Part shown: one piece after another, positions 1-64,000 of the stretch | Numbering within the stretch: position 1 is the stretch's first letter | Layout of the letters: each line of letters begins with the position of its first letter | Assembly (NCBI GenBank): GCA_027886175.1 | Contig: JAJNNQ010000137.1 | Span: 30,490,001 to 30,554,000 of the forward strand | Source: Phylloscopus collybita | Taxonomy: Eukaryota; Chordata; Aves; Passeriformes; Phylloscopidae | Length of the DNA stretch: 64,000 nt | Direction: 5' to 3' | Notes under the pieces: model-generated | Databases searched by the model: none | Seen by the model: only the letters and a program-made list of their open reading frames with translations | Told to the model about the DNA's origin: nothing | Position numbers and translations under genes: made by a program

Positions 1-3000
1 AAAGACTGATGACTGTATTTTGAAAACAGGAGATCTTAATGTTAGTCTAGAATACAGTAAGAAGTATCTGTGTTAATTTATTCTGGTTTCAGAGCATATT
101 AAACAAAATGTGACCTGTCCTGAACCTGACATTCCTTGAGAGGCAATATAAAATGCTGTTAAACATGCTAATGGCATAGAAAACCCCCCACCCTTGTGTC
201 AACACTCAGACTCCTGATTGTCTCAGGCAGCCCTAGGCAGAGGTCCATAGCCAGCAAACTCCCCTTCACACGCTACCAGAGGCCTGGCTCAAGCACCCAA
301 TGTGTCTGGGCTGCAGCCTGAGGTGTTCTCTTACCATTTCAAGGCAGAATTTTTGGTGCTTGCAATGCACTGGGTGCATTCATGGGAGATGTGCTTGCCA
401 GTGAGCTAAGTGCTGCTGGGTGGGTACAGGTATAGGGAGCAGGGTTTGCTGCAGCTAAGTTAAAATCTCTGCCATAATGACTAATGTTTGCCTGATTTAG
501 AAAATGGAAAACCATAAGGTAAATAACAAGGTTATTGGTGTTACAAAGTCAAGGGAACAGAATTATAGTGGCATTCCAAAAAACAGCAATCTGAAGAGAA
601 TGAAGAAGTTCTTACTCTCTGTATGAGCATGGAAAATGAATAAGAGGAAAATTAGGCAACATTATCTAAAATAATTTCTGATGGCTAATATTTTAAAATG
701 TCCAGGACCCAAAACTCAGCTGTCAAGCCACTGTCCCAGCATCCAGAAATATATGCAGACTTTGCAAATAAATTGCAAAAAATTTGCAAAAGCTCTGTCA
801 AGAATTTAGTAGCAAAACCAGGAACAAGGTCTGCCTACTTTTCTCATCTGCCTTGGCTACTTATCTAGCCATCTACAATGCTTTATCATGTAAATATATA
901 TAAATATATATATGCACTCAAATTTTATTTTAAACATTCAAATGTCAATACTAGTATCACCATACTTCATGTTTTAGCTTTTATCAAGCTAGTTTTGTTA
1001 TCTCTAATTTAAACAGAGTATTGCAAAGTCTCAGTAAGAACTATATTTGAATTTGGATATATTTAGGAGTAATGCAGTTCTAGATATTTCAAGTTAGAAT
1101 ATTTATTCATAAAATAAAATGGAGTCTACTCAGGATTTCATGGTTAGAAGTGAAATTATTTGTCTGGCTTTGCATTTAATTGGACTAATTAGTGGCTGGA
1201 CTCAGCATAATTATTCAGTTTCCTAGGAAAGGACTCAATGTACCATATTTTACACGATCTATATTATCTGATACATGTTTTATACAAAATTCTGGGGAAA
1301 AAAATTGCAAGATGAAGAGAGAATCTTATTTTACACAACCTGTTTCACAATTTTACACAACCTGTTTCACAAGCCTCTCTGAAACTAAGATGTTTAAATG
1401 ACCAAAACGATCTTGCATGTTTTGCCGATATAACTATTATACAATCCATTTATGGCTGATATTTCTTTAGTTTATGGAGCCTTATACTCCTGGTCTCTCT
1501 TTAAAGATGATTTTATAACTAAAACTGAAATACACACAACATACACACAAAAGTTCTCTCAACAGAATTCTAAGCCTGTGAGTTCAAGCACTCAAAGGAT
1601 TTAAAAATATAAGAATCAAGAATGCTAGTGAATTCTTAGGTCATGTCCCTTTTATAAATATGCGTAATATTTAATGATGCTCCTCTATTCTCTGTTGCTG
1701 TTCCTACTAAGAATTTTTCCACAAATTTTTGTTTGGCTGGCTATGGAAGGTAGTTCCTCCAAGTCAACAAGCCCACTGCTAAAGTTCTAGATTTTATTTC
1801 AAAATTTGATGAGATTTACCGGGTCATATACTTTTCTTGATATTGATCATTCATTAGAAGTTGAAGCGTGGAAGTTATGTATAGGCATATAAAACATTTG
1901 TCTTAGCTTGTTTTCTGCCATGAAAAAAATCCAGCCCAAATCAAACTGGAGAAAGTTTAAGGAACTTAAATTACAGGTCACAGGTTGTTAATGGGGAGTA
2001 TTGGACAGTTTAATATTAGTGCAGGCTGGGACTGATGAGTTATGCCTGAGCTGCAATCCATAATGAACGTAAGAGTATGAAGAACATAAATTAATTACTG
2101 GTTTGGGAGACGTTTCATTTTTTTTTTCTTTTTTCCAAAACACAATTTTCAATAGCCTGGAGGGTCCATATTCTTTCTTATCATAGACAGCTCTGGAAAT
2201 CCAACACAAAGGATAAAGCACAGAAGAAGAGATTGGATGAGCGGCATTTTAGTTTTCACATCTCTGAAGTAGCCTATTGCTCTTAAGGAGGTTATAACCC
2301 TTTCTGAGACCACAGACAAAACAATTTAAATCCAGCATGGTTAGAATATCCTGCATGAGATGGGCTGAAGCTAAGCATGGGTTGAGGTCCAGTCTGAGCA
2401 GGGTTTGAGCCCTGAAAATTGCAATATTTATTTAGAAAAATTCAAAAGAAAAGTAACACAAATTTTAATTTTCAACAATTACATGGCTTCAAAATTGACC
2501 ACAATATTACAGTAATGTCAAGGAAGGGTTAAAGAAGCTCAGAATGAAATGATAGAACACAAGTCAAACATCCTGTCTGACTAAATTGCCATAGACTGCA
2601 CCACGTGATTATGCAGAAAGCACTAAAATGCTGAAGTCTCCATCTACAATGTAGATGTAAAAAAAGGATTTATCTAGTGATGAGTTAAAACTGTTCCTAG
2701 TTATGATTTATCTGAGTTGAGACTAGTATGACACTTCATTGGAATCAATCTGCCTTGGCTTGCTAAAGAACAAAATGCAACCAGATTCACAAGAGAGGAG
2801 ATGACCTCATGAACTTGAATACCTGCCCTACCTTGCGGCTGTCATTAACTCATAGTTGTTGACCAACGGGATCATAAAACTTTTGTTGCAATTAGTGACT
2901 GATAGTGAATTTTAAAACCCAGAGACATATATGTTAAATTAATCAGCAACAGTTACCTTGCCCGTGTTTATTCAGGTTTTATTTATTGTGAAATATGAGA

Positions 3001-3378
3001 TGACATATTTTACTTGTCACTGTGGAAATATTTATATCCCGAGTGGAAAGTAAATAAAATACCTTAAACATAGTTAAATCATAATTATTAGTAATTATTG
3101 AATAAAAGAAATCTTCAAAAAGATTTTGAAGCTGAAAAAGCTGATTCAGATACTGAGTTTGGAAAAAAATTAAATATTCAATTTATATGCGGAGCTCAGA
3201 TTTTAGTTTGCAGTTCAAAACTATCTGAGAAAGCATGTAATTTATACATTATTAACACTTTCTTGGATTATGGGCATGGGAGAGTACAAATAACATCAAC
3301 TTGGAAAATATGGTAAAGTAGCATTAAGTATATACACTAAAAGTAAAGGAAATTACAAACTGACATCCAAGGGACTAA
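1..3378. other. Gene-free AT-rich flank
   Basis: I see no recognisable gene, exon or complete repeat here. Open frames are at most about 77 codons, interrupted on both strands, and match no family I know. There is a small AT microsatellite near 890-915 (alternating TA runs). The segment ends at the 5 bp target duplication of the provirus that follows. It is probably intergenic or intronic host DNA. Confidence 0.6.
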
Positions 3379-3383
3379 GGATA
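3379..3383. repeat. Left target-site duplication (GGATA) of element 1
   Basis: The five bases GGATA directly precede the left LTR and recur directly after the right LTR at 9970-9974. A 5 bp duplication is usual for ERV-L-type integrases. The perfect match shows one intact integration rather than a recombined or rearranged copy. Confidence 0.93.
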
Positions 3384-3853
3384 TGTCTTGGTTTAGAAAG
3401 ACAGGTATCTGCCAGGGAAACTGAGGTTCCCCTAGGATGGAGAATACCAACCCCTCGCACCCCGACGAATTATAATTTTGCAATCAAGGGCTCTCAGGCA
3501 AAAAATGTTGGGAATAGGAATAACAGTTCTTTACTAGGAGGTATTAACAATACAAATATGATAGGAAACAAAACCACCCAACCAACCAAACAAATAAACA
3601 AATAAACAATAATTTTAGAAGAAAACCCTGACAAAGTCAGAGTTTCAATCTGACCCTGTGATTCAGGATGTTGATAACAGTCCGAACGTAAACAGTCCAA
3701 ACACTTCTGGAGTGGCAGACGTGATCCTGTTGGAGCAGAGATGATTCTGCGAAGAAACCGGTTCAGGGACGGCCAGGAGGGAGACAGGATGACGAGCACA
3801 GGAGACGAAGAAGCTCTTCCCACACCGCCACGAAGGAAGCGCCGCGCACCCCG

Positions 3854-3941
3854 CTCCTGCAGCAGGGCCGAACCACTCCTGCAGCAGGGCCGAACCCCTC
3901 CTGCAGCAGGGCCGAACCACTCCTGCAGCAGGGCCGAACCG
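3854..3941. repeat. 22 bp minisatellite in the 3' LTR, four copies
   Basis: Four head-to-tail 22 bp units each contain CTGCAGCAGGGCCGAACC and differ mainly at the last base. The starts are 3854, 3876, 3898 and 3920. The same four units occur in the other LTR at 9704-9791. The repeat is GC-rich and lies upstream of the LTR core shared with element 2. Confidence 0.95.
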
Positions 3942-3945
3942 CCAA

Positions 3946-3983
3946 CCCCCGGCCACCCCCCCCTCCCCCCCACCCCCCACCGC
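3946..3983 (-). other. G-rich tract in the 3' LTR, possible G-quadruplex
   Basis: The plus strand is almost all C, in runs of five to eight, so the element's sense strand has at least four closely spaced runs of five or more G. Such a pattern can form a G-quadruplex. It lies between the octamer and the 22 bp minisatellite. The equivalent tract in the 5' LTR is 9796-9833. Folding is inferred from sequence only. Confidence 0.6.
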
Positions 3984-4004
3984 CAGGGCATGAGATGTAT
4001 AGAA

Positions 4005-4012
4005 ATGCAAAT
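4005..4012 (-). promoter_or_regulatory. Octamer (POU-type) motif in the element 1 LTR
   Basis: ATGCAAAT on the plus strand (ATTTGCAT on the element strand) is the classical octamer bound by POU factors such as Oct-1. The copy in the 5' LTR is 9855-9862. It is notable here because the same octamer is the core of the large tandem array at 51.9-55.6 kb. Binding is not shown. Confidence 0.5.
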
Positions 4013-4122
4013 GCACCGCACAGGCTGGGGAAGGTAACAATGGCCTATCAAGGTGGGTCATCAGGCCTCAAAACAGATGTAAATAGAATACACAAAACCC
4101 AGCTCCACAACCCAAGACAACG

Positions 4123-4133
4123 TTCCACCCCTT
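4123..4133 (-). other. Polypurine tract candidate of element 1
   Basis: On the minus strand the purine run AAGGGGTGGAA lies three bases before the 3' LTR. This is where retroviruses prime plus-strand DNA synthesis. The run is broken by one T and does not touch the LTR, which is slightly atypical. Confidence 0.65.
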
Positions 4134-4198
4134 ATTCTATTACCATCTGTATCATACCTAAATTAATAAACTCCACTATACAGAATGAACCCTCACAC

Positions 4199-7100
4199 TC
4201 AGTTCTCACTTAGGATTAGGTTTTCCTGTGGTACACAACTGGTTTTCCCATCTTTCTGCATCACCCACCAAGTGTTACCAGGTCCTTGAGCAAAAACAAT
4301 CCCACGGGTGGGTTCACCTTTGCCCAAGGTGGGGTTTACCCAAACAGTCTTTCCTAAGATACCTCTCATATGTACTACAGGGACTTTGTCTCCATCCACT
4401 GTGTGCAAAGGGGTAGAGTGGGCAGGACCAGCTCGATTAATAGACCCTCGGGTGTTGACCATCCAGGTGGCCTTTGCTAAGTTCACTTCCCAATTTCTGA
4501 AGGTCCCCCCGCCAAGTGCTTTCAGGGTGGTCTTAAGCAGTCCATTGCACCGTTCAACTTTCCCGGCAGCTGGTGCATGATAAGGGATGTGATATATCCA
4601 TTCAATGCCGTGTTCCTTAGCCCAGGTGTTTATGAGGCTGTTCTTGAAATGAGTCCCGTTGTCCGACTCAATCCTCTCAGGGGTGCCATGTCTCCACAGG
4701 ACTTGTTTTTCCAGGCCCAGGATGGTGTTCCGGGCGGTGGCATAAGGCACAGGATAGGTCTCCAGCCACCCAGTGGTGGCTTCCACCATGGTCAGCACAT
4801 AGCGCTTGCCTTGGCGGGTTTGGGGCAGAGTGATGTAATCAATCTGCCAGGCCTCCCCATACTTGTACTTGGACCACCGTCCACCGTACCAGAGGGGCTT
4901 CACCCGCTTGGCCTGCTTGATGGCAGCACACGTCTCACAGTCGTGGATAACCTGTGAAATACTGTTCATGGTTAGATCCACCCCTCGGTCTCGTGCCCAC
5001 TTATAGGTGGCATCTCTGCCCTGATGACCTGAAGCATCATGGGCCCACCGAGCTAGGAACAACTCTCCCTTGTGTTGCCAATCCAAGTCTACCTTGGATA
5101 CCTTTATCCTCGCAGCTTGATCTACTTGCTCGTTGTTCCGGTGCTCCTCATTAGCCCGACTCTTGGGGACATGGGCATCCACATGACGGACTTTCACAGG
5201 TAGTTTCCCTACCCTGATGGCAATGTCCTTCCACTCATCAGCAGCCCAGATTGGTTTTCCCCTACGCTTCCAGTTGGCTTTTTTCCACCTTTCCAGCCAG
5301 CCCCACAGAGCATTAGCCACCATCCACGAATCAGTGTAGAGGTAGAGCTTCGGCCACTTCTCTCTTTCAGCAATGTCCAGGGCCAATTGAACAGCTTTGA
5401 GTTCAGCAAGCTGGCTTGACCCACCTTCTCCTTCAGTGGCGTGTGCAACTTGTCTTGTGGGGCTCCATACGGCTGCTTTCCACTTCCGGTTCATCCCTAC
5501 GATGCGACAGGAACCATCAGTGAAAAGAGCGTAGCGTGTTTCTTCTGCTGGCAGTTGGTTGTATGGTGGAGCTTCTTCAGCCCGGGTTACTTGTTCTTCT
5601 TCGTCAGTGAGACTGAAGTTCTCAGCTTCTGGCCAGTTGGTGATTACTTCCAAAATCCCAGGGCGATTCGGGTTACCAATACGGGCGCGCTGAGTGATGA
5701 GGGCGATCCATTTGCTCCATGTGGCATCGGTAGCATGGTGGGTGGAGGGAACCTTTCCTTTAAACATCCATCCCAGCACCGGTAGTCGGGGTGCCAGGAG
5801 GAGTTGTGCTTCAGTGCCAATCACCTCTGAGGCAGCTTGAACTCCTTCGTAGGCGGCCAAGATCTCCTTCTCTGTGGGAGTGTAATTGGCTTCAGACCCT
5901 CTGTAGCTTCGGCTCCAGAATCCCAGTGGCCGGCCTCGAGTCTCACCTGGCACCTTCTGCCACAGGCTCCAGGACAGACCATGGCTCCCGGCTGCAGAGT
6001 AGAGCACATTCTTTACCTCTGGTCCCGTCCTGACTGGGCCAAGGGCTACCGCATGTGCGATTTCCTGCTTGATCTGGGCAAAGGCGTGTTGCTGTTCTGG
6101 GCCCCAGTGGAAATCGTTCTTCTTGCGGGTAACCAGGTAGAGAGGGCTCACAATCTGACTGTACTCAGGGATGTGCATCCTCCAAAAGCCAATGGCCCCT
6201 AGGAAAGCTTGTGTTTCCTTCTTGTTGGTTGGTGGGGACATGGCAGTGATCTTATTGATGACCTCAGTGGGAATCTGACGCCGTCCATCTTGCCACTTCA
6301 CTCCCAGGAACTGGATCTCTTGGGCAGGTCCCTTGACTTTGCTCCTCTTGATGGCAAAACCGGCTTCCAGGAGAATTTGGATGATCTTCTCTCCTTTCTC
6401 AAAGACTTCCATTGCCGTGTTCCCCCACACAATGATGTCATCTATGTACTGTAGATGGTCCGGAGCCTCACCCTTTTCCAGTGCATCCTGGATCAGTCCA
6501 TGGCAGATGGTGGGACTGTGCTTCCACCCCTGGGGCAGCCGATTCCAGGTGTACTGCACACCCCTCCAGGTGAAAGCAAACTGGGGTCTGCACTCTGCTG
6601 CCACAGGAATGGAGAAGAAGGCATTGGCAATGTCAATGGTCGCATACCACTTTGCTGCCTTGGACTCCAGCTCATACTGCAACTCCAACATGTCTGGCAC
6701 AGCAGCGCTCAGTGGTGGCGTGACTTCATTCAGACCACGGTAATCCACTGTCAGTCTCCATTCCCCACTGGGCTTACGCACAGGCCAGATGGGGCTGTTA
6801 AAAGGCGAATGAGCCTTACTGACCACCCCTTGGCTCTCCAGTTTACGAATCATCTCATGGATCGGGGTCACAGAGTCTCTGTCAGTGCGGTATTGCCGAC
6901 GGTGCACTGTTGCTGTGGCAATTGGTACCTGTTGTTCTTCAACTCTTAGCAGTCCCACAGCAGAAGGGTCATCTGAGAGACCAGGCAAGGTATTCAGTTG
7001 TTTGATCTCTTCCGTCTCTACAGCAGCTACTCCAAAAGCCCAACGATATCCTTTTGGGTCTTTGAAATATCCATTTCTGAGATAGTCTATGCCGAGGATG

Positions 7101-7381
7101 CACGGGGCCTCTGGGCCAGTCACAATGGGGTGTTTCTGCCACCCATTCCCAGTTAAACTCACTTCGGCTTCCACTACAGTCAGCTGCTGGGACCCTCCTG
7201 TCACCCCAGAAATAGAAATGGGTTCTGTTCCTACATACCCTGATGGCATCAGGGTACATTGGGCACCAGTGTCAACCAAAGCCGTGTATTTTTGTGGGTC
7301 AGATGTGCCAGGCCATCGGATCCACACAGTCCAATAGATCCGATTATCCCTTTCCTCTACCTGGCTAGAGGCAGGGCCCCT
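4199..7381 (-). CDS. Element 1 pol: protease, reverse transcriptase, RNase H, integrase
   Basis: This is an open frame of 1,060 codons starting just after the gag UAG and in the same frame, so it is probably made by readthrough rather than from its own start. Numbering from the first GTG (7327), the protease motif LVDTGA is at residues 17-22. The RT has motif-A Asp232, LPQGW at about 264-268 and YIDD at 294-297. RNase H acidic residues are near D604, E642, D666 and D736, with HVDAH at 715-719. The integrase has a zinc finger H763/H768/C797/C800 and the triad D830, D889, E925, with exactly 35 residues between the last two. No dUTPase was recognised and no env follows. All catalytic residues I looked for are present and there is no internal stop. 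The CHGL-containing RT block argues for ERV-L rather than a gammaretrovirus. Confidence 0.95.
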   Translation of the reverse strand, partial: RGPASSQVEERDNRIYWTVWIRWPGTSDPQKYTALVDTGAQCTLMPSGYVGTEPISISGVTGGSQQLTVVEAEVSLTGNGWQKHPIVTGPEAPCILGIDYLRNGYFKDPKGYRWAFGVAAVETEEIKQLNTLPGLSDDPSAVGLLRVEEQQVPIATATVHRRQYRTDRDSVTPIHEMIRKLESQGVVSKAHSPFNSPIWPVRKPSGEWRLTVDYRGLNEVTPPLSAAVPDMLELQYELESKAAKWYATIDIANAFFSIPVAAECRPQFAFTWRGVQYTWNRLPQGWKHSPTICHGLIQDALEKGEAPDHLQYIDDIIVWGNTAMEVFEKGEKIIQILLEAGFAIKRSKVKGPAQEIQFLGVKWQDGRRQIPTEVINKITAMSPPTNKKETQAFLGAIGFWRMHIPEYSQIVSPLYLVTRKKNDFHWGPEQQHAFAQIKQEIAHAVALGPVRTGPEVKNVLYSAAGSHGLSWSLWQKVPGETRGRPLGFWSRSYRGSEANYTPTEKEILAAYEGVQAASEVIGTEAQLLLAPRLPVLGWMFKGKVPSTHHATDATWSKWIALITQRARIGNPNRPGILEVITNWPEAENFSLTDEEEQVTRAEEAPPYNQLPAEETRYALFTDGSCRIVGMNRKWKAAVWSPTRQVAHATEGEGGSSQLAELKAVQLALDIAEREKWPKLYLYTDSWMVANALWGWLERWKKANWKRRGKPIWAADEWKDIAIRVGKLPVKVRHVDAHVPKSRANEEHRNNEQVDQAARIKVSKVDLDWQHKGELFLARWAHDASGHQGRDATYKWARDRGVDLTMNSISQVIHDCETCAAIKQAKRVKPLWYGGRWSKYKYGEAWQIDYITLPQTRQGKRYVLTMVEATTGWLETYPVPYATARNTILGLEKQVLWRHGTPERIESDNGTHFKNSLINTWAKEHGIEWIYHIPYHAPAAGKVERCNGLLKTTLKALGGGTFRNWEVNLAKATWMVNTRGSINRAGPAHSTPLHTVDGDKVPVVHMRGILGKTVWVNPTLGKGEPTRGIVFAQGPGNTWWVMQKDGKTSCVPQENLILSEN

Positions 7382-7386
7382 CTAGC
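7364..7386 (-). promoter_or_regulatory. gag-pol UAG stop in a perfect hairpin: candidate readthrough signal
   Basis: The gag stop TAG (7384-7382 on the minus strand) lies inside the 5' arm of an inverted repeat. Arm GCTAGAGG pairs with CCTCTAGC, 8 of 8, around a 7-base loop. Pol continues in the same frame with no other stop. Murine leukaemia virus also uses UAG readthrough to make Gag-Pol, though there the pseudoknot lies downstream of the stop. Element 2 keeps the UAG and six of the eight pairs. Function is inferred. Confidence 0.6.
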
Positions 7387-9142
7387 ACTGGTTATCCCCT
7401 CCCTGAGCATACATACTAGAGGTTCCTTCAAGGGGATTCAACACAGCATTGGCAGCTTGGTTATAGGAGGCTGAGGCTACTTTCATTTTCGTAGATCCCC
7501 CTTGGTGATTGTTCCTCTCCTTGAGCTCACGCACCCGTGCTGCCAGGACAGAAGTGGGTTTCCCATCCCACATTCCCATGTCTTCCCCATGGTCACGCAG
7601 ATAAAACCACAGGTCAGCTCTTGGGGTGTACCCTCTCTCTCGAGCTGGGGGTCGTTGGGCTCTAACTCTGGGGCCTGTGACTCGCACTGGTGCCACATTG
7701 GAACTGTTTGTCCTCATCTCCTCCCTCACCCCCCTTATCTCTTCTTTGAGTTCTTTAACCACGGCAGAGATATGAGCCTGCATCGGGCCATTGATCATAC
7801 TTTCATAATTCCTAAGCTTATTGGCAACAGACCCCACTGTCTCTCGATTGTCCTCAGCATTAATTGTTGCAATAAAGGTGGTGTACTGAGATGGCCCTAG
7901 ATTTGCCAGATTCCACAACATCTGCCCTGTGCATTTAACCTTGTCAGGGTCATTATCATGCTGTCCACTCCTCCCAAAAAGTACCTCCAGCACCGCCACT
8001 TCCCTCAGCTGTTGGATCCCTTCCTCCAGAGTTTTCCAGCGCATTCTATGGTGGTGCTCCTGCATTCTTTCTTTGTGGATAAATCTCTCTCTCACACTCA
8101 TTAAAAGCCGCTCCCAAAGGGAAAGGGGTCCTGGCTCTCTTACAAATACCTGATTTATACCTGAGTCCTGGGTCAAGGGTCCCAAATTCCTTGCCTCACC
8201 ACTGTCCAATTGCACACCAGTACCCATGAGGTCCCATACCCGAAGTAGCCAGGCTGTGTAAGCCTCACGCCCCCGCCGTACAATATCTTTTTGCAGGTTA
8301 CGGAGACTTTCATACGACAGGGACTCGGTGATGATCTGAACATGTGATTCCCCTGCAGGTTGTGAGGGCCCTCCTTTCTTATTGTCTGGGTTTGCTGTTT
8401 TCACCTTAGATTTCTTTGTTTCCACAGGGGCAACTGCCGCTGGCTGTGACTGCCCCTGTGGTTCAGCTGGGACCTGAGCAGTTGTAATCTCTGTGGGTTT
8501 CATTGCTGCACCATCAGGCTCTCTTTTGTCAGGGCAGGGGAAGGATTTCCCACTAGCTGGGGAAATGTACTCCCTCAGCATCTGGCCCATCTTCTCCTGC
8601 ATCTCCTTCATCAGAGCCCCCACCCAAACCGGGTGGTTTATCTCTGAGGCAGGCTGTGGGGCAGGAGCGGACTCTTGGGCTGCATTCTTATTCTCTGGGG
8701 TACTTATTAAGGTGCTTACCCAGGCCAATTTCCCCTTATCTCTGAATGCCAAACAGAACAGGCATACCAGCAACACCAGCCACTGTATGATATCATTAGC
8801 ACTCAGAGATTTCAACCCTTCAAAAACTGGTGGGGTGGACCCAAAAAACTGTGTGAAGGGCTGGGAGAAAATTTCCCCCGGTGCCATTTCCTTACAATAG
8901 GTACCATTGTTAAAGTAACCCCAGAAGCACAGAGTTAGCCTATGATAGCTATGAATCCATGTGCTTGCTTTCCAGAGGAAGTTAAAAATCCATGAATTTC
9001 TCACCTTATTAATCCACAAAATAAACTGAATGCCAGCCACAGTAGCCTTAGTCATAGGACCCATATTTACATAAGGAGTAGCAAATGGCAGAAATACAGC
9101 CACCACCACGTGCCACCCAAACCAGGGAAAGCTAGACCACAT
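7382..9142 (-). CDS. Element 1 gag (membrane-type N-terminus)
   Basis: This ORF of 586 codons begins at the first ATG after the primer site, 91 bases downstream of the 5' LTR. Hydrophobic stretches lie at about residues 8-25 and 34-46, and a strong one at 118-134, followed by a Pro/Ala/Lys-rich linker (about 150-265). A helical, Trp- and Leu-rich region from about 270 to 440 resembles a capsid (YTAWLLRVWDL, SLWERLL) and has a close counterpart in element 2. The C-terminal part is Arg/Pro-rich and I see no CCHC zinc knuckle, somewhat as in foamy viruses. It ends at a UAG followed in frame by pol. Identity as Gag rests on position and the match to element 2; no database search was possible. The membrane segments are unusual for a Gag. 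Confidence 0.85.
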   Translation of the reverse strand: MWSSFPWFGWHVVVAVFLPFATPYVNMGPMTKATVAGIQFILWINKVRNSWIFNFLWKASTWIHSYHRLTLCFWGYFNNGTYCKEMAPGEIFSQPFTQFFGSTPPVFEGLKSLSANDIIQWLVLLVCLFCLAFRDKGKLAWVSTLISTPENKNAAQESAPAPQPASEINHPVWVGALMKEMQEKMGQMLREYISPASGKSFPCPDKREPDGAAMKPTEITTAQVPAEPQGQSQPAAVAPVETKKSKVKTANPDNKKGGPSQPAGESHVQIITESLSYESLRNLQKDIVRRGREAYTAWLLRVWDLMGTGVQLDSGEARNLGPLTQDSGINQVFVREPGPLSLWERLLMSVRERFIHKERMQEHHHRMRWKTLEEGIQQLREVAVLEVLFGRSGQHDNDPDKVKCTGQMLWNLANLGPSQYTTFIATINAEDNRETVGSVANKLRNYESMINGPMQAHISAVVKELKEEIRGVREEMRTNSSNVAPVRVTGPRVRAQRPPARERGYTPRADLWFYLRDHGEDMGMWDGKPTSVLAARVRELKERNNHQGGSTKMKVASASYNQAANAVLNPLEGTSSMYAQGGDNQC

Positions 9143-9208
9143 TATTCTGGCCAGTGGGCTTTTATCTAATACTCAAGAACTGTTATTCCTCTCTCTCAAT
9201 GCCCTCGT

Positions 9209-9228
9209 GCCCCACTCGTTGGGCGCCA
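9209..9228 (-). other. Primer binding site of element 1 (tRNA-Lys type, with 2 extra bases)
   Basis: Five bases after the LTR the element strand reads TGGCGCCCAACGAGTGGGGC. This is the site complementary to the 3' end of tRNA-Lys1,2 except for two extra bases in its middle. Element 2 has the unexpanded form. Leader length from LTR to gag ATG is only 91 bases. Confidence 0.8.
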
Positions 9229-9233
9229 AAATC

Positions 9234-9969
9234 TGTCTTGGTTTAGAAAGACAGGTATCTGCCAGGGAAACTGAGGTTCCCCTAGGATGGAGAATACCAA
9301 CCCCTCGCACCCCGACGAATTATAATTTTGCAATCAAGGGCTCTCAGGCAAAAAATGTTGGGAATAGGAATAACAGTTCTTTACTAGGAGGTATTAACAA
9401 TACAAATATGATAGGAAACAAAACCACCCAACCAACCAAACAAATAAACAAATAAACAATAATTTTAGAAGAAAACCCTGACAAAGTCAGAGTTTCAATC
9501 TGACCCTGTGATTCAGGATGTTGATAACAGTCCGAACGTAAACAGTCCAAACACTTCTGGAGTGGCAGACGTGATCCTGTTGGAGCAGAGATGATTCTGC
9601 GAAGAAACCGGTTCAGGGACGGCCAGGAGGGAGACAGGATGACGAGCACAGGAGACGAAGAAGCTCTTCCCACACCGCCACGAAGGAAGCGCCGCGCACC
9701 CCGCTCCTGCAGCAGGGCCGAACCACTCCTGCAGCAGGGCCGAACCCCTCCTGCAGCAGGGCCGAACCACTCCTGCAGCAGGGCCGAACCGCCAACCCCC
9801 GGCCACCCCCCCCTCCCCCCCACCCCCCACCGCCAGGGCATGAGATGTACAGAAATGCAAATGCACCGCACAGGCTGGGGAAGGTAACAATGGCCTATCA
9901 AGGTGGGTCATCAGGCCTCAAAACAGATGTAAATAGAATACACAAAACCCAGCTCCACAACCCAAGACA
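9234..9969 (-). repeat. 5' LTR of element 1
   Basis: This 736 bp LTR starts TGTCTTGG at 9969 on the minus strand and ends CCAAGACA at 9234. It differs from the 3' LTR at 9850 only, by my reading. It would drive transcription leftward through gag and pol. It contains the octamer (9855-9862), the G-rich tract (9796-9833) and the 22 bp minisatellite (9704-9791). I could not assign a confident TATA box or poly(A) signal. Confidence 0.95.
9704..9791. repeat. 22 bp minisatellite in the 5' LTR, four copies
   Basis: This has the same four units as at 3854-3941, with the same copy number and the same variant order. Identical arrays in both LTRs mean no copy-number change since integration. Confidence 0.95.
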
Positions 9970-9974
9970 GGATA
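9970..9974. repeat. Right target-site duplication (GGATA) of element 1
   Basis: GGATA directly follows the right LTR and matches 3379-3383. Confidence 0.93.
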
Positions 9975-12900
9975 TTTCAAGGAAGCTGCAATTTCCAGTA
10001 TAGTAAACTATTACATTATAAGCTGCGTAACAAAAGGAATTTATCCAAAATCTGATCTACATATGCAAATTTTTACCCAATGTAAATTGATTTTTGTCAC
10101 TGTTGATTTCTGATTTTATCAGTGATTACTTGAAAAACTGCATTTTGATGACATTTGAAATTACAGAAAAGTAGATCAATTGAAATAACTCCAAAGAGAT
10201 TGAGATTTCAAGTTTGTATAAGCAGATTTCTAATACTGATTAAAGCATTGAAAATTATAAAGTGCTTTCAGATAAAAAAAAATCATTTTCTTTAGTTAAA
10301 AATAAAATTATTTTTTATTGTTTAACATAAAATATTCAAAAATTTCTGCATATAGCTGTTGCTTTGAATAAGTCATAGAATCATAGAATTGCAGACTCAT
10401 AGAATCAGAAAGTGGTTTGGGTTGTAAGGGACCTTCAGAGGATCTTAAATTTTAGCCACATGATCTTGTTGCAGAAGGAGAGAAAACTGTGTGGGACAAT
10501 GCAAGTTATCAATTTCACAGTAGATAAGGTAGCAGAGACAGCATATTTTTAAGTGCCAGAAAAATACAAATATGAAGGCCTCACAAAAATCAAGATGGAG
10601 AACTGGTAACCCAGTTCCTCAGGGAATGAATAACTGTGACTTAACTGCTGCAAATTGTTAGTGCATGTTATAAGCCCATTTATTTCAAAATTATATAAAA
10701 GAGAAATTTACATTTTTTGGTAACTGAATAATTGATGAATACTTTCAGGTTTCAAAGTGCCAGGTTTGAGGGTTTGAAACCTTTTCTGCTGAGGAAATGT
10801 AAAATGTGTGGTTCTTTTAAAATTTCCCCATATGTTCATTAGCATATACATGGACAAGCTTTAGTTTTCTTTCATCTCTTAGACTACTGTGCCTTGATGT
10901 AAGGTATGTAGGTATCAGGGTGACCATATGAAGAGGAAAGAAGGTGGTTTAGCAAATGGAGATATGTATTGCCACTGAGGGGTTATCCATTTTCTTGCAT
11001 TTAAATACTTAAAATTATTTAACATCTCAATCCTGCTTTGTAATCAGTTAGTGTTTAAAAGACAAATATTATTTTAGTCATCAACTCCATCATTAATCCT
11101 TAATTTCTATTCAATTCAAGGTTAATCTAAGATTCTTGATGTGTCAAGGAACAAAACAGGGTTGACTTGTTTCTCAGAAGAATTGAGGACCTTAGAGAAT
11201 AAAATAGCAAAGCAAATGCTGAGAAATTCTCTCATTCAAATCCCATTCCCATGAATCATCTCTCTCTCTCTTGCTCTGTGAGCAAGATATATGTGATATA
11301 TGTGTCAGAGGAGAGAGGAAGTGAAAATAACCATTATTTCCTTGACTGCCATCTACTCATGCTATTTGACAGTACCTTTGAGTCATGAAGTAGAAAGTGT
11401 AAAATACATTTCTAAAGATTCAGGTTCCATGTGGTTTATATATATAATATTTATATTATAGAACAGCTATTTCAAATATTCTATTTGTATTCCTCAGAAA
11501 GACATTTCCTTTTTGGTGAAGCTGTGTCTCATTCTTTAGCTACTTAAATCTTTGGTGGCTCAAACAAATCCTTAAATTTGCAGAATTTGCAGTGGAGAAG
11601 ATAATATATCTGTAAGTATGTTTAGTCCTCCTTCCATTATTTAAACTATATATTTTTCAAATATCTATGTTGTGAAGTCAATAACTCTCTCTATCAGAGA
11701 AAGATATAAGTGGATGTCTAAATTATATTTTTCAGGCAGTTGTCCCCTTGCTTTGCTCATGCTGTGAGTCCAGGAAGAGCTGTGTTGCCCAAGCTGACTT
11801 GGAGACTATGAAGTGGACTGTCAAGTAAAGACTTGGAGACTGTCAAGTAGACTGTCAAGCATGAATTGCACCCACAGATCTTTCACTTTGTTCAAAACGT
11901 GTGAAGAGTAAGCTGAGGCCTGCCTCCAGAAGACTTTGGAAGTATAGTTGAGCATATTTTCTTGAATCTACCTGTGTGTTAAGTAACTAATTGAATAAAG
12001 AGTACAGCATTGTGTTGCCACTTACAGACAGTTTTGAAATACTATAGTCCTTCTACATAGATGTTGAGGGGGAAGGAATTAGGCTTAGGTTACCCTGAAA
12101 GATATCTGCTTTCCCTTGAAGTCTATTTAGAAATGTCTAAACTTAATGACAATTTTTGGGAACCCTCAGCTATCCCTAAGTTTGCAGAAGAAATCAAGAA
12201 ATCAAGAAATCAAGAAATCAAGTGTAGAGGATCTCTGTGTCATCATATTTGGCTTTTAGATACCATGGGCTGAACATTAGAGCTCTTTCCTTTTCCTGGT
12301 TCTCACTTGTCTTCTTAAGTGGAGCCATATTTCCAGTTAGTCTCCTAGACTTCCCAGAAAGAAGGGTGGAGAGCAAATATGCACAGGAGAACTTCACTGC
12401 TGTGGGGGACAGAGAACCCGCCTCGACTCAAGTTTCCTTTCTCATGACTTGTTTTTTGCTTTAGCTGATGGTTTAATGCAGAATGCAGAAATAGTGCTGG
12501 AAGTTAGAATAGGAATTCAAAATCTGCTCCCGTCATAATCAACTGCTGAACTACACAATCATGTGTCCTTTTGGTCCTTTGTTTGCTATGGTAAATCACA
12601 GGTTTAGAGACAGGCATCAACTCCTCACATGTCTCTAATGCTTAGCTAAATATCACCATGTCCCTACGTCAAGCAGTCCTGTATCACCCAGATACTGAAA
12701 CATGCATCTATCTTATGCACACATTTAAGAGGATAATTTAACATAATTTTGCAAACAAACACTAGACCAAGAAAAGCTCTTTAATTTTGGGAGGTCAGGT
12801 AGAAAATTAATTTCAGACAGGCCTGGTTTGTTCCACAATAGCTTGTTTCCTTGATCTAGGAAGACACTGAACATGGACTTCTGTGCCTTCTCATATGCAG

Positions 12901-15900
12901 TCTCATCCAGCTTGCTTACACAGGAACAGTTATACTTACAGAGATGCAAAATAGACATGCAGTGAAATCAGTTTGTTTAATGAAAGCCTTCTGGGTAATC
13001 CATGCTAAAAATGCAGTGAGTTTGGTGTAAATAGTGTAAGTCAGCCTGCATGTCCAGTGCTCCTACCACGTTTTTATACTAAAACCATTCCAACACCTCC
13101 TAGTTTAAACTATCAGAAAGTGTCCAGCACTCGGTATTTTTCCTCCAAAATGTTGTTATAGTACTCCAATGGTGAGACAAAAGGTGTTAGTTTAAAAAGC
13201 TCAAAGGCAGCCAGAAAGAGGACAGGTTCATACTCAGACACAAGCTACTGCTGTGGGGAGGCAGCTCCTTGCTGCAGATGGCAGCTCCCTGTCCACGCTG
13301 CCCAGCACAACTCTGGGCTCTCCTCTCTAGGAGAGCATGTCTTGGCTCTCTGTAGGTTTCCATCACTGCAATTGGTGATCTTACTCTTGCTTGTAATTCC
13401 TGCAAGATGCATCTTTTAAAGACCAAGGTATTTTGAAACATTTCTGTAACACCAGTGACATTATAAGAGATATTAGATTCCCTTTTCTTTTTAGAGATAT
13501 TTACAAATAATTTTTTAAAAATATTGAAAACACTGGATTGAGAATTAGATTGACTAAGACAATTAGAAAATAAACTATGTTTTTAGATAAAGGAAATATC
13601 ATATGCAGCCAGCAGGGCAGATGGCAGGAAACTTGGACCCTGATGTAAATTTTGAAGTTAAGAAACAGAGCTGCTAGGTGCAGTTTCAATTTCTTCCTTT
13701 TAGGGTTCAGCTGCAATAGAAGGATGACATTTTACAAAATATGAATATCTTATCTGTGTTAAGATGGCCCCAAAGGTGGGGTAAGAAGTGGAAACTCAAA
13801 AATACACCAAATGTACCAAATACAAGCTTTATTAAAGAGTGGGACAGTGCTGCTGGTGAACAAAATGAAGATGAAGGATGATAGCCAGAGATGTTGTAAA
13901 ACAATGGAAAAGGATTTGGGAGTTTCACATTAGAAATAGTGTTCATTTAGCACAAAGACAGCTTTGCATCTGACCAAAATATACTCTGCATGTTTGATGC
14001 AGGAAAAGACATGTTTATATTGCTTAATTGAAAAAAGGCTTTGGCACATGTTTTTCATGCAAACTGCAGGTCTTGAAAATCTTTGGAATGTGGTGCAACT
14101 CTAACAAATGTTTCCATGCATTTAAGTAGTCTGTTTTAAAGGCAAAACCAATCCTGGTATTCCTTTGCCACTGGCTTTAATAGATGACCATGTTGGAGAG
14201 GCTAGCACATGCCATGTAGAGGAACTGCTAGTGCCTGGCAAAAGCAGATTGGCATAGAGAAGTGTGACCTGGCAAAGAGCAGATCCTTTGCTAATGAATC
14301 AGCACAAGCAGTTCAGTTTGGACAGAAACAAACTATAAAATGCCAGCTCAGCAGGAACTTCTCCTCGAATACATCAAAGCTGTTCCTTTCTACATGACAC
14401 AGCTGCCTTCTTTCTAAGAATTTCTATGCCAGTATTCTTGTTTTCAAACAGTTTTTAAACGCATACAACCCCCACCCTGCCCTGAAGGTCCACAAATGAA
14501 TAAAAAAGGATATAAAAATTAGAAGCATCGAAATATTAAAAACATCAACCAAGCATCAAAATATTAAAATAATCAATCATGCAAAGCATGAGCATAGCTG
14601 GTTACAGTTTCCCATTGCTTATGTGATGATTATATTTAAAAAAATAGCTTTTTTTCTGAAGAAGTAGATATGTTGAACATTCTTATTTTCTCTTCTGAGT
14701 ATTTAACTATATTTTTCATAATGTTTGATTTCCTCTATAACTAAGCACTAAAGTACTAATATTATTTGCTTGAACTAGATTTCTAGTATAGTTTTGGTAT
14801 AGTTTTGCCTATTTCAGCAGATTGGGATAGAACAATCAGAAGTCATATCAGAACTAACACAATAGCTGAGCCAGCATTTCTGAGGCTATAGATTCTGAAA
14901 AGAATAAGAAAACAGCAGGTCAATGTGTTACTAATTATAGTAGTATGGTTTTGGTGTTGTGGCTGTGCAGTGAGTGGAAACCTATTAGTTCAAAGTTCGG
15001 CACCTTTGTAAGGGGCAGCCACAGCACACACTCAGAGACATGGGGCACTAAGCACTTGCTTCAGCCCTACAGCCTCATCTGGGTGCTGGGCAGGAGCAGG
15101 AGAGTGCTCTCAGCCACAGGGTACTCCCCAGCTGGGACAGTAGGTAGCAGAGGTTTGGACACTCCAAATCTAGGTCATCCCAGCTTGTTTCACACTGGGA
15201 GAATGGAAAAGTGGCACTGCCTACCTGTCGTAGAAAAGGCAGGAATGTTGTGTTGTCATGAGAATATCAGGCTTATGGGAAGGACACTGCTTGTGCTGGT
15301 GCAGAAGGAGGAAATGACAGAGTTGAGCAGTGTTTCTGGCCAAGCCAGGCTGGGTTTCCTTCTAAATTTCTCAGCAGTTTTGGCCCTATGTCTTCAGTAG
15401 AATTTAGGTGTTCTGGATTAGACCTGGGCATTGTATGGGTTAGTGATCTTCTGCAAAATACTATTTTTTTAATAATAACTAGAAGTATGCATTGATAAGA
15501 AGCTGCATTGGAAACTTGGACACGTCAACACCTAGGATGAGGTAGATACAACTGATAAGGTAAGCAGTGTACAATGGTTTTCTGGTTTTGCTGTTGATGT
15601 GCAACAGTACAAGGCAAATGGTTGCATCAGAGACAGGGGAGGGGGGATTCCATGCTCAGGGCCCCTGCTGAGAGCTTGGTGAGAAAGAAGCTCTTTGGCA
15701 TGTTTCATAAGTGTTCAAGCATCCAAGGCTGCTGCTATTGCTGTAGACTGCCTCTAAGATCTGCTGCACCCTAAGATCAGAGCACCACCTGTGGCTTCAG
15801 ACTGAATATTACAGAGAGCACATCACTCCTATGTGAAAGAGAAATCTTCTCTTGGTAACAAACCAGCTCTTGCCATTTTTGGGTAAGCAAAGCAAACTGT

Positions 15901-17336
15901 TTGTGAGATGTGAAGTACTTGTCCTGACGTCACAACTAGATCTGCTGAGACCATCTCTTGCTGTGCCAGAAAGAACCAAAATATGGCCTGGGAGATGTCC
16001 TAGAATGTCTATGAATATATGGAGCAAAACAGACTAGCAGGATGGAAGCTGTGAGACAGAGAGTTCTGTGAGGTACTGAGAAGAGGACACACAAGGAGAA
16101 GATTTTTTTTAAAGGTATACCATACAATATGCAGCAGTTAGGCAGAGGTGCATCTTCAGAGCAAGACTGAATTAGAGGCATTAAAGAACTCAGAATTCAG
16201 AGAGAAAATGAAGTAAATAATAAGCACATAAAAATGTACACTGTAGAAAGTACATTGAAAATACTCTCTTCCTGGGTATTCCTATGATTTTCTACCAGAT
16301 TAATTCAGCAACTACAACTTTTTTGAGAGCATTTAGGGTCCAAAAATGAAAAGACCCTCCATAAAGTAGCTTCTTGGACTTACCTTGCTTGACAAAGCCA
16401 AGTCTCCTTCAAATTCAACCAGGTCCAAATATTGATGGTTGTTTTTTTACTATAATGACTTCATAAGAAATGAGAAGTTCAAGTTGAGATCCCTACTTAG
16501 CCAATTCTCTACTGAGCTTTGGTCAGTTCAAATCTCAATCCCCTGCTGCCCAAAGCCTCTTCCAAAATTTGGGTATTAATCATGGCAAAAGGAGTGGAAG
16601 GCAGGGAGGATATTAAAGCAAAGGTTACTTTTTTATGAGTCCAAGAGGAGAGGAATAAGAGGGTCATGAGGGGCCTAGAGGCTGTATCTCAAGTGTTTGA
16701 CTTGAAATTATTGCAAAATCACTGTTTAGAGCTGGAACTGTAACATTCACACCCTCCTTTTCTTAAAGTAGGCATTTAGAGTAAATCTGATTTCAGTTCT
16801 TCAACATATTAATCCTCCAAATACAAAGATGGGGACAAAAAATAGCTGCCTTCTCACAGCCAGTATGTGAAACTAAATTCTTGAATGTGTATGAGGGTCT
16901 CAGATAGGATTCTGAATTTTTCACACTGTGGTCAGTTGGGAGGAAAAGATCCAATCTCTCTATAAATAAGGCTTTGAAGCAGCAGGCAGCTAGTAAGGAA
17001 AAAACAAAATATTTAAGAACTGCTCGTGGTTTTGCAGCAATCTATTATTAAAACAAAATGTAAGTGATAATACTGTGACAAAGAGTGTGAAATTATAAAA
17101 GTCTTTACTAGATACAACATACAATTTTTTTAGCACTTTATCTCTCTGAACCAATGAATGAGCTAAATTCTGCTTTTCTGAGAGGACTGCTTAAAAAATA
17201 CTCTCTTAGAATATGTTCCACTGTTGATAATTAAAACCAGTCAAATGTCCTGAAAATCCAAAAATGTCTGTGTTCTTATCCAAAAAGGATGGTTGGCACA
17301 ATCCTGTCAACATGCCTTTTCTGATAAATTGCTTTG
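9975..17336. other. Gene-free AT-rich DNA
   Basis: No gene was recognised. Apart from a short CR1 tail near 10.4 kb (listed separately), I see a four-copy 8 bp repeat AAGAAATC at 12188-12219 and a short partial duplication around 11796-11859 (two copies of GACTTGGAGACT plus repeated GACTGTCAAG). A 151-codon frame at 14945-15400 (plus strand) has no recognisable domain and no gene context. Confidence 0.55.
10375..10446 (-). repeat. CR1 LINE 3' tail fragment
   Basis: The segment has the avian CR1 end in reverse complement: repeated ATAGAATC units followed by TTTGGGTTGTAAGGGACCTT. Only about 70 bases remain, consistent with the usual 5' truncation of CR1. It is non-coding. Confidence 0.8.
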
Positions 17337-17513
17337 GGCACTGGAATGGTCTGCCCAGGGAGTGGTGGAGTCACCATCCCTGGAGGGGTTTATAAAAAGA
17401 CTGGACGTGGCAGTCAATGCCATGGTTTAGTTGATAAGGTGGTGCTAGGTCATAGGTTAGATTTGATGATCTCCAAGCTTTTTTCCAATCTAGTTAACTC
17501 TGTGATTCTGTGA
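17337..17513 (+). repeat. CR1 LINE 3' fragment
   Basis: The plus-strand fragment contains the CR1 3' block CTGCCCAGGGAGTGGTGGAG and CCATCCCTGGAGGGGTTT. It ends in a degraded ATTCTGTGA tail. It has clear mutations relative to the consensus I know, so it is not recent. Non-coding. Confidence 0.85.
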
Positions 17514-19667
17514 TGTAAAGTGATAAGCAAGAAATTGTGGTGTCCCTTCAGGAAGATAGAGGTTGCATCTTTTTCTGTACAAAAACATGCCTTTGTGTAG
17601 CTACACATGCCTGAGTTCTCATACTCACTCACTCTGCCCACTGGCATATAGTTATGCAACACATAAATATTTAATCTGCTTTATAGTGGAGTGGTCACAC
17701 AGGAGGTAATATTTAAGGACATAGAAGGTCTTGTGACAGATGGGATCACAGATAAGGAATAAAGGCACATTTACTGATGGTCAGAAGCTCCTTAAAAGAA
17801 AATGTAAGACAGCATTCCTGAGAACCACCTACCTCCAATTCACTCAGTATTTCATGAATGGCCTTGTTTATAGAAGTGCTTGAAAAAATTTAACCTGTCT
17901 CACTTGTTTACACACAAATTACAGCTCTACCTTCATAAAATCTCTCCTTTTTGAAAGCTCCCTTTAGCACCCAGTACACTTTTATATATCAATTATTTTT
18001 TAGTAGCCCAGAACAGTTTCACGAATCAAGCAGTGAACCGAAAATGTCTGCATTCATTACATTAGGTGATTCTCTTGTTCCATTCCACCAGGATGAAGTA
18101 TTTGGTATATTTATATAAATTTATATTCATTCGCTGGAAACTGTCAGCAACATCTGGTGGACTTTGGGGTCTCTTCACTTAAATGTCCCTGTGGCACTGG
18201 TGGCCCAGAAAAATCTGTCCTCTCTTCCCTGGGAGGATTCAGAGGAAGGGACATGAGGAGGAAGGGCTCTGAAAGGTACAGCTTCTGGCTGCAGCTTGCT
18301 CTCATGCAAAACGACCAGAGGGACCAAAATTACATGGGACACAAAGCCAACACTACTTAAATAAAAAGCAACTCTGCCCCTGTTTGAATGCTCCCCTCCT
18401 CCCTCTAAAAATCACAGATAATGCAGTTTATTTGTTCCCTCAGTGCATGAATGAGGTTTTCTGGTGAGAAAGGTCTGGCTGAAGCCCTATCCATACGGGA
18501 TAGAAAAGATACTGATGGATGGGGAAAAGAAATAACTTCGGATATGAAGATATGCTGCATAATAGAACCTTCTACATACTATGCCTTTGTACTGTCCTCA
18601 AGGTCTTCCAGATTCCTAGACATTCTTCCGTGGCTAAAATCCTCTTTTCACTTGCCTGTTAGTATTTACAAGTTTCTGACATAAAGCTCACCTTTGTGTA
18701 TATGTGGTCAGGCTGTTGTGTTGTGTTTGGTTTGGAGCTAACCTTGCCTGCCACTGAGGTAAATGAAAGGTCATCCATCCACTATTCTATGTTTCTTCTG
18801 GCTGGCAGGGAATTCAAAGAGTGGAGAATTTTAACTACTTATTGAGCTAACATAGCTTAATCCAGTTCTTATGCTGCCATTGCTGGAGAGATAATACAAC
18901 ATCTGAACTTCTTGTTAATACTTTCAATATCAGAAGTCTAGGTGTGGGACAATTATGGCAGAAAGAGCATGTGATTTAACTTTATTTGTGGAGCTGCTGA
19001 AATTTCTTCATCTTCACAGTGTAACAGAGCTCATACTGTCCCTTGGAGTAATGAATAAGAGCATCTGTTGTGCATAAATGCAGTGCTGAAAATAGTAGAA
19101 AGTTCAGTCTTCTGTGCTTTGGTTTGGAAAAGAGCCAGTCACCACTTAAGATGAGAGAAGACACCTTGAGGAGAATGTTTCACAGGTGAAGGCAGGAGAG
19201 GACTGTAGTCCTCCACTGGAGTATCCTGCAAAGAAAAGATGATGCAAGTAATTTCAAAGGAGAATTTCTTTGTTATTACAGAAATGGAGATAAAAACATT
19301 GTTAATTCACAGGAGAATAAATTTAATTTTGTAATTTTTTTTTCTGAATTCATTAAAAGCCTGCAGCCCTCCTCAGGTGTTGCAGTTTCTCTGAGTTTGC
19401 ATGAAAAATGAAGCTTCTAGCCTGACAGAGCGTCAACTAGTGGCAGAATAGCAGCTCAGCAGTAGTTATTTTCCCCTCTTCTGAAAACTGCCTTCCATTT
19501 TGTTTGTCTTGTTTTTTCCACTTTCTCCCTCAATACTTTTTCCACCACTTAATTCTGATTTGACATATCTGTGCTGACAGAGAAGTTAAGATTGATGACC
19601 TCTTATGTTCTTCTGGTCAGAGAAGATGAATCAAACTAAGTTGTTTTACTAGTTAATAGAAACAGCC

Positions 19668-19713
<46 letters not shown>

Positions 19714-22635
19714 ACAGCAAAGAAGTTCAGGGAGCAAAGAATAAAGAATGACAGGGAAGGCAGTTGGATGTTAATGTGGTGGTGATTGCTGAAAAATAAA
19801 GGTAGCTATGGGCAACGTGCCAGTTTGTTCAGACTGAGACTTAGCTCTTGGTTCGGGAGGAACTATCTGATTTTTTAAAGTTCATAACATACACAGCTCT
19901 CAATTTGCTTTTGTAACAAGAACTGATATGATTTTAAATAGCCAAGTTATTTTTACTTTTATAATTGATACTGGGTTTATTTCTTGTCCTCTTCCATTCA
20001 ATGTCAGTTGAGGAACATGTGATCCTTGGAGATCAAGCCAGAGTTGTAGATAATAAATCCATTAAGCCTGTCATTTTTTGATTTTTGTGGAACATGCCTG
20101 AGAAGGCTAGGAAAAAACCCACAACAGAATAAACCCATGTATTTCTAAGCACTGATACAAAAATTGCTACTTTTTTTGACTAGTATTTTTTCCTGTTTTT
20201 GAAAGATTCCTGTTTGGAGCAGTCTTATCAGAGACGATTTACTGCAACATCAGATTGCTGCAGGATTTGAGAGATCCCACTGCAGATATCAGAAAGAGCA
20301 ATCCCAGGCCCTATCATAGGGATTGCATAGGTTCTTCTATCTCTAGTGACAGTGGTCAAAACCCTGAAGAGTTCACTGTGCTTCGTGCTGGCAGGAAACA
20401 CCCATGCAATCTCCAACACATTTTAAATGTTTCTTTTTCTTCTTTTTCAAGAGGTGAGTTTCCAGGCATTGGGAGGCAATGTGTCAGTATGTGCTGCACG
20501 TCCCCCAGAAGGAATCCATCATGCATTGACTTCAAAGTGACTAGGCAGGGAGGATGCTGTTCTCCTATTCCCACATCTTCATGTAGTTCAGCATGCAGGT
20601 GCACATGGCTTGTGTGTACTTGCACAGCTAAATTATGCTTTATTTCCAGGAAAATCACCACTGGTTTGTAGGTCTTGTTTCACAGATAGGGAGTCTTCTA
20701 CAACTGGCTGCAGAAGCTGTGTTCTTACTCCCATTTCACTCACTTGTCCCATTCTGTTCTACCACAAATCTAGGCTGGACTGCAGCCCCCACCTGCCAAC
20801 AGCACCAAGAGATTTCTGGTTCTCTTTCCTCCACCTTCAGGCCTACTTCTTATGCCTTAGGTGTCTCTTGAACTTTTGTGTTTGCCCTTTACCAAAATAT
20901 TTCCTTTAAAGCCACTTTTTAAAAACAATTCTATTTTTAGGGAGGTGCATGGAATTAGTGGTCTAGGGTACAGTCGAAGCAAATAAACTACCCACAGACA
21001 CATGCTCCCTTGCTAGCTAGAGTACTTAAGAGGTGTCATGCAGAGGTGAAACACAAAAATTATTAAAGATATTTAAATAGAGATATATTTGTGTTTCCAA
21101 GCAGAAGTTCTGATGAGTTGCTTCACAGTCTAATCACATGCATTTTGAGGATAGTAAAGCAGGATCTGATTAAATTCCATGTATATTCTGTGATTTTGTG
21201 ATTTCAAGTTCTGGATTAGTGCTGACATCTGCTGTTTATTCTTGCTAAATACATACAACACAGGATGGGGAATTGCTGCCTGTATGCTTTGTGCTGACTT
21301 AGTTTCATGTTTTATTTCTTACAAGGTAACACAGATAGAAATCAAACAGTACAGAAAATCTCCATGGGTCAATAACTATCCATATGGAATTTTGAGCCAT
21401 GAAATAAGGACCAGACAACAAAGATGAAACTGAATTTTTATCCTTATAAATGACTGATAATGCTTCTAATGAGGAAAGGGATTGAGATAGGTAACCTAAG
21501 GAAGGAAGCTGTCCATGTACAGGGTAGATATTTAGCCTGGAAAGTCCTTAGTGCAGGGATTCCTTTTCTGTTACAATTTCTGTTACCACTTTTCTGTTAC
21601 TCTTTCTACAGGAGTCCCTAAAATGCTGGGCTCCTAATCCACAGCTGGTATAGCCAGCTACTGCTGCAGAGGAAAGGGGTTATAACAGCAGTGCAAGAGC
21701 CCTGTGTCCTCATTCTGCTTGTCTGCTCTGAGTTCAGACCCGGCAGCACCAGTTCAGGGAGTTCCAGCCTGGCCACAAGCATGGCTATCACTCTAAGGCA
21801 CCAGGGCAGGTGTCACCACTCAGTGTTCCCGGGATTTGCAAGAAAGAGCTGCTGGGAGACAACAGCTGCTTTCATATATGTTGTTCTATGTCTTCCATGG
21901 CCATTAGTCATTGCTGGGCTGGATCAACAGTACTTTATATGCTTTGTATTGCCTGGGAGCCTTAATTCTTCCTGCTCCTGCCAGTCACCCTCCCTTCTAA
22001 CATCAACCAAAACAATTGTGGGGGGAAAAAGCCGTTTTAGAGATTTGTAATGAGATTTTCTCATTATAAAAGATATCAGGGAGAATTTAAGGGTGGGAGG
22101 TTTGGTGGAAATCCCAGATTTATCACAGTATTGCAACAAAAAACACTTTATGTTTCTGCTCTCCAATGAAAGAAAATCCTTCACTTAAACTAAATGACCC
22201 TGTGCACTGCTCCAAATACAGCCATAGCAGCTGTCAATTGTTTTCCTTCCACAAGGTGTGGAATTAAGCACACAAACATTCACAGTTTTTGGATTTGTTT
22301 ACTATGATTACTATCATGAGTCAAAGGGAAGCAAAATTTTCAGGTCAGCTTTAAAATCAGAAGCGCTTTAAAATAACATTTAAATAATTTTTATCTGTGT
22401 TGTGGTATTCCAGTCCATTACAGTTTCCCTTTTCTAAACATTTTTTTTCTTGTAAAATGCTTCATTCCCTGTCCCACAAACCCAGAGTCTGACTTTTTCA
22501 AAGATTTGCAATTAAACTGGGAGAATTGGCAAAAGAGTGCTTCCCAAAGTGTAATGCTAACTACTGATGTCATTGCTGAGGGTAAGGTTTCTGTAGTCTC
22601 TGGTGTTGGTCCTATTAATGGTTTTAAAATAAAAG
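17514..22635. other. Gene-free DNA
   Basis: No gene or intact repeat was recognised. Frames of about 100-138 codons around 20255-20671 lie on both strands and look like chance. The only clear low-complexity feature is the poly-T listed separately. Confidence 0.55.
19671..19706. repeat. Poly-T tract, 36 bases
   Basis: There is an uninterrupted run of 36 T. It could be the remnant poly(A) tail of a minus-strand retrocopy, but the sequence on its right (19707 onward) shows nothing I recognise and no flanking duplication. A plain mononucleotide expansion is as likely. Confidence 0.9.
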
Positions 22636-22871
22636 AGAATAGATTTGTATTAGATAAAGGAAGGAATTCTTTGCTATGAGGGTGATGAGACACTAGAACT
22701 GCTTGCCTAGAGATGCTGTGGATGCCCCATCCCTGGAAGTGTTCAAGACAATGCTGGTTGGGCCTTTCAGAAATGTAGTCTAGTGGAAGGGGTCTCTGCC
22801 CATGGCAGGGGTTTTGACTAGATGAAATTCAAAGGTCCCTTGCAACCTGAAAAAATTCCATGGTTCTATTA
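22636..22871 (+). repeat. CR1 LINE 3' fragment
   Basis: The plus-strand CR1 3' region includes GATGCCCCATCCCTGGAAGT and AAAGGTCCCTTGCAACCTGA, followed by a decayed ATGGTTCTATT tail. It is about 235 bases, 5' truncated and non-coding. Confidence 0.87.
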
Positions 22872-24531
22872 CTCTTCAACAACTTCCAGTGACTCTGGAT
22901 GAAGGGAGTAGTGTTCCCTCAGGAGAAAGGATAACAGCAGGGTACAACATTGAAGAAAAGTCAGGTCGTAAATTCTGGATAAAGCCAAATTTTGAATCCC
23001 ATGAAAGTCAATCTAATGAGCTATAAGACCAAGATTTTTATTCAGTTTCTCAAGAGAGTGAGGCTATTAACTTAGTGTGATAAAAAGACAGTAAAATGCC
23101 TGACACTGAAAATATTTTTTGTTTTATGTATGAATTAAATAACGAGTCTCAAAATCATTTTTATAATGTAAAAAATTGTAATAGAGAAATTTAGAGAAGT
23201 CAGTGAAGTCCTACAAGAGGTGCTTTACGTCAGAAATTACAATTAAAAAGATATAGGTGGCAGGTGATGTTAATTGGTTTGGACTGAAAGAGATCTGGGC
23301 CTTTAAATTAAAATGCCAGTGAGTACAAAGAGTCGGTCAGAAGTCACTGATGTTTTCATTATCCAAAGCTGGGTCACAATGCCTTCTTCCCCAGGCCCAC
23401 ACTGGGCTCTGGCCCAGGCTCTCCACACCCCTGAGACCTTGTTTCCATCTGCCCCTGGAATGAGGGAGCCCCTTTGGAAAGTTTGTCCTCAGTGAGATGT
23501 GGGGAATGGAGTTTCCAGCTTTGCGTATGCCACTGAGGGTTTCTCAGGGCGTGTAAGACCACGGTGCACCCAGGCTCCTTGCTTGGGTCATCTCAGGGCT
23601 GGTGTGAGTGTGTGAGTGAGGGAAGGAAGCAGATCCTTGCCTTGCTCTCAGTCCCTGCTCCACCAGCAGCACTCCCTGTGTACAAGGGGTAATTATTTCT
23701 GTTTGTCAGTGCACAAACACACTGTTCTCTCCCGAAGAGAGAATGACTACAAGAAAGTTCCTTCATTAAGGCATTTCTATTGCATTTTAATTATGTGTAG
23801 CTTCAGCAAGCTGCGTGAGTTGCTTTACATTTAATGGCATTGTGTAACTTACCCCATAGAATCGAAATGCTGCTGACAACATGAGGGCATACCTAAGTGG
23901 TCAGGGGTCAGGGGTAAAAAGTCTTTGCTGAACCAAAAAAAAGGTGGGTTTTTTCACAATCCTTTTTATTAAAGATCTCCTGTCATATCCTCAAGTATTT
24001 TTCTCATTTAATACTCAAAAAATTTACATTTTCTTCAAGCTAATTTTTTTTGAGGTCAAATTCACCTTTGGCTTGATTTGGTTCCAAGGTTCTTGGATAT
24101 GACTACATTATTTTGACATGGCAGTGGAGTATGGTGCTCTCTAACTGCTGACTTTGCCACGACTCTAACCCTCAAAATGGGACTTAACATTTGTGGTCCA
24201 TTAGAGAATTTGCTAAAGACCTGGAGATGATGCAAAGTATTTCAAGAACAGAGATAATCAATGAAATTAACCTGCTCTGATATCTCTGCATTATTCAAAA
24301 GAAGACAGGGAACACAGTGAAGGCTTCGGTAGTGCAATTACCTGATGCAATTGTATTGAAGTGTGAAGTGGCCAAAGTACCAAGCTGTGAACTGATAGAT
24401 AAAATAATTTTCATCACCTCTTTTAAACTTAAGTTGGACTTTAAATCTCATGAGTTTAACAGGATTTGATTGAAAAAGCTATTCCTGAAATTGTTGACTT
24501 GCAGTGCTTGTAACTAATCTCGTCTACATAA
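22872..24531. other. Gene-free DNA
   Basis: Nothing was recognised. A moderately GC-rich patch at about 23340-23690 has short frames on both strands (60-72 codons) with no family resemblance. Confidence 0.5.
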
Positions 24532-24650
24532 ATCACAGAATCACAGAATGTTCTGAGCTGGAAGGGACCCTCAAGGATCATCAAGTCCAACTCTTTAGTG
24601 AATGGCCTGTGGCCATGACCGTGCTCTGACCAACTGAACTAATCCATCCA
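24532..24650 (-). repeat. CR1 LINE 3' fragment
   Basis: The reverse-complement CR1 tail (AATCACAGAATCACAGAATG) is followed by GAGCTGGAAGGGACCCTCAA and ATCATCAAGTCCAACTC. The right boundary is uncertain because similarity fades after about 24620. Confidence 0.82.
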
Positions 24651-27600
24651 CAGAGCTGGGTCTCCTACAAGAAGGGTCTCCTACAACCATGTTCCCAGTG
24701 ATCAGGAGTACTCAAGGACTGTTTCCTTGTAGGAATGTTACAAGATCTTCAGTGGAGCAAGGATTATTTTTAGCTCTACTTTGACATACCCTAGTATGTC
24801 GGGCAGATTGCCATTGCCCTGATTTAGAGAGCTGATTAGTTCTCCTCTCTTTCTCTGGTCTCACACTTTTACTGTCAGACCCACATATGCAATGTCCCTG
24901 CCATTCCATAGATCAAGGAGATGATTCTTATACTAACAATGGGTTACTGAGAGGAGCAAGAGGCAGTATTGCAGTGAGGAAGGGAACAATCTGTTCTGTT
25001 TCTGTTCCTTTAGGACAAGTAGTAATGGGTACGTACTGCTACAATAAAGATTCACATTAGGCATTTGACACAAAAAACCCACTTCAAAAGGGCAAGGACA
25101 GAGAAGTGCTGGAACAGACAGCCTTGAGAGATGGTGTCACCTATGGAAGACTGTGAAACCAAGCTAGACAAGTACTGTCAAGTACATTGAAACATTTAAT
25201 TCCATGGCAAAACAATCACATAGCCTCTAAAACAATGGCAATAATCAATATGCAGGCTGGATTTTTCAATAACTGCTTTATATGAGCTATAGACGCAGCT
25301 GGGAGCATTGTAATATCATCTTCAGAAATAATTTTCATTTTAAGTATATCACACAGGGCAAAAGCTAATAAAATCAAAATTTTTTGAAGTCCAAATGGTT
25401 TCCTACTTGATTCTACCTATGGAATAAGAAATATCTTAGTCTCAATTGTGTTTAATTTTCCATCCCTCCATCAAGCTAGACATTTCAGTGAGGTACATTA
25501 GGTATTTCTTCCTTGCTCAGCAACATTGCCACCAGTAAACTCAATAGCCAGAGAATGAGAGGGAAACAGAAAGGCAGAACATCACACTGATGTTCTGAAC
25601 TCAGGGCTGTTGGATTCAGTATTTGCTTAGTATATGTCAAACAAAGAAAATGCTAAAAAAAACCCCAAAAAACCAAAACAAAACCAAAACAGAACAGAAC
25701 ATCTGTGACTGAGAGACAAAATATTTAGTTTGGCATTTTGTAATGTGGATAACAGTTTTGTATTTACAATTCATTTCTATATCAGGAATTCTGATTCACT
25801 AAATCTATAGGGACACATACTGCTCCTCCTTTTTCCACTGAAAATCTCCAGTGCAACCAATTAATTCACATGAAATTACTCAAAAATGAGGATCTGAAGT
25901 TCTGTGACCTCAACAGACAGTGGCTAAAACTCCTTTGACAATGAAGCAGAGCAAAAATAAGATTACTCTGAAGATACTTCTGTTACTGTGCTCTCTGGAT
26001 ATTCTTCAGCCATTGGAGTAGGTATTGCAAAATATTTCCCAGCCAACTTTGTTACAGTCAGTAATTTTATCCTATGAGAAAAGTGAAAGAAGATTCATAG
26101 ATCCTTCAAGGATTTGTTAACTCTTTGGGGAAAATCAAGTCACTCAGAATTCCTCTTATAGGTTTCTTCAGCTAGTGGGGAAAGAACTACTGTAGCACAG
26201 CAGAGTGGTGAGCTGAGTATGAATGCCAAGTAGAAAGCAAATCTATGACTGCAGCTAAAAGGAAACAACTGTTGCTAGCTGCAGCTGCTGCTTCCTTACT
26301 TTTAATTTTTTAAAACCTCTTTTTAAGATTCATAGTCAATCCTTGTCAAGGAAATGTTCTTCCTTAATTGAAATACTCAGTTACTGATTTGCTAGGCTGG
26401 AAATGAGAGCTTTCCTAAATGGTGTATTTGATTTTTTCCCCTCGGAAGCTGATGGAGCTAAAAGTCGTGCTTGTTTGTGCTGCATCCTCTTCCCTACTGA
26501 TGCTGCCTGTTTGAAGCAGCTGATTCTGCTCCATGGGTGTAATTCTGTGTGATAGCCCAGAGCTCTGATTTCCCTGGGACTTGGGACTTTCCTTACTGCA
26601 TGCTGCAGCAGTCGTGCTAAAGCTGGATCTCATTTCCTAGAGACTGAAAGAACTTGTAACAGACTCAGAACATAACAATCCTATTGTTTGGAAAGACTTT
26701 TTCATCATTTTAATACACTGTCTATGGTTTACAGCTGTCTTCTTGATTGAGCTCTTTCCTTGCAAAATGGTAGATTTCAGAATATTTGTAGTAAGCCAAG
26801 AAATTCTTAGTTTGCAGGGAGGGAGGAAAAATTTTACAGATAAATCTAAATGCAACAATCTATATTTCCTGGGCTAATATCTTCCATAAGAAATTATTTC
26901 TATTACTTGTAATAATTATTATGCAATTTATAAAATTACAGAAATATGAACAAGGAAACCTTTATTTTGTGTTGGAACTAAAGCAGGCTTTAGTGACATG
27001 GAAATGAAGAAAGGCTTCTGTAAGAAAAGCTGGCTAAAGTTTAAAGTTAATGAGAAATGTCTCAGTCTGATTTTTAACTATTTACATGCCCACAGAGTTC
27101 ATCTAGTTGCACATCATCACAATATATTTTTTTTGGTTTTACTTCCATCCAGATTTTTTCAGAGCTTTTGTTGTTGCTGTTCTTTCATGATTTTATTTCA
27201 AATGGCACAAACAACTGTTCTTAGATCTATTCGAGGAGAAAAATTCTGTATGTTTTTTCTTTATTGTATATCCATCCGGCGACTTTTTTTCCCTACAGTA
27301 CCAGATACCCAAGTCGAGTCCTGATTCTGGTGACAGAAGCACAGTGAACTCTTCTCCACCTGACAGTATCTACAGAGGCCCCTACAAGAAAAAAAAAAAT
27401 TGACTGATTTTTAATCCATACAACACTTAATTTATCATTGTTGTATAGAGTCCTTCACAAAGTTTATCCAGCTTTAGAATTTTTTCCATCTTTTAAAGCT
27501 GCAATATCAGGCTAAACATCCTCACTTAAGAGTTTTTCCACATGACTGTACACCTTAGAGCCGATTCACTTTATCTGAGCTAACACACAAGTTCTGTGTA

Positions 27601-30600
27601 AGACAGCATTGGCATTTTTCAGGTTTACTTTCAAATAAACTCAATGCAAAGATAACTGTATCTCTCCAGGGACTGCACAGAAGTTGTTATCTCAGTCTTA
27701 AGATCAAAGCCAAACATACAAACTGTACAAGAACCATTTTTGTTGTCTGCTGTTGCAAAAGCCACCAAACGGCTCAGGTTATTCTGATCCTTTTCTAATT
27801 CTACAGAAATAATCAGAAGAAGGTCTTCAGCACCCATCTCAGTCCTGTAGGATTTTTGATCCCCATTTCTCTCACTCACCTGCCAAAAACTTGTGAATGT
27901 ATCTTTTTTTAACATATTTTTAAAGATCTTTTTTCCCTGTGATTAGTGTGATTAAGATTTCAGTCAAGGCAGGTATTAATATTCCCTGATAGAGCTACAG
28001 TTTAGTAATTTCTCATTGGATGATCTTTACACTTGATGCTAGTCCACAAGTTAGACTGTTCCAGCTTACATCCCATGCACAGGCTTAAACTCCCATGCAC
28101 GGGCTTAAACATATCCACTGTGATGTATCCTCTCAGTGTCCCAAAGGGATATTACTCTACATTAACAATACAAATATCACAGTAAGCATAATTTTTGAGA
28201 ATCCTGTCTCTGTTTAATATAAAATAAATTTTATTGAAATTTAGTTCAGATTACAATAACTCCACAAACATCCAGTGAATTTAAAATAATGATCTAATCA
28301 GAACCGTTAATAATTCAAATGCATAAGCTGCTATCTGCTTCATCTTCACCATAGTCAGGCATTTTTTATTTACACTTGGAGATTTTCTATAGGTAGTGGA
28401 GAAGGTGTTTACCATGGCATTGAAGGGGTGAAGGGGTACTCATGTATTTTCCAGGTAATTTTTTCAGTGTCTCTATTTTGATATCAGATTGTCCTCTTTG
28501 GTATGCTACCAAGGTTTGTTTAGAGTGTCATAATGAGGATGGAGCAGAGTATTCTGGTACCATTTGACAAGAGATATGCTGTAGCCCTTTGCTCTGAACT
28601 ACGAGAATAAAAAGTTGACAATCCAGCTACAATCTTGCAAATAGAGAAATTTTTATAGATTTTACTCTGCAACCAGCAGAACTAATGAAAATCAGTCATA
28701 CTGCAATAATATTCCTCAATTTCTCCATTATGGGCTATGGTTTTTAGTTGCTAAGGCCACCAAAACTCAACATACGAAAAAAAAAAAGAATTCAAGCTGA
28801 TTCAAGACAGAGAAATAAAGAATAAATCCCCTGTTCAGAGTTTTAATAAGAATGATGAACTGATTTTCTGTGGTTTTGTTGGTTTTTTTCCCACCAAAAT
28901 AGTTACTTGATTATGCTTAGTAAATTCTCCTTTGCTGTGCCCAGCTTCTCACAGGCATTTGTTCTTCTTTTGTGGTGTCAATGAAGGCAGAACCTTCTGC
29001 TTCTCAGAATATAAGAAAAGAAGAAGTATTAAAGATGAATATCACATTCAAAATATAGAGAGCAGAAGCAGTTTAAAGTCAAATGTTGCAATACTTGGGT
29101 AACTTACTCTTCATACAAACATGAAGTAAACATGCCAAAGCCTCTTCACAATTAGTCTGTGGTTTTGATTTCCTCCTTCTAACTTTATTTTTTTTCCCTC
29201 TGCTAATCTAGATAGATTTGTTTGCAAGCAATGCACTTATAAGGAGACCACAAACACATATTTATGGAGCAATTTCATCCCAGTTTCTTCTCTCTTATAA
29301 TTTCTGTCTGTTTGCATTTTTCTATGTAAATTTCAGCCAGGAGAATCTACATATAGGCTTAGAGTGTGTCTACCAACAGTTCAGAAGTTAATGTTGTCCA
29401 AATAGATAGGGTTACTAAAATTAAATGCAAAAAGCAGGTTTAATAACATGTTTTACATGTTTTATACTACAAGCAATACTACTTCCACTGGGGAATGCTC
29501 CAGTGCTTTGTAGAGTGTAGACTACAACTCTCTGGGGCTTGGTCCTTTTGCTCCTCCTGTCAGTGAAAAGAAGATTAAAATTAGCCTGCACAATTAGTAA
29601 TTCCCCACTTCATAAATAATAATACATACAGAAGAGGAAGAAATTATCTTTCTGTTCATTTCTGCAAAGAGACACTAAATGGGGAAAAAAATCAACACCA
29701 AAGAATATTGAGAGGTTAATTATTTTAACACAGAGATTATTTTGAGATGACCAGAGGAAGTAATTGTGATCACCTGATGCAAACACCATCATCTGTATTA
29801 CTGAGTTTCAGTGAATGACTGAATTCAGTCCAATCCTGCACTGAGCTCATTTCTGCAGGTTTTTATCTGAAGATCCTATGCACAGCCAGAACAAATGACA
29901 ATCTGCAGAGGTACCTAAGTGAGTTTGGGGTAGACCAAAAAAGTGTCATATTATCTCAGAGAAATTTGAAAGTGAAGCACTTAAAACCTTGTTGTGTGGT
30001 GTTGGATTGATGGGTGCAGCTCTGGCAATCACCACGCTCTCTGACTTCACACCACATCTATCTTCATCCTGCTTCAGTCAACACTGGATATTGAAACCTT
30101 CCCAGCATACCTGTCTTTAATTTGACACAGACTCCCTTATTCCAGATTAATTATTTTCAATCTTCAGGTCAGCTGCCTTATACATGAATATTAAAACTTG
30201 AAATTATGCCCTCTAGTAAGAAACTTGCATGACTTTCCAGAATAAGCAAGATTAATCAGACATGATAATTATGATAATAAATGTAATACTAACTTATCAC
30301 ATCACATAAATTCAGCTAAATGAGCTCTGTGGCAATAGCAGTTAAGAACTGAGAGAAAAGGCAATGACAATCTACATTATTGAAAATAAAACCTTCAGCA
30401 GCTGAATCAAAGCCATTTTTTACAGTCTATATACAGTTATCTTCTTATCTGTATGCCTCGTGTACTTGGAGGCAGCAAAGATGCCTGAATCTAATGCCTT
30501 GGCAAGTTAACCTTAAGAGATTAAACTTTGATGCAGCATAGAAAAATATGAGGTAGGGAACTATTCTTATTCTGACTTTCTTAGAGTCAGGTATGGGATT

Positions 30601-33600
30601 TTCCTGACAAAATGGTAGTAAATGCTCCATTAGAACTCTGTTACCTAGATTCTGGTTCAGCCTAAAGATTTCACTTAATTTGCAATATTTTCATCATTCT
30701 GAATTGTTTAGAACTATGCCATTCCTAATTTCTGTTTCCTACACGCATTTTAATGGAGGCTGAAAGAGGAGTACACTGTACAAATGCTGCCCTTGTGTGT
30801 TGGCTAATTGATGGCACTGGAGCCATGAGAGGCCATGTATGCCATACATTTAAAAAATTGAAGGATATCTCCTTTCTGGCCCTCATAATCCTCTGAGAAA
30901 AGATTAGCTCAGCTTCTCCAGCCCTCACACCTGATATTCCTTACTCTAACCTTATTTTCCAGGTGATCAATTCAATTTCATTGTGTTCTGCAGTCTTCTT
31001 TGGTATTCTCAGTCAGAATAGACTCTGTCCATCAATTGTTATCTCCATGTCTTCAATTTCTATCTATGTTTTCAACTCCTATCTCCACTTCATTCAATTT
31101 TACAGTGGAGCTTTCGAAATTCCTATCACTTATAGCTTGTCCAGCATTTTATTAATCTTTGTCATGCCCTTAATAAATGAAATCTGACATTGCACTATAG
31201 CTTAACATTCATACATTCATAGTGAAAACTATGAAATCTGAAAAGAAAAAAACAAGAGAAAATTTCAAAACACAACTATTGAAAGGTGCAAGCAAACTAC
31301 TTTGAGCAGCCAGTTTTATTTATTCAGACTATCAATGTCAGATAAAATTAAATTTAAAAATATCAAAACCAAACATCAAATCTTTTTATTTCCAAACTAT
31401 ATTAAGAGCACAAAGAATAGTTTATCAATGGCTATGTTGAATTTATCCAAGTAATCTCTTCATACAAATTTAATTAACAGAAAAAAATATAATGTAATGC
31501 TCAATAAGCCACAATTTCTGTTTGCCTGATTAAATGTGTCCTCAGTATAGAAAACAAAATGTGTTGATTCAAAAAATGTTTTCAAAATGACATAGTTGAA
31601 TTAATTAAAATTTGCATTCATTCTCTTGAACTTGCTGCAAGAAAATGAGACTAAAATATTTTGAACAGACAGGAATTTTGTGGAAATGTCATTTTATTTG
31701 AGAAATTAATATTTAAATCTTCAGGATTAGAAGTTCTGAGCAAGATAAAAATTAAATTTGTTTTTACCTCTGTCAAAAGTTTTGGAGAGCATCCAAATAT
31801 TTTTTTCCCTTTCAAAATACATCAAAATGAAACCACAAATCCATGGCAAGCCATGAGTTAACTCAATTTGCTCAGTTTCTTCCTCAAGGCAGATCTGCTG
31901 TAGGTTAAAAAAATGAAGACTGATTTGGTTCATGGCTAACTGCAAAACAAAAAAGAGGTTTGTGTGTGCACAAGGCCCTGCTCTCTTGCCATACTCCTTT
32001 GCCCTCCTCTCTGGCAGCAGGGAAGGGATTGAGCAGAAGTGTGGCTGGGCTGCTCCCTCTGCTCGGTCTCCACAGGTTGTGCCAGAGCCTGAAACACCAG
32101 GCAGCACTGGGGAGGTGCTGCCACACAGCAGCTGAGCAGACACTTCCCCCTGACAGAGGGGATGGTAAACAAGGTCAGAATGTGTCAGATGTACAACACC
32201 ATCGAACCCTATTATTCTCTGACTAAGAGCAGCTACTCTTTGTGGGAACACTGCATATTAGCATGCTTGATTGATCCATCTATAGATTGCATGCTGGCAC
32301 TGCAAACAACTGCATGGCCAGAGGCAATAGATCAACCACTTGAGAAAGCTTTGGAATGCTTATTAATATAATAAGGTAATATCTGCAGTCCATTACATAT
32401 ACCAGTGAACCCAGAGATGTCAGTATTAATGGTTTAAAAATTCAGTATGTAAAAAGGATGTCACATATCAACATTTTGTAAAAGCGGCATCATTTGCTGG
32501 ACAAAACAAAGATTATGCTGCAAAGCAATAGAAAAATCCAGCATCAGCAGTGTTCTTCCATACAGCTGTACTTCTTAGGAGCAACTCATCATTCTGCTCT
32601 AATGAAGGAGGAGGTTTTTCAGGACAATCAAGACAATGCAACTTTACTTCATCCTGAAACAAGCAAATAGAGGAAGCAAAACTAGTATCCTGGAACAATT
32701 AAATTTATCCATGTTATTTTTGTTCTATTTATGTGATTTATGCCACGCTTCCATCAAAAATTTGGAGATGAAAGAGTATATATTTTTTTTCTACTTTTTG
32801 CTACCTACTTCTTAAATAGCCCGTGATTTTAAATTACAAAAAAATCCAATGAGAGGCAACACCAGCCAACATCCAACACAGGAAGTACATATAATTTTGT
32901 TAAAATACCTCTGGAAATCATTTTCGTTATTAATTTCTAATGACATCATTGCCACTTGAGTGGAACAAAACAGCCAGGTTAATTTTTCTTCTCTGAAATA
33001 TAATTTCAAAAATTCCAAAATTTCACAAGCTTTGACAAACTAAGAAACATCAGGTCCTTTTCCTCTATGAAACTGGTCTGTTCTAAGAGAGTTAAACCAA
33101 TATGTAAATATCTAAAGTATTTTTTTTTATATTTTGCTGTTTAAAAAGGTTCAGTATTAATAGAAAAAGCTTCTCAATTAATGTCTTTATACTCACCAAT
33201 GCATTTGTTTTAAAGAGCCCAGGATTTAATCAATAACTGCCTACACAAAAAAGCTATCTCTGCTCAACTGGGCCTATGGAGCACGCAAGGACAGCTGCAA
33301 ACCAAAGGAGCTGTGCAGGAAAACAGAGAGTAGTGGTGAGCCAAAAAATTCATATGGTCTCTCACTACTTGAAATCAAGAAAATCCATTTCCCTGGACAA
33401 GAACCATTACTCTTCTCACATGCATGAAGTATCAGTGTGAGGTGTGGTATTTCCATCCTCCCTCCAGCCTCAGGAACCTCTGATGTCATAGCAGACCAGA
33501 GGGGAAGCAGTAGAAAGCAAGCAGGATTCATCACTATCAAAACAACTGTGAAGGCTTCACAGTTGGGAATAGCTCCAGATTCAGGAATGTCATGTTCACA

Positions 33601-36600
33601 TGTTCGCTTTTGAAAAGAAAAAAACAATACAGATCTTGAGGACTAGAGAGGTGCCTGAAGCTAGAAATTCAGTGGAAGGGGAAGGGCAGCTAGCTACTGG
33701 GAGCCAGAGAGGAGACTGAGCCAAAACGGAACAGTGACAGCTTTCATGTAACTGATACAGGCTCTCTTCCAACAAAATAACCTTTCCTGCTTAATTTAAT
33801 CATCCCAATGAAATGAATAATAAGGGTGGGGGAGGGGAATTGCCTGGATCAAGAACATCCTGGACAATGGAAACTTGCTGGACTTAGATGCTGCTTTTAT
33901 TTTCACTGCAATTTTCCTCCTTTAAGGCAAGGATGGAAGAAGAAAAGGGAGGGAATCAATGTAAAGGGTGCTTAGGAGCAGACAGTTCTGTGCCTTTGGG
34001 ACACTTCTGTGTCTGTGTGGCCAGGAGAATGAAAGGGTTATATTAAGCAACAAGGAGGGGAAGCAGAGGAGGGACTTGATAGCCATTAGGGCCATTATTT
34101 CCACCTTCATGATGAATAGTCAAACTCAGGAAAAAGGAAAATAGCATGAAACCCCCATACTTGTGCAAGAGTAGGGCAGGAAGATGGATGAGCTGCAACA
34201 GCTAACATGGACCCTGCCATCAGACAGTGAAATTGGTACACAAGTGTTCCCAGCTGTTCAAAAATATCATTGTAGCAGCAAGAAAAGCAGTGGTTACCTG
34301 AAAAAATAAAGACTCCCTCAAGGCAAGTTTTGAAGAGTTAATGCACACCAAAATGCATGCTTTATTCATGTGAATATTTTTAGTGGCAAGTTCTGAGGCT
34401 GTTGGTCTCATGTTCCCTTGCAGATTATTGTATGACCTAAATAACTCTTGAAAAGAGAGTGTAGATACATTGGACTATTATGACTATGCCTGTAAAAATC
34501 ATGTTATCATGATCCATGGTTTTTTACACTTTAAATTATTATGAGGGGAAAATTTGAAGCATAAAATGTGAAAGTATGTAGGATAAGAAAACAAAAAACT
34601 CTCTTAGGCCCTAGGAAGGGATTCACCTCACTCTAAATTTGTATGTTTAAAAGGCTAAAATATCAAGTCACTCTATTCTCAGAGGTACTACTGCATGATA
34701 AAAGTTTAAAATGGTTCATATTAATTTAGATAACTTTTTCCTGGAATTGCCCCTGTTTATCCAATGACTCCAAAGGGAGAATACACAAGTAAAGCACAAA
34801 TATCCTTTTAAAAGGATAAAATTTTTTGAGATTATTCAATCATAAGGGTCAACTGAGTGTTACATGCAATGGCACACATCAAGGAACCTTCTTATTAACT
34901 CATATACATTACCTTCAACCATAGAAGCAGTAAAATACACTAGTTCTCTATATAAATATTTTTAAACAGAAGGACTGGAAACAATCATTGCCCTTGCAAC
35001 AACAGAAATGAGAAACTAGAAAGCAAAGTTTGTTGTACTAAGTAAAATATTAAAATGAGGTAATTCCATAAGTGTTATCTAACATTTATTTAACAGGGCA
35101 ATGTTTTGGTGTAAAAATCACCAAATCACCTTGAGGAGAAAATTACTGAGTACTGCCAAACTGAGCTCTGGATTACCCAAATGTGCAAGCAAACACTGTT
35201 GGGGGTGTTTCTGGACATAGGAGCATACAATGCCGTGGCAAAAGTGGCCACCTGTTTTCTATGTGTTTTGAAATAATATTACTGCTTCAGCTTAGCAAAA
35301 TCCAGTGTGGAAGACTTTTACTTTTCCTTATTAAGACCTCCTCTGCTCCTCTTACAGCATGATTCATCTGCACTGCTGAATTATTTCTAGCTCACCAAAC
35401 AAGTCATTGCTTTTTTTCATGTTTATACAATCTTCAAAAGCCCCTGCAGACCATTGAGAGCCTTCCTGAGTCTCACAGTAGCCAATATGTCTTTTGTTTG
35501 AACAAAAACACACAGTCCTGACTGCCACTTCGGGAACAGGCATCCCTTTCTTTATCATCATGCCCAGATATTATTGCTCATCTTTTCCAAAGCCGTTTGA
35601 TCCAAAGTACCATGTGGGAGGAAATGAAAAGACCCAGCAGAAGATGGGTGTTAAGGATCAAGTTGCAGACTGAATTTTCTGCCTTTTATAAATTCAAATA
35701 AGATTATTTATACAGAGTGATCAAATGATGGTCAAACATGGAAGCACACAGAAGTTCAGTTAGGATCAGCTCCCACAATCTGCTTAACCAAATGACGATA
35801 ACTTTTTCCTCCCATGTGTGATCTAGTGTGACTTCTGTCGGAAATACTGTACCAGCTCTTTCCCTCTCAGCTTCAAAATTATTTTCCTTAAGCAGACCTT
35901 TTAAATGTTTCTGTTAAAACTTATACCATCTCTAGTTCCAGAATGCTGTCCTTTATGGTCATGGTTCCCAGCTCCATACTCTGGACAGGCAGGTGTCATG
36001 TGTGACAATCCCCTTCCTTTGCTGCAGTCACTACACCTTCTCTCTCCATGAGCTACAGCGGTGGCATCTGCTCCCTGTGCTGGCAGATCACAACCCTCTC
36101 TCTGTTCAAATCACACCTACAAGTGCCTTTTTGACTTCTTCAGTGAGGGCCACAACCCACCTCAGTAACTCACAGAGGCCCTGTGTTGTGTAAACTCACA
36201 CTGAAAGAGAGAATGGGAAAGGGGCTGGGGATGGGAACTGAGGTGAGAGGTGTTCTTGATCTCAGTCACTTTTATATAGTCCAAGCATGTAGCACAGTTC
36301 AACAGACAAAGTTCTGCCTTAATTATACATAAAACTGCATTTTCATATATATCTCCAGAAGTCTGCCCATATAAAAAAATCTAGATTCGGCATCAGTGCA
36401 AATTATAGGGAGATGCAGACAACAGAGGAAAAATTTTAGTCATTCTTTTGTTCCCTGATAGTTTCCTCATTTGTTCTGCTTGCCCCTTCCCTCATTTGGA
36501 CCTTCTTCCTTTTGACATGTATCTACCTCTGAACTCCCCACCTTGTTTCTCTGATTTTCTGTCAACATACACAAGAGCTTCTTGAGCCCTTATCTTCAAG

Positions 36601-36633
36601 AAGGCAGTACTTTTGAAGGAAGACCTTTTGCCA
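24651..36633. other. Gene-free AT-rich DNA
   Basis: This is twelve kilobases without a recognisable exon. A 20 bp tandem duplication with one mismatch lies at 28071-28090 and 28091-28110. An A/C-rich low-complexity patch lies at about 25650-25702. A GC-richer patch at about 31960-32170 gives overlapping frames on both strands (up to 174 codons, minus, 31727-32251), but I see no domain, start context or splice pattern that supports a gene. Confidence 0.5.
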
Positions 36634-37060
36634 TGAGGCTGGAGCCCCTCTCCTATGAAGACAGGCTGAGAGTTGGGGTTGTTCAGCCTGGAGAAGAGAA
36701 AGCCCTGGGGAGACCTTGGAGCAGCTTTCCAGCACCTGAAGGGTCCCTGCAAGAGGGCTCAAGAGGGACTTTTTAGCAAGGGCACGTAGTGATAGGACAA
36801 GGGGGAATGGCTTTAAACTGAAAGAGGGTAGATTTAGATTAGACATTAGGAAAAAATTTTTGCCTGTGAGGATGGTGAGATATTGGAACAGGTTTCCCAG
36901 ATAAATTATGGATATCCCATCAGTGGAACTGTTTAAGTTAAGAACAGATCATGCACTGAGCAACCTGGTCCAGTGTTCCCAATCACGGCAGGGAATTTGG
37001 AACTAGGTGATCTTGCAGGTCCTTTCCAACCTGAACCATTCTATGATTCAATGATTCTAC
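36634..37060 (+). repeat. CR1 LINE 3' fragment, longest in the window
   Basis: About 425 bases of the CR1 3' end lie on the plus strand. Recognised blocks include GAGGCTGGAGCCCCTCTCCT, TTCAGCCTGGAGAAGAGAA, AGGTCCTTTCCAACCTGAAC and the tail ATTCTATGATTCAATGATTC. It includes the end of the old ORF2 region and 3' UTR but no intact reading frame. Confidence 0.92.
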
Positions 37061-38402
37061 AAATGCAAGTTACCTGAGTGGCAAATGATTTATGTGAAAA
37101 ATCTTAACAGTCCCTCAATTTGTAATTCCCACCAGTAATTTCAAAAGTTGTTATGACTCTGAACAAACTCACCTACATTTAGGCCTCCTTTGAGTACGGT
37201 ATTGGAATAAATCAGCTCCAGAGGTCCTTTCCAACCCAGTTTTTATCTATTATTCTAGAAATAGAAGTTATCACTAATAAGTAGTCGTTCCGCAGTATTA
37301 TGAGGACAGGAACCTCACCATTCTCTTAGCAGTGGCTGTTACACTGAAGACAATACCTCAGCTTTATTTTTTTAAAGGTTGACCTGCACAGTGGTTTCTA
37401 AATGGAAAAATAATAAAAATTCGTCATTGTAGGACAGAGCAATCATTCACTCGCTTCACTGTCCCAGTTATGACACTGGCTAGTAAGTATGTAGTAGGAT
37501 AACTGCATGAAAAGGACTTCCTAGCTCTACTTAAAGGTTTTGTTTTCAGGTTTAAACTTATAGACAATTTTCTTCAGTGTTGTATAAATTTATGTTAATG
37601 GTTATCCATTTAAAATCATGAAAATTTCAGTAGAAGCCTCACGTCTACCTACATTGAGGTAAGTTGTTTATGGCAAAAGCCAATACAAGATCCGATAAGC
37701 CCGTGGATAATTCGACAGTATATCCCACATATCCACCATGTAGATGACAAAAGTTTCTAATTCAGCAGAAAAATACCAAACCTCCAGACAAGCTCATCAA
37801 TGTGGCTCTATCTCAAAAAGCATGAATAGATTTTTCTCTTGAAGCACTTGTGTGCACTTTTCAGTGCAAGTGTGAGGAGAAGCAAGCATACTGACAGTTT
37901 TTCAAAAGCTGCAGCCTTATAAATGCCAGTCTAAGATTCATGCAACTAAATAAAGGTAGAAAATTAAACTTCAGATTTTACAATGAAAGACTCATTGCAT
38001 TTGCCTAGGAAATCTCATCAAATGAGCTCAGCTTGTTTTAAGACGAGGTGCTCCATTTATGATGTAGTCAGGCAGCAGGTGCTTTGCCATCTGAAGAGAC
38101 CCTGAACATGAGCTCAGAATTAAAAATATAATAGACTGAGTGCAGAGAAGGTAATACTGCTACGGCTCCATGGAAAAATTATTTAGGGCAATCATTTGTA
38201 CTTTGTATAACGTCTTGAAATAATACCTCCTCCTCTATATGTATAGGTAATACTGCCTTTTATTTTGATTTACCCAGTCACTTGACTCTGGTAATGGTAC
38301 CTTTGGTGCCCTTTACACAGACTGCTAGCTTCCTTCTTCGGTGTGGGCAGGCTTCCTTTTTCATAGAGACAATCTCCCCTTCCAAAAGGTGTAAAAAAGG
38401 TA
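37061..38402. other. Gene-free DNA with a small CR1 remnant
   Basis: A short plus-strand CR1-like piece lies at about 37196-37256 (GGTCCTTTCCAACCC followed by a decayed TATTATTCT tail). Otherwise nothing was recognised. Confidence 0.5.
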
Positions 38403-38715
38403 TCACAGATTCACAGAATCACGGAATGGTTGGGATTGGAAGGGATATCTGGAGATCAACTAGTCCAACCCTCCAGCAGAGCTGCTTTCCAGTAGGTCAT
38501 CCCCTATCCTGTACTGGTGCATGGGGTTATTCCTCTCTAGGGGCAGGACCTAACACTTGCCTTTGCTGAACTTCATGAGGTTCCTTTTACCCAGTTCCCT
38601 ACCCTGGGCAGCTCCCACTGAATGGCAGCACAGCCTTCTGCTCTATCAGCCACTTCTCCCACCTTTCTATCACCTGTCCTAGAGGCAAAGTTGATGACTT
38701 TGCCCCATTTGGGGG
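38403..38715 (-). repeat. CR1 LINE 3' fragment, older subfamily
   Basis: It begins with the reverse-complement tail (TTCACAGAATCACGGAATGG). It continues through CTGAACTTCATGAGGTTCCT and TGAATGGCAGCACAGCC, which are familiar CR1 3' blocks. Divergence is higher than in the 36.6 kb copy. Right end approximate. Confidence 0.88.
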
Positions 38716-41700
38716 TGATTGTAAACACTTAGAATTTACAACCAAGTAGGGCCTGGAGAAGGCAGCAGAAAGGTTGTGAAGTCACCAAAAAAGTCCATAT
38801 TTAAGACTCTGGCTTTTATTTTACCTCATCAATAACAAGTAACAATGTATTTTTGTACCCAGGACATTTCAACTGATGGAAATCAAGCTTTCTGGGGAAG
38901 ATGATCAGCTCTTACAAGCTCTCTGTATGACATGGCTTGAGGCATCTGGAATACTGGCAATACCACTAAATCACAATTGGAGTGAGAAAATGAAAGATTT
39001 TTTGGGTTTTTAAGGAGAAGGTGTTAGACAGAGGAAATATGGATGGCTTTAACAAGCACTTTAAAATGTTTCCCATCACTGTTAAACTTGATTAGAAAAG
39101 ATGCTAGCCCGATCCTTGTCAGTGTAACATCTGTACAGCTTCAAGCCTGAAGCTGTATTTTTAAAGGAATTAGTCAAACTTGATAGAAACAATAGGAAAC
39201 AAGAAAAAAACTTTCAAACTTTCAACACATTTTTATGATTACCAGAAACATTCCTTATCTATCCAGTTATCTGTTAGAGCCTTTGAGGGGGATAATATTG
39301 CCAAGGTAAAAGCAAAATGTAAATGGCTATGCTGGTGCTATTTCCTATTTCTTTTATGTTCCATGTTGTGTCACTGAGTCACACAGATATTTTCTCCCTT
39401 TCATATCACATGAATGGGTTTTTAGAACCTCACACAGTCTGTGAAGTACAGCAGTGTATTGACTCCTCTGACCTTTTACTTATTCTAGCCTTTGATTGAC
39501 TGATTTCCTCTGCTCTTGCAAAGTGGGCAGCTGCCAGAAAGAACCACAACCTCCAACACTCAATTTACTGAATTTTGAAAAGGTGAAAGCAGCACAGCTT
39601 AGTTATGCTGTGATATCTCACAAGCCTATGTTGAGCATAGAAATTCAGATATCTTGTTCTTGTGACAAAAGATAAGTGCAAGAACAGGAAAATGAGCAAG
39701 AACGTCAAAAGAAGGAATACTCTTTAAATAAAGACTTTAACAAAAACACTATGACGGTAAAAATTTAAACCTGTGTTGTTACAATAGTGTACTGACAGAT
39801 CTCTTTTAGATCCAGAGCCAAATTCTCACTTTTCAACATTATTTAACAATGGCATTTTGTGCAACTCTTATATGAATATGCACGTTTATTAAAATGTCTA
39901 CAAATTTCTAGGAATGCTCATTTAACAACACCTTTTTAACTAAGAATGGATTATTATGAGAGTCACATCTATCCCTTTTTCTGCTAAATATTCAATTTAT
40001 TTACACTCCAAAGTAACAGAATATTTTGAAAGAGCTGGAAATCTTCCTTTCCTTTGAAATATGTCAAGTTCCAAGTGTGAGGCAACACAAACACCACTGT
40101 CACTAACTTGGGATTCACCAGCAGAAAAATCTCCCCAACAGGTAGACAACAAATATAATTCCTTTCAAATGATCCCATTGGTAATTTTCAGATGGCAGTC
40201 GGAAGTGAATTCCAGTATAACATGCAAGACACAGAATTGTTTAAAAGTCTGAAGATGATACATAATCTGCAGCAAGGGAAAAACCTGAAGAAAGGTAGGA
40301 ACACAGATGTCCAAAAGGGGACAAATTTTGTATCATTCCAGTAATGAATCTAGAAAGATATTTTAATAACATTGGCAAGGAAGTCTGAACTATACCAACA
40401 CTACAAATATTATATGGATAAAACCCCCATAAATGTACCAGAAAGAACAATAATCTCCAATCCAAAACCAGCTAAAGTCTGTTGGACTGGCACTGAGGTG
40501 TATGAAGCAGGGATAGATGCAATCATGGCAGGTCTGTGACATCCTAAGTGGGACTTCTGCTGATTGAATTAGCTTGTGTGTGAACTTCAGCTTAATGTTG
40601 ATATCTAGTGAACACTATATAACAGAAGAACAATTAGCAGGTAGAGAGGTAAGCTTGAGAACACTTTTAGTTTACAGAAGTATATACTACATCTTATTCT
40701 GTCACCAATTACTCATTAGCGTCTGGCATCTCATAGGTAATTATTTGCCTTCAGCTCCTGTATTCCCTAATATTTTTCTGCTGAAGGGAAATTGCTTATT
40801 AAAAACACTGCTTGCTTGCAAGGCTCGTTCTAGTATATGTTCTTCTTGCTCAAGTGCCTTAAGTAATGAGTTTGGTCAGCATCTGCTTTTAAAAGCCAGA
40901 ATGACCCTGACATCTTCCAGGAAATAATTTTGATACAACACAGTATGAATGAAAAGTTCAGAAGTTACAACTGCTGCCACAAATTTTGCATATGTACAAT
41001 AAGTCCTCACTGAGGCTTGTGGCTTAATATTTCAGGATCAAGTTTTGGAGCAAGATGTCCAAAAAACAGGCATGGTCTTCCTGGACTCCTCTAATTAATG
41101 AAAGCAAAGGTGTGTGTGTGAGTGAGTGGTTGTGAAGATGATAAAATACCTTAGAAGCTACAGGATTTTACAGACTTTACTGATAAACTGAAGAAAGAAA
41201 GGTGAAAATCATTAAATAAATATTTTTAATTACTCGTTCCATAATAAAGCTTGGCTACTTTCTTATTGTACTTGGACATCTGTGTTTATTTTGCATAAAA
41301 TTATTGACAATAGTAACAGTAACTCGCTGATATTTCCATGGCAATGTATCTAGGAGTAGTTTGAATGCTCTTTCTAATTGACTTTCAACAACTCTAAGAA
41401 AAAAACTGGATATGAGGAACTTGGATGGGTCATGGATACTCTTTGGATCATGCTTCAGCTGGGCTGTAGCCGAATATAATACAACAGCACTAAGATAAAA
41501 GTCATCCTTCATTTCTACGAAAAACTGAGAATGGATATACAAGTGTCAAGCAAATCAATGCTCACTTTATCCTTTGTTTTTGACTGCTGAAGCTTGTTGA
41601 GCTACAAGACAGATAGTTGGAATACAGCTAAGAAAAGGAAACCACCAATGTGGACAGTCATTAAGATGCATTTCTTTGTATTTCTTATCTGACAGCTTCA

Positions 41701-44700
41701 TTTCTGAGATTTTTTTGCAAAGGCATTGGGTGTGGGTTTCAGCTGATAGAGGAAGAAACCTACTTTTCCTTACTTAGAGGTGTGTAGGATGCTTACATTA
41801 CCACTACAGTCCCTGAAGATCTCATCAGTACAGCCATGACAGGTAAAGAAATGACTGCTCACTCACAGAAACTAGGCACCACTTTTCGTCATCTAAGTCC
41901 TTTCACAGATTTCACTGTCTTTATTGTGGATAGATTGATTCAGTTGCCTGCAAGTAGGCATCTAGGATAGGGTACCCTGCCCAAACTCCAGCTGCTTCTA
42001 CAGGAGGAAACAAACCTCCCACCTGAGTGTGGGCACCCTCACAGAGCCAAAGTTCTCCACTGTGTTAGGGCAGTGTGACACCATGACACAAACCCCACCC
42101 CAGACAAAATGTACTCTGAACTCTGCAAGTCATAAACTGGCCAGACAAAGATATGAATGGGCACCATAATTTTAATTCTGTTGACAAATAAACTGGTTTT
42201 ACCTATTATAAGGCTAAGACCCAAAACTGTGCCAAAAAGGCTGGGAAACAGCAGAGACTTCTACTGGAAGAGGGAAGGTTCTTCAATTGTTCGAGTCCAG
42301 GTACTCAAGAAAAAATGAATAATTTATTGCAACCAAGGCTGAATTATACTGCCATTTATGTTTCATGTCTTTCAAAATAAAGGGCTCCTAAATCAAAAGA
42401 AATGCATGCCATACAATTGTAATACAATTACCTTTCTATAGGTACAATTTCAATCAAGTAGCATATAGAGCATTGCAAAGAATTTGAAAGAAAGCAAAGT
42501 TTGACAGAGGATGGTGGTTGGATATACTCTTATTTTCATCAAAATTGTGCCTTAAGGCTGAATTTTTAAATAGAGGCAATTGAATAACTCTAGTAACTGC
42601 ACAAGACACAGTGATTTGAAATGTCAATCAGGTAATTTCATATACAAATGCAGAGTTCAGTGCTATTTGCATATGTATAAGTTGCTTTCCCTGCATAGCT
42701 GTGGAGAGTGAACAGCATCCATAAATAAACATTTGTAGGCACTTTCAAAAAACACTTCAGCCTTGTTGTGTATCACTTGAAAATTGTCTTTAAATGCTCA
42801 TGCAGTGAAAAGACTTCTTGAAAAGTTTTTCAAGAGTCAGTGGCCTTTTTTTCCCACTGTGTGGCATTTATTACAAAATTTCCATAGTTCTTGGACCTCA
42901 GCAGGGCCATATGTTCCTGTCATTATTAAACACAGCTTAAATCTAGTTTTTTATTTATTTTTTCTTAATGCAAGTAGGTAGACACATTTCTGAAGCAATC
43001 ACAGGTGCAAATATTTCCAAGAAACTACCTTATTCCCAATTTACTTTTCCCACAAAGACTCTAAAAAATAAAAAAAGCAAGTGGCTACACTAGCAACTGA
43101 AAAAGCTAAATGAAATATAGTAGGAGACACTTTCCTGCACAAACCAATATATCACAAGAGGGTGATTTAGAAAATTCACACTTAGGCATATCTTTCAACA
43201 GTCACAGTTCATTTTTCTTTTCCAGAGATACTTTATTTTTTCAGCAAGACTTTTCACATGCATGTTGACTTATTTAAGGAAGAAATTTAAATGTCTCTTT
43301 AGTGACCTTCATCCTCCTCTCTACTTATCTTTATTAAATGTGATCTTTAAAGCTGATCTTCTTTCTATCTACAGTATTATATGTATTTCCTTGGTTGCAT
43401 GTGAATTATGGTATCAAGAGGCTGAAGAACTATTATCCAAAGTTCCATCCAGGCTCTCTGCAGAAAACTTCATCAAATTCTGTGTCAAACTCCTCGCTTT
43501 TTGAAACAGCCCACAAATTCAGGCTTGGCTTAGATTAGCTTAAATAAAAATTAAAGTGTTCAGTTGAATGTGTACATGAGTAATATACTGAGCAAAACAA
43601 TCATATGGAAATTGTTTGAGACAAAACACCACCCATGCTTTGTTTGGATGCTACTCTTTGGCTGGAAGAATCCATCTGCTTTTTTCAACGTTAAATGAAT
43701 TGTTAAAGATACAGGTCTCCCTTTTGATGGAAGAGTTTCCCTATCTGTGAACAGCCCTCTCCAAATTTAAAACTGCCATTTATAGGTAAGTTTTGTGACT
43801 TTATTAACATGCCAGACTTAGAGTAGAGTTTGCTTTTAGAAAGAGGGGAAAAATATTGGTGAAAATATCCTCTTATTTCAAACAGCCTCAGCTGCTGATA
43901 TTCACATGGCAGGCATTTGATAGCTTCCCATCATTATGCTTCCAAAGCAGAAACAGCATAATAGTGTCTTGAACCTTCTGAACCTCTCTTTTACTCATTC
44001 TTGGCAAGCTGCCTGGAAAGCTTTGTCAGAAGTGATTTATACAGTAAATTTCTCTTCTTCTAAGTATAGTCTTTCAAAAGTACCAAACAACACCATACCT
44101 ATGACCTGGGAGAGACATTGCCACATTCAATCCACTGTAAGGAAAATTCAAACCCACCCACCTTTTTCTCCTGCACACACATTGACCATGTCTCTGCTGG
44201 TAAATAGATGCACCTGAGTCACACCTCTGGCACCAACATGAGGCAGAGACTGTCACAGTTTCATACTATCAAACTTTTCTCTCTAAAACCAGATGTCTTC
44301 ATCCACCAATTCTTTGGGGAATGGTTCCTGACCTGCTACGACTTCCTGAGACATGTCTGAAAAAGAGTGAGCAGATAAACAAAACCCATATCAGGAACCT
44401 ATCCAAACACTTGGAGATGGTGGCAGGCCTAGGTGTGGAGGTGTTTCTTGTCTATGATTAATTCAGTAGCATAGATTTGGAGTTTAATATTCCTAGCAAT
44501 GCCATAGAAATTTTTTTTCTCTTTAATATATTTCTGATTATTCTTTTAATCTAAAATATGCTACATGAAGCTTTTTAACTGCTCTGCTTCTGCAGCTACT
44601 TTGTAGGAAAATGGAAAGTAACACAGTGAGAAGAGTGTGTTATATTTGCTTTGAGAAAGAATCACAGAACCATAGAATCACTGATTAACACGTAAATGCT

Positions 44701-47700
44701 TTGAGATCAGGTCATGATACAAATGCAGAACAAAAGAGAGGGCTCAGTCCCCTGGGTATCTTCAATAAAAAAAATCGGGAAATAATTTTTTAAAGCATCA
44801 TAAGGAACACATATCAATAAATTATCTCTACAGTGCTCTAAGTCAGTGCATCTCAAGGATGACTGAAGGGCTCAGGAGGGTATCAGGAAATGGGTCATGA
44901 AAACAGAAAATAGCAACCTTACACAAGCAAGCAAACAATGAATGAAATGCAAAAAAAAATAAATTAAATAAAATGAAAATGGAATTAAATAAACTCATAT
45001 TTGGGCAGTAAATGAGAACCATGGTGGTAATAACTGTGAGACACTCAGACGAGGTGACCATCATTCCAGTTTACTGTAGGATCATTCAAGTTGTACATAA
45101 CAAACATCAACATCTTTTGCTCTCTGTGAAGGATTAAACTATGGTACCTAAGCAGCTGTTTCCTACTGAAAATCTTAAGGGTCAAGATGGGTGACAATCT
45201 GCTGAACTATGTTGAGCACATGTGATCTTACTCCAGAGAATTAATACACACATATGACAGTGCTGGACAGCTCTGTTCAGAGATACTGGCCAGGCTTTCA
45301 GAAATACCTCTGCTACACTGTCTCAGGAATCTTTCTTACACATTATCTTGCAGAGGAGACATATATCAATACACTTTGAAAATCTACCAGTCTGTGACCA
45401 GTTTGACTTTTAATGGATATGTTCTCTTCTGCTTTTTACACAGATAGAGACCTCTGACAAAGATCTTTGAGGAACTTCAGATGCAGGAAGTTTTACATGC
45501 CTCTGTATTTTGTGCAGTGTTATCTCTGAATCACATTCCCAGCTTCAAATATTCACAGGCTAAAAATTAAAAATAAAGATAAAATAAAGCCGCTGAATCT
45601 GCTGCCAGTAAATACACATCCAATAGAAAAGAAACTTTATGGACTTCTTTTCCTGCAGGCATGGAGCAATTGTATCATTCACCAGATTTCCTGAGAGCAT
45701 CATTTTCTATCCTGTTTCCTCTGTTCACCTATCATGCTAACTGTGGCTTGGAGAAACATAAAGAAAAATATTATACTAGTCATGATCAGTTAGTGCTGAA
45801 AGGAAAAGTTCTTTATTGAAGCCTTAGAAATAAAAGGAGATTTCTGTGCCACTCTTGGATATCACTAATTTAGGAAAAAAAATCAGATATTGATACCTTC
45901 TTTTCTGTCAGTTAAGCAGACATCTGTAGTGAGTGAACGGCATTTTTTCCTTTGGTTACAAGTATGTATTTCTATTCCAGAAAGAGGTAAAAAAAAGAAA
46001 AAGAAAATCTGTATTTAGTTTAGTTTAAGATAGCAAAGGGAGGAAGGAAAGGTTTAAGATTCCTAAAGAAGGAAAGGTATATCAAGGAAATAAAAAGCTA
46101 CTAACCCATTCTTACTCTTGTTCCCTCTGAGTCTTGAAAAACAAAGAATTTTAACTATTGTGATGGACAAAAATTTATGTTTAGAATAGAAATTTTATCT
46201 TTCTTTTCTGTAAGGTAAGGAACTTAGATGACATCATGGACCAGCAGATATCAAACTACCTTATCAGTTAGATTTTACTCTTATAAAGTCTTGGGATGGT
46301 ATTCAAGTTACCTGGGTTTAGATGGCTGTCCTGTAGGCTTGCAAGGTGGTCACTGAGGTCGCTTTAAAGTCAGTTGAGAGAATTGTATTTACTGGTTGGT
46401 CTAAGTCAGTGCTTTATAAAGATAACTGGTGGTTCAGCAGTTTGGATTTGGTTGGAGATTTGTTTAACTCCTAGTAGCTGACAATTTCTTTGTTACTTTA
46501 TTCCTATGTTTCTGAAGTCCATATCAGGGAACTGCAGCCCTGAAAGAATTAAGATGTCTTTCTCCTGCTCATGTGTGATGCAGTGACAGTATATAGAGTC
46601 TTCTTTTCGTGAAGACTTATTGTCTTTAGACAGCCTGTCTGTAAAGTGCATCTCTATATTAACCTTGCAATGCAATCAAAGTACAGCCAATACAATTATG
46701 GTTTGATATTAAATAATACAAGAAAGGCCTTTTAATGCTGTTCAAGAAAATGAAAAATATTAAGAAAATAAAAAAGGAGATTGCAATGCTAAATTTTCCA
46801 GTTATTGAATTTTGGACTTTAATGGGGTTATTGTTTAGCACTTTTTTTTCCTTAATTATTTCCCTTGCTGAGGCAGCTCTATTCAGGTGTCCAGTAGATG
46901 TGATCTCATTTGTAGGGATGGGCATTTGGTGTCTTTCCAACCTGCAGATCAGTAGCCTCTTACACTAAGCTGCTAGCGACAACACAGCTCTCCCTTTTGC
47001 ATGCCTGTCAAAGACTTGCCTTTTCTTCTAGCACGGCTTAAGGCAGCATGTGAGGCAGCATGCTTGACAGGAATTATGCTGGCCTGTGTGGCTCTTTCAC
47101 TTTTGTTTTTTTTTGACAGGTTGTGGTAACCCCGGCAACCACCTTACTCCATTGTTAGTGCCCATGTACAGCGAGCTGGTGCACGTGCCTGAGGGATGTT
47201 AAATGATGTGAAAGAGTGCATGAAACACTGCCTTGGATTCTTTCTCCTGCCTTGTATTGTCCAAGGGAAATGCAGAAGTTTGGCAGCAAAACATTATTTA
47301 ACAAAGGGAAGCCTTTTCATTTCCTAGTCAATGAAGCACAAAATGAAGCTCAAGGATTTTATAGTTTCAGTAGAGACATGTTTGCATAAATGTTTACTCC
47401 ACTGCAGAAGGCTACATGACAGAAGCGCCCATCCTTAATCACACTTAATCATCCTGCCCAAGAAGTTGTATCATTGACAGTGCCAGCAAGCATGGTTACT
47501 GCTCTTCCATTGCTCATCCAGGATGCTTTGAGGCAATCTACCCCACTCTGCCCAGATAGGTCATATTAGGAGAAAGGTCATTGCTGAAACTGCAGACCTA
47601 TGGGTCCTTCCAGCAGCCTGGAGACCCAAGAGAACTGGAGAGGGGGAAGCAGAGGGCAAAACAACTCTGAGTTTTGTTATTATTATTATTATATGTTTGA

Positions 47701-50700
47701 AGAATAATGGCTTTATTGTGCATGTTATTTTTTATCTACTAGTCTGTTTGGAAAGGAATTCCACAAGTCATAGCTGTATGTCTTCCCTCACAGCAATGAA
47801 TGGTGTACAGAACAAAACAGGGCAGTTTTCTTAAGTGGTGGGGAAGTGCACAGGCCAGGAGGGACAAAAGGCAGAAACAACGTTTTATTTCCCTTTACAG
47901 CATGCATGGGAAAGACTGCCTATCCTCAGAAAACTTCATTAATTGTGTGTGGCTATAGTAACCCATCTAAGAAACAAAATTGTGTCTTGCCAAGAGACAG
48001 CAATAGACCATTGTCTTAAGAGAGTATGGATGCAGGTCATCACCATAAATGTACTTGGAGAGTAATTAAGGTGTTTATGGTCATGGTCTCATTGTTCTTC
48101 CTTAACAGGACAGCAGTATATTGAAAATGAGATATCTATTTTTTTTTCTTTTTTTCCTCATTAACTTTCCCAAACTACATGTTTTCTATATTTTGAATCT
48201 TAAACTGTTTTGAGTGCTTAACTGCTTGTGGTAGTATGAGTGGTAGTATGTTTTATTATGTAACTACCATGGTGGTTTTGAGCTATTTTTTTTAACTAGC
48301 CAGGTTATTTACAGGTTATTTAATCTAATTTAGGCTTAAGATCTAAAGCTTAAGATAAGATACAGTGCATTATGCATAATGGACAAATCTTGGAACAGAT
48401 GTGCCATTAGAGGCAGCACAAGGATCACTAAAACATGTAAAGACAACTGTATCTGGTGAATGATTTTTTTATTACAGAAATTCAAGACCTGTGATATACA
48501 GAACCAAATGCACCTCAGAGGGAGAAGAAGTTTTGATGTGTGCTCAACATCAAATCCACATTTGCTGTGATCAGTAGTGAACAACTTATTTCTATAACTG
48601 GTTTCACTGGGATAGACATGGCCGCTTTCTGAAAATAAGAAGTTTCATCTCCCTAAGAAAGTAATTTTGTGCACTAACAAAGCCCAGTAGGGGCTCCAGA
48701 CCTGCCTTGCCCAACAGAGACAGCAGGTGAGAGAGCAGAAACAAATGTTTATAACAGGATGCCTGAACATACAGAAAAATGGAGTTGCTGCTGCTCCAGT
48801 TTAGGACTTGTATCAACCTTGTCAGACTAGAGCGAGTCTACTGGTGCACACAGGGAGAGCAGAACAGTGATCCTGCCTCCTGCAGGATCATGGCAGCAGG
48901 GAACAAGACAGTAAGAAAGTATATTTATTTCATGGACTGCTTGAAAGACTAGAAGATCAGGCGTATAATAAGCCCTAAACTCTGTATTCACATTGTGACC
49001 ATGCTCAAAGTGAGTCTTTAGTATATGTCTGCAGCAATAAGCAAACAAACAAAGAGAAAAGGGAAAGAGCCCTAACAAACAAATTAAAATCTTTCTCAAT
49101 TAAAAATAAAATTAACACTTACATGTTTGCTTTTCTACCTATATTTTCTCCTTTTGCTATCCCTGAAAAATGAGAAGTATGGGCTTTTCAGAAGCTCTCT
49201 GTGACTTGGCTTTCAATTCTACTGTGGCCAATTCCTACTCTGGAAATTGCTGTTTGAGTGCTGATCATTTAATCCAATTTACATGGGAGTCCTATTAAAG
49301 TCAATGCCAGTTCTCTGGACAGAATACCTTTTAGTGCTTTTCCAGCACTCCTAACTGCATGAATCAACCAGCCACAGAATTCTAGCCAGGTTCCTATTTT
49401 GATTCTGTTATAGTAGAAGAATTCAGTGCTAACATTTTATCAAAACTCCTAAGAACTTTCCTCCTTAACAGCAAAGTATAAGTCAAATGTGCATGTAAGA
49501 ACATGCTACTTTGATTTTTAAAAAAAGAGAAAAAAAATCCCAACAAGTGACTCACTTGGTTTGGTGTGAAAACCTTGGCTGGGAAGGGGCAGGTAAAGCT
49601 AAAGCCTGCCACAGGCTGTGGTCAGTCACACGTGCTGCCCAAGTAGTACCTTGCACTAGCACTGACATGGAGAGGCTACAGGCTGGCTGGACCATGGGTC
49701 TTACTCTTTTGTTTTGACTAGTGACAGTTAAAAAGATGAAGATTTATAAGTCTCAGCTACCAAGTCTAGATTTTACAACTAGAACCTCTTGTGTCTTCTC
49801 ATGTCCTTAGATTTTCTCTGAAAAAGTGGTGTGGGCAGGCTTTCAACCATTATTTGAAAGAATTGTGAGTCACACACAGAAAGGACAGCAACCAAAGCAG
49901 TAAGTCTTTGTAGCTCATGTTGCATGGAATAAGGGAGTACTATAATGCTCTTTTCATCAAGGAATTTCATAACAAAACAAATGGTGAGTAGACCTTAGCA
50001 GATATTGATTATCATTTGTGGGGATTTGTCCCAGTCCTAATCCATACATAATGGAATAATGAAATTATAATTGAATTTTTTTAAAATAGGTTGTCTGATT
50101 TATCAGTCTAATGTACCTCAGTTCTACAACTATATGTCGAATTCCCACATCACAAAACTCTTAGAAATATGTTGTCAACCCTTGTTCAAAGGAATAAAGT
50201 TTTCCAGTGGTTGTGGCACATGGCTAGAGAAGTGCAAGAAATCAAGGAACTGCTGAGATGCATGGATAGTATTTGGAAATGATAATTTGAGAGTAGTCTT
50301 GAATGCCTCAGGTGATTAACCTTTAAAGAACTAATGTAGTTCTTTAATGCTTGCCTAGACTTGTTTGATCCAGAAAACAATGCAAGAAATAAGGTCCAAA
50401 TGTATAAAACTCAAACCCACAAGAATCCTGAAGAAAAGTTGAAGAGAAGTTGAAGAAAATATGGTGGATAAAATATTTCATCAGATGAAGTTATCAAATA
50501 GAAAGTTTTTGAGGAGAGTTAGTCTCTCTTATTCTGACTTTGCTCATGTCTATGACAACTGCTCACAAGCACTGCAAGTGTACCAATAGTTCCAAAATGC
50601 CAACAAATCCTAACCTTCCAAAATGAGTTCACTTTTCTAGAATATTGGTTGTATCAGGGTGGAGATCAAGACACGGGTGGTTTTTATAACCTTTGGCATT

Positions 50701-51473
50701 TAGAGCCTGTTGTGTTCTATAGAATGGAAACAGTTTCACACATTTCATTGAGAAACAAGGCAAAGTGTAAGAAGAATGATTAACTGAATTTCCTATATGC
50801 ATATAGCAAATCTTTTTTGAGCACTGCTTTTCTGCAAATCACTGGTTGCTGGAATTTGTATATATAGTATAGTTACATGGCTTTTTTTAAAAAAATAAAT
50901 GTTTCCTGGGGTTTTTTTTACAACATAAAGAAAGGTAGACAGAATTATCATTTCAGCTTTGGAAACCTGCTCAAAAAAGCATTCACAACACAGCAGCATC
51001 ATTATAATCATAGCAGACAAAAACTGCCAAACTTTTGCCCCATTTCAATCATGATGTGGCTGAACTATACCAGACTATAATAACAAATATTTTCTGTGAA
51101 AATAGACTATTACCAGAAAAATATTACAATGTATATTTTTCCTAGAATAATGTGTCAACCTTTGAGTAGAGTTTAGTGTAAAATCTTGCCAGTGAAACAA
51201 TGTTTTTTTCTTTTTTAAGTGACAGTGAAAGAAAGCATTCACAACAGGTATAATTTTTGCAGTATCGACACAATGGTAAGTACCATAGCTGTCAAGAATT
51301 TGGAGGTTTCATGTGACATTTTTACACACACTAATATCAATTGCCTTCCTGTCCTCCTTTATATTTAACATTCAGAATCCTGGATTTCTCAAGTGTTATA
51401 AATAAGCAGGGCAGGAGATGATTTTTAACACCTTATATACCTTTATTTAAAAGGGAAAGCTCAAGGAACTGCC
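38716..51473. other. Gene-free AT-rich DNA
   Basis: Nearly 13 kb have no recognisable gene. All frames are short (at most about 117 codons) and lack family resemblance. A possible very short CR1 tail remnant is at 44658-44685. A five-unit TTA microsatellite is at 47677-47691. Confidence 0.5.
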
Positions 51474-51873
51474 TACGCCTCTGCTGCTGCTCCCTCAATC
51501 ATGGCCGTGGAGGAGGCCTGAGTCGATCCTGCTGCTGACGCTGCAGCGCCTGGAGTTCTGCCTCACAAAAAAGTTCCCAGGAACACATTGGGCTCACTTT
51601 GGTCCAGGAGTGTGTTTCTTTCTGAGTGTCTTTTAGGTTATGGTGAGCAGATGAGAAGGGTTTACAGATGGCTGGCCAGATAGCTTCATGTCTTCCCAGC
51701 CGGGAGGCATTCTTTATGGGTCTGGATTATCTGCTGACTCGTTGTTGCCAGGGGTTTTTGGTGTTAACTGTAGTAAACATTCTGCAAGGCTTCATGGGCG
51801 TCTCTGCACTTTCCATGGCACATCCACTCTGGGGGCACTTCCGGTTTCGGCACTTCCGGTCTGGGGGCACGTC
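51474..51873. other. GC-rich left flank of the array with paired ETS-type sites
   Basis: This is a distinctly GC-richer stretch than the DNA to its left. Near the array it has two CACTTCCGG motifs (51836-51844 and 51851-51859), each the core of an ETS/GABP-type site. On the minus strand there is a 75-codon stop-to-stop frame (51726-51499) with no recognised homology, and an AATAAA further left near 51445. It does not match the 3' half of either LTR in this window. It may be the far end of the element carrying the array, or the DNA into which the array was placed. Confidence 0.45.
51836..51859 (-). promoter_or_regulatory. Two ETS-type motifs next to the array
   Basis: CCGGAAGTG occurs twice on the minus strand, 15 bases apart, immediately beside the CpG-dense array. 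Paired ETS sites in CpG-rich DNA are common in avian and mammalian promoters. Activity here is inference. Confidence 0.45.
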
Positions 51874-52689
51874 CGCGGCGCAAATTATGCAAATTGCGCA
51901 ATATGCAAATTACGCGGCGCGGCGCGAATTATGCAAATTACGGGGCGCGGCGCGAATTATGCAAATTGCGCAATATGCAAATTACGCGGCGCGGCGCGAA
52001 TTATGCAAATTGCGCAATATGCAAATTACGCGGCGCGGCGCGAATTATGCAAATTGTGCAATATGCAAATTACGCGGCGCGGCGCGAATTATGCAAATTA
52101 CGCGGCGCGAATTATGCAAATTACGCGGCGCGGCGCGAATTATGCAAATTGCGCAATATGCAAATTACGCGGCGCGGCGCGAATTATGCAAATTGCGCAA
52201 TATGCAAATTACGCGGCGCGGCGCGAATTATGCAAATTGCGCAATATGCAAATTACGCGGCGCGGCGCGAATTATGCAAATTGTGCAATATGCAAATTAC
52301 GCGGCGCGGCGCGAATTATGCAAATTACGCGGCGCGAATTATGCAAATTACGCGGCGCGAATTATGCAAATTGCGCAATATGCAAATTACGCGGCGCGGC
52401 GCGAATTATGCAAATTGCGCAATATGCAAATTACGCGGCGCGGCGCGAATTATGCAAAGTGCGCAATATGCAAATTACGCGGCGCGGCGCGAATTATGCA
52501 AATTACGCGGCGCGGCGCGAATTATGCAAAATTGCGCAATATGCAAATTACGCGGCGCGGCGCGAATTATGCAAATTACGCGGCGCGGCGCGAATTATGC
52601 AAATTACGCGGCGCGAATTATGCAAATTACGCGGCGCGGCGCGAATTATGCAAATTACGCGGCGCGAATTATGCAAATTACGCGGCGCG

Positions 52690-52830
52690 GCGCGAATTAT
52701 GCGAATTGCGCAATATGCAAATTACGCGGCGCGGCGCGATTTATGCAAATTACGCGGCGCGAATTATGCAAATTACGCGGCGCGAATTATGCAAATTACG
52801 CGGCGAATTATGCAAATTACGCGGTGCGGC
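52690..52830. repeat. Higher-order block in the array, copy 1
   Basis: This block has a rare combination of variants: GCGAATTGCG (52701), GATTTATGC (52738), a shortened GGCGAATTATG junction (52802) and a CGGTGCGG variant (52822). It recurs in the same order 930 bp later (53620-53760), so array pieces of about 0.9 kb have been duplicated. Confidence 0.85.
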
Positions 52831-53414
52831 GCGAATTATGCAAATTACGCGGCGCGGCGCGAATTATGCAAATTACGCGGCGCGAATTATGCAAATTACG
52901 CGGCGCGGCGCGAATTATGCAAATTACGCGGCGCGAATTATGCAAATTACGCGGCGCGGCGCGAATTATGCAAATTACGCGGCGCGAATTATGCAAATTA
53001 CGCGGCGCGGCGCGAATTATGCAAATTACGCGGCGCGAATTATGCAAATTACGCGGCGCGGCGCGAATTACGCGGTGCGGCGCGAATTATGCAAATTACG
53101 CGGCGCGGCGCGAATTATGCAAATTACGCGGCGCGAATTATGCAAATTACGCGGCGCGGCGCGAATTATGCAAATTACGCGGCGCGAGTTATGCAAATTA
53201 CGCGGCGCGGCGCGAATTATGCAAATTACGCGGCGCGAATTATGCAAATTACGCGGCGCGGCGCGAATTATGCAAATTACGCGGCGCGAATTATGCAAAT
53301 TACGCGGCGCGGCGCGAATTATGCAAATTACGCGGCGCGAATTATGCAAATTACGCGGCGCGGCGCGAATTATGCAAATTACGCGGCGCGAATTATGCAA
53401 ATTACGCGGCGCGG

Positions 53415-55085
53415 CGCGTATTATGCAAATTACGCAATATGCAAATTACGCGGCGCGGCGCGAATTATGCGAATTGCGCAATATGCAAATTACACGGCGC
53501 GGCGCGAATTATGCAAATTACGCGGCGCGAATTATGCAAATTGCGCAATATGCAAATTACGCGGCGCGGCGCGAATTATGCAAATTACGCGGCGCGAATT
53601 ATGCAAATTACGCGGCGCGGCGCGAATTATGCGAATTGCGCAATATGCAAATTACGCGGCGCGGCGCGATTTATGCAAATTACGCGGCGCGAATTATGCA
53701 AATTACGCGGCGCGAATTATGCAAATTACGCGGCGAATTATGCAAATTACGCGGTGCGGCGCGAATTATGCAAATTACGCGGCGCGGCGCGAATTATGCA
53801 AATTACGCGGTGCGGCGCGAATTATGCAAATTACGCGGCGCGGCGCGAATTATGCAAATTACGCGGCGCGAATTATGCAAATTACGCGGCGCGGCGCGAA
53901 TTATGCAAATTACGCGGCGCGAATTATGCAAATTACGCGGCGCGGCGCGAATTACGCGGTGCGGCGCGAATTATGCAAATTACGCGGCGCGGCGCGAATT
54001 ATGCAAATTACGCGGCGCGAATTATGCAAATTACGCGGCGCGGCGCGAATTATGCAAATTACGCGGCGCGAATTATGCAAATTACGCGGCGCGGCGCGAA
54101 TTATGCAAATTACGCGGCGCGAATTATGCAAATTACGCGGCGCGGCGCGAATTATGCAAATTACGCAATATGCAAATTACGCGGCGCGGCGCGAATTATG
54201 CGAATTGCGCAATATGCAAATTACACGGCGCGGCGCGAATTATGCAAATTACGCGGCGCGAATTATGCAAATTGCGCAATATGCAAATTACGCGGCGCGG
54301 CGCGAATTATGCAAATTACGCGGCGCGAATTATGCAAATTACGCGGCGCGGCGCGAATTATGCAAATTACGCGGCGCGAATTATGCAAATTACGCGGCGC
54401 GGCGCGAATTATGCGCATTGCGCAATATGCAAAGTACGCGGCGCGGCGCGAATTATGCAAATTACGCGGCGCGGCGCGTATTATGCAAATTACGCAATAT
54501 GCAAATTACGCGGCGCGGCGCGAATTATGCGAATTGCGCAATATGCAAATTACACGGCGCGGCGCGAATTATGCAAATTACGCGGCGCGAATTATGCAAA
54601 TTGCGCAATATGCAAATTACGCGGCGCGGCGCGAATTATGCAAATTACGCGGCGCGAATTATGCAAATTACGCGGCGCGAATTATGCAAATTACGCGGCG
54701 CGGCGCGTATTATGCAAATTACGCAATATGCAAATTACGCGGCGCGGCGCGAATTATGCGAATTGCGCAATATGCAAATTACACGGCGCGGCGCGAATTA
54801 TGCAAATTACGCGGCGCGAATTATGCAAATTGCGCAATATGCAAATTACGCGGCGCGGCGCGAATTATGCAAATTACGCGGCGCGAATTATGCAAATTAC
54901 GCGGCGCGGCGCGTATTATGCAAATTACGCAATATGCAAATTACGCGGCGCGGCGCGAATTATGCGAATTACGCAATATGCAAATTACGCGGCGCGGCGC
55001 GAATTATGCGAATTACGCAATATGCAAATTACACGGCGCGGCGCGAATTATGCGAATTACGCAATATGCAAATTACACGGCGCGG
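53415..55085. repeat. Repeated variant cassette in the right part of the array
   Basis: A cassette with GTATTATGC, ACGCAATATGC, GCGAATTGCGC and then TACACGGCGCGG recurs starting at about 53418, 54477 and 54708. Related, partly different forms occur near 54140, 54910 and 55010. This is a second level of higher-order structure, different from the 51 bp dimers that fill 52.8-53.4 kb. Confidence 0.8.
53620..53760. repeat. Higher-order block in the array, copy 2
   Basis: This copy has the same variant series as 52690-52830 at an offset of 930 bp. A later shared marker, a unit lacking its ATGCAAATT part and joined to CGGTGCGG (53061 and 53945), is offset by 884 bp. Units have therefore been lost or gained between the two blocks after duplication. 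Confidence 0.85.
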
Positions 55086-55623
55086 CGCGAATTATGCAAA
55101 TTACGCGGCGCGAATTATGCAAATTGCGCAATATGCAAATTACGCGGCGCGGCGCGAATTATGCAAATTACGCGGCGCGAATTATGCAAATTACGCGGCG
55201 CGGCGCGAATTATGCAAATTACGCGGCGCGAATTATGCAAATTACGCGGCGCGGCGCGAATTATGCGCATTGCGCAATATGCAAAGTACGCGGCGCGGCG
55301 CGAATTATGCGCATTGCGCAATATGCAAATTACGCGGCGCGGCGCGAATTATGCAAATTACGCGGCGCGGCGCGAATTATGCAAATTACGCGGCGCGAAT
55401 TATGCAAATTACGCGGCGCGGCGCGAATTATGCAAATTACGCGGCGCGGCGCGAATTATGCAAATTACGCGGCGCGAATTATGCAAATTGCGCGGCGCGG
55501 CGCGAATTATGCAAATTGCGCAATATGCAAATTACGCGGCGCGGCGCGAATTATGCAAATTGCGCAATATTCAAATTACGCAATATGCAAATTACGCGGC
55601 GCGCATTATGCACATTGCGCAAT

Positions 55624-56081
55624 ATGTGGTTCTGTTGGAGTAGAGATGATCCTGAGAGAAGGGTCCAGTGATGGTGAGAAGGGTCCAGTCTTCCTCCAGG
55701 AATCCAGTAGAACCAGATGAGATGTTCTTGTCAAAGCAGTGATTCCATCTGGTAGCTCTTGTCTCCTCTGGGAGTCCAGTGGATAAATGCTCCTCGTGAG
55801 GTCTCAAACGCTGGGTTATATCCAGTTGGGAATGCTTGGCTCCTCCCCCTGGGCAGAGCATCTCACAATGGGATGATCTCATCCTATGAGTCATGCAATG
55901 GGTCCTTGATGGCCCATTAAACCGAGATAACTCCCGGTGGAAGTTATCTATGAGTCATGTGGCAAGGCATTGTTGGGCTCGTTAACAGAAGATAAGGAAA
56001 ACACTGCCCCACCTCGGCTCCAACGGCTCATGGGGATAGAATACATACCTTGGGCACAATTTTACATTGTAACCTAGGACA
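55624..56081 (-). mobile_element. Truncated ERV-L-like LTR (5' part only), minus strand
   Basis: On the minus strand this starts TGTCCTAGGTTACAATG at 56081 and follows the element 2 LTR (58393 onward) for about 440 bases with scattered differences. It has one extra block containing a second TGACTCA (AP-1 type; 55951-55957, the other at 55887-55893) and an inverted repeat (GATAACT and AGTTATC). The TATA-like TATAA is at 55820-55816. Similarity stops after AGAACCACAT, where the array begins; the rest of the LTR is absent. No target duplication was found, so it is either a broken solo LTR or part of a larger composite. Confidence 0.85.
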
Positions 56082-58392
56082 CTGTACCTCTGAAGGGAGC
56101 CTATCATGATAGAGACACACTTTGGTTCTAGCAGTGTTCACCTCTTCAGAATCACAAGTATGTCAGTATGGACACATCTGTGCAGCCAAGCACCTGCTTC
56201 AGACTGAGAAGGCAAAATCCAAATGTCCGTCCATCTGACTCCCCTCCATGGCTTACTCCACTCCAACTTTTGAAGGAATTGCAGGGAGGTATATGTGGAT
56301 GATCCTCTGAAACATCAATCAAGATCTCTCATTCAACTCTAAGGTCAGAACCACAATACCTATAGCCTTTTCTTGACTACCTGCTTAGGTGCTTTACAGC
56401 ATTCCTCTTTCCTACATATAAAAATTATGGGATTGCTTCTTGTCAACTCAGTGGTAGCACTGCAACAAAGGTCAATAAGACAGTCAGGCTTTGTTCACAC
56501 AACTCACCTCTCTGTCTTTCTCTCTTTAAATTGTTAATCCACTTTAGGTCTGCTAGAGTCTTTGACATAAATCTTGCCCCTGGGGTCAGCTACTTTGTGC
56601 TTCTGGGTGCAATGAAAGTGATGGATTGGAGTTGAATTCTTGAAATTTAACAGAGAATGGGGGATATGCCTTTTCTAAGCATCTATACATACGCTCAAGA
56701 TGACTGCACACATTTGAATCTTGGCAGCCTGGAGTTTTGCGCCTTCCCTTGTGCCTGGAGTATGACTTTCACCTGACCTTCATCCTGCAAAGAAGGGGGG
56801 ATGCAGTGACTACCAAATTTAAAACTGGTAGCACTTTGTTTTCTCCTCTTTTTCAAATGAATCAGCTTTTATTTCTGCAGTGTTTGTATGTCTGTGTGTG
56901 TGTGTGTGAATGTGTATGTAATTGAGACTGCTTCCAAAAACACAAATACAGAGCTACACAGGCAAGGAGAGCAACATGGCAACATGGCTTACAAAATTAT
57001 TTTAACCCATGCAAACTGAATTTGTGCATTTGCATCTGGCACATGGGACATAATAACATAACCTATCCCCACAGCCTACCTAGACACTCATAAGATGTAA
57101 ACCCTCAGTAAAAAAACCCAACAAAACAGAAAAACAAAACAAAAACAAACAAACAAACAAACAAACAAAAAACCAACCCCAAAACAGAGCAGCCTATTTT
57201 CAGAGAGAAAAACAACTACCAGATTCTTTCTCTTCCTCCTTCTCTTGCTACAATGTGTGCTATTGCATGCTGTCCTGGCTCTGCTCCTCACCGCCCACAA
57301 ACCAAGAGATTAAATTCATTGGCTTTGGTTTCCCCATGAATCTGTATGAGTTATCAGGCAGCTCCAGCTACCCCTTCTGCATTATTTTTCACTGGAGTTT
57401 TGAGCAACAGTTGGAGTTGCTGGAGCAACAGTAAATCTTTAGTTCATTTCTTTCCCCATCCCCTTGTTGCTTGCAGGGTCAGACAGAGGGAACCTCCAGT
57501 CCCACCAAACAGAAACTACTCTCAAAATGACAAATGCCCAAGGCATGAACACCTCCACACACTCAGGTGTTATATTATAGCGGCAACTGGATCAGCCAGG
57601 ATACCAATAAGACAATGCAGACTTCTGGCTTATTCATTCAGGCAAAAAAAAAATAAATAGATTATTCTAAGAAACGACATCTTTATTGATCTAAGGACAT
57701 TCTTGACAGTAATTAAGTGTGAAATACTTCAGACTCCTAGAATAAATTCTGATATTTTTTTCAGTAGCATGAAGGCATATCCCTCCCTGCATTTCAAGCA
57801 CTAGCAATTCCAGAACAACAAGGGGATATTTATATGCACGTAAAAGATCTCGTATTATAGGGAATGACATTTCAAACACTAAATATCCAAAGTAAACTGA
57901 AAATTACTCAAAACTAGACTTTCTTTTCAGATCTGCACCAGGTGTCACAGCACTGGGGCCCTCCTACTCAAGCCAAAGCATCTCCCCTCAGTTTCATTTC
58001 TGTTCTGCACTGTCCCAAGGCATTCATGAAAATGACATTTATTCACAGGTATACTTCTTTAAATCAAATATCTCTGATATATCCATTCAATATTTCAGTC
58101 AAAAAAAAATCATCTGTGCTGACTACATTCACCTGAAGAAATGCAGTGAGCAAGAAAAAAAAGTTCATTTTCTAGCTACATTTTTTGGCTGTGGTGGCTG
58201 TTTATGAAACAGCAGTTACTGAGTGCCATGGGCACCATGTTACAGTGGCCACACACCTTTACTGCACAAATCCCAGTGACAACTGCCTGCACATTTTTAG
58301 TACAGCTCTCTATGTGTTACTGTGTGTCAATGGCAACTGTGCTGCTTGACACAGAACTTGTAAATCTTCAGGAGTGAAAATGCTTCACCAGG
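56082..58392. other. Unique spacer between two oppositely oriented LTRs
   Basis: No gene was recognised. There is a (TG)8 run at 56893-56908 and an A/C-rich CAAA repeat at about 57121-57172, cleanest from 57145 to 57168. Short frames (up to 104 codons) have no recognisable features. Confidence 0.55.
57121..57172. repeat. (CAAA)n microsatellite
   Basis: An A/C-rich tract with about six clean AAAC units in its centre and imperfect units on the left. Confidence 0.9.
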
Positions 58393-58986
58393 TGTCCTAG
58401 GTTACAATGTAAAATTGTGCCCAAGGTATGTATTCTATCCCCATGAGCCGTTGGAGCCAAGGTGGGGCAGTGTTCTCCTTATCTTCTGTTAACGAGCCCA
58501 ACAATGCCTTCCCGGAAGACGTTATCTCTGCTTAATGGGCCATCAAGGACCCATTGCATGACTCATAGGATGGAATCACACCACTGTGAGATGCTCTGCC
58601 CAGGGAGAGGAGCCAAGCATTCCCACCTGGATATAATCCAGGGTTTGAGACCTCACTAGCAGCTTCTATCCACTGAACTCTCAGAGGAGACGAGCTACCA
58701 GACGTTTCTACAGGAGTCACGTCTTTGACAAGAACATCTCATCTGGATTCCTGGAGGAAGACTGGACCCTTCTCATCATTACTGGACCCTTCTCTCTCAG
58801 GATCATCTCTGCTCCAGCAGAACCACATCTGCCGCTCCAGGAGGATTTCCGGACTGCTTCAAACACCCTGACCAACAGGGTGTTAGGTTGTATCATTCCA
58901 TTGATTTCACCTTTTTTCCTCTCTTCTTCTATTAAATTGTATCTCTGACTGGGAGTCTCACTGGTTTTTGCTTTCATACCAGCACA
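58393..58986 (+). repeat. 5' LTR of element 2
   Basis: This 594 bp LTR starts TGTCCT and ends AGCACA, a near-inverted repeat. Visible signals are an AP-1 type TGACTCA (58559-58565), a TATAA at 58632-58636 and a poly(A) signal ATTAAA at 58931-58936. The TATAA sits in the centre of an inverted repeat (CCTGGAT 58626-58632, ATCCAGG 58636-58642). A block near 58800-58845 (ATCATCTCTGCTCCAGCAG and following) is shared with the LTR of element 1, and the truncated LTR at 55.6 kb stops inside this block. Confidence 0.9.
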
Positions 58987-58991
58987 TCTTT

Positions 58992-59009
58992 TGGCGCCCA
59001 ACGTGGGGC
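58992..59009 (+). other. Primer binding site of element 2 (tRNA-Lys1,2 type)
   Basis: TGGCGCCCAACGTGGGGC lies five bases after the LTR and is, as I recall it, the standard complement of the tRNA-Lys1,2 3' end. Foamy viruses and some betaretroviruses use the same primer; mammalian ERV-L is named for a leucine tRNA. Confidence 0.9.
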
Positions 59010-59071
59010 TCAAGGTACTGAGAAAAGTCAGAATTACAATTTTGTATTGGGGAAAAGAACACCTGTTCACT

Positions 59072-60982
59072 ATGATGCTCAGCATGCTTACATTTGTCTT
59101 GTACCTAGCTCTCTATATCTTTCCGCACATGGGGCACTATCTGCAGATCTTAATACTTTGGTGTAAACCAGGATACAGCATTAAAATTGCTTTATTGGTC
59201 TACTATGTCTATTGCATGCTAACCTGCAAGGCAATGAGCATAATTTGGAGTATGTACTCAACTTTGTTTGCTTATCCTGGTCTAGGATGTTTTGTTTGGG
59301 GCCTCAACAATCTCACCCAGCCGCTGTGGGGAGGGGTAAAGAATAATTTTTTCCAGTCTTTCAGGCCTGATACAGCAGTTTTTGAAAATATTGAATTCTC
59401 TCTGGATACCAAGGACAGCATAATGTTGTTGTTGATGCTGTTTTGTCTTCTCTGCACAGCCTGCACCATGCTTAGAAACAGAACACCACATGATGTACAT
59501 GATGTAGTGCAGCGTCTTCTTGAGGCAGAAGAGAAAAGAAGGCAACAGTGTCCGAGTCTACGCAGACGGTCACAGAGGAAACAGAAGCCAAAAAACCAGA
59601 CAACAGTGTCCAAGTCTGTGCAGACTGTTGCAGAGGAAACAGAAGCCAAAAGCAAGCCAACAGTGTCCGCATCTACACAGACTGTCACAGAGGAGAAAGG
59701 AACCAAAATCAAGGCAACAGTGCCCACGTCTACACAGACTGCCACAGAAGAGAAAGAAGCACCAAGCAAAGCCACAACGTCTGTGTCCATGCAAGTTGTC
59801 ACAGAGGAGAAAGAAGTCAAAAATTGCAGCATTTCCACACAAACCATCACTGAACTGGAACAGCCTAAACCGGTAGCAGTTGCCCCTGTTCAGAAGAAGA
59901 AATCAAAGAGCAAATCAGTCCGCATAGTAACTGACGAGGATGCAGCAGGACCTTCGCACCCAGCAGAGGAGACAGAGCCAGAGATCATCACTCGCTCTCT
60001 GTCCCTGGGTGAGCTGCGTGACCTGTGGAGGGAATTCACCCGTCAGCCAAACGAGTCCATCCTGACCTGGCTGCTCCGCATCTGGGACAATGCAGCCAAT
60101 GGCACCATTCTGGATGGAAGTGAGGCCAGGCAACTGGGATCTCTGTCCCGGGATGTGGTCATTGACCAGGGCATTGGAAGGACCCAAGGAACTCTCAGCC
60201 TCTGGCGGCAACTGCTGACATGTGTGAAGGACAGGTACCTTTGTAAAGAAGACCTCCAGGTACACCAAGGAAAATGGAGCACAATGGAACAAGGTATCCA
60301 ATGCCTGAGGGAATTGGCTGTGCTGGAGATCATTTTCTCAGAAGACGAAAGATTTCCTAAAAGCCCAGATGAAGTTCAGTGCACATCACAGATGTGGTTG
60401 AGATTTGCATGACTGGGACCAGAGATGTACTCCCGTTACCTGGCAACGCTGCAATGGAGGGCAGGTGAGGACAGGGTGGGCGTCTTGGTCAACAAACTAA
60501 GAATTTACGAGGATACTGTCACCGCCCCATTTCGTACCCATGTCTCATCTGTGGAAACAAGGCTGGCTGAGCAAGTCCGAAGCTTGATTTAAGAGGGCCA
60601 TCAGAAACTGAAAAAAGAACTGAAGGAAGAAGTTTACCACGTCTCGCCAGAACCAACAAGAGTCTCTGCCATTAGGAGCAGGCGTCCCCCAGCCAGAGAG
60701 AGAACATACACTCCATGAGGTAACCTCTGGTCTTTTCTTCGGGAGCATGGAGAAGACATGAGGAAGTGGGATGGCAAACCCACCTCCGCCTTAGCAGCCC
60801 GGGTACGTGAACTGAAAAGAGGGACACCTACCACGAGGAGTTCATCTAGAGTCAATGCTGCTCCAGTCTCTCGTGCACGGAACTCCAGACAGTATAGGAA
60901 TGATGAAGTGACTGATCCTCTCGAAGGGACCTCAGGAACGCATTTACAGGAAGATAGCAACGTGCATCGTGAGCAGGAATAG
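59072..60982 (+). pseudogene. Element 2 gag, broken
   Basis: The natural start is the ATG at 59072, 85 bases after the LTR; an upstream frame begins inside the primer site and should be ignored. About 446 codons are open, then TGA at 60410-60412, TAA at 60590-60592 and TGA at 60716-60718 interrupt the frame before the normal UAG at 60980-60982. The N-terminus is strongly hydrophobic (about residues 3-17, 23-31, 37-50 and 117-132). A Lys/Glu/Thr-rich linker with 19-residue repeats follows, then a capsid-like part matching element 1 (ILTWLLRIWD, LSLWRQLL). The first repeat unit reads best in another frame, so small near-compensating indels are likely. No zinc knuckle is visible. Confidence 0.85.
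59543..59850 (+). repeat. 57 bp (19-residue) tandem repeat inside element 2 gag
   Basis: Unit starts are at 59543, 59601, 59658, 59715 and about 59772, followed by a partial unit. The first interval is 58 bp, the others 57 bp, so an extra base in an A-run shifts the first unit's frame. Encoded cores are SVQTVAEE, STQTVTEE, STQTATEE and STQTITEL; one unit has SMQVVTEE. Element 1 lacks these repeats. Confidence 0.9.
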
Positions 60983-60998
60983 AGGGGCCCTGCCTCTA
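60980..60998 (+). promoter_or_regulatory. gag-pol UAG hairpin, element 2
   Basis: TAGAGG, containing the stop, pairs with CCTCTA around a 7-base loop identical to that of element 1. The two outer pairs of element 1 are lost because the base before UAG differs. Pol continues in frame. This supports a real readthrough signal in the ancestor of both elements. Confidence 0.6.
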
Positions 60999-63900
60999 GC
61001 CAGGTAGAGGAAAGGGACAATCGGATCTATTGGACTGTGTGGATCCAATGGCCTGGCACATCTGACCCACAAGAGTACACGGCTTTGATTGACACTGGCT
61101 CTCAATGTACCCTGATGCCATCAAGGTATGTAGGAACAGAATCTGTTTCTCTTTCTGGAGTGACAGGAGGGTCCCAGCAGCTGACTGTAGTGGAGGCCGA
61201 AGTGAGTTTAACTGGGAACAGGTGGCAAAAACACCCCATTGTGATTGGCCCAGAGGCCCCATGCATCCTTGACATAGATTTTCTCAGAAATGGATATTTC
61301 AAAGACCCAAAAGGATATCGCTGGGCTTTTGGGATAGCTGCTGTAGAGACAGAAGACATCAGACAATTGAATACCTTGCCTGGCCTCTCCAATGACCCCT
61401 TTACTGTGGGACTGCTGAGAGTTGAAGAACAACAAGTACCAATCGCCACAGCAACAGTGCACCGTCAGCAGTACCGCACCAACAGAGACTCAGTGACCCC
61501 AATCCATGAGATGATTCGTAAACTGGAGAGCCAAGGGGTGGTCAGCAAGGCTCGTTCACCCTTCAACAGCCTCATCTGGCCTGTGCGTAAGTCCAGTGGA
61601 GAATGGAGACTGACAGTGGATTACCGTGGTCTGAATGAGGTCATGCCACCACTGAGTGCTGCTGTGCCAGACATGTTGGAGCTTCAGTATGAGCTGGAGT
61701 CCAAGGCAGCAAAGTGGTACGCGACCATCGACATTGCCAATGCTTTCTTCTCCATTCCTTTGGCAGCAGAGTGTAGGCCCCAGTTTGCTTTCACCTGGAG
61801 GGGTGTGCAGTACACCTGGAACCGACTGCCCCAGGGGTGGAAGCACAGTCCCACAATCTGCCATGGATTAATCCAGACTGCATTGGAAAAAGGCAAGACT
61901 CCTGAACATCTCCAGTATATTGATGACATCATTGTGTGGGGGAACACAGAAGTGGAAGTTTTCAAGAAAGGAGAGAAGATTATCCAGATTTTACTGAAAG
62001 CTGGTTTTGCCATTAAGCGAAGTAAGGTTAAGGGACCGGCTCGAGAAATCCAGTTCCTAGGAGTCAAGTGGCAAGATGGACGTCGCCAGATACCCACAGA
62101 AGTAATCAACAAGATCACCGCAATGTCTCCACCAACCAGCAAGAAGGAAACGCAAGCTTTCCTAGGTGCCATAGGCTTTTGGAGAATGCACATTCCTGAG
62201 TATAGCCAGTTGTAAGTCCTCTCTACCTGGTTACCTGCAAGAAGAACGATTTCCACTGGGGCCCTGAACAGCAGCAAGCCTTTGCCCAGATCAAGCAGGA
62301 GATCGCTCATGCGGTAGCCCTTGGCCCAGTGAGAATAAGACCAGATGTGAAGAATGTGCTCTACTCAGCAGCCAGGAACAATGGCCTGTCCTGGAGCCTT
62401 TGGCAGAAGGTGCCTGGTGAGACTCGGGGTCGACCACTGGGATTCTAGAGTCGAAGCTACAGAGGGTCCGAAACCAACTACACTCCCACAGAGAAGGAAA
62501 TCTTGGCCGCCTATGAAGGAGTTCAAGCCGCTTCAGAAGTAATTGGCACTGAAACGCACCTGCTTCTGGCACCCCGACTGCCGGTGCTGGGGTGGATGTT
62601 CAAGGGAAAGGTTCCTTCCCCGCATCATGCCACTGACACTACTTGGAGCAAATGGATTGCCCTCATTAGGCAGTGCGCCCGTATTGGGAACCCAAATCGC
62701 CCTGAGATTCTGGAAGTTATAACGAACTGGCCTGAAGGTGAGACTTTTGGATTATCCTCTGAAGAAGAAGAGGAGCAAGTGACACGTGCTGAGGAGGCCC
62801 CACCATATAATGAGCTACTGGAGACTGAAAAACGATATGCCCTCTTCACTGATGGTTCCTGCCGAATTATAGGCACTGACCGGAAATGGAAAGCTGCAGT
62901 ATGGAGCCCCACACGACGAGTTGCACAAGCTACCGAGGGACAAGGTGGATCGAGTCAGATGGCAGAGCTTAAAGCTGTCCAGCTGGCTTTGGATATTACT
63001 GAACGGGAGAAGTGGCCGAGGCTCTATCTCTACACCGACTCATGGATGGTAGCTAATGCCCTGTGGGGGATGGCTGAATCGCTGGAAAAAGGCCAACTGG
63101 CAGCGCAGAGGGAAACCCATCTGGGCTGCTGAGATTTGGCAGGACATTGCCACCCGAGTAGAGAAGCTAACTGTGAAAGTTCGACACGTGGATGCGCACG
63201 TACCCAAGAGTCGGGCTAATGAGGAGCATCACAACAATGAGCAGGTAGACAAAGCTGCCAAGGTGAAAGTATCACAGGTGGATCTAGACTGGCAGTGCAA
63301 GGGAAAATTATTCCTAGCTCGTTGGGCCCATGATGCCTCTGGTCATCAGGGAAGAGATGCAACATACCGATGGGCCCGTGACCGAGGGGTGGACCTTACT
63401 ATGGACAGCATCTCACAGGTCATCCATGACTGTGAGACCTGTGCTGCAATCAAACAGGCCAAGCGGGTGAAGCCTCTGTGGTACGGTGGATGATGGTTGA
63501 AGTACAGGCATGGGGAAGCCTGGCAAATTGACTACATCACCCTTCCCCAGACCCGCCAAGGCAAGCACTACGTGCTGACCATGGTAGAAGCAACCACAGG
63601 AGGGTTGGAGACCTATCCTGTGCCTCATGCCACTGCCGGAACACCATCCTGGGCCTGGAAAAACAAGTCCTGTGGAGACATGGCACCCCGGAGAGAATTG
63701 AGTCAGACAACGAGATACATTTTAAGAATGGCCTTGTAAACACCTGGGCCAAAGAACATGGTATTGAATGGATATACCACATCCCTTATCATGCACCAGC
63801 CGCCGGGAAAGTTGAATGGTGCAATGGACTATTAAAGACTACCCTGAAGGCACTTGGTGGAGGAACCTTCAAGAATTGGGATATAAACTTACACAAAGCC

Positions 63901-64000
63901 ACCTGGATGGTAAACACCCGAGGCTCCATCAATTGAGCTGGTCCGGCCCAGTCTGAACCCTTGCACACAGTGGATGGAGATAAAGTCCCTGTGGTACACC
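60983..64000 (+). pseudogene. Element 2 pol, broken and partial
   Basis: This is homologous to element 1 pol along its whole visible length. Protease LIDTGS, RT YIDD, RNase H TDGS and HVDAH, and the integrase zinc finger and start of the catalytic core can all be seen in successive frames. Breaks are: frame loss with TAA at 62213-62215; TAG at 62446-62448; an inserted base near 63068; TGA at 63491-63493; a lost base near 63637; TGA at 63934-63936. Several stops could come from single G-to-A or C-to-T changes at Trp or Arg codons. It cannot encode a full Pol. Confidence 0.93.

What the first reader, a model, noticed from the sequence alone, without database searches (positions are those of the whole stretch)
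51874..55623. A 3.75 kb satellite that is an array of POU octamers with C/EBP palindromes in a CpG-dense setting
Seen directly: nearly every unit contains ATGCAAAT (roughly 150 copies by estimate). A subset forms ATTGCGCAAT directly before ATATGCAAAT, so a C/EBP palindrome abuts an octamer. Each 28 bp unit has six CpGs and almost none are decayed. Known: ATGCAAAT is the octamer of Oct-1/Oct-2/Oct-4-type factors, and RTTGCGYAAY is the C/EBP consensus. Inference: this could act as a sponge or a very strong enhancer for POU/C/EBP factors, or as a germline-unmethylated CpG island. Intact CpGs argue for recent amplification or absence of methylation. I do not recognise it as a named avian satellite.
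Basis: partly seen in the sequence, partly recalled or inferred. Interest (0 to 1): 0.87.

Follow-up and report, generated by a model that had tools for sequence, protein, structure and literature searches.

The report
Dispersed CpG-rich octamer satellite array
A 3.75 kb stretch of short repeats, most of which carry a known gene-switch motif, is one copy of a repeat family scattered through this genome; unlike the DNA beside it, it has kept its CpG sites, as unmethylated DNA would.

Summary
In detail: 138 ATGCAAAT on one strand, 26 ATTGCGCAAT, CpG o/e 2.72 against 0.19 elsewhere. It is not a one-off: the source genome (1.25 Gb) has a shorter sister array 9.5 Mb away, and 15 of 20 further regions read hold arrays of this unit. 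Some are mosaics with ETS-type ACTTCCGG or telomere-like GGGTTA repeats on the same strand. Octamer triples exceed the reversed control 432 to 17 and ETS triples 298 to 8; two other motifs show little or no excess. The window array lies between two truncated interspersed elements. In the duplicated flank, CpGs changed 8.4 times faster than other bases; in the arrays they did not. This favours germline hypomethylation over mere youth. The C/EBP palindrome is not conserved (26 against 2) and the octamer is kept no better than its neighbours, so a POU/C/EBP sponge is unproven. I read it as a self-renewing, CpG-island-like minisatellite prone to recombination; factor binding is plausible but untested.

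The parts
51391..51816 (-). Truncated copy of a high-copy interspersed element (full copies about 730 bp), with AATAAA on the minus strand at about 51447; cut off at 51816
   Evidence: 40 of 306 candidates scored, the window itself included; all cover at least 415 of the 417 bases, the other 39 at 87-90% identity; three copies fetched extend about 300 bp beyond the point where the window copy stops and hold no octamer or ACTTCCGG
51817..51873 (+). Fragment of the ETS-type satellite (GGCACTTCCGGTCTGGG, about 3.6 copies)
   Evidence: TRF, 17 bp period, 51817-51875; matches arrays in L032, L039, L042; two ACTTCCGG at 51837 and 51852
51874..55623 (+). Octamer satellite array: 155 units of 28, 23, 16 and a few other lengths, with near-exact internal duplications of up to 408 bp
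55624..56081 (-). First 458 bp of an LTR, cut off at the array; the full LTR has about 160 bp more
   Evidence: (84% to 58828-58392); same joint in array 2
56082..58392 (.). 2.3 kb duplicated together with LTR and array at C139:21.02 Mb, 98.1% identical; with the LTR it is the internal control for CpG decay
58393..64000 (+). Second endogenous retrovirus copy (5' LTR 58393-58987, Lys-type primer site, name recalled, at about 58992, reverse-transcriptase frame; 3' LTR lies beyond the window); right-hand limit of the duplication

Best explanation
The array is a locally re-amplified, uniform member of an older dispersed satellite family, whose modules are octamer units (TATGCAAATT + CG-rich spacer), at some loci joined to ETS-type units (ACTTCCGG) and telomere-like units (GGGTTA). 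Shown: dispersal, mosaic make-up at some loci, strand consistency, truncation of the neighbouring elements at its edges, shared ancestry with array 2, and no excess of CpG change. Inferred: the uniform copies are kept unmethylated in the germ line (possibly, not shown, by octamer, ETS or CXXC-type binding). This makes them CpG-island-like open DNA. In a lineage without PRDM9, breaks and recombination fall on such DNA; unequal exchange then expands and homogenises the array, and ectopic exchange or break repair moves and joins it to other loci. Copies that stop turning over are methylated and lose their CpGs. Gene regulation or factor sequestration would be a by-product, not the reason it exists.
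For: Dispersed family: 13-mer ATGCAAATTRCGC 394 places (window and array 2 included) against 1 for the reversed control; arrays in 15 of 20 regions read; octamer triples 432 against 17. Mosaic: telomere-like blocks in 5 of these 15 regions, ETS blocks in 2 of the 15 plus the window edge, on the octamer strand with few exceptions; the joint GTTAAATTGNRCAATATGG, or close variants, recurs in L031, L035, L038 and L045. CpG: 18 of 19 array segments have o/e of 1.0 or more, flanks 0.09-0.72; odds ratio for change at CpG 9.7 in the duplicated flank (6 of 40 against 48 of 2684) but 0.55 in the arrays (8 types/1672 against 26/3004), z 4.6. Exchange: internal duplications up to 408 bp, private variants in each sister array, both neighbours truncated at the array, direct duplications abutting the arrays of L027 (about 60 bp) and L037 (17 of 19 bp). 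Birds lack PRDM9 and recombine at promoters and CpG islands (PMC5519329, passages seen).
Against: No methylation, chromatin, binding or recombination data exist here. Variant 'types' are not fully independent events; 6 of 155 and 5 of 53 units, and one CpG transversion type in each array, were left out of the count; the arrays were scored against a consensus and the flank pairwise. GC-biased conversion could also keep CpGs; the control for it rests on 11 changes (P 0.013). Only 2 of 18 array segments tested show a significant flanking duplication. 10 of 15 regions lack telomere-like blocks and 13 of 15 lack ETS blocks.
Confidence: 0.5

Rival explanations
1. Ordinary minisatellite: slippage and unequal exchange amplified an arbitrary CG-rich seed; octamer, ETS and C/EBP matches are chance, and CpGs survive through rapid homogenisation and GC-biased conversion.
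For: Neighbouring non-CpG 8-mers are kept as well as the octamer in the 17 other segments (TATGCAAA 309, ATGCAAAT 309, TGCAAATT 300). W-to-S changes are common among the variants. Reversed control patterns also have some clusters (17 for the octamer, 8 for ETS).
Against: Two families of different sequence, both built round a well-known motif, lie side by side on the same strand in the window, L032 and L039. TGACGTCA triples (87 against 49) and AACCGGTT triples (26 against 28) show little or no such excess; but the ETS motif was chosen after it had been seen beside the arrays. CpG transitions are not raised even against other S-to-W changes.
Confidence: 0.35
2. Functional POU/C/EBP platform: the array works as a strong enhancer or as a factor sponge.
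For: 138 octamers and 26 C/EBP-type palindromes in 3.75 kb; the octamer is present in most units of both sister arrays (138 in 155 units; 51 in 53; units were cut at ATGC, which favours this count).
Against: The C/EBP palindrome drops to 2 in array 2; no preferential retention of the octamer; other arrays of this kind look decayed.
Confidence: 0.12
3. Retroelement cargo: the octamer array is part of an LTR element and was spread by retrotransposition.
For: In L021 array 2 lies between two LTRs of one family with a matching 5-bp direct repeat CTGTA at the outer edges (chance about 0.0015); the family makes 5-bp duplications (GGATA and CTAAG; ACGTG and GCATT, read). Pieces of this LTR family lie near 8 of 17 array loci, the window and L021 included.
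Against: Full copies of the LTR (58393-58987, L021:889-1517) and three full copies of the left element carry no array. In L027 the two nearby LTRs are separate insertions, each with its own duplication. 9 of the 15 fetched regions with arrays had no such LTR match.
Confidence: 0.08
4. Relic of subtelomeric DNA: octamer plus TTAGGG-like blocks were once chromosome-end repeats (a counterpart of CpG-rich TERRA promoters) and became interstitial.
For: Telomere-like blocks in 5 of 15 regions, with a recurrent joint in four of them and fixed orientation.
Against: Eight contig ends read (2.5 kb each) hold no octamer or ACTTCCGG; none shows a terminal telomere run (one has 7 scattered TTAGGG, both strands counted), so the contigs may simply not reach the telomeres. 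10 of 15 regions lack such blocks.
Confidence: 0.15

Closest known systems
Minisatellites / satellite DNA with higher-order structure
   Same: Tandem short units, internal duplications, concerted change within each locus
   Different: CpG o/e of 2.7 without excess of CpG change, and at some loci mosaics of two motif-based families with telomere-like repeats
CpG-rich subtelomeric TERRA promoter repeats of mammals (recalled, not searched)
   Same: CpG-dense tandem repeats, at some loci next to telomere-like DNA
   Different: Here interstitial, with another unit sequence; link to chromosome ends not shown
Interstitial telomeric sequences
   Same: TTAGGG-like blocks inside chromosomes in 5 of 15 regions; in L027 and L037 the array blocks are flanked by direct duplications, as after repair of a break
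   Different: Most of the mass is octamer units, and L027 and L037 themselves have no telomere-like block
CpG-rich macrosatellites such as DXZ4 and D4Z4 (recalled; DXZ4 papers seen only in a search listing)
   Same: CpG-rich tandem array with possible factor binding and methylation-dependent states
   Different: Unit of 16-28 bp instead of kilobases; dispersed over many contigs
Retrotransposon-associated minisatellites (soybean Gmr9/GmOgre, PMC3305785, title and start of abstract seen in a listing)
   Same: Tandem arrays next to LTR elements
   Different: Here the elements are cut at the array and the full copies seen lack it

Membership tests
Minisatellite / satellite DNA | Head-to-tail short units over hundreds of bases or more | tested here: met
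Minisatellite / satellite DNA | Locus-specific homogenisation (private variants) | tested here: met
   window against array 2: ATGCGAAT 9 and 0, TTACACGG 6 and 0, GAATCATGC 0 and 4, GCGACGCGG 0 and 3
Minisatellite / satellite DNA | Length polymorphism between individuals | not testable with these tools
   one assembly only
CpG island | CpG o/e above 0.6 and G+C of about 50% or more over at least 200 bp | tested here: met
   o/e 2.5-2.9 and G+C 0.48-0.56 in the 200-bp steps wholly inside the array
CpG island | Unmethylated in the germ line | tested here: inconclusive
   indirect: no excess of CpG change in the arrays, excess in the flank
POU/C/EBP enhancer or decoy | Motifs conserved beyond the rest of the unit | tested here: not met
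POU/C/EBP enhancer or decoy | Factor binding or effect on expression | not testable with these tools
   no ChIP, ATAC or reporter data
Part of an LTR retroelement | Full-length copies of the element carry the array | tested here: not met
   (the copies seen: two full LTRs of the right-hand family, three of the left element)
Protein-coding repeat | Open frame with relatives | tested here: not met
   Three + frames of 1288-1357 aa are open, as the common units hold no stop codon on + (read from the sequence); 133-aa sample: 2566 candidates, none with E of 0.001 or less
Terminal / subtelomeric satellite | Location at chromosome ends | tested here: inconclusive
   8 contig ends read, none with octamer or ACTTCCGG; none shows a terminal telomere run either

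The most novel reading that the evidence does not exclude
A class of satellites that behave as portable, self-maintaining CpG islands: short units built round promoter-type motifs (octamer, ETS) keep themselves unmethylated in germ cells, thereby attract recombination in a genome without PRDM9, expand and homogenise through it, and seed rearrangements and copies at new loci, until they fall silent, are methylated and decay.
Probability: 0.25. Interest if true: 0.85.

Novelty: new variant of a known kind. Interest (0 to 1): 0.6.

Why it matters
If the CpG result holds in methylation data, these arrays are natural test objects for two open questions: whether clustered factor motifs alone can keep DNA unmethylated in the vertebrate germ line, and whether recombination in genomes without PRDM9 creates satellites at CpG-island-like DNA. 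The sister arrays give a ready-made contrast (same flank, different length), and the more decayed copies may give a time series. At the window site the array marks rearrangement joints on both sides.

Tried and rejected
Gene or promoter of a small gene in the left flank (51400-51816): a 127-codon reading with two stops looked protein-like, but Pfam gave only a match below its cut-off (E 0.081), PDB none and the protein database none. One search then showed the stretch to be a high-copy interspersed element, so the reading was dropped.

Bacterial or viral origin: the 19-mer has 2 single matches in 257 Gb of prokaryote contigs, about what 2 x 257e9/4^19 gives by my arithmetic, and none in viral contigs. 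A 17-mer gave 10 viral contigs with one match each. LTR and left-edge patterns had none.

Coding repeat: open frames follow from the lack of stop codons in the units; no relatives.

Structure: one of three folded unit combinations was more stable than shuffles (28+16+28, z -3.15); the other two were not (z -0.91 and 0.51). Not used further. No Rfam family or tRNA gene in the window.

Target-site duplication round the window copy: none convincing. A first test for flanking duplications took in 25 bp of array on each side, so arrays matched themselves; it was replaced, for which I set array edges by eye and moved those of L037 by 10-12 bp. A grainyhead-like AACCGGTT family: seen in L031, but no genome-wide excess.

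Selection on the octamer: a first look at unit variants seemed to favour it, but the units were cut at ATGC, which biases the count; the comparison of 8-mers shows none.
Full report
WHAT IS THERE. Window 51874-55623 is a tandem array of 155 units (74 of 28 bp, 40 of 23, 35 of 16, 6 others). The 28-mer is ATGCAAATTACGCGGCGCGGCGCGAATT; the 23-mer lacks one five-base step and the 16-mer is ATGCAAATTGCGCAAT or a variant. The octamer occurs 138 times, on the + strand only. ATTGCGCAAT occurs 26 times and ATTACGCAAT 9 times. CpG o/e is 2.72 against 0.19 outside. Near-exact stretches (at most 2 mismatches) of up to 408 bp recur at offsets such as 731 and 884 bp, as unequal exchange leaves behind. Three + frames are open through the array, because the common units contain no stop codon on that strand; a 133-aa sample translation has no relatives.

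NEIGHBOURS. On the right, at 55624, begins the first part of an LTR in minus orientation. A complete LTR of that family, 58393-58987, goes on for about 160 bp where the array stands. On the left, 51817-51873 is a fragment of an ETS-type repeat, and 51391-51816 is a high-copy element that stops exactly there: 40 of 306 candidate copies were scored, the window itself among them; all cover at least 415 of 417 bases, the other 39 at 87-90%. Three copies were fetched; they run about 300 bp further and hold neither octamer nor ACTTCCGG. So the array lies between two truncated elements, and I read its edges as rearrangement joints.

A SISTER COPY. The window is C139:30490001-30554000 of a 1.247 Gb genome. 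A 43-mer has 37 places: 33 in the window array and 4 in a second array 9.5 Mb away. That array (1.25 kb, L021:3479-4734) has the same joint with the same LTR, and 2.3 kb beyond the LTR are duplicated too. The duplicated flank is 98.1% identical (44 mismatches), the LTR pieces 96.8% (14 mismatches). In L021 the array-bearing LTR and a complete LTR 3.2 kb to its left are bounded by the same five bases, CTGTA, and differ by 4.1% (18 mismatches); chance agreement of two 5-mers is about 0.0015. Order of events, inferred: LTR-element insertion, joining of the array to its cut LTR, duplication to the window site with a break inside the array, then separate turnover. Both arrays have private variants and share others (GCGATTTATG, AAAGTACGC, GCGTATTATG).

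A DISPERSED FAMILY. ATGCAAATTRCGC has 324 + 70 places, window and array 2 included, against 1 + 0 for the reversed pattern (only the first 100 places were listed). I read 20 regions round such places: 15 hold an array of this unit by BLAST, matches spanning from about 160 bp to 3.3 kb, and 5 (L041-L044, L046) do not. Octamer triples (spacers 5-25): 344 + 88 against 15 + 2. That listing also shows a few unrelated octamer repeats, for example a 21-bp unit on C46. Triples of ACTTCCGG: 179 + 119 against 0 + 8; this motif was chosen because it had been seen beside the arrays. Two other motifs: TGACGTCA 87 against 49, AACCGGTT 26 against 28 per strand. Triples overlap within an array, so the number of independent arrays and families is much smaller than these counts. 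A triple search for TTGCGCAA did not complete.

MOSAICS. Telomere-like blocks accompany 5 of the 15 arrays (L031, L032, L035, L038, L045); in all five the GGGTTA strand is the main ATGCAAAT strand (in L045 the octamers are 19 against 4). The passage from telomere-like to octamer block reads GTTAAATTGNRCAATATGG or close to it in L031, L035, L038 and L045; L032 does not show it. ETS-type arrays lie next to octamer arrays in L032, L039 and at the window's left edge, again on the same strand (L039: 25 against 3). L042, fetched for one octamer 13-mer and without an octamer array, has 48 ACTTCCGG.

CpG TEST. In the duplicated flank and LTR (window 55624-58392 against L021), bases in CpG context in either copy changed by transition 6 of 40 times and other bases 48 of 2684, a ratio of 8.4. 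This is the usual mark of germline methylation. In the two arrays, scored against the unit consensus, CpG transitions make up 3 variant types over 1278 CpG bases and 5 over 394, other changes 10 types over 2274 and 16 over 730 bases. Pooled odds ratios are 9.7 (flank) and 0.55 (arrays); difference z 4.6. To set GC-biased conversion aside I compared CpG changes only with other S-to-W changes: 8 and 3 types, P 0.013 under the flank's ratio. The sample is small, types are not strictly independent, 6 of 155 and 5 of 53 units were left out, and one CpG transversion type in each array was not counted. Of 19 array segments measured, 18 have CpG o/e of 1.0 or more (L031b 0.58), their flanks 0.09-0.72; TG+CA per CpG ranges from 0.57 in the window to 5.8 in L045 (14.3 in L031b), so less uniform copies look decayed.

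MOTIFS. The octamer is frequent in both sister arrays, the C/EBP palindrome is not (26 against 2). In the 17 other segments ATGCAAAT (309) is no more frequent than TATGCAAA (309) or TGCAAATT (300). So there is no evidence of selection for the octamer over the rest of the core, and sponge or enhancer function is open. That ATGCAAAT is the POU octamer, ACTTCCGG an ETS site, RTTGCGYAAY a C/EBP site, TGACGTCA a CRE and AACCGGTT a grainyhead-type site is recalled.

HOW IT MIGHT WORK. The observations fit DNA that is unmethylated in germ cells while its copies are being exchanged, and that breaks and rejoins. In birds, which lack PRDM9, recombination concentrates at transcription starts and CpG islands (PMC5519329, passages only). 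CpG-island-like arrays would attract exchange, and exchange expands and homogenises arrays. Insertion of ready-made blocks is supported at two loci by direct duplications abutting the array: L027 (about 60 bp, partly an A run; above all 3000 control pairs) and L037 (17 of 19 bp, P 0.0003). L028 (P 0.17) and L030 (P 0.11; by eye also CCCTGGCC on both sides) are weak, and the other 14 of 18 segments have none. Binding of factors as the cause of hypomethylation is inference.

LITERATURE. No paper in the library held any of 12 pieces of the units. Searches for octamer satellites, bird satellitomes, LTR-linked minisatellites, hypomethylated repeats and interstitial telomeric satellites listed nothing that looked the same; the lists were capped and I saw titles and abstract starts only. 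Repeat libraries and named bird assemblies were not available.

Noticed in passing
window 3381-9969 (minus strand): Endogenous retrovirus copy with LTRs 99.7% identical over 739 bp, 5-bp flanking duplication GGATA and a long open pro-pol frame (Pfam RVT_1, RNase_H, rve); a recent insertion. Described only.
   Followed up: partly
window 58393-64000 and on to C139:30554878: Second copy of a related retrovirus, LTRs 93% identical without gaps; the flanking five bases do not match (CCAGG, GGAGT), which suggests recombination at this element.
   Followed up: partly
L035:2160-5832: A 3.7 kb stretch of alternating octamer blocks and degenerate telomere-like blocks, CpG o/e 1.03 over the octamer span.
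   Followed up: partly
L042:650-2083: ETS-type arrays (48 ACTTCCGG) beside GGTTCTAGA repeats, with a stretch of about 170 bp repeated on both sides (1012-1181, 2010-2169).
   Followed up: no
L031:2155-2303: AACCGGTTTGAACTGG-type 30-bp repeat inside an octamer array; no genome-wide excess of AACCGGTT triples.
   Followed up: partly
L030:242-2220 and L021:1517-3487: A 2 kb sequence next to octamer arrays at two loci, 95% identical; in L021 it abuts an LTR where homology to L030 begins.
   Followed up: partly
C46:40317-40450: An unrelated 21-bp tandem repeat also built on ATGCAAAT (ATGCAAATTCCCTCTCCTGGG).
   Followed up: no
C25:4075434-4075754: Tandem repeat with TGACGTCA in units of about 28 bp.
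   Followed up: no
window 51391-51816; contigs C52 and C59: High-copy element of about 730 bp; 18 of the 40 scored copies lie on contigs C52 (10) and C59 (8), which may be repeat-rich (sex chromosome?).
   Followed up: no
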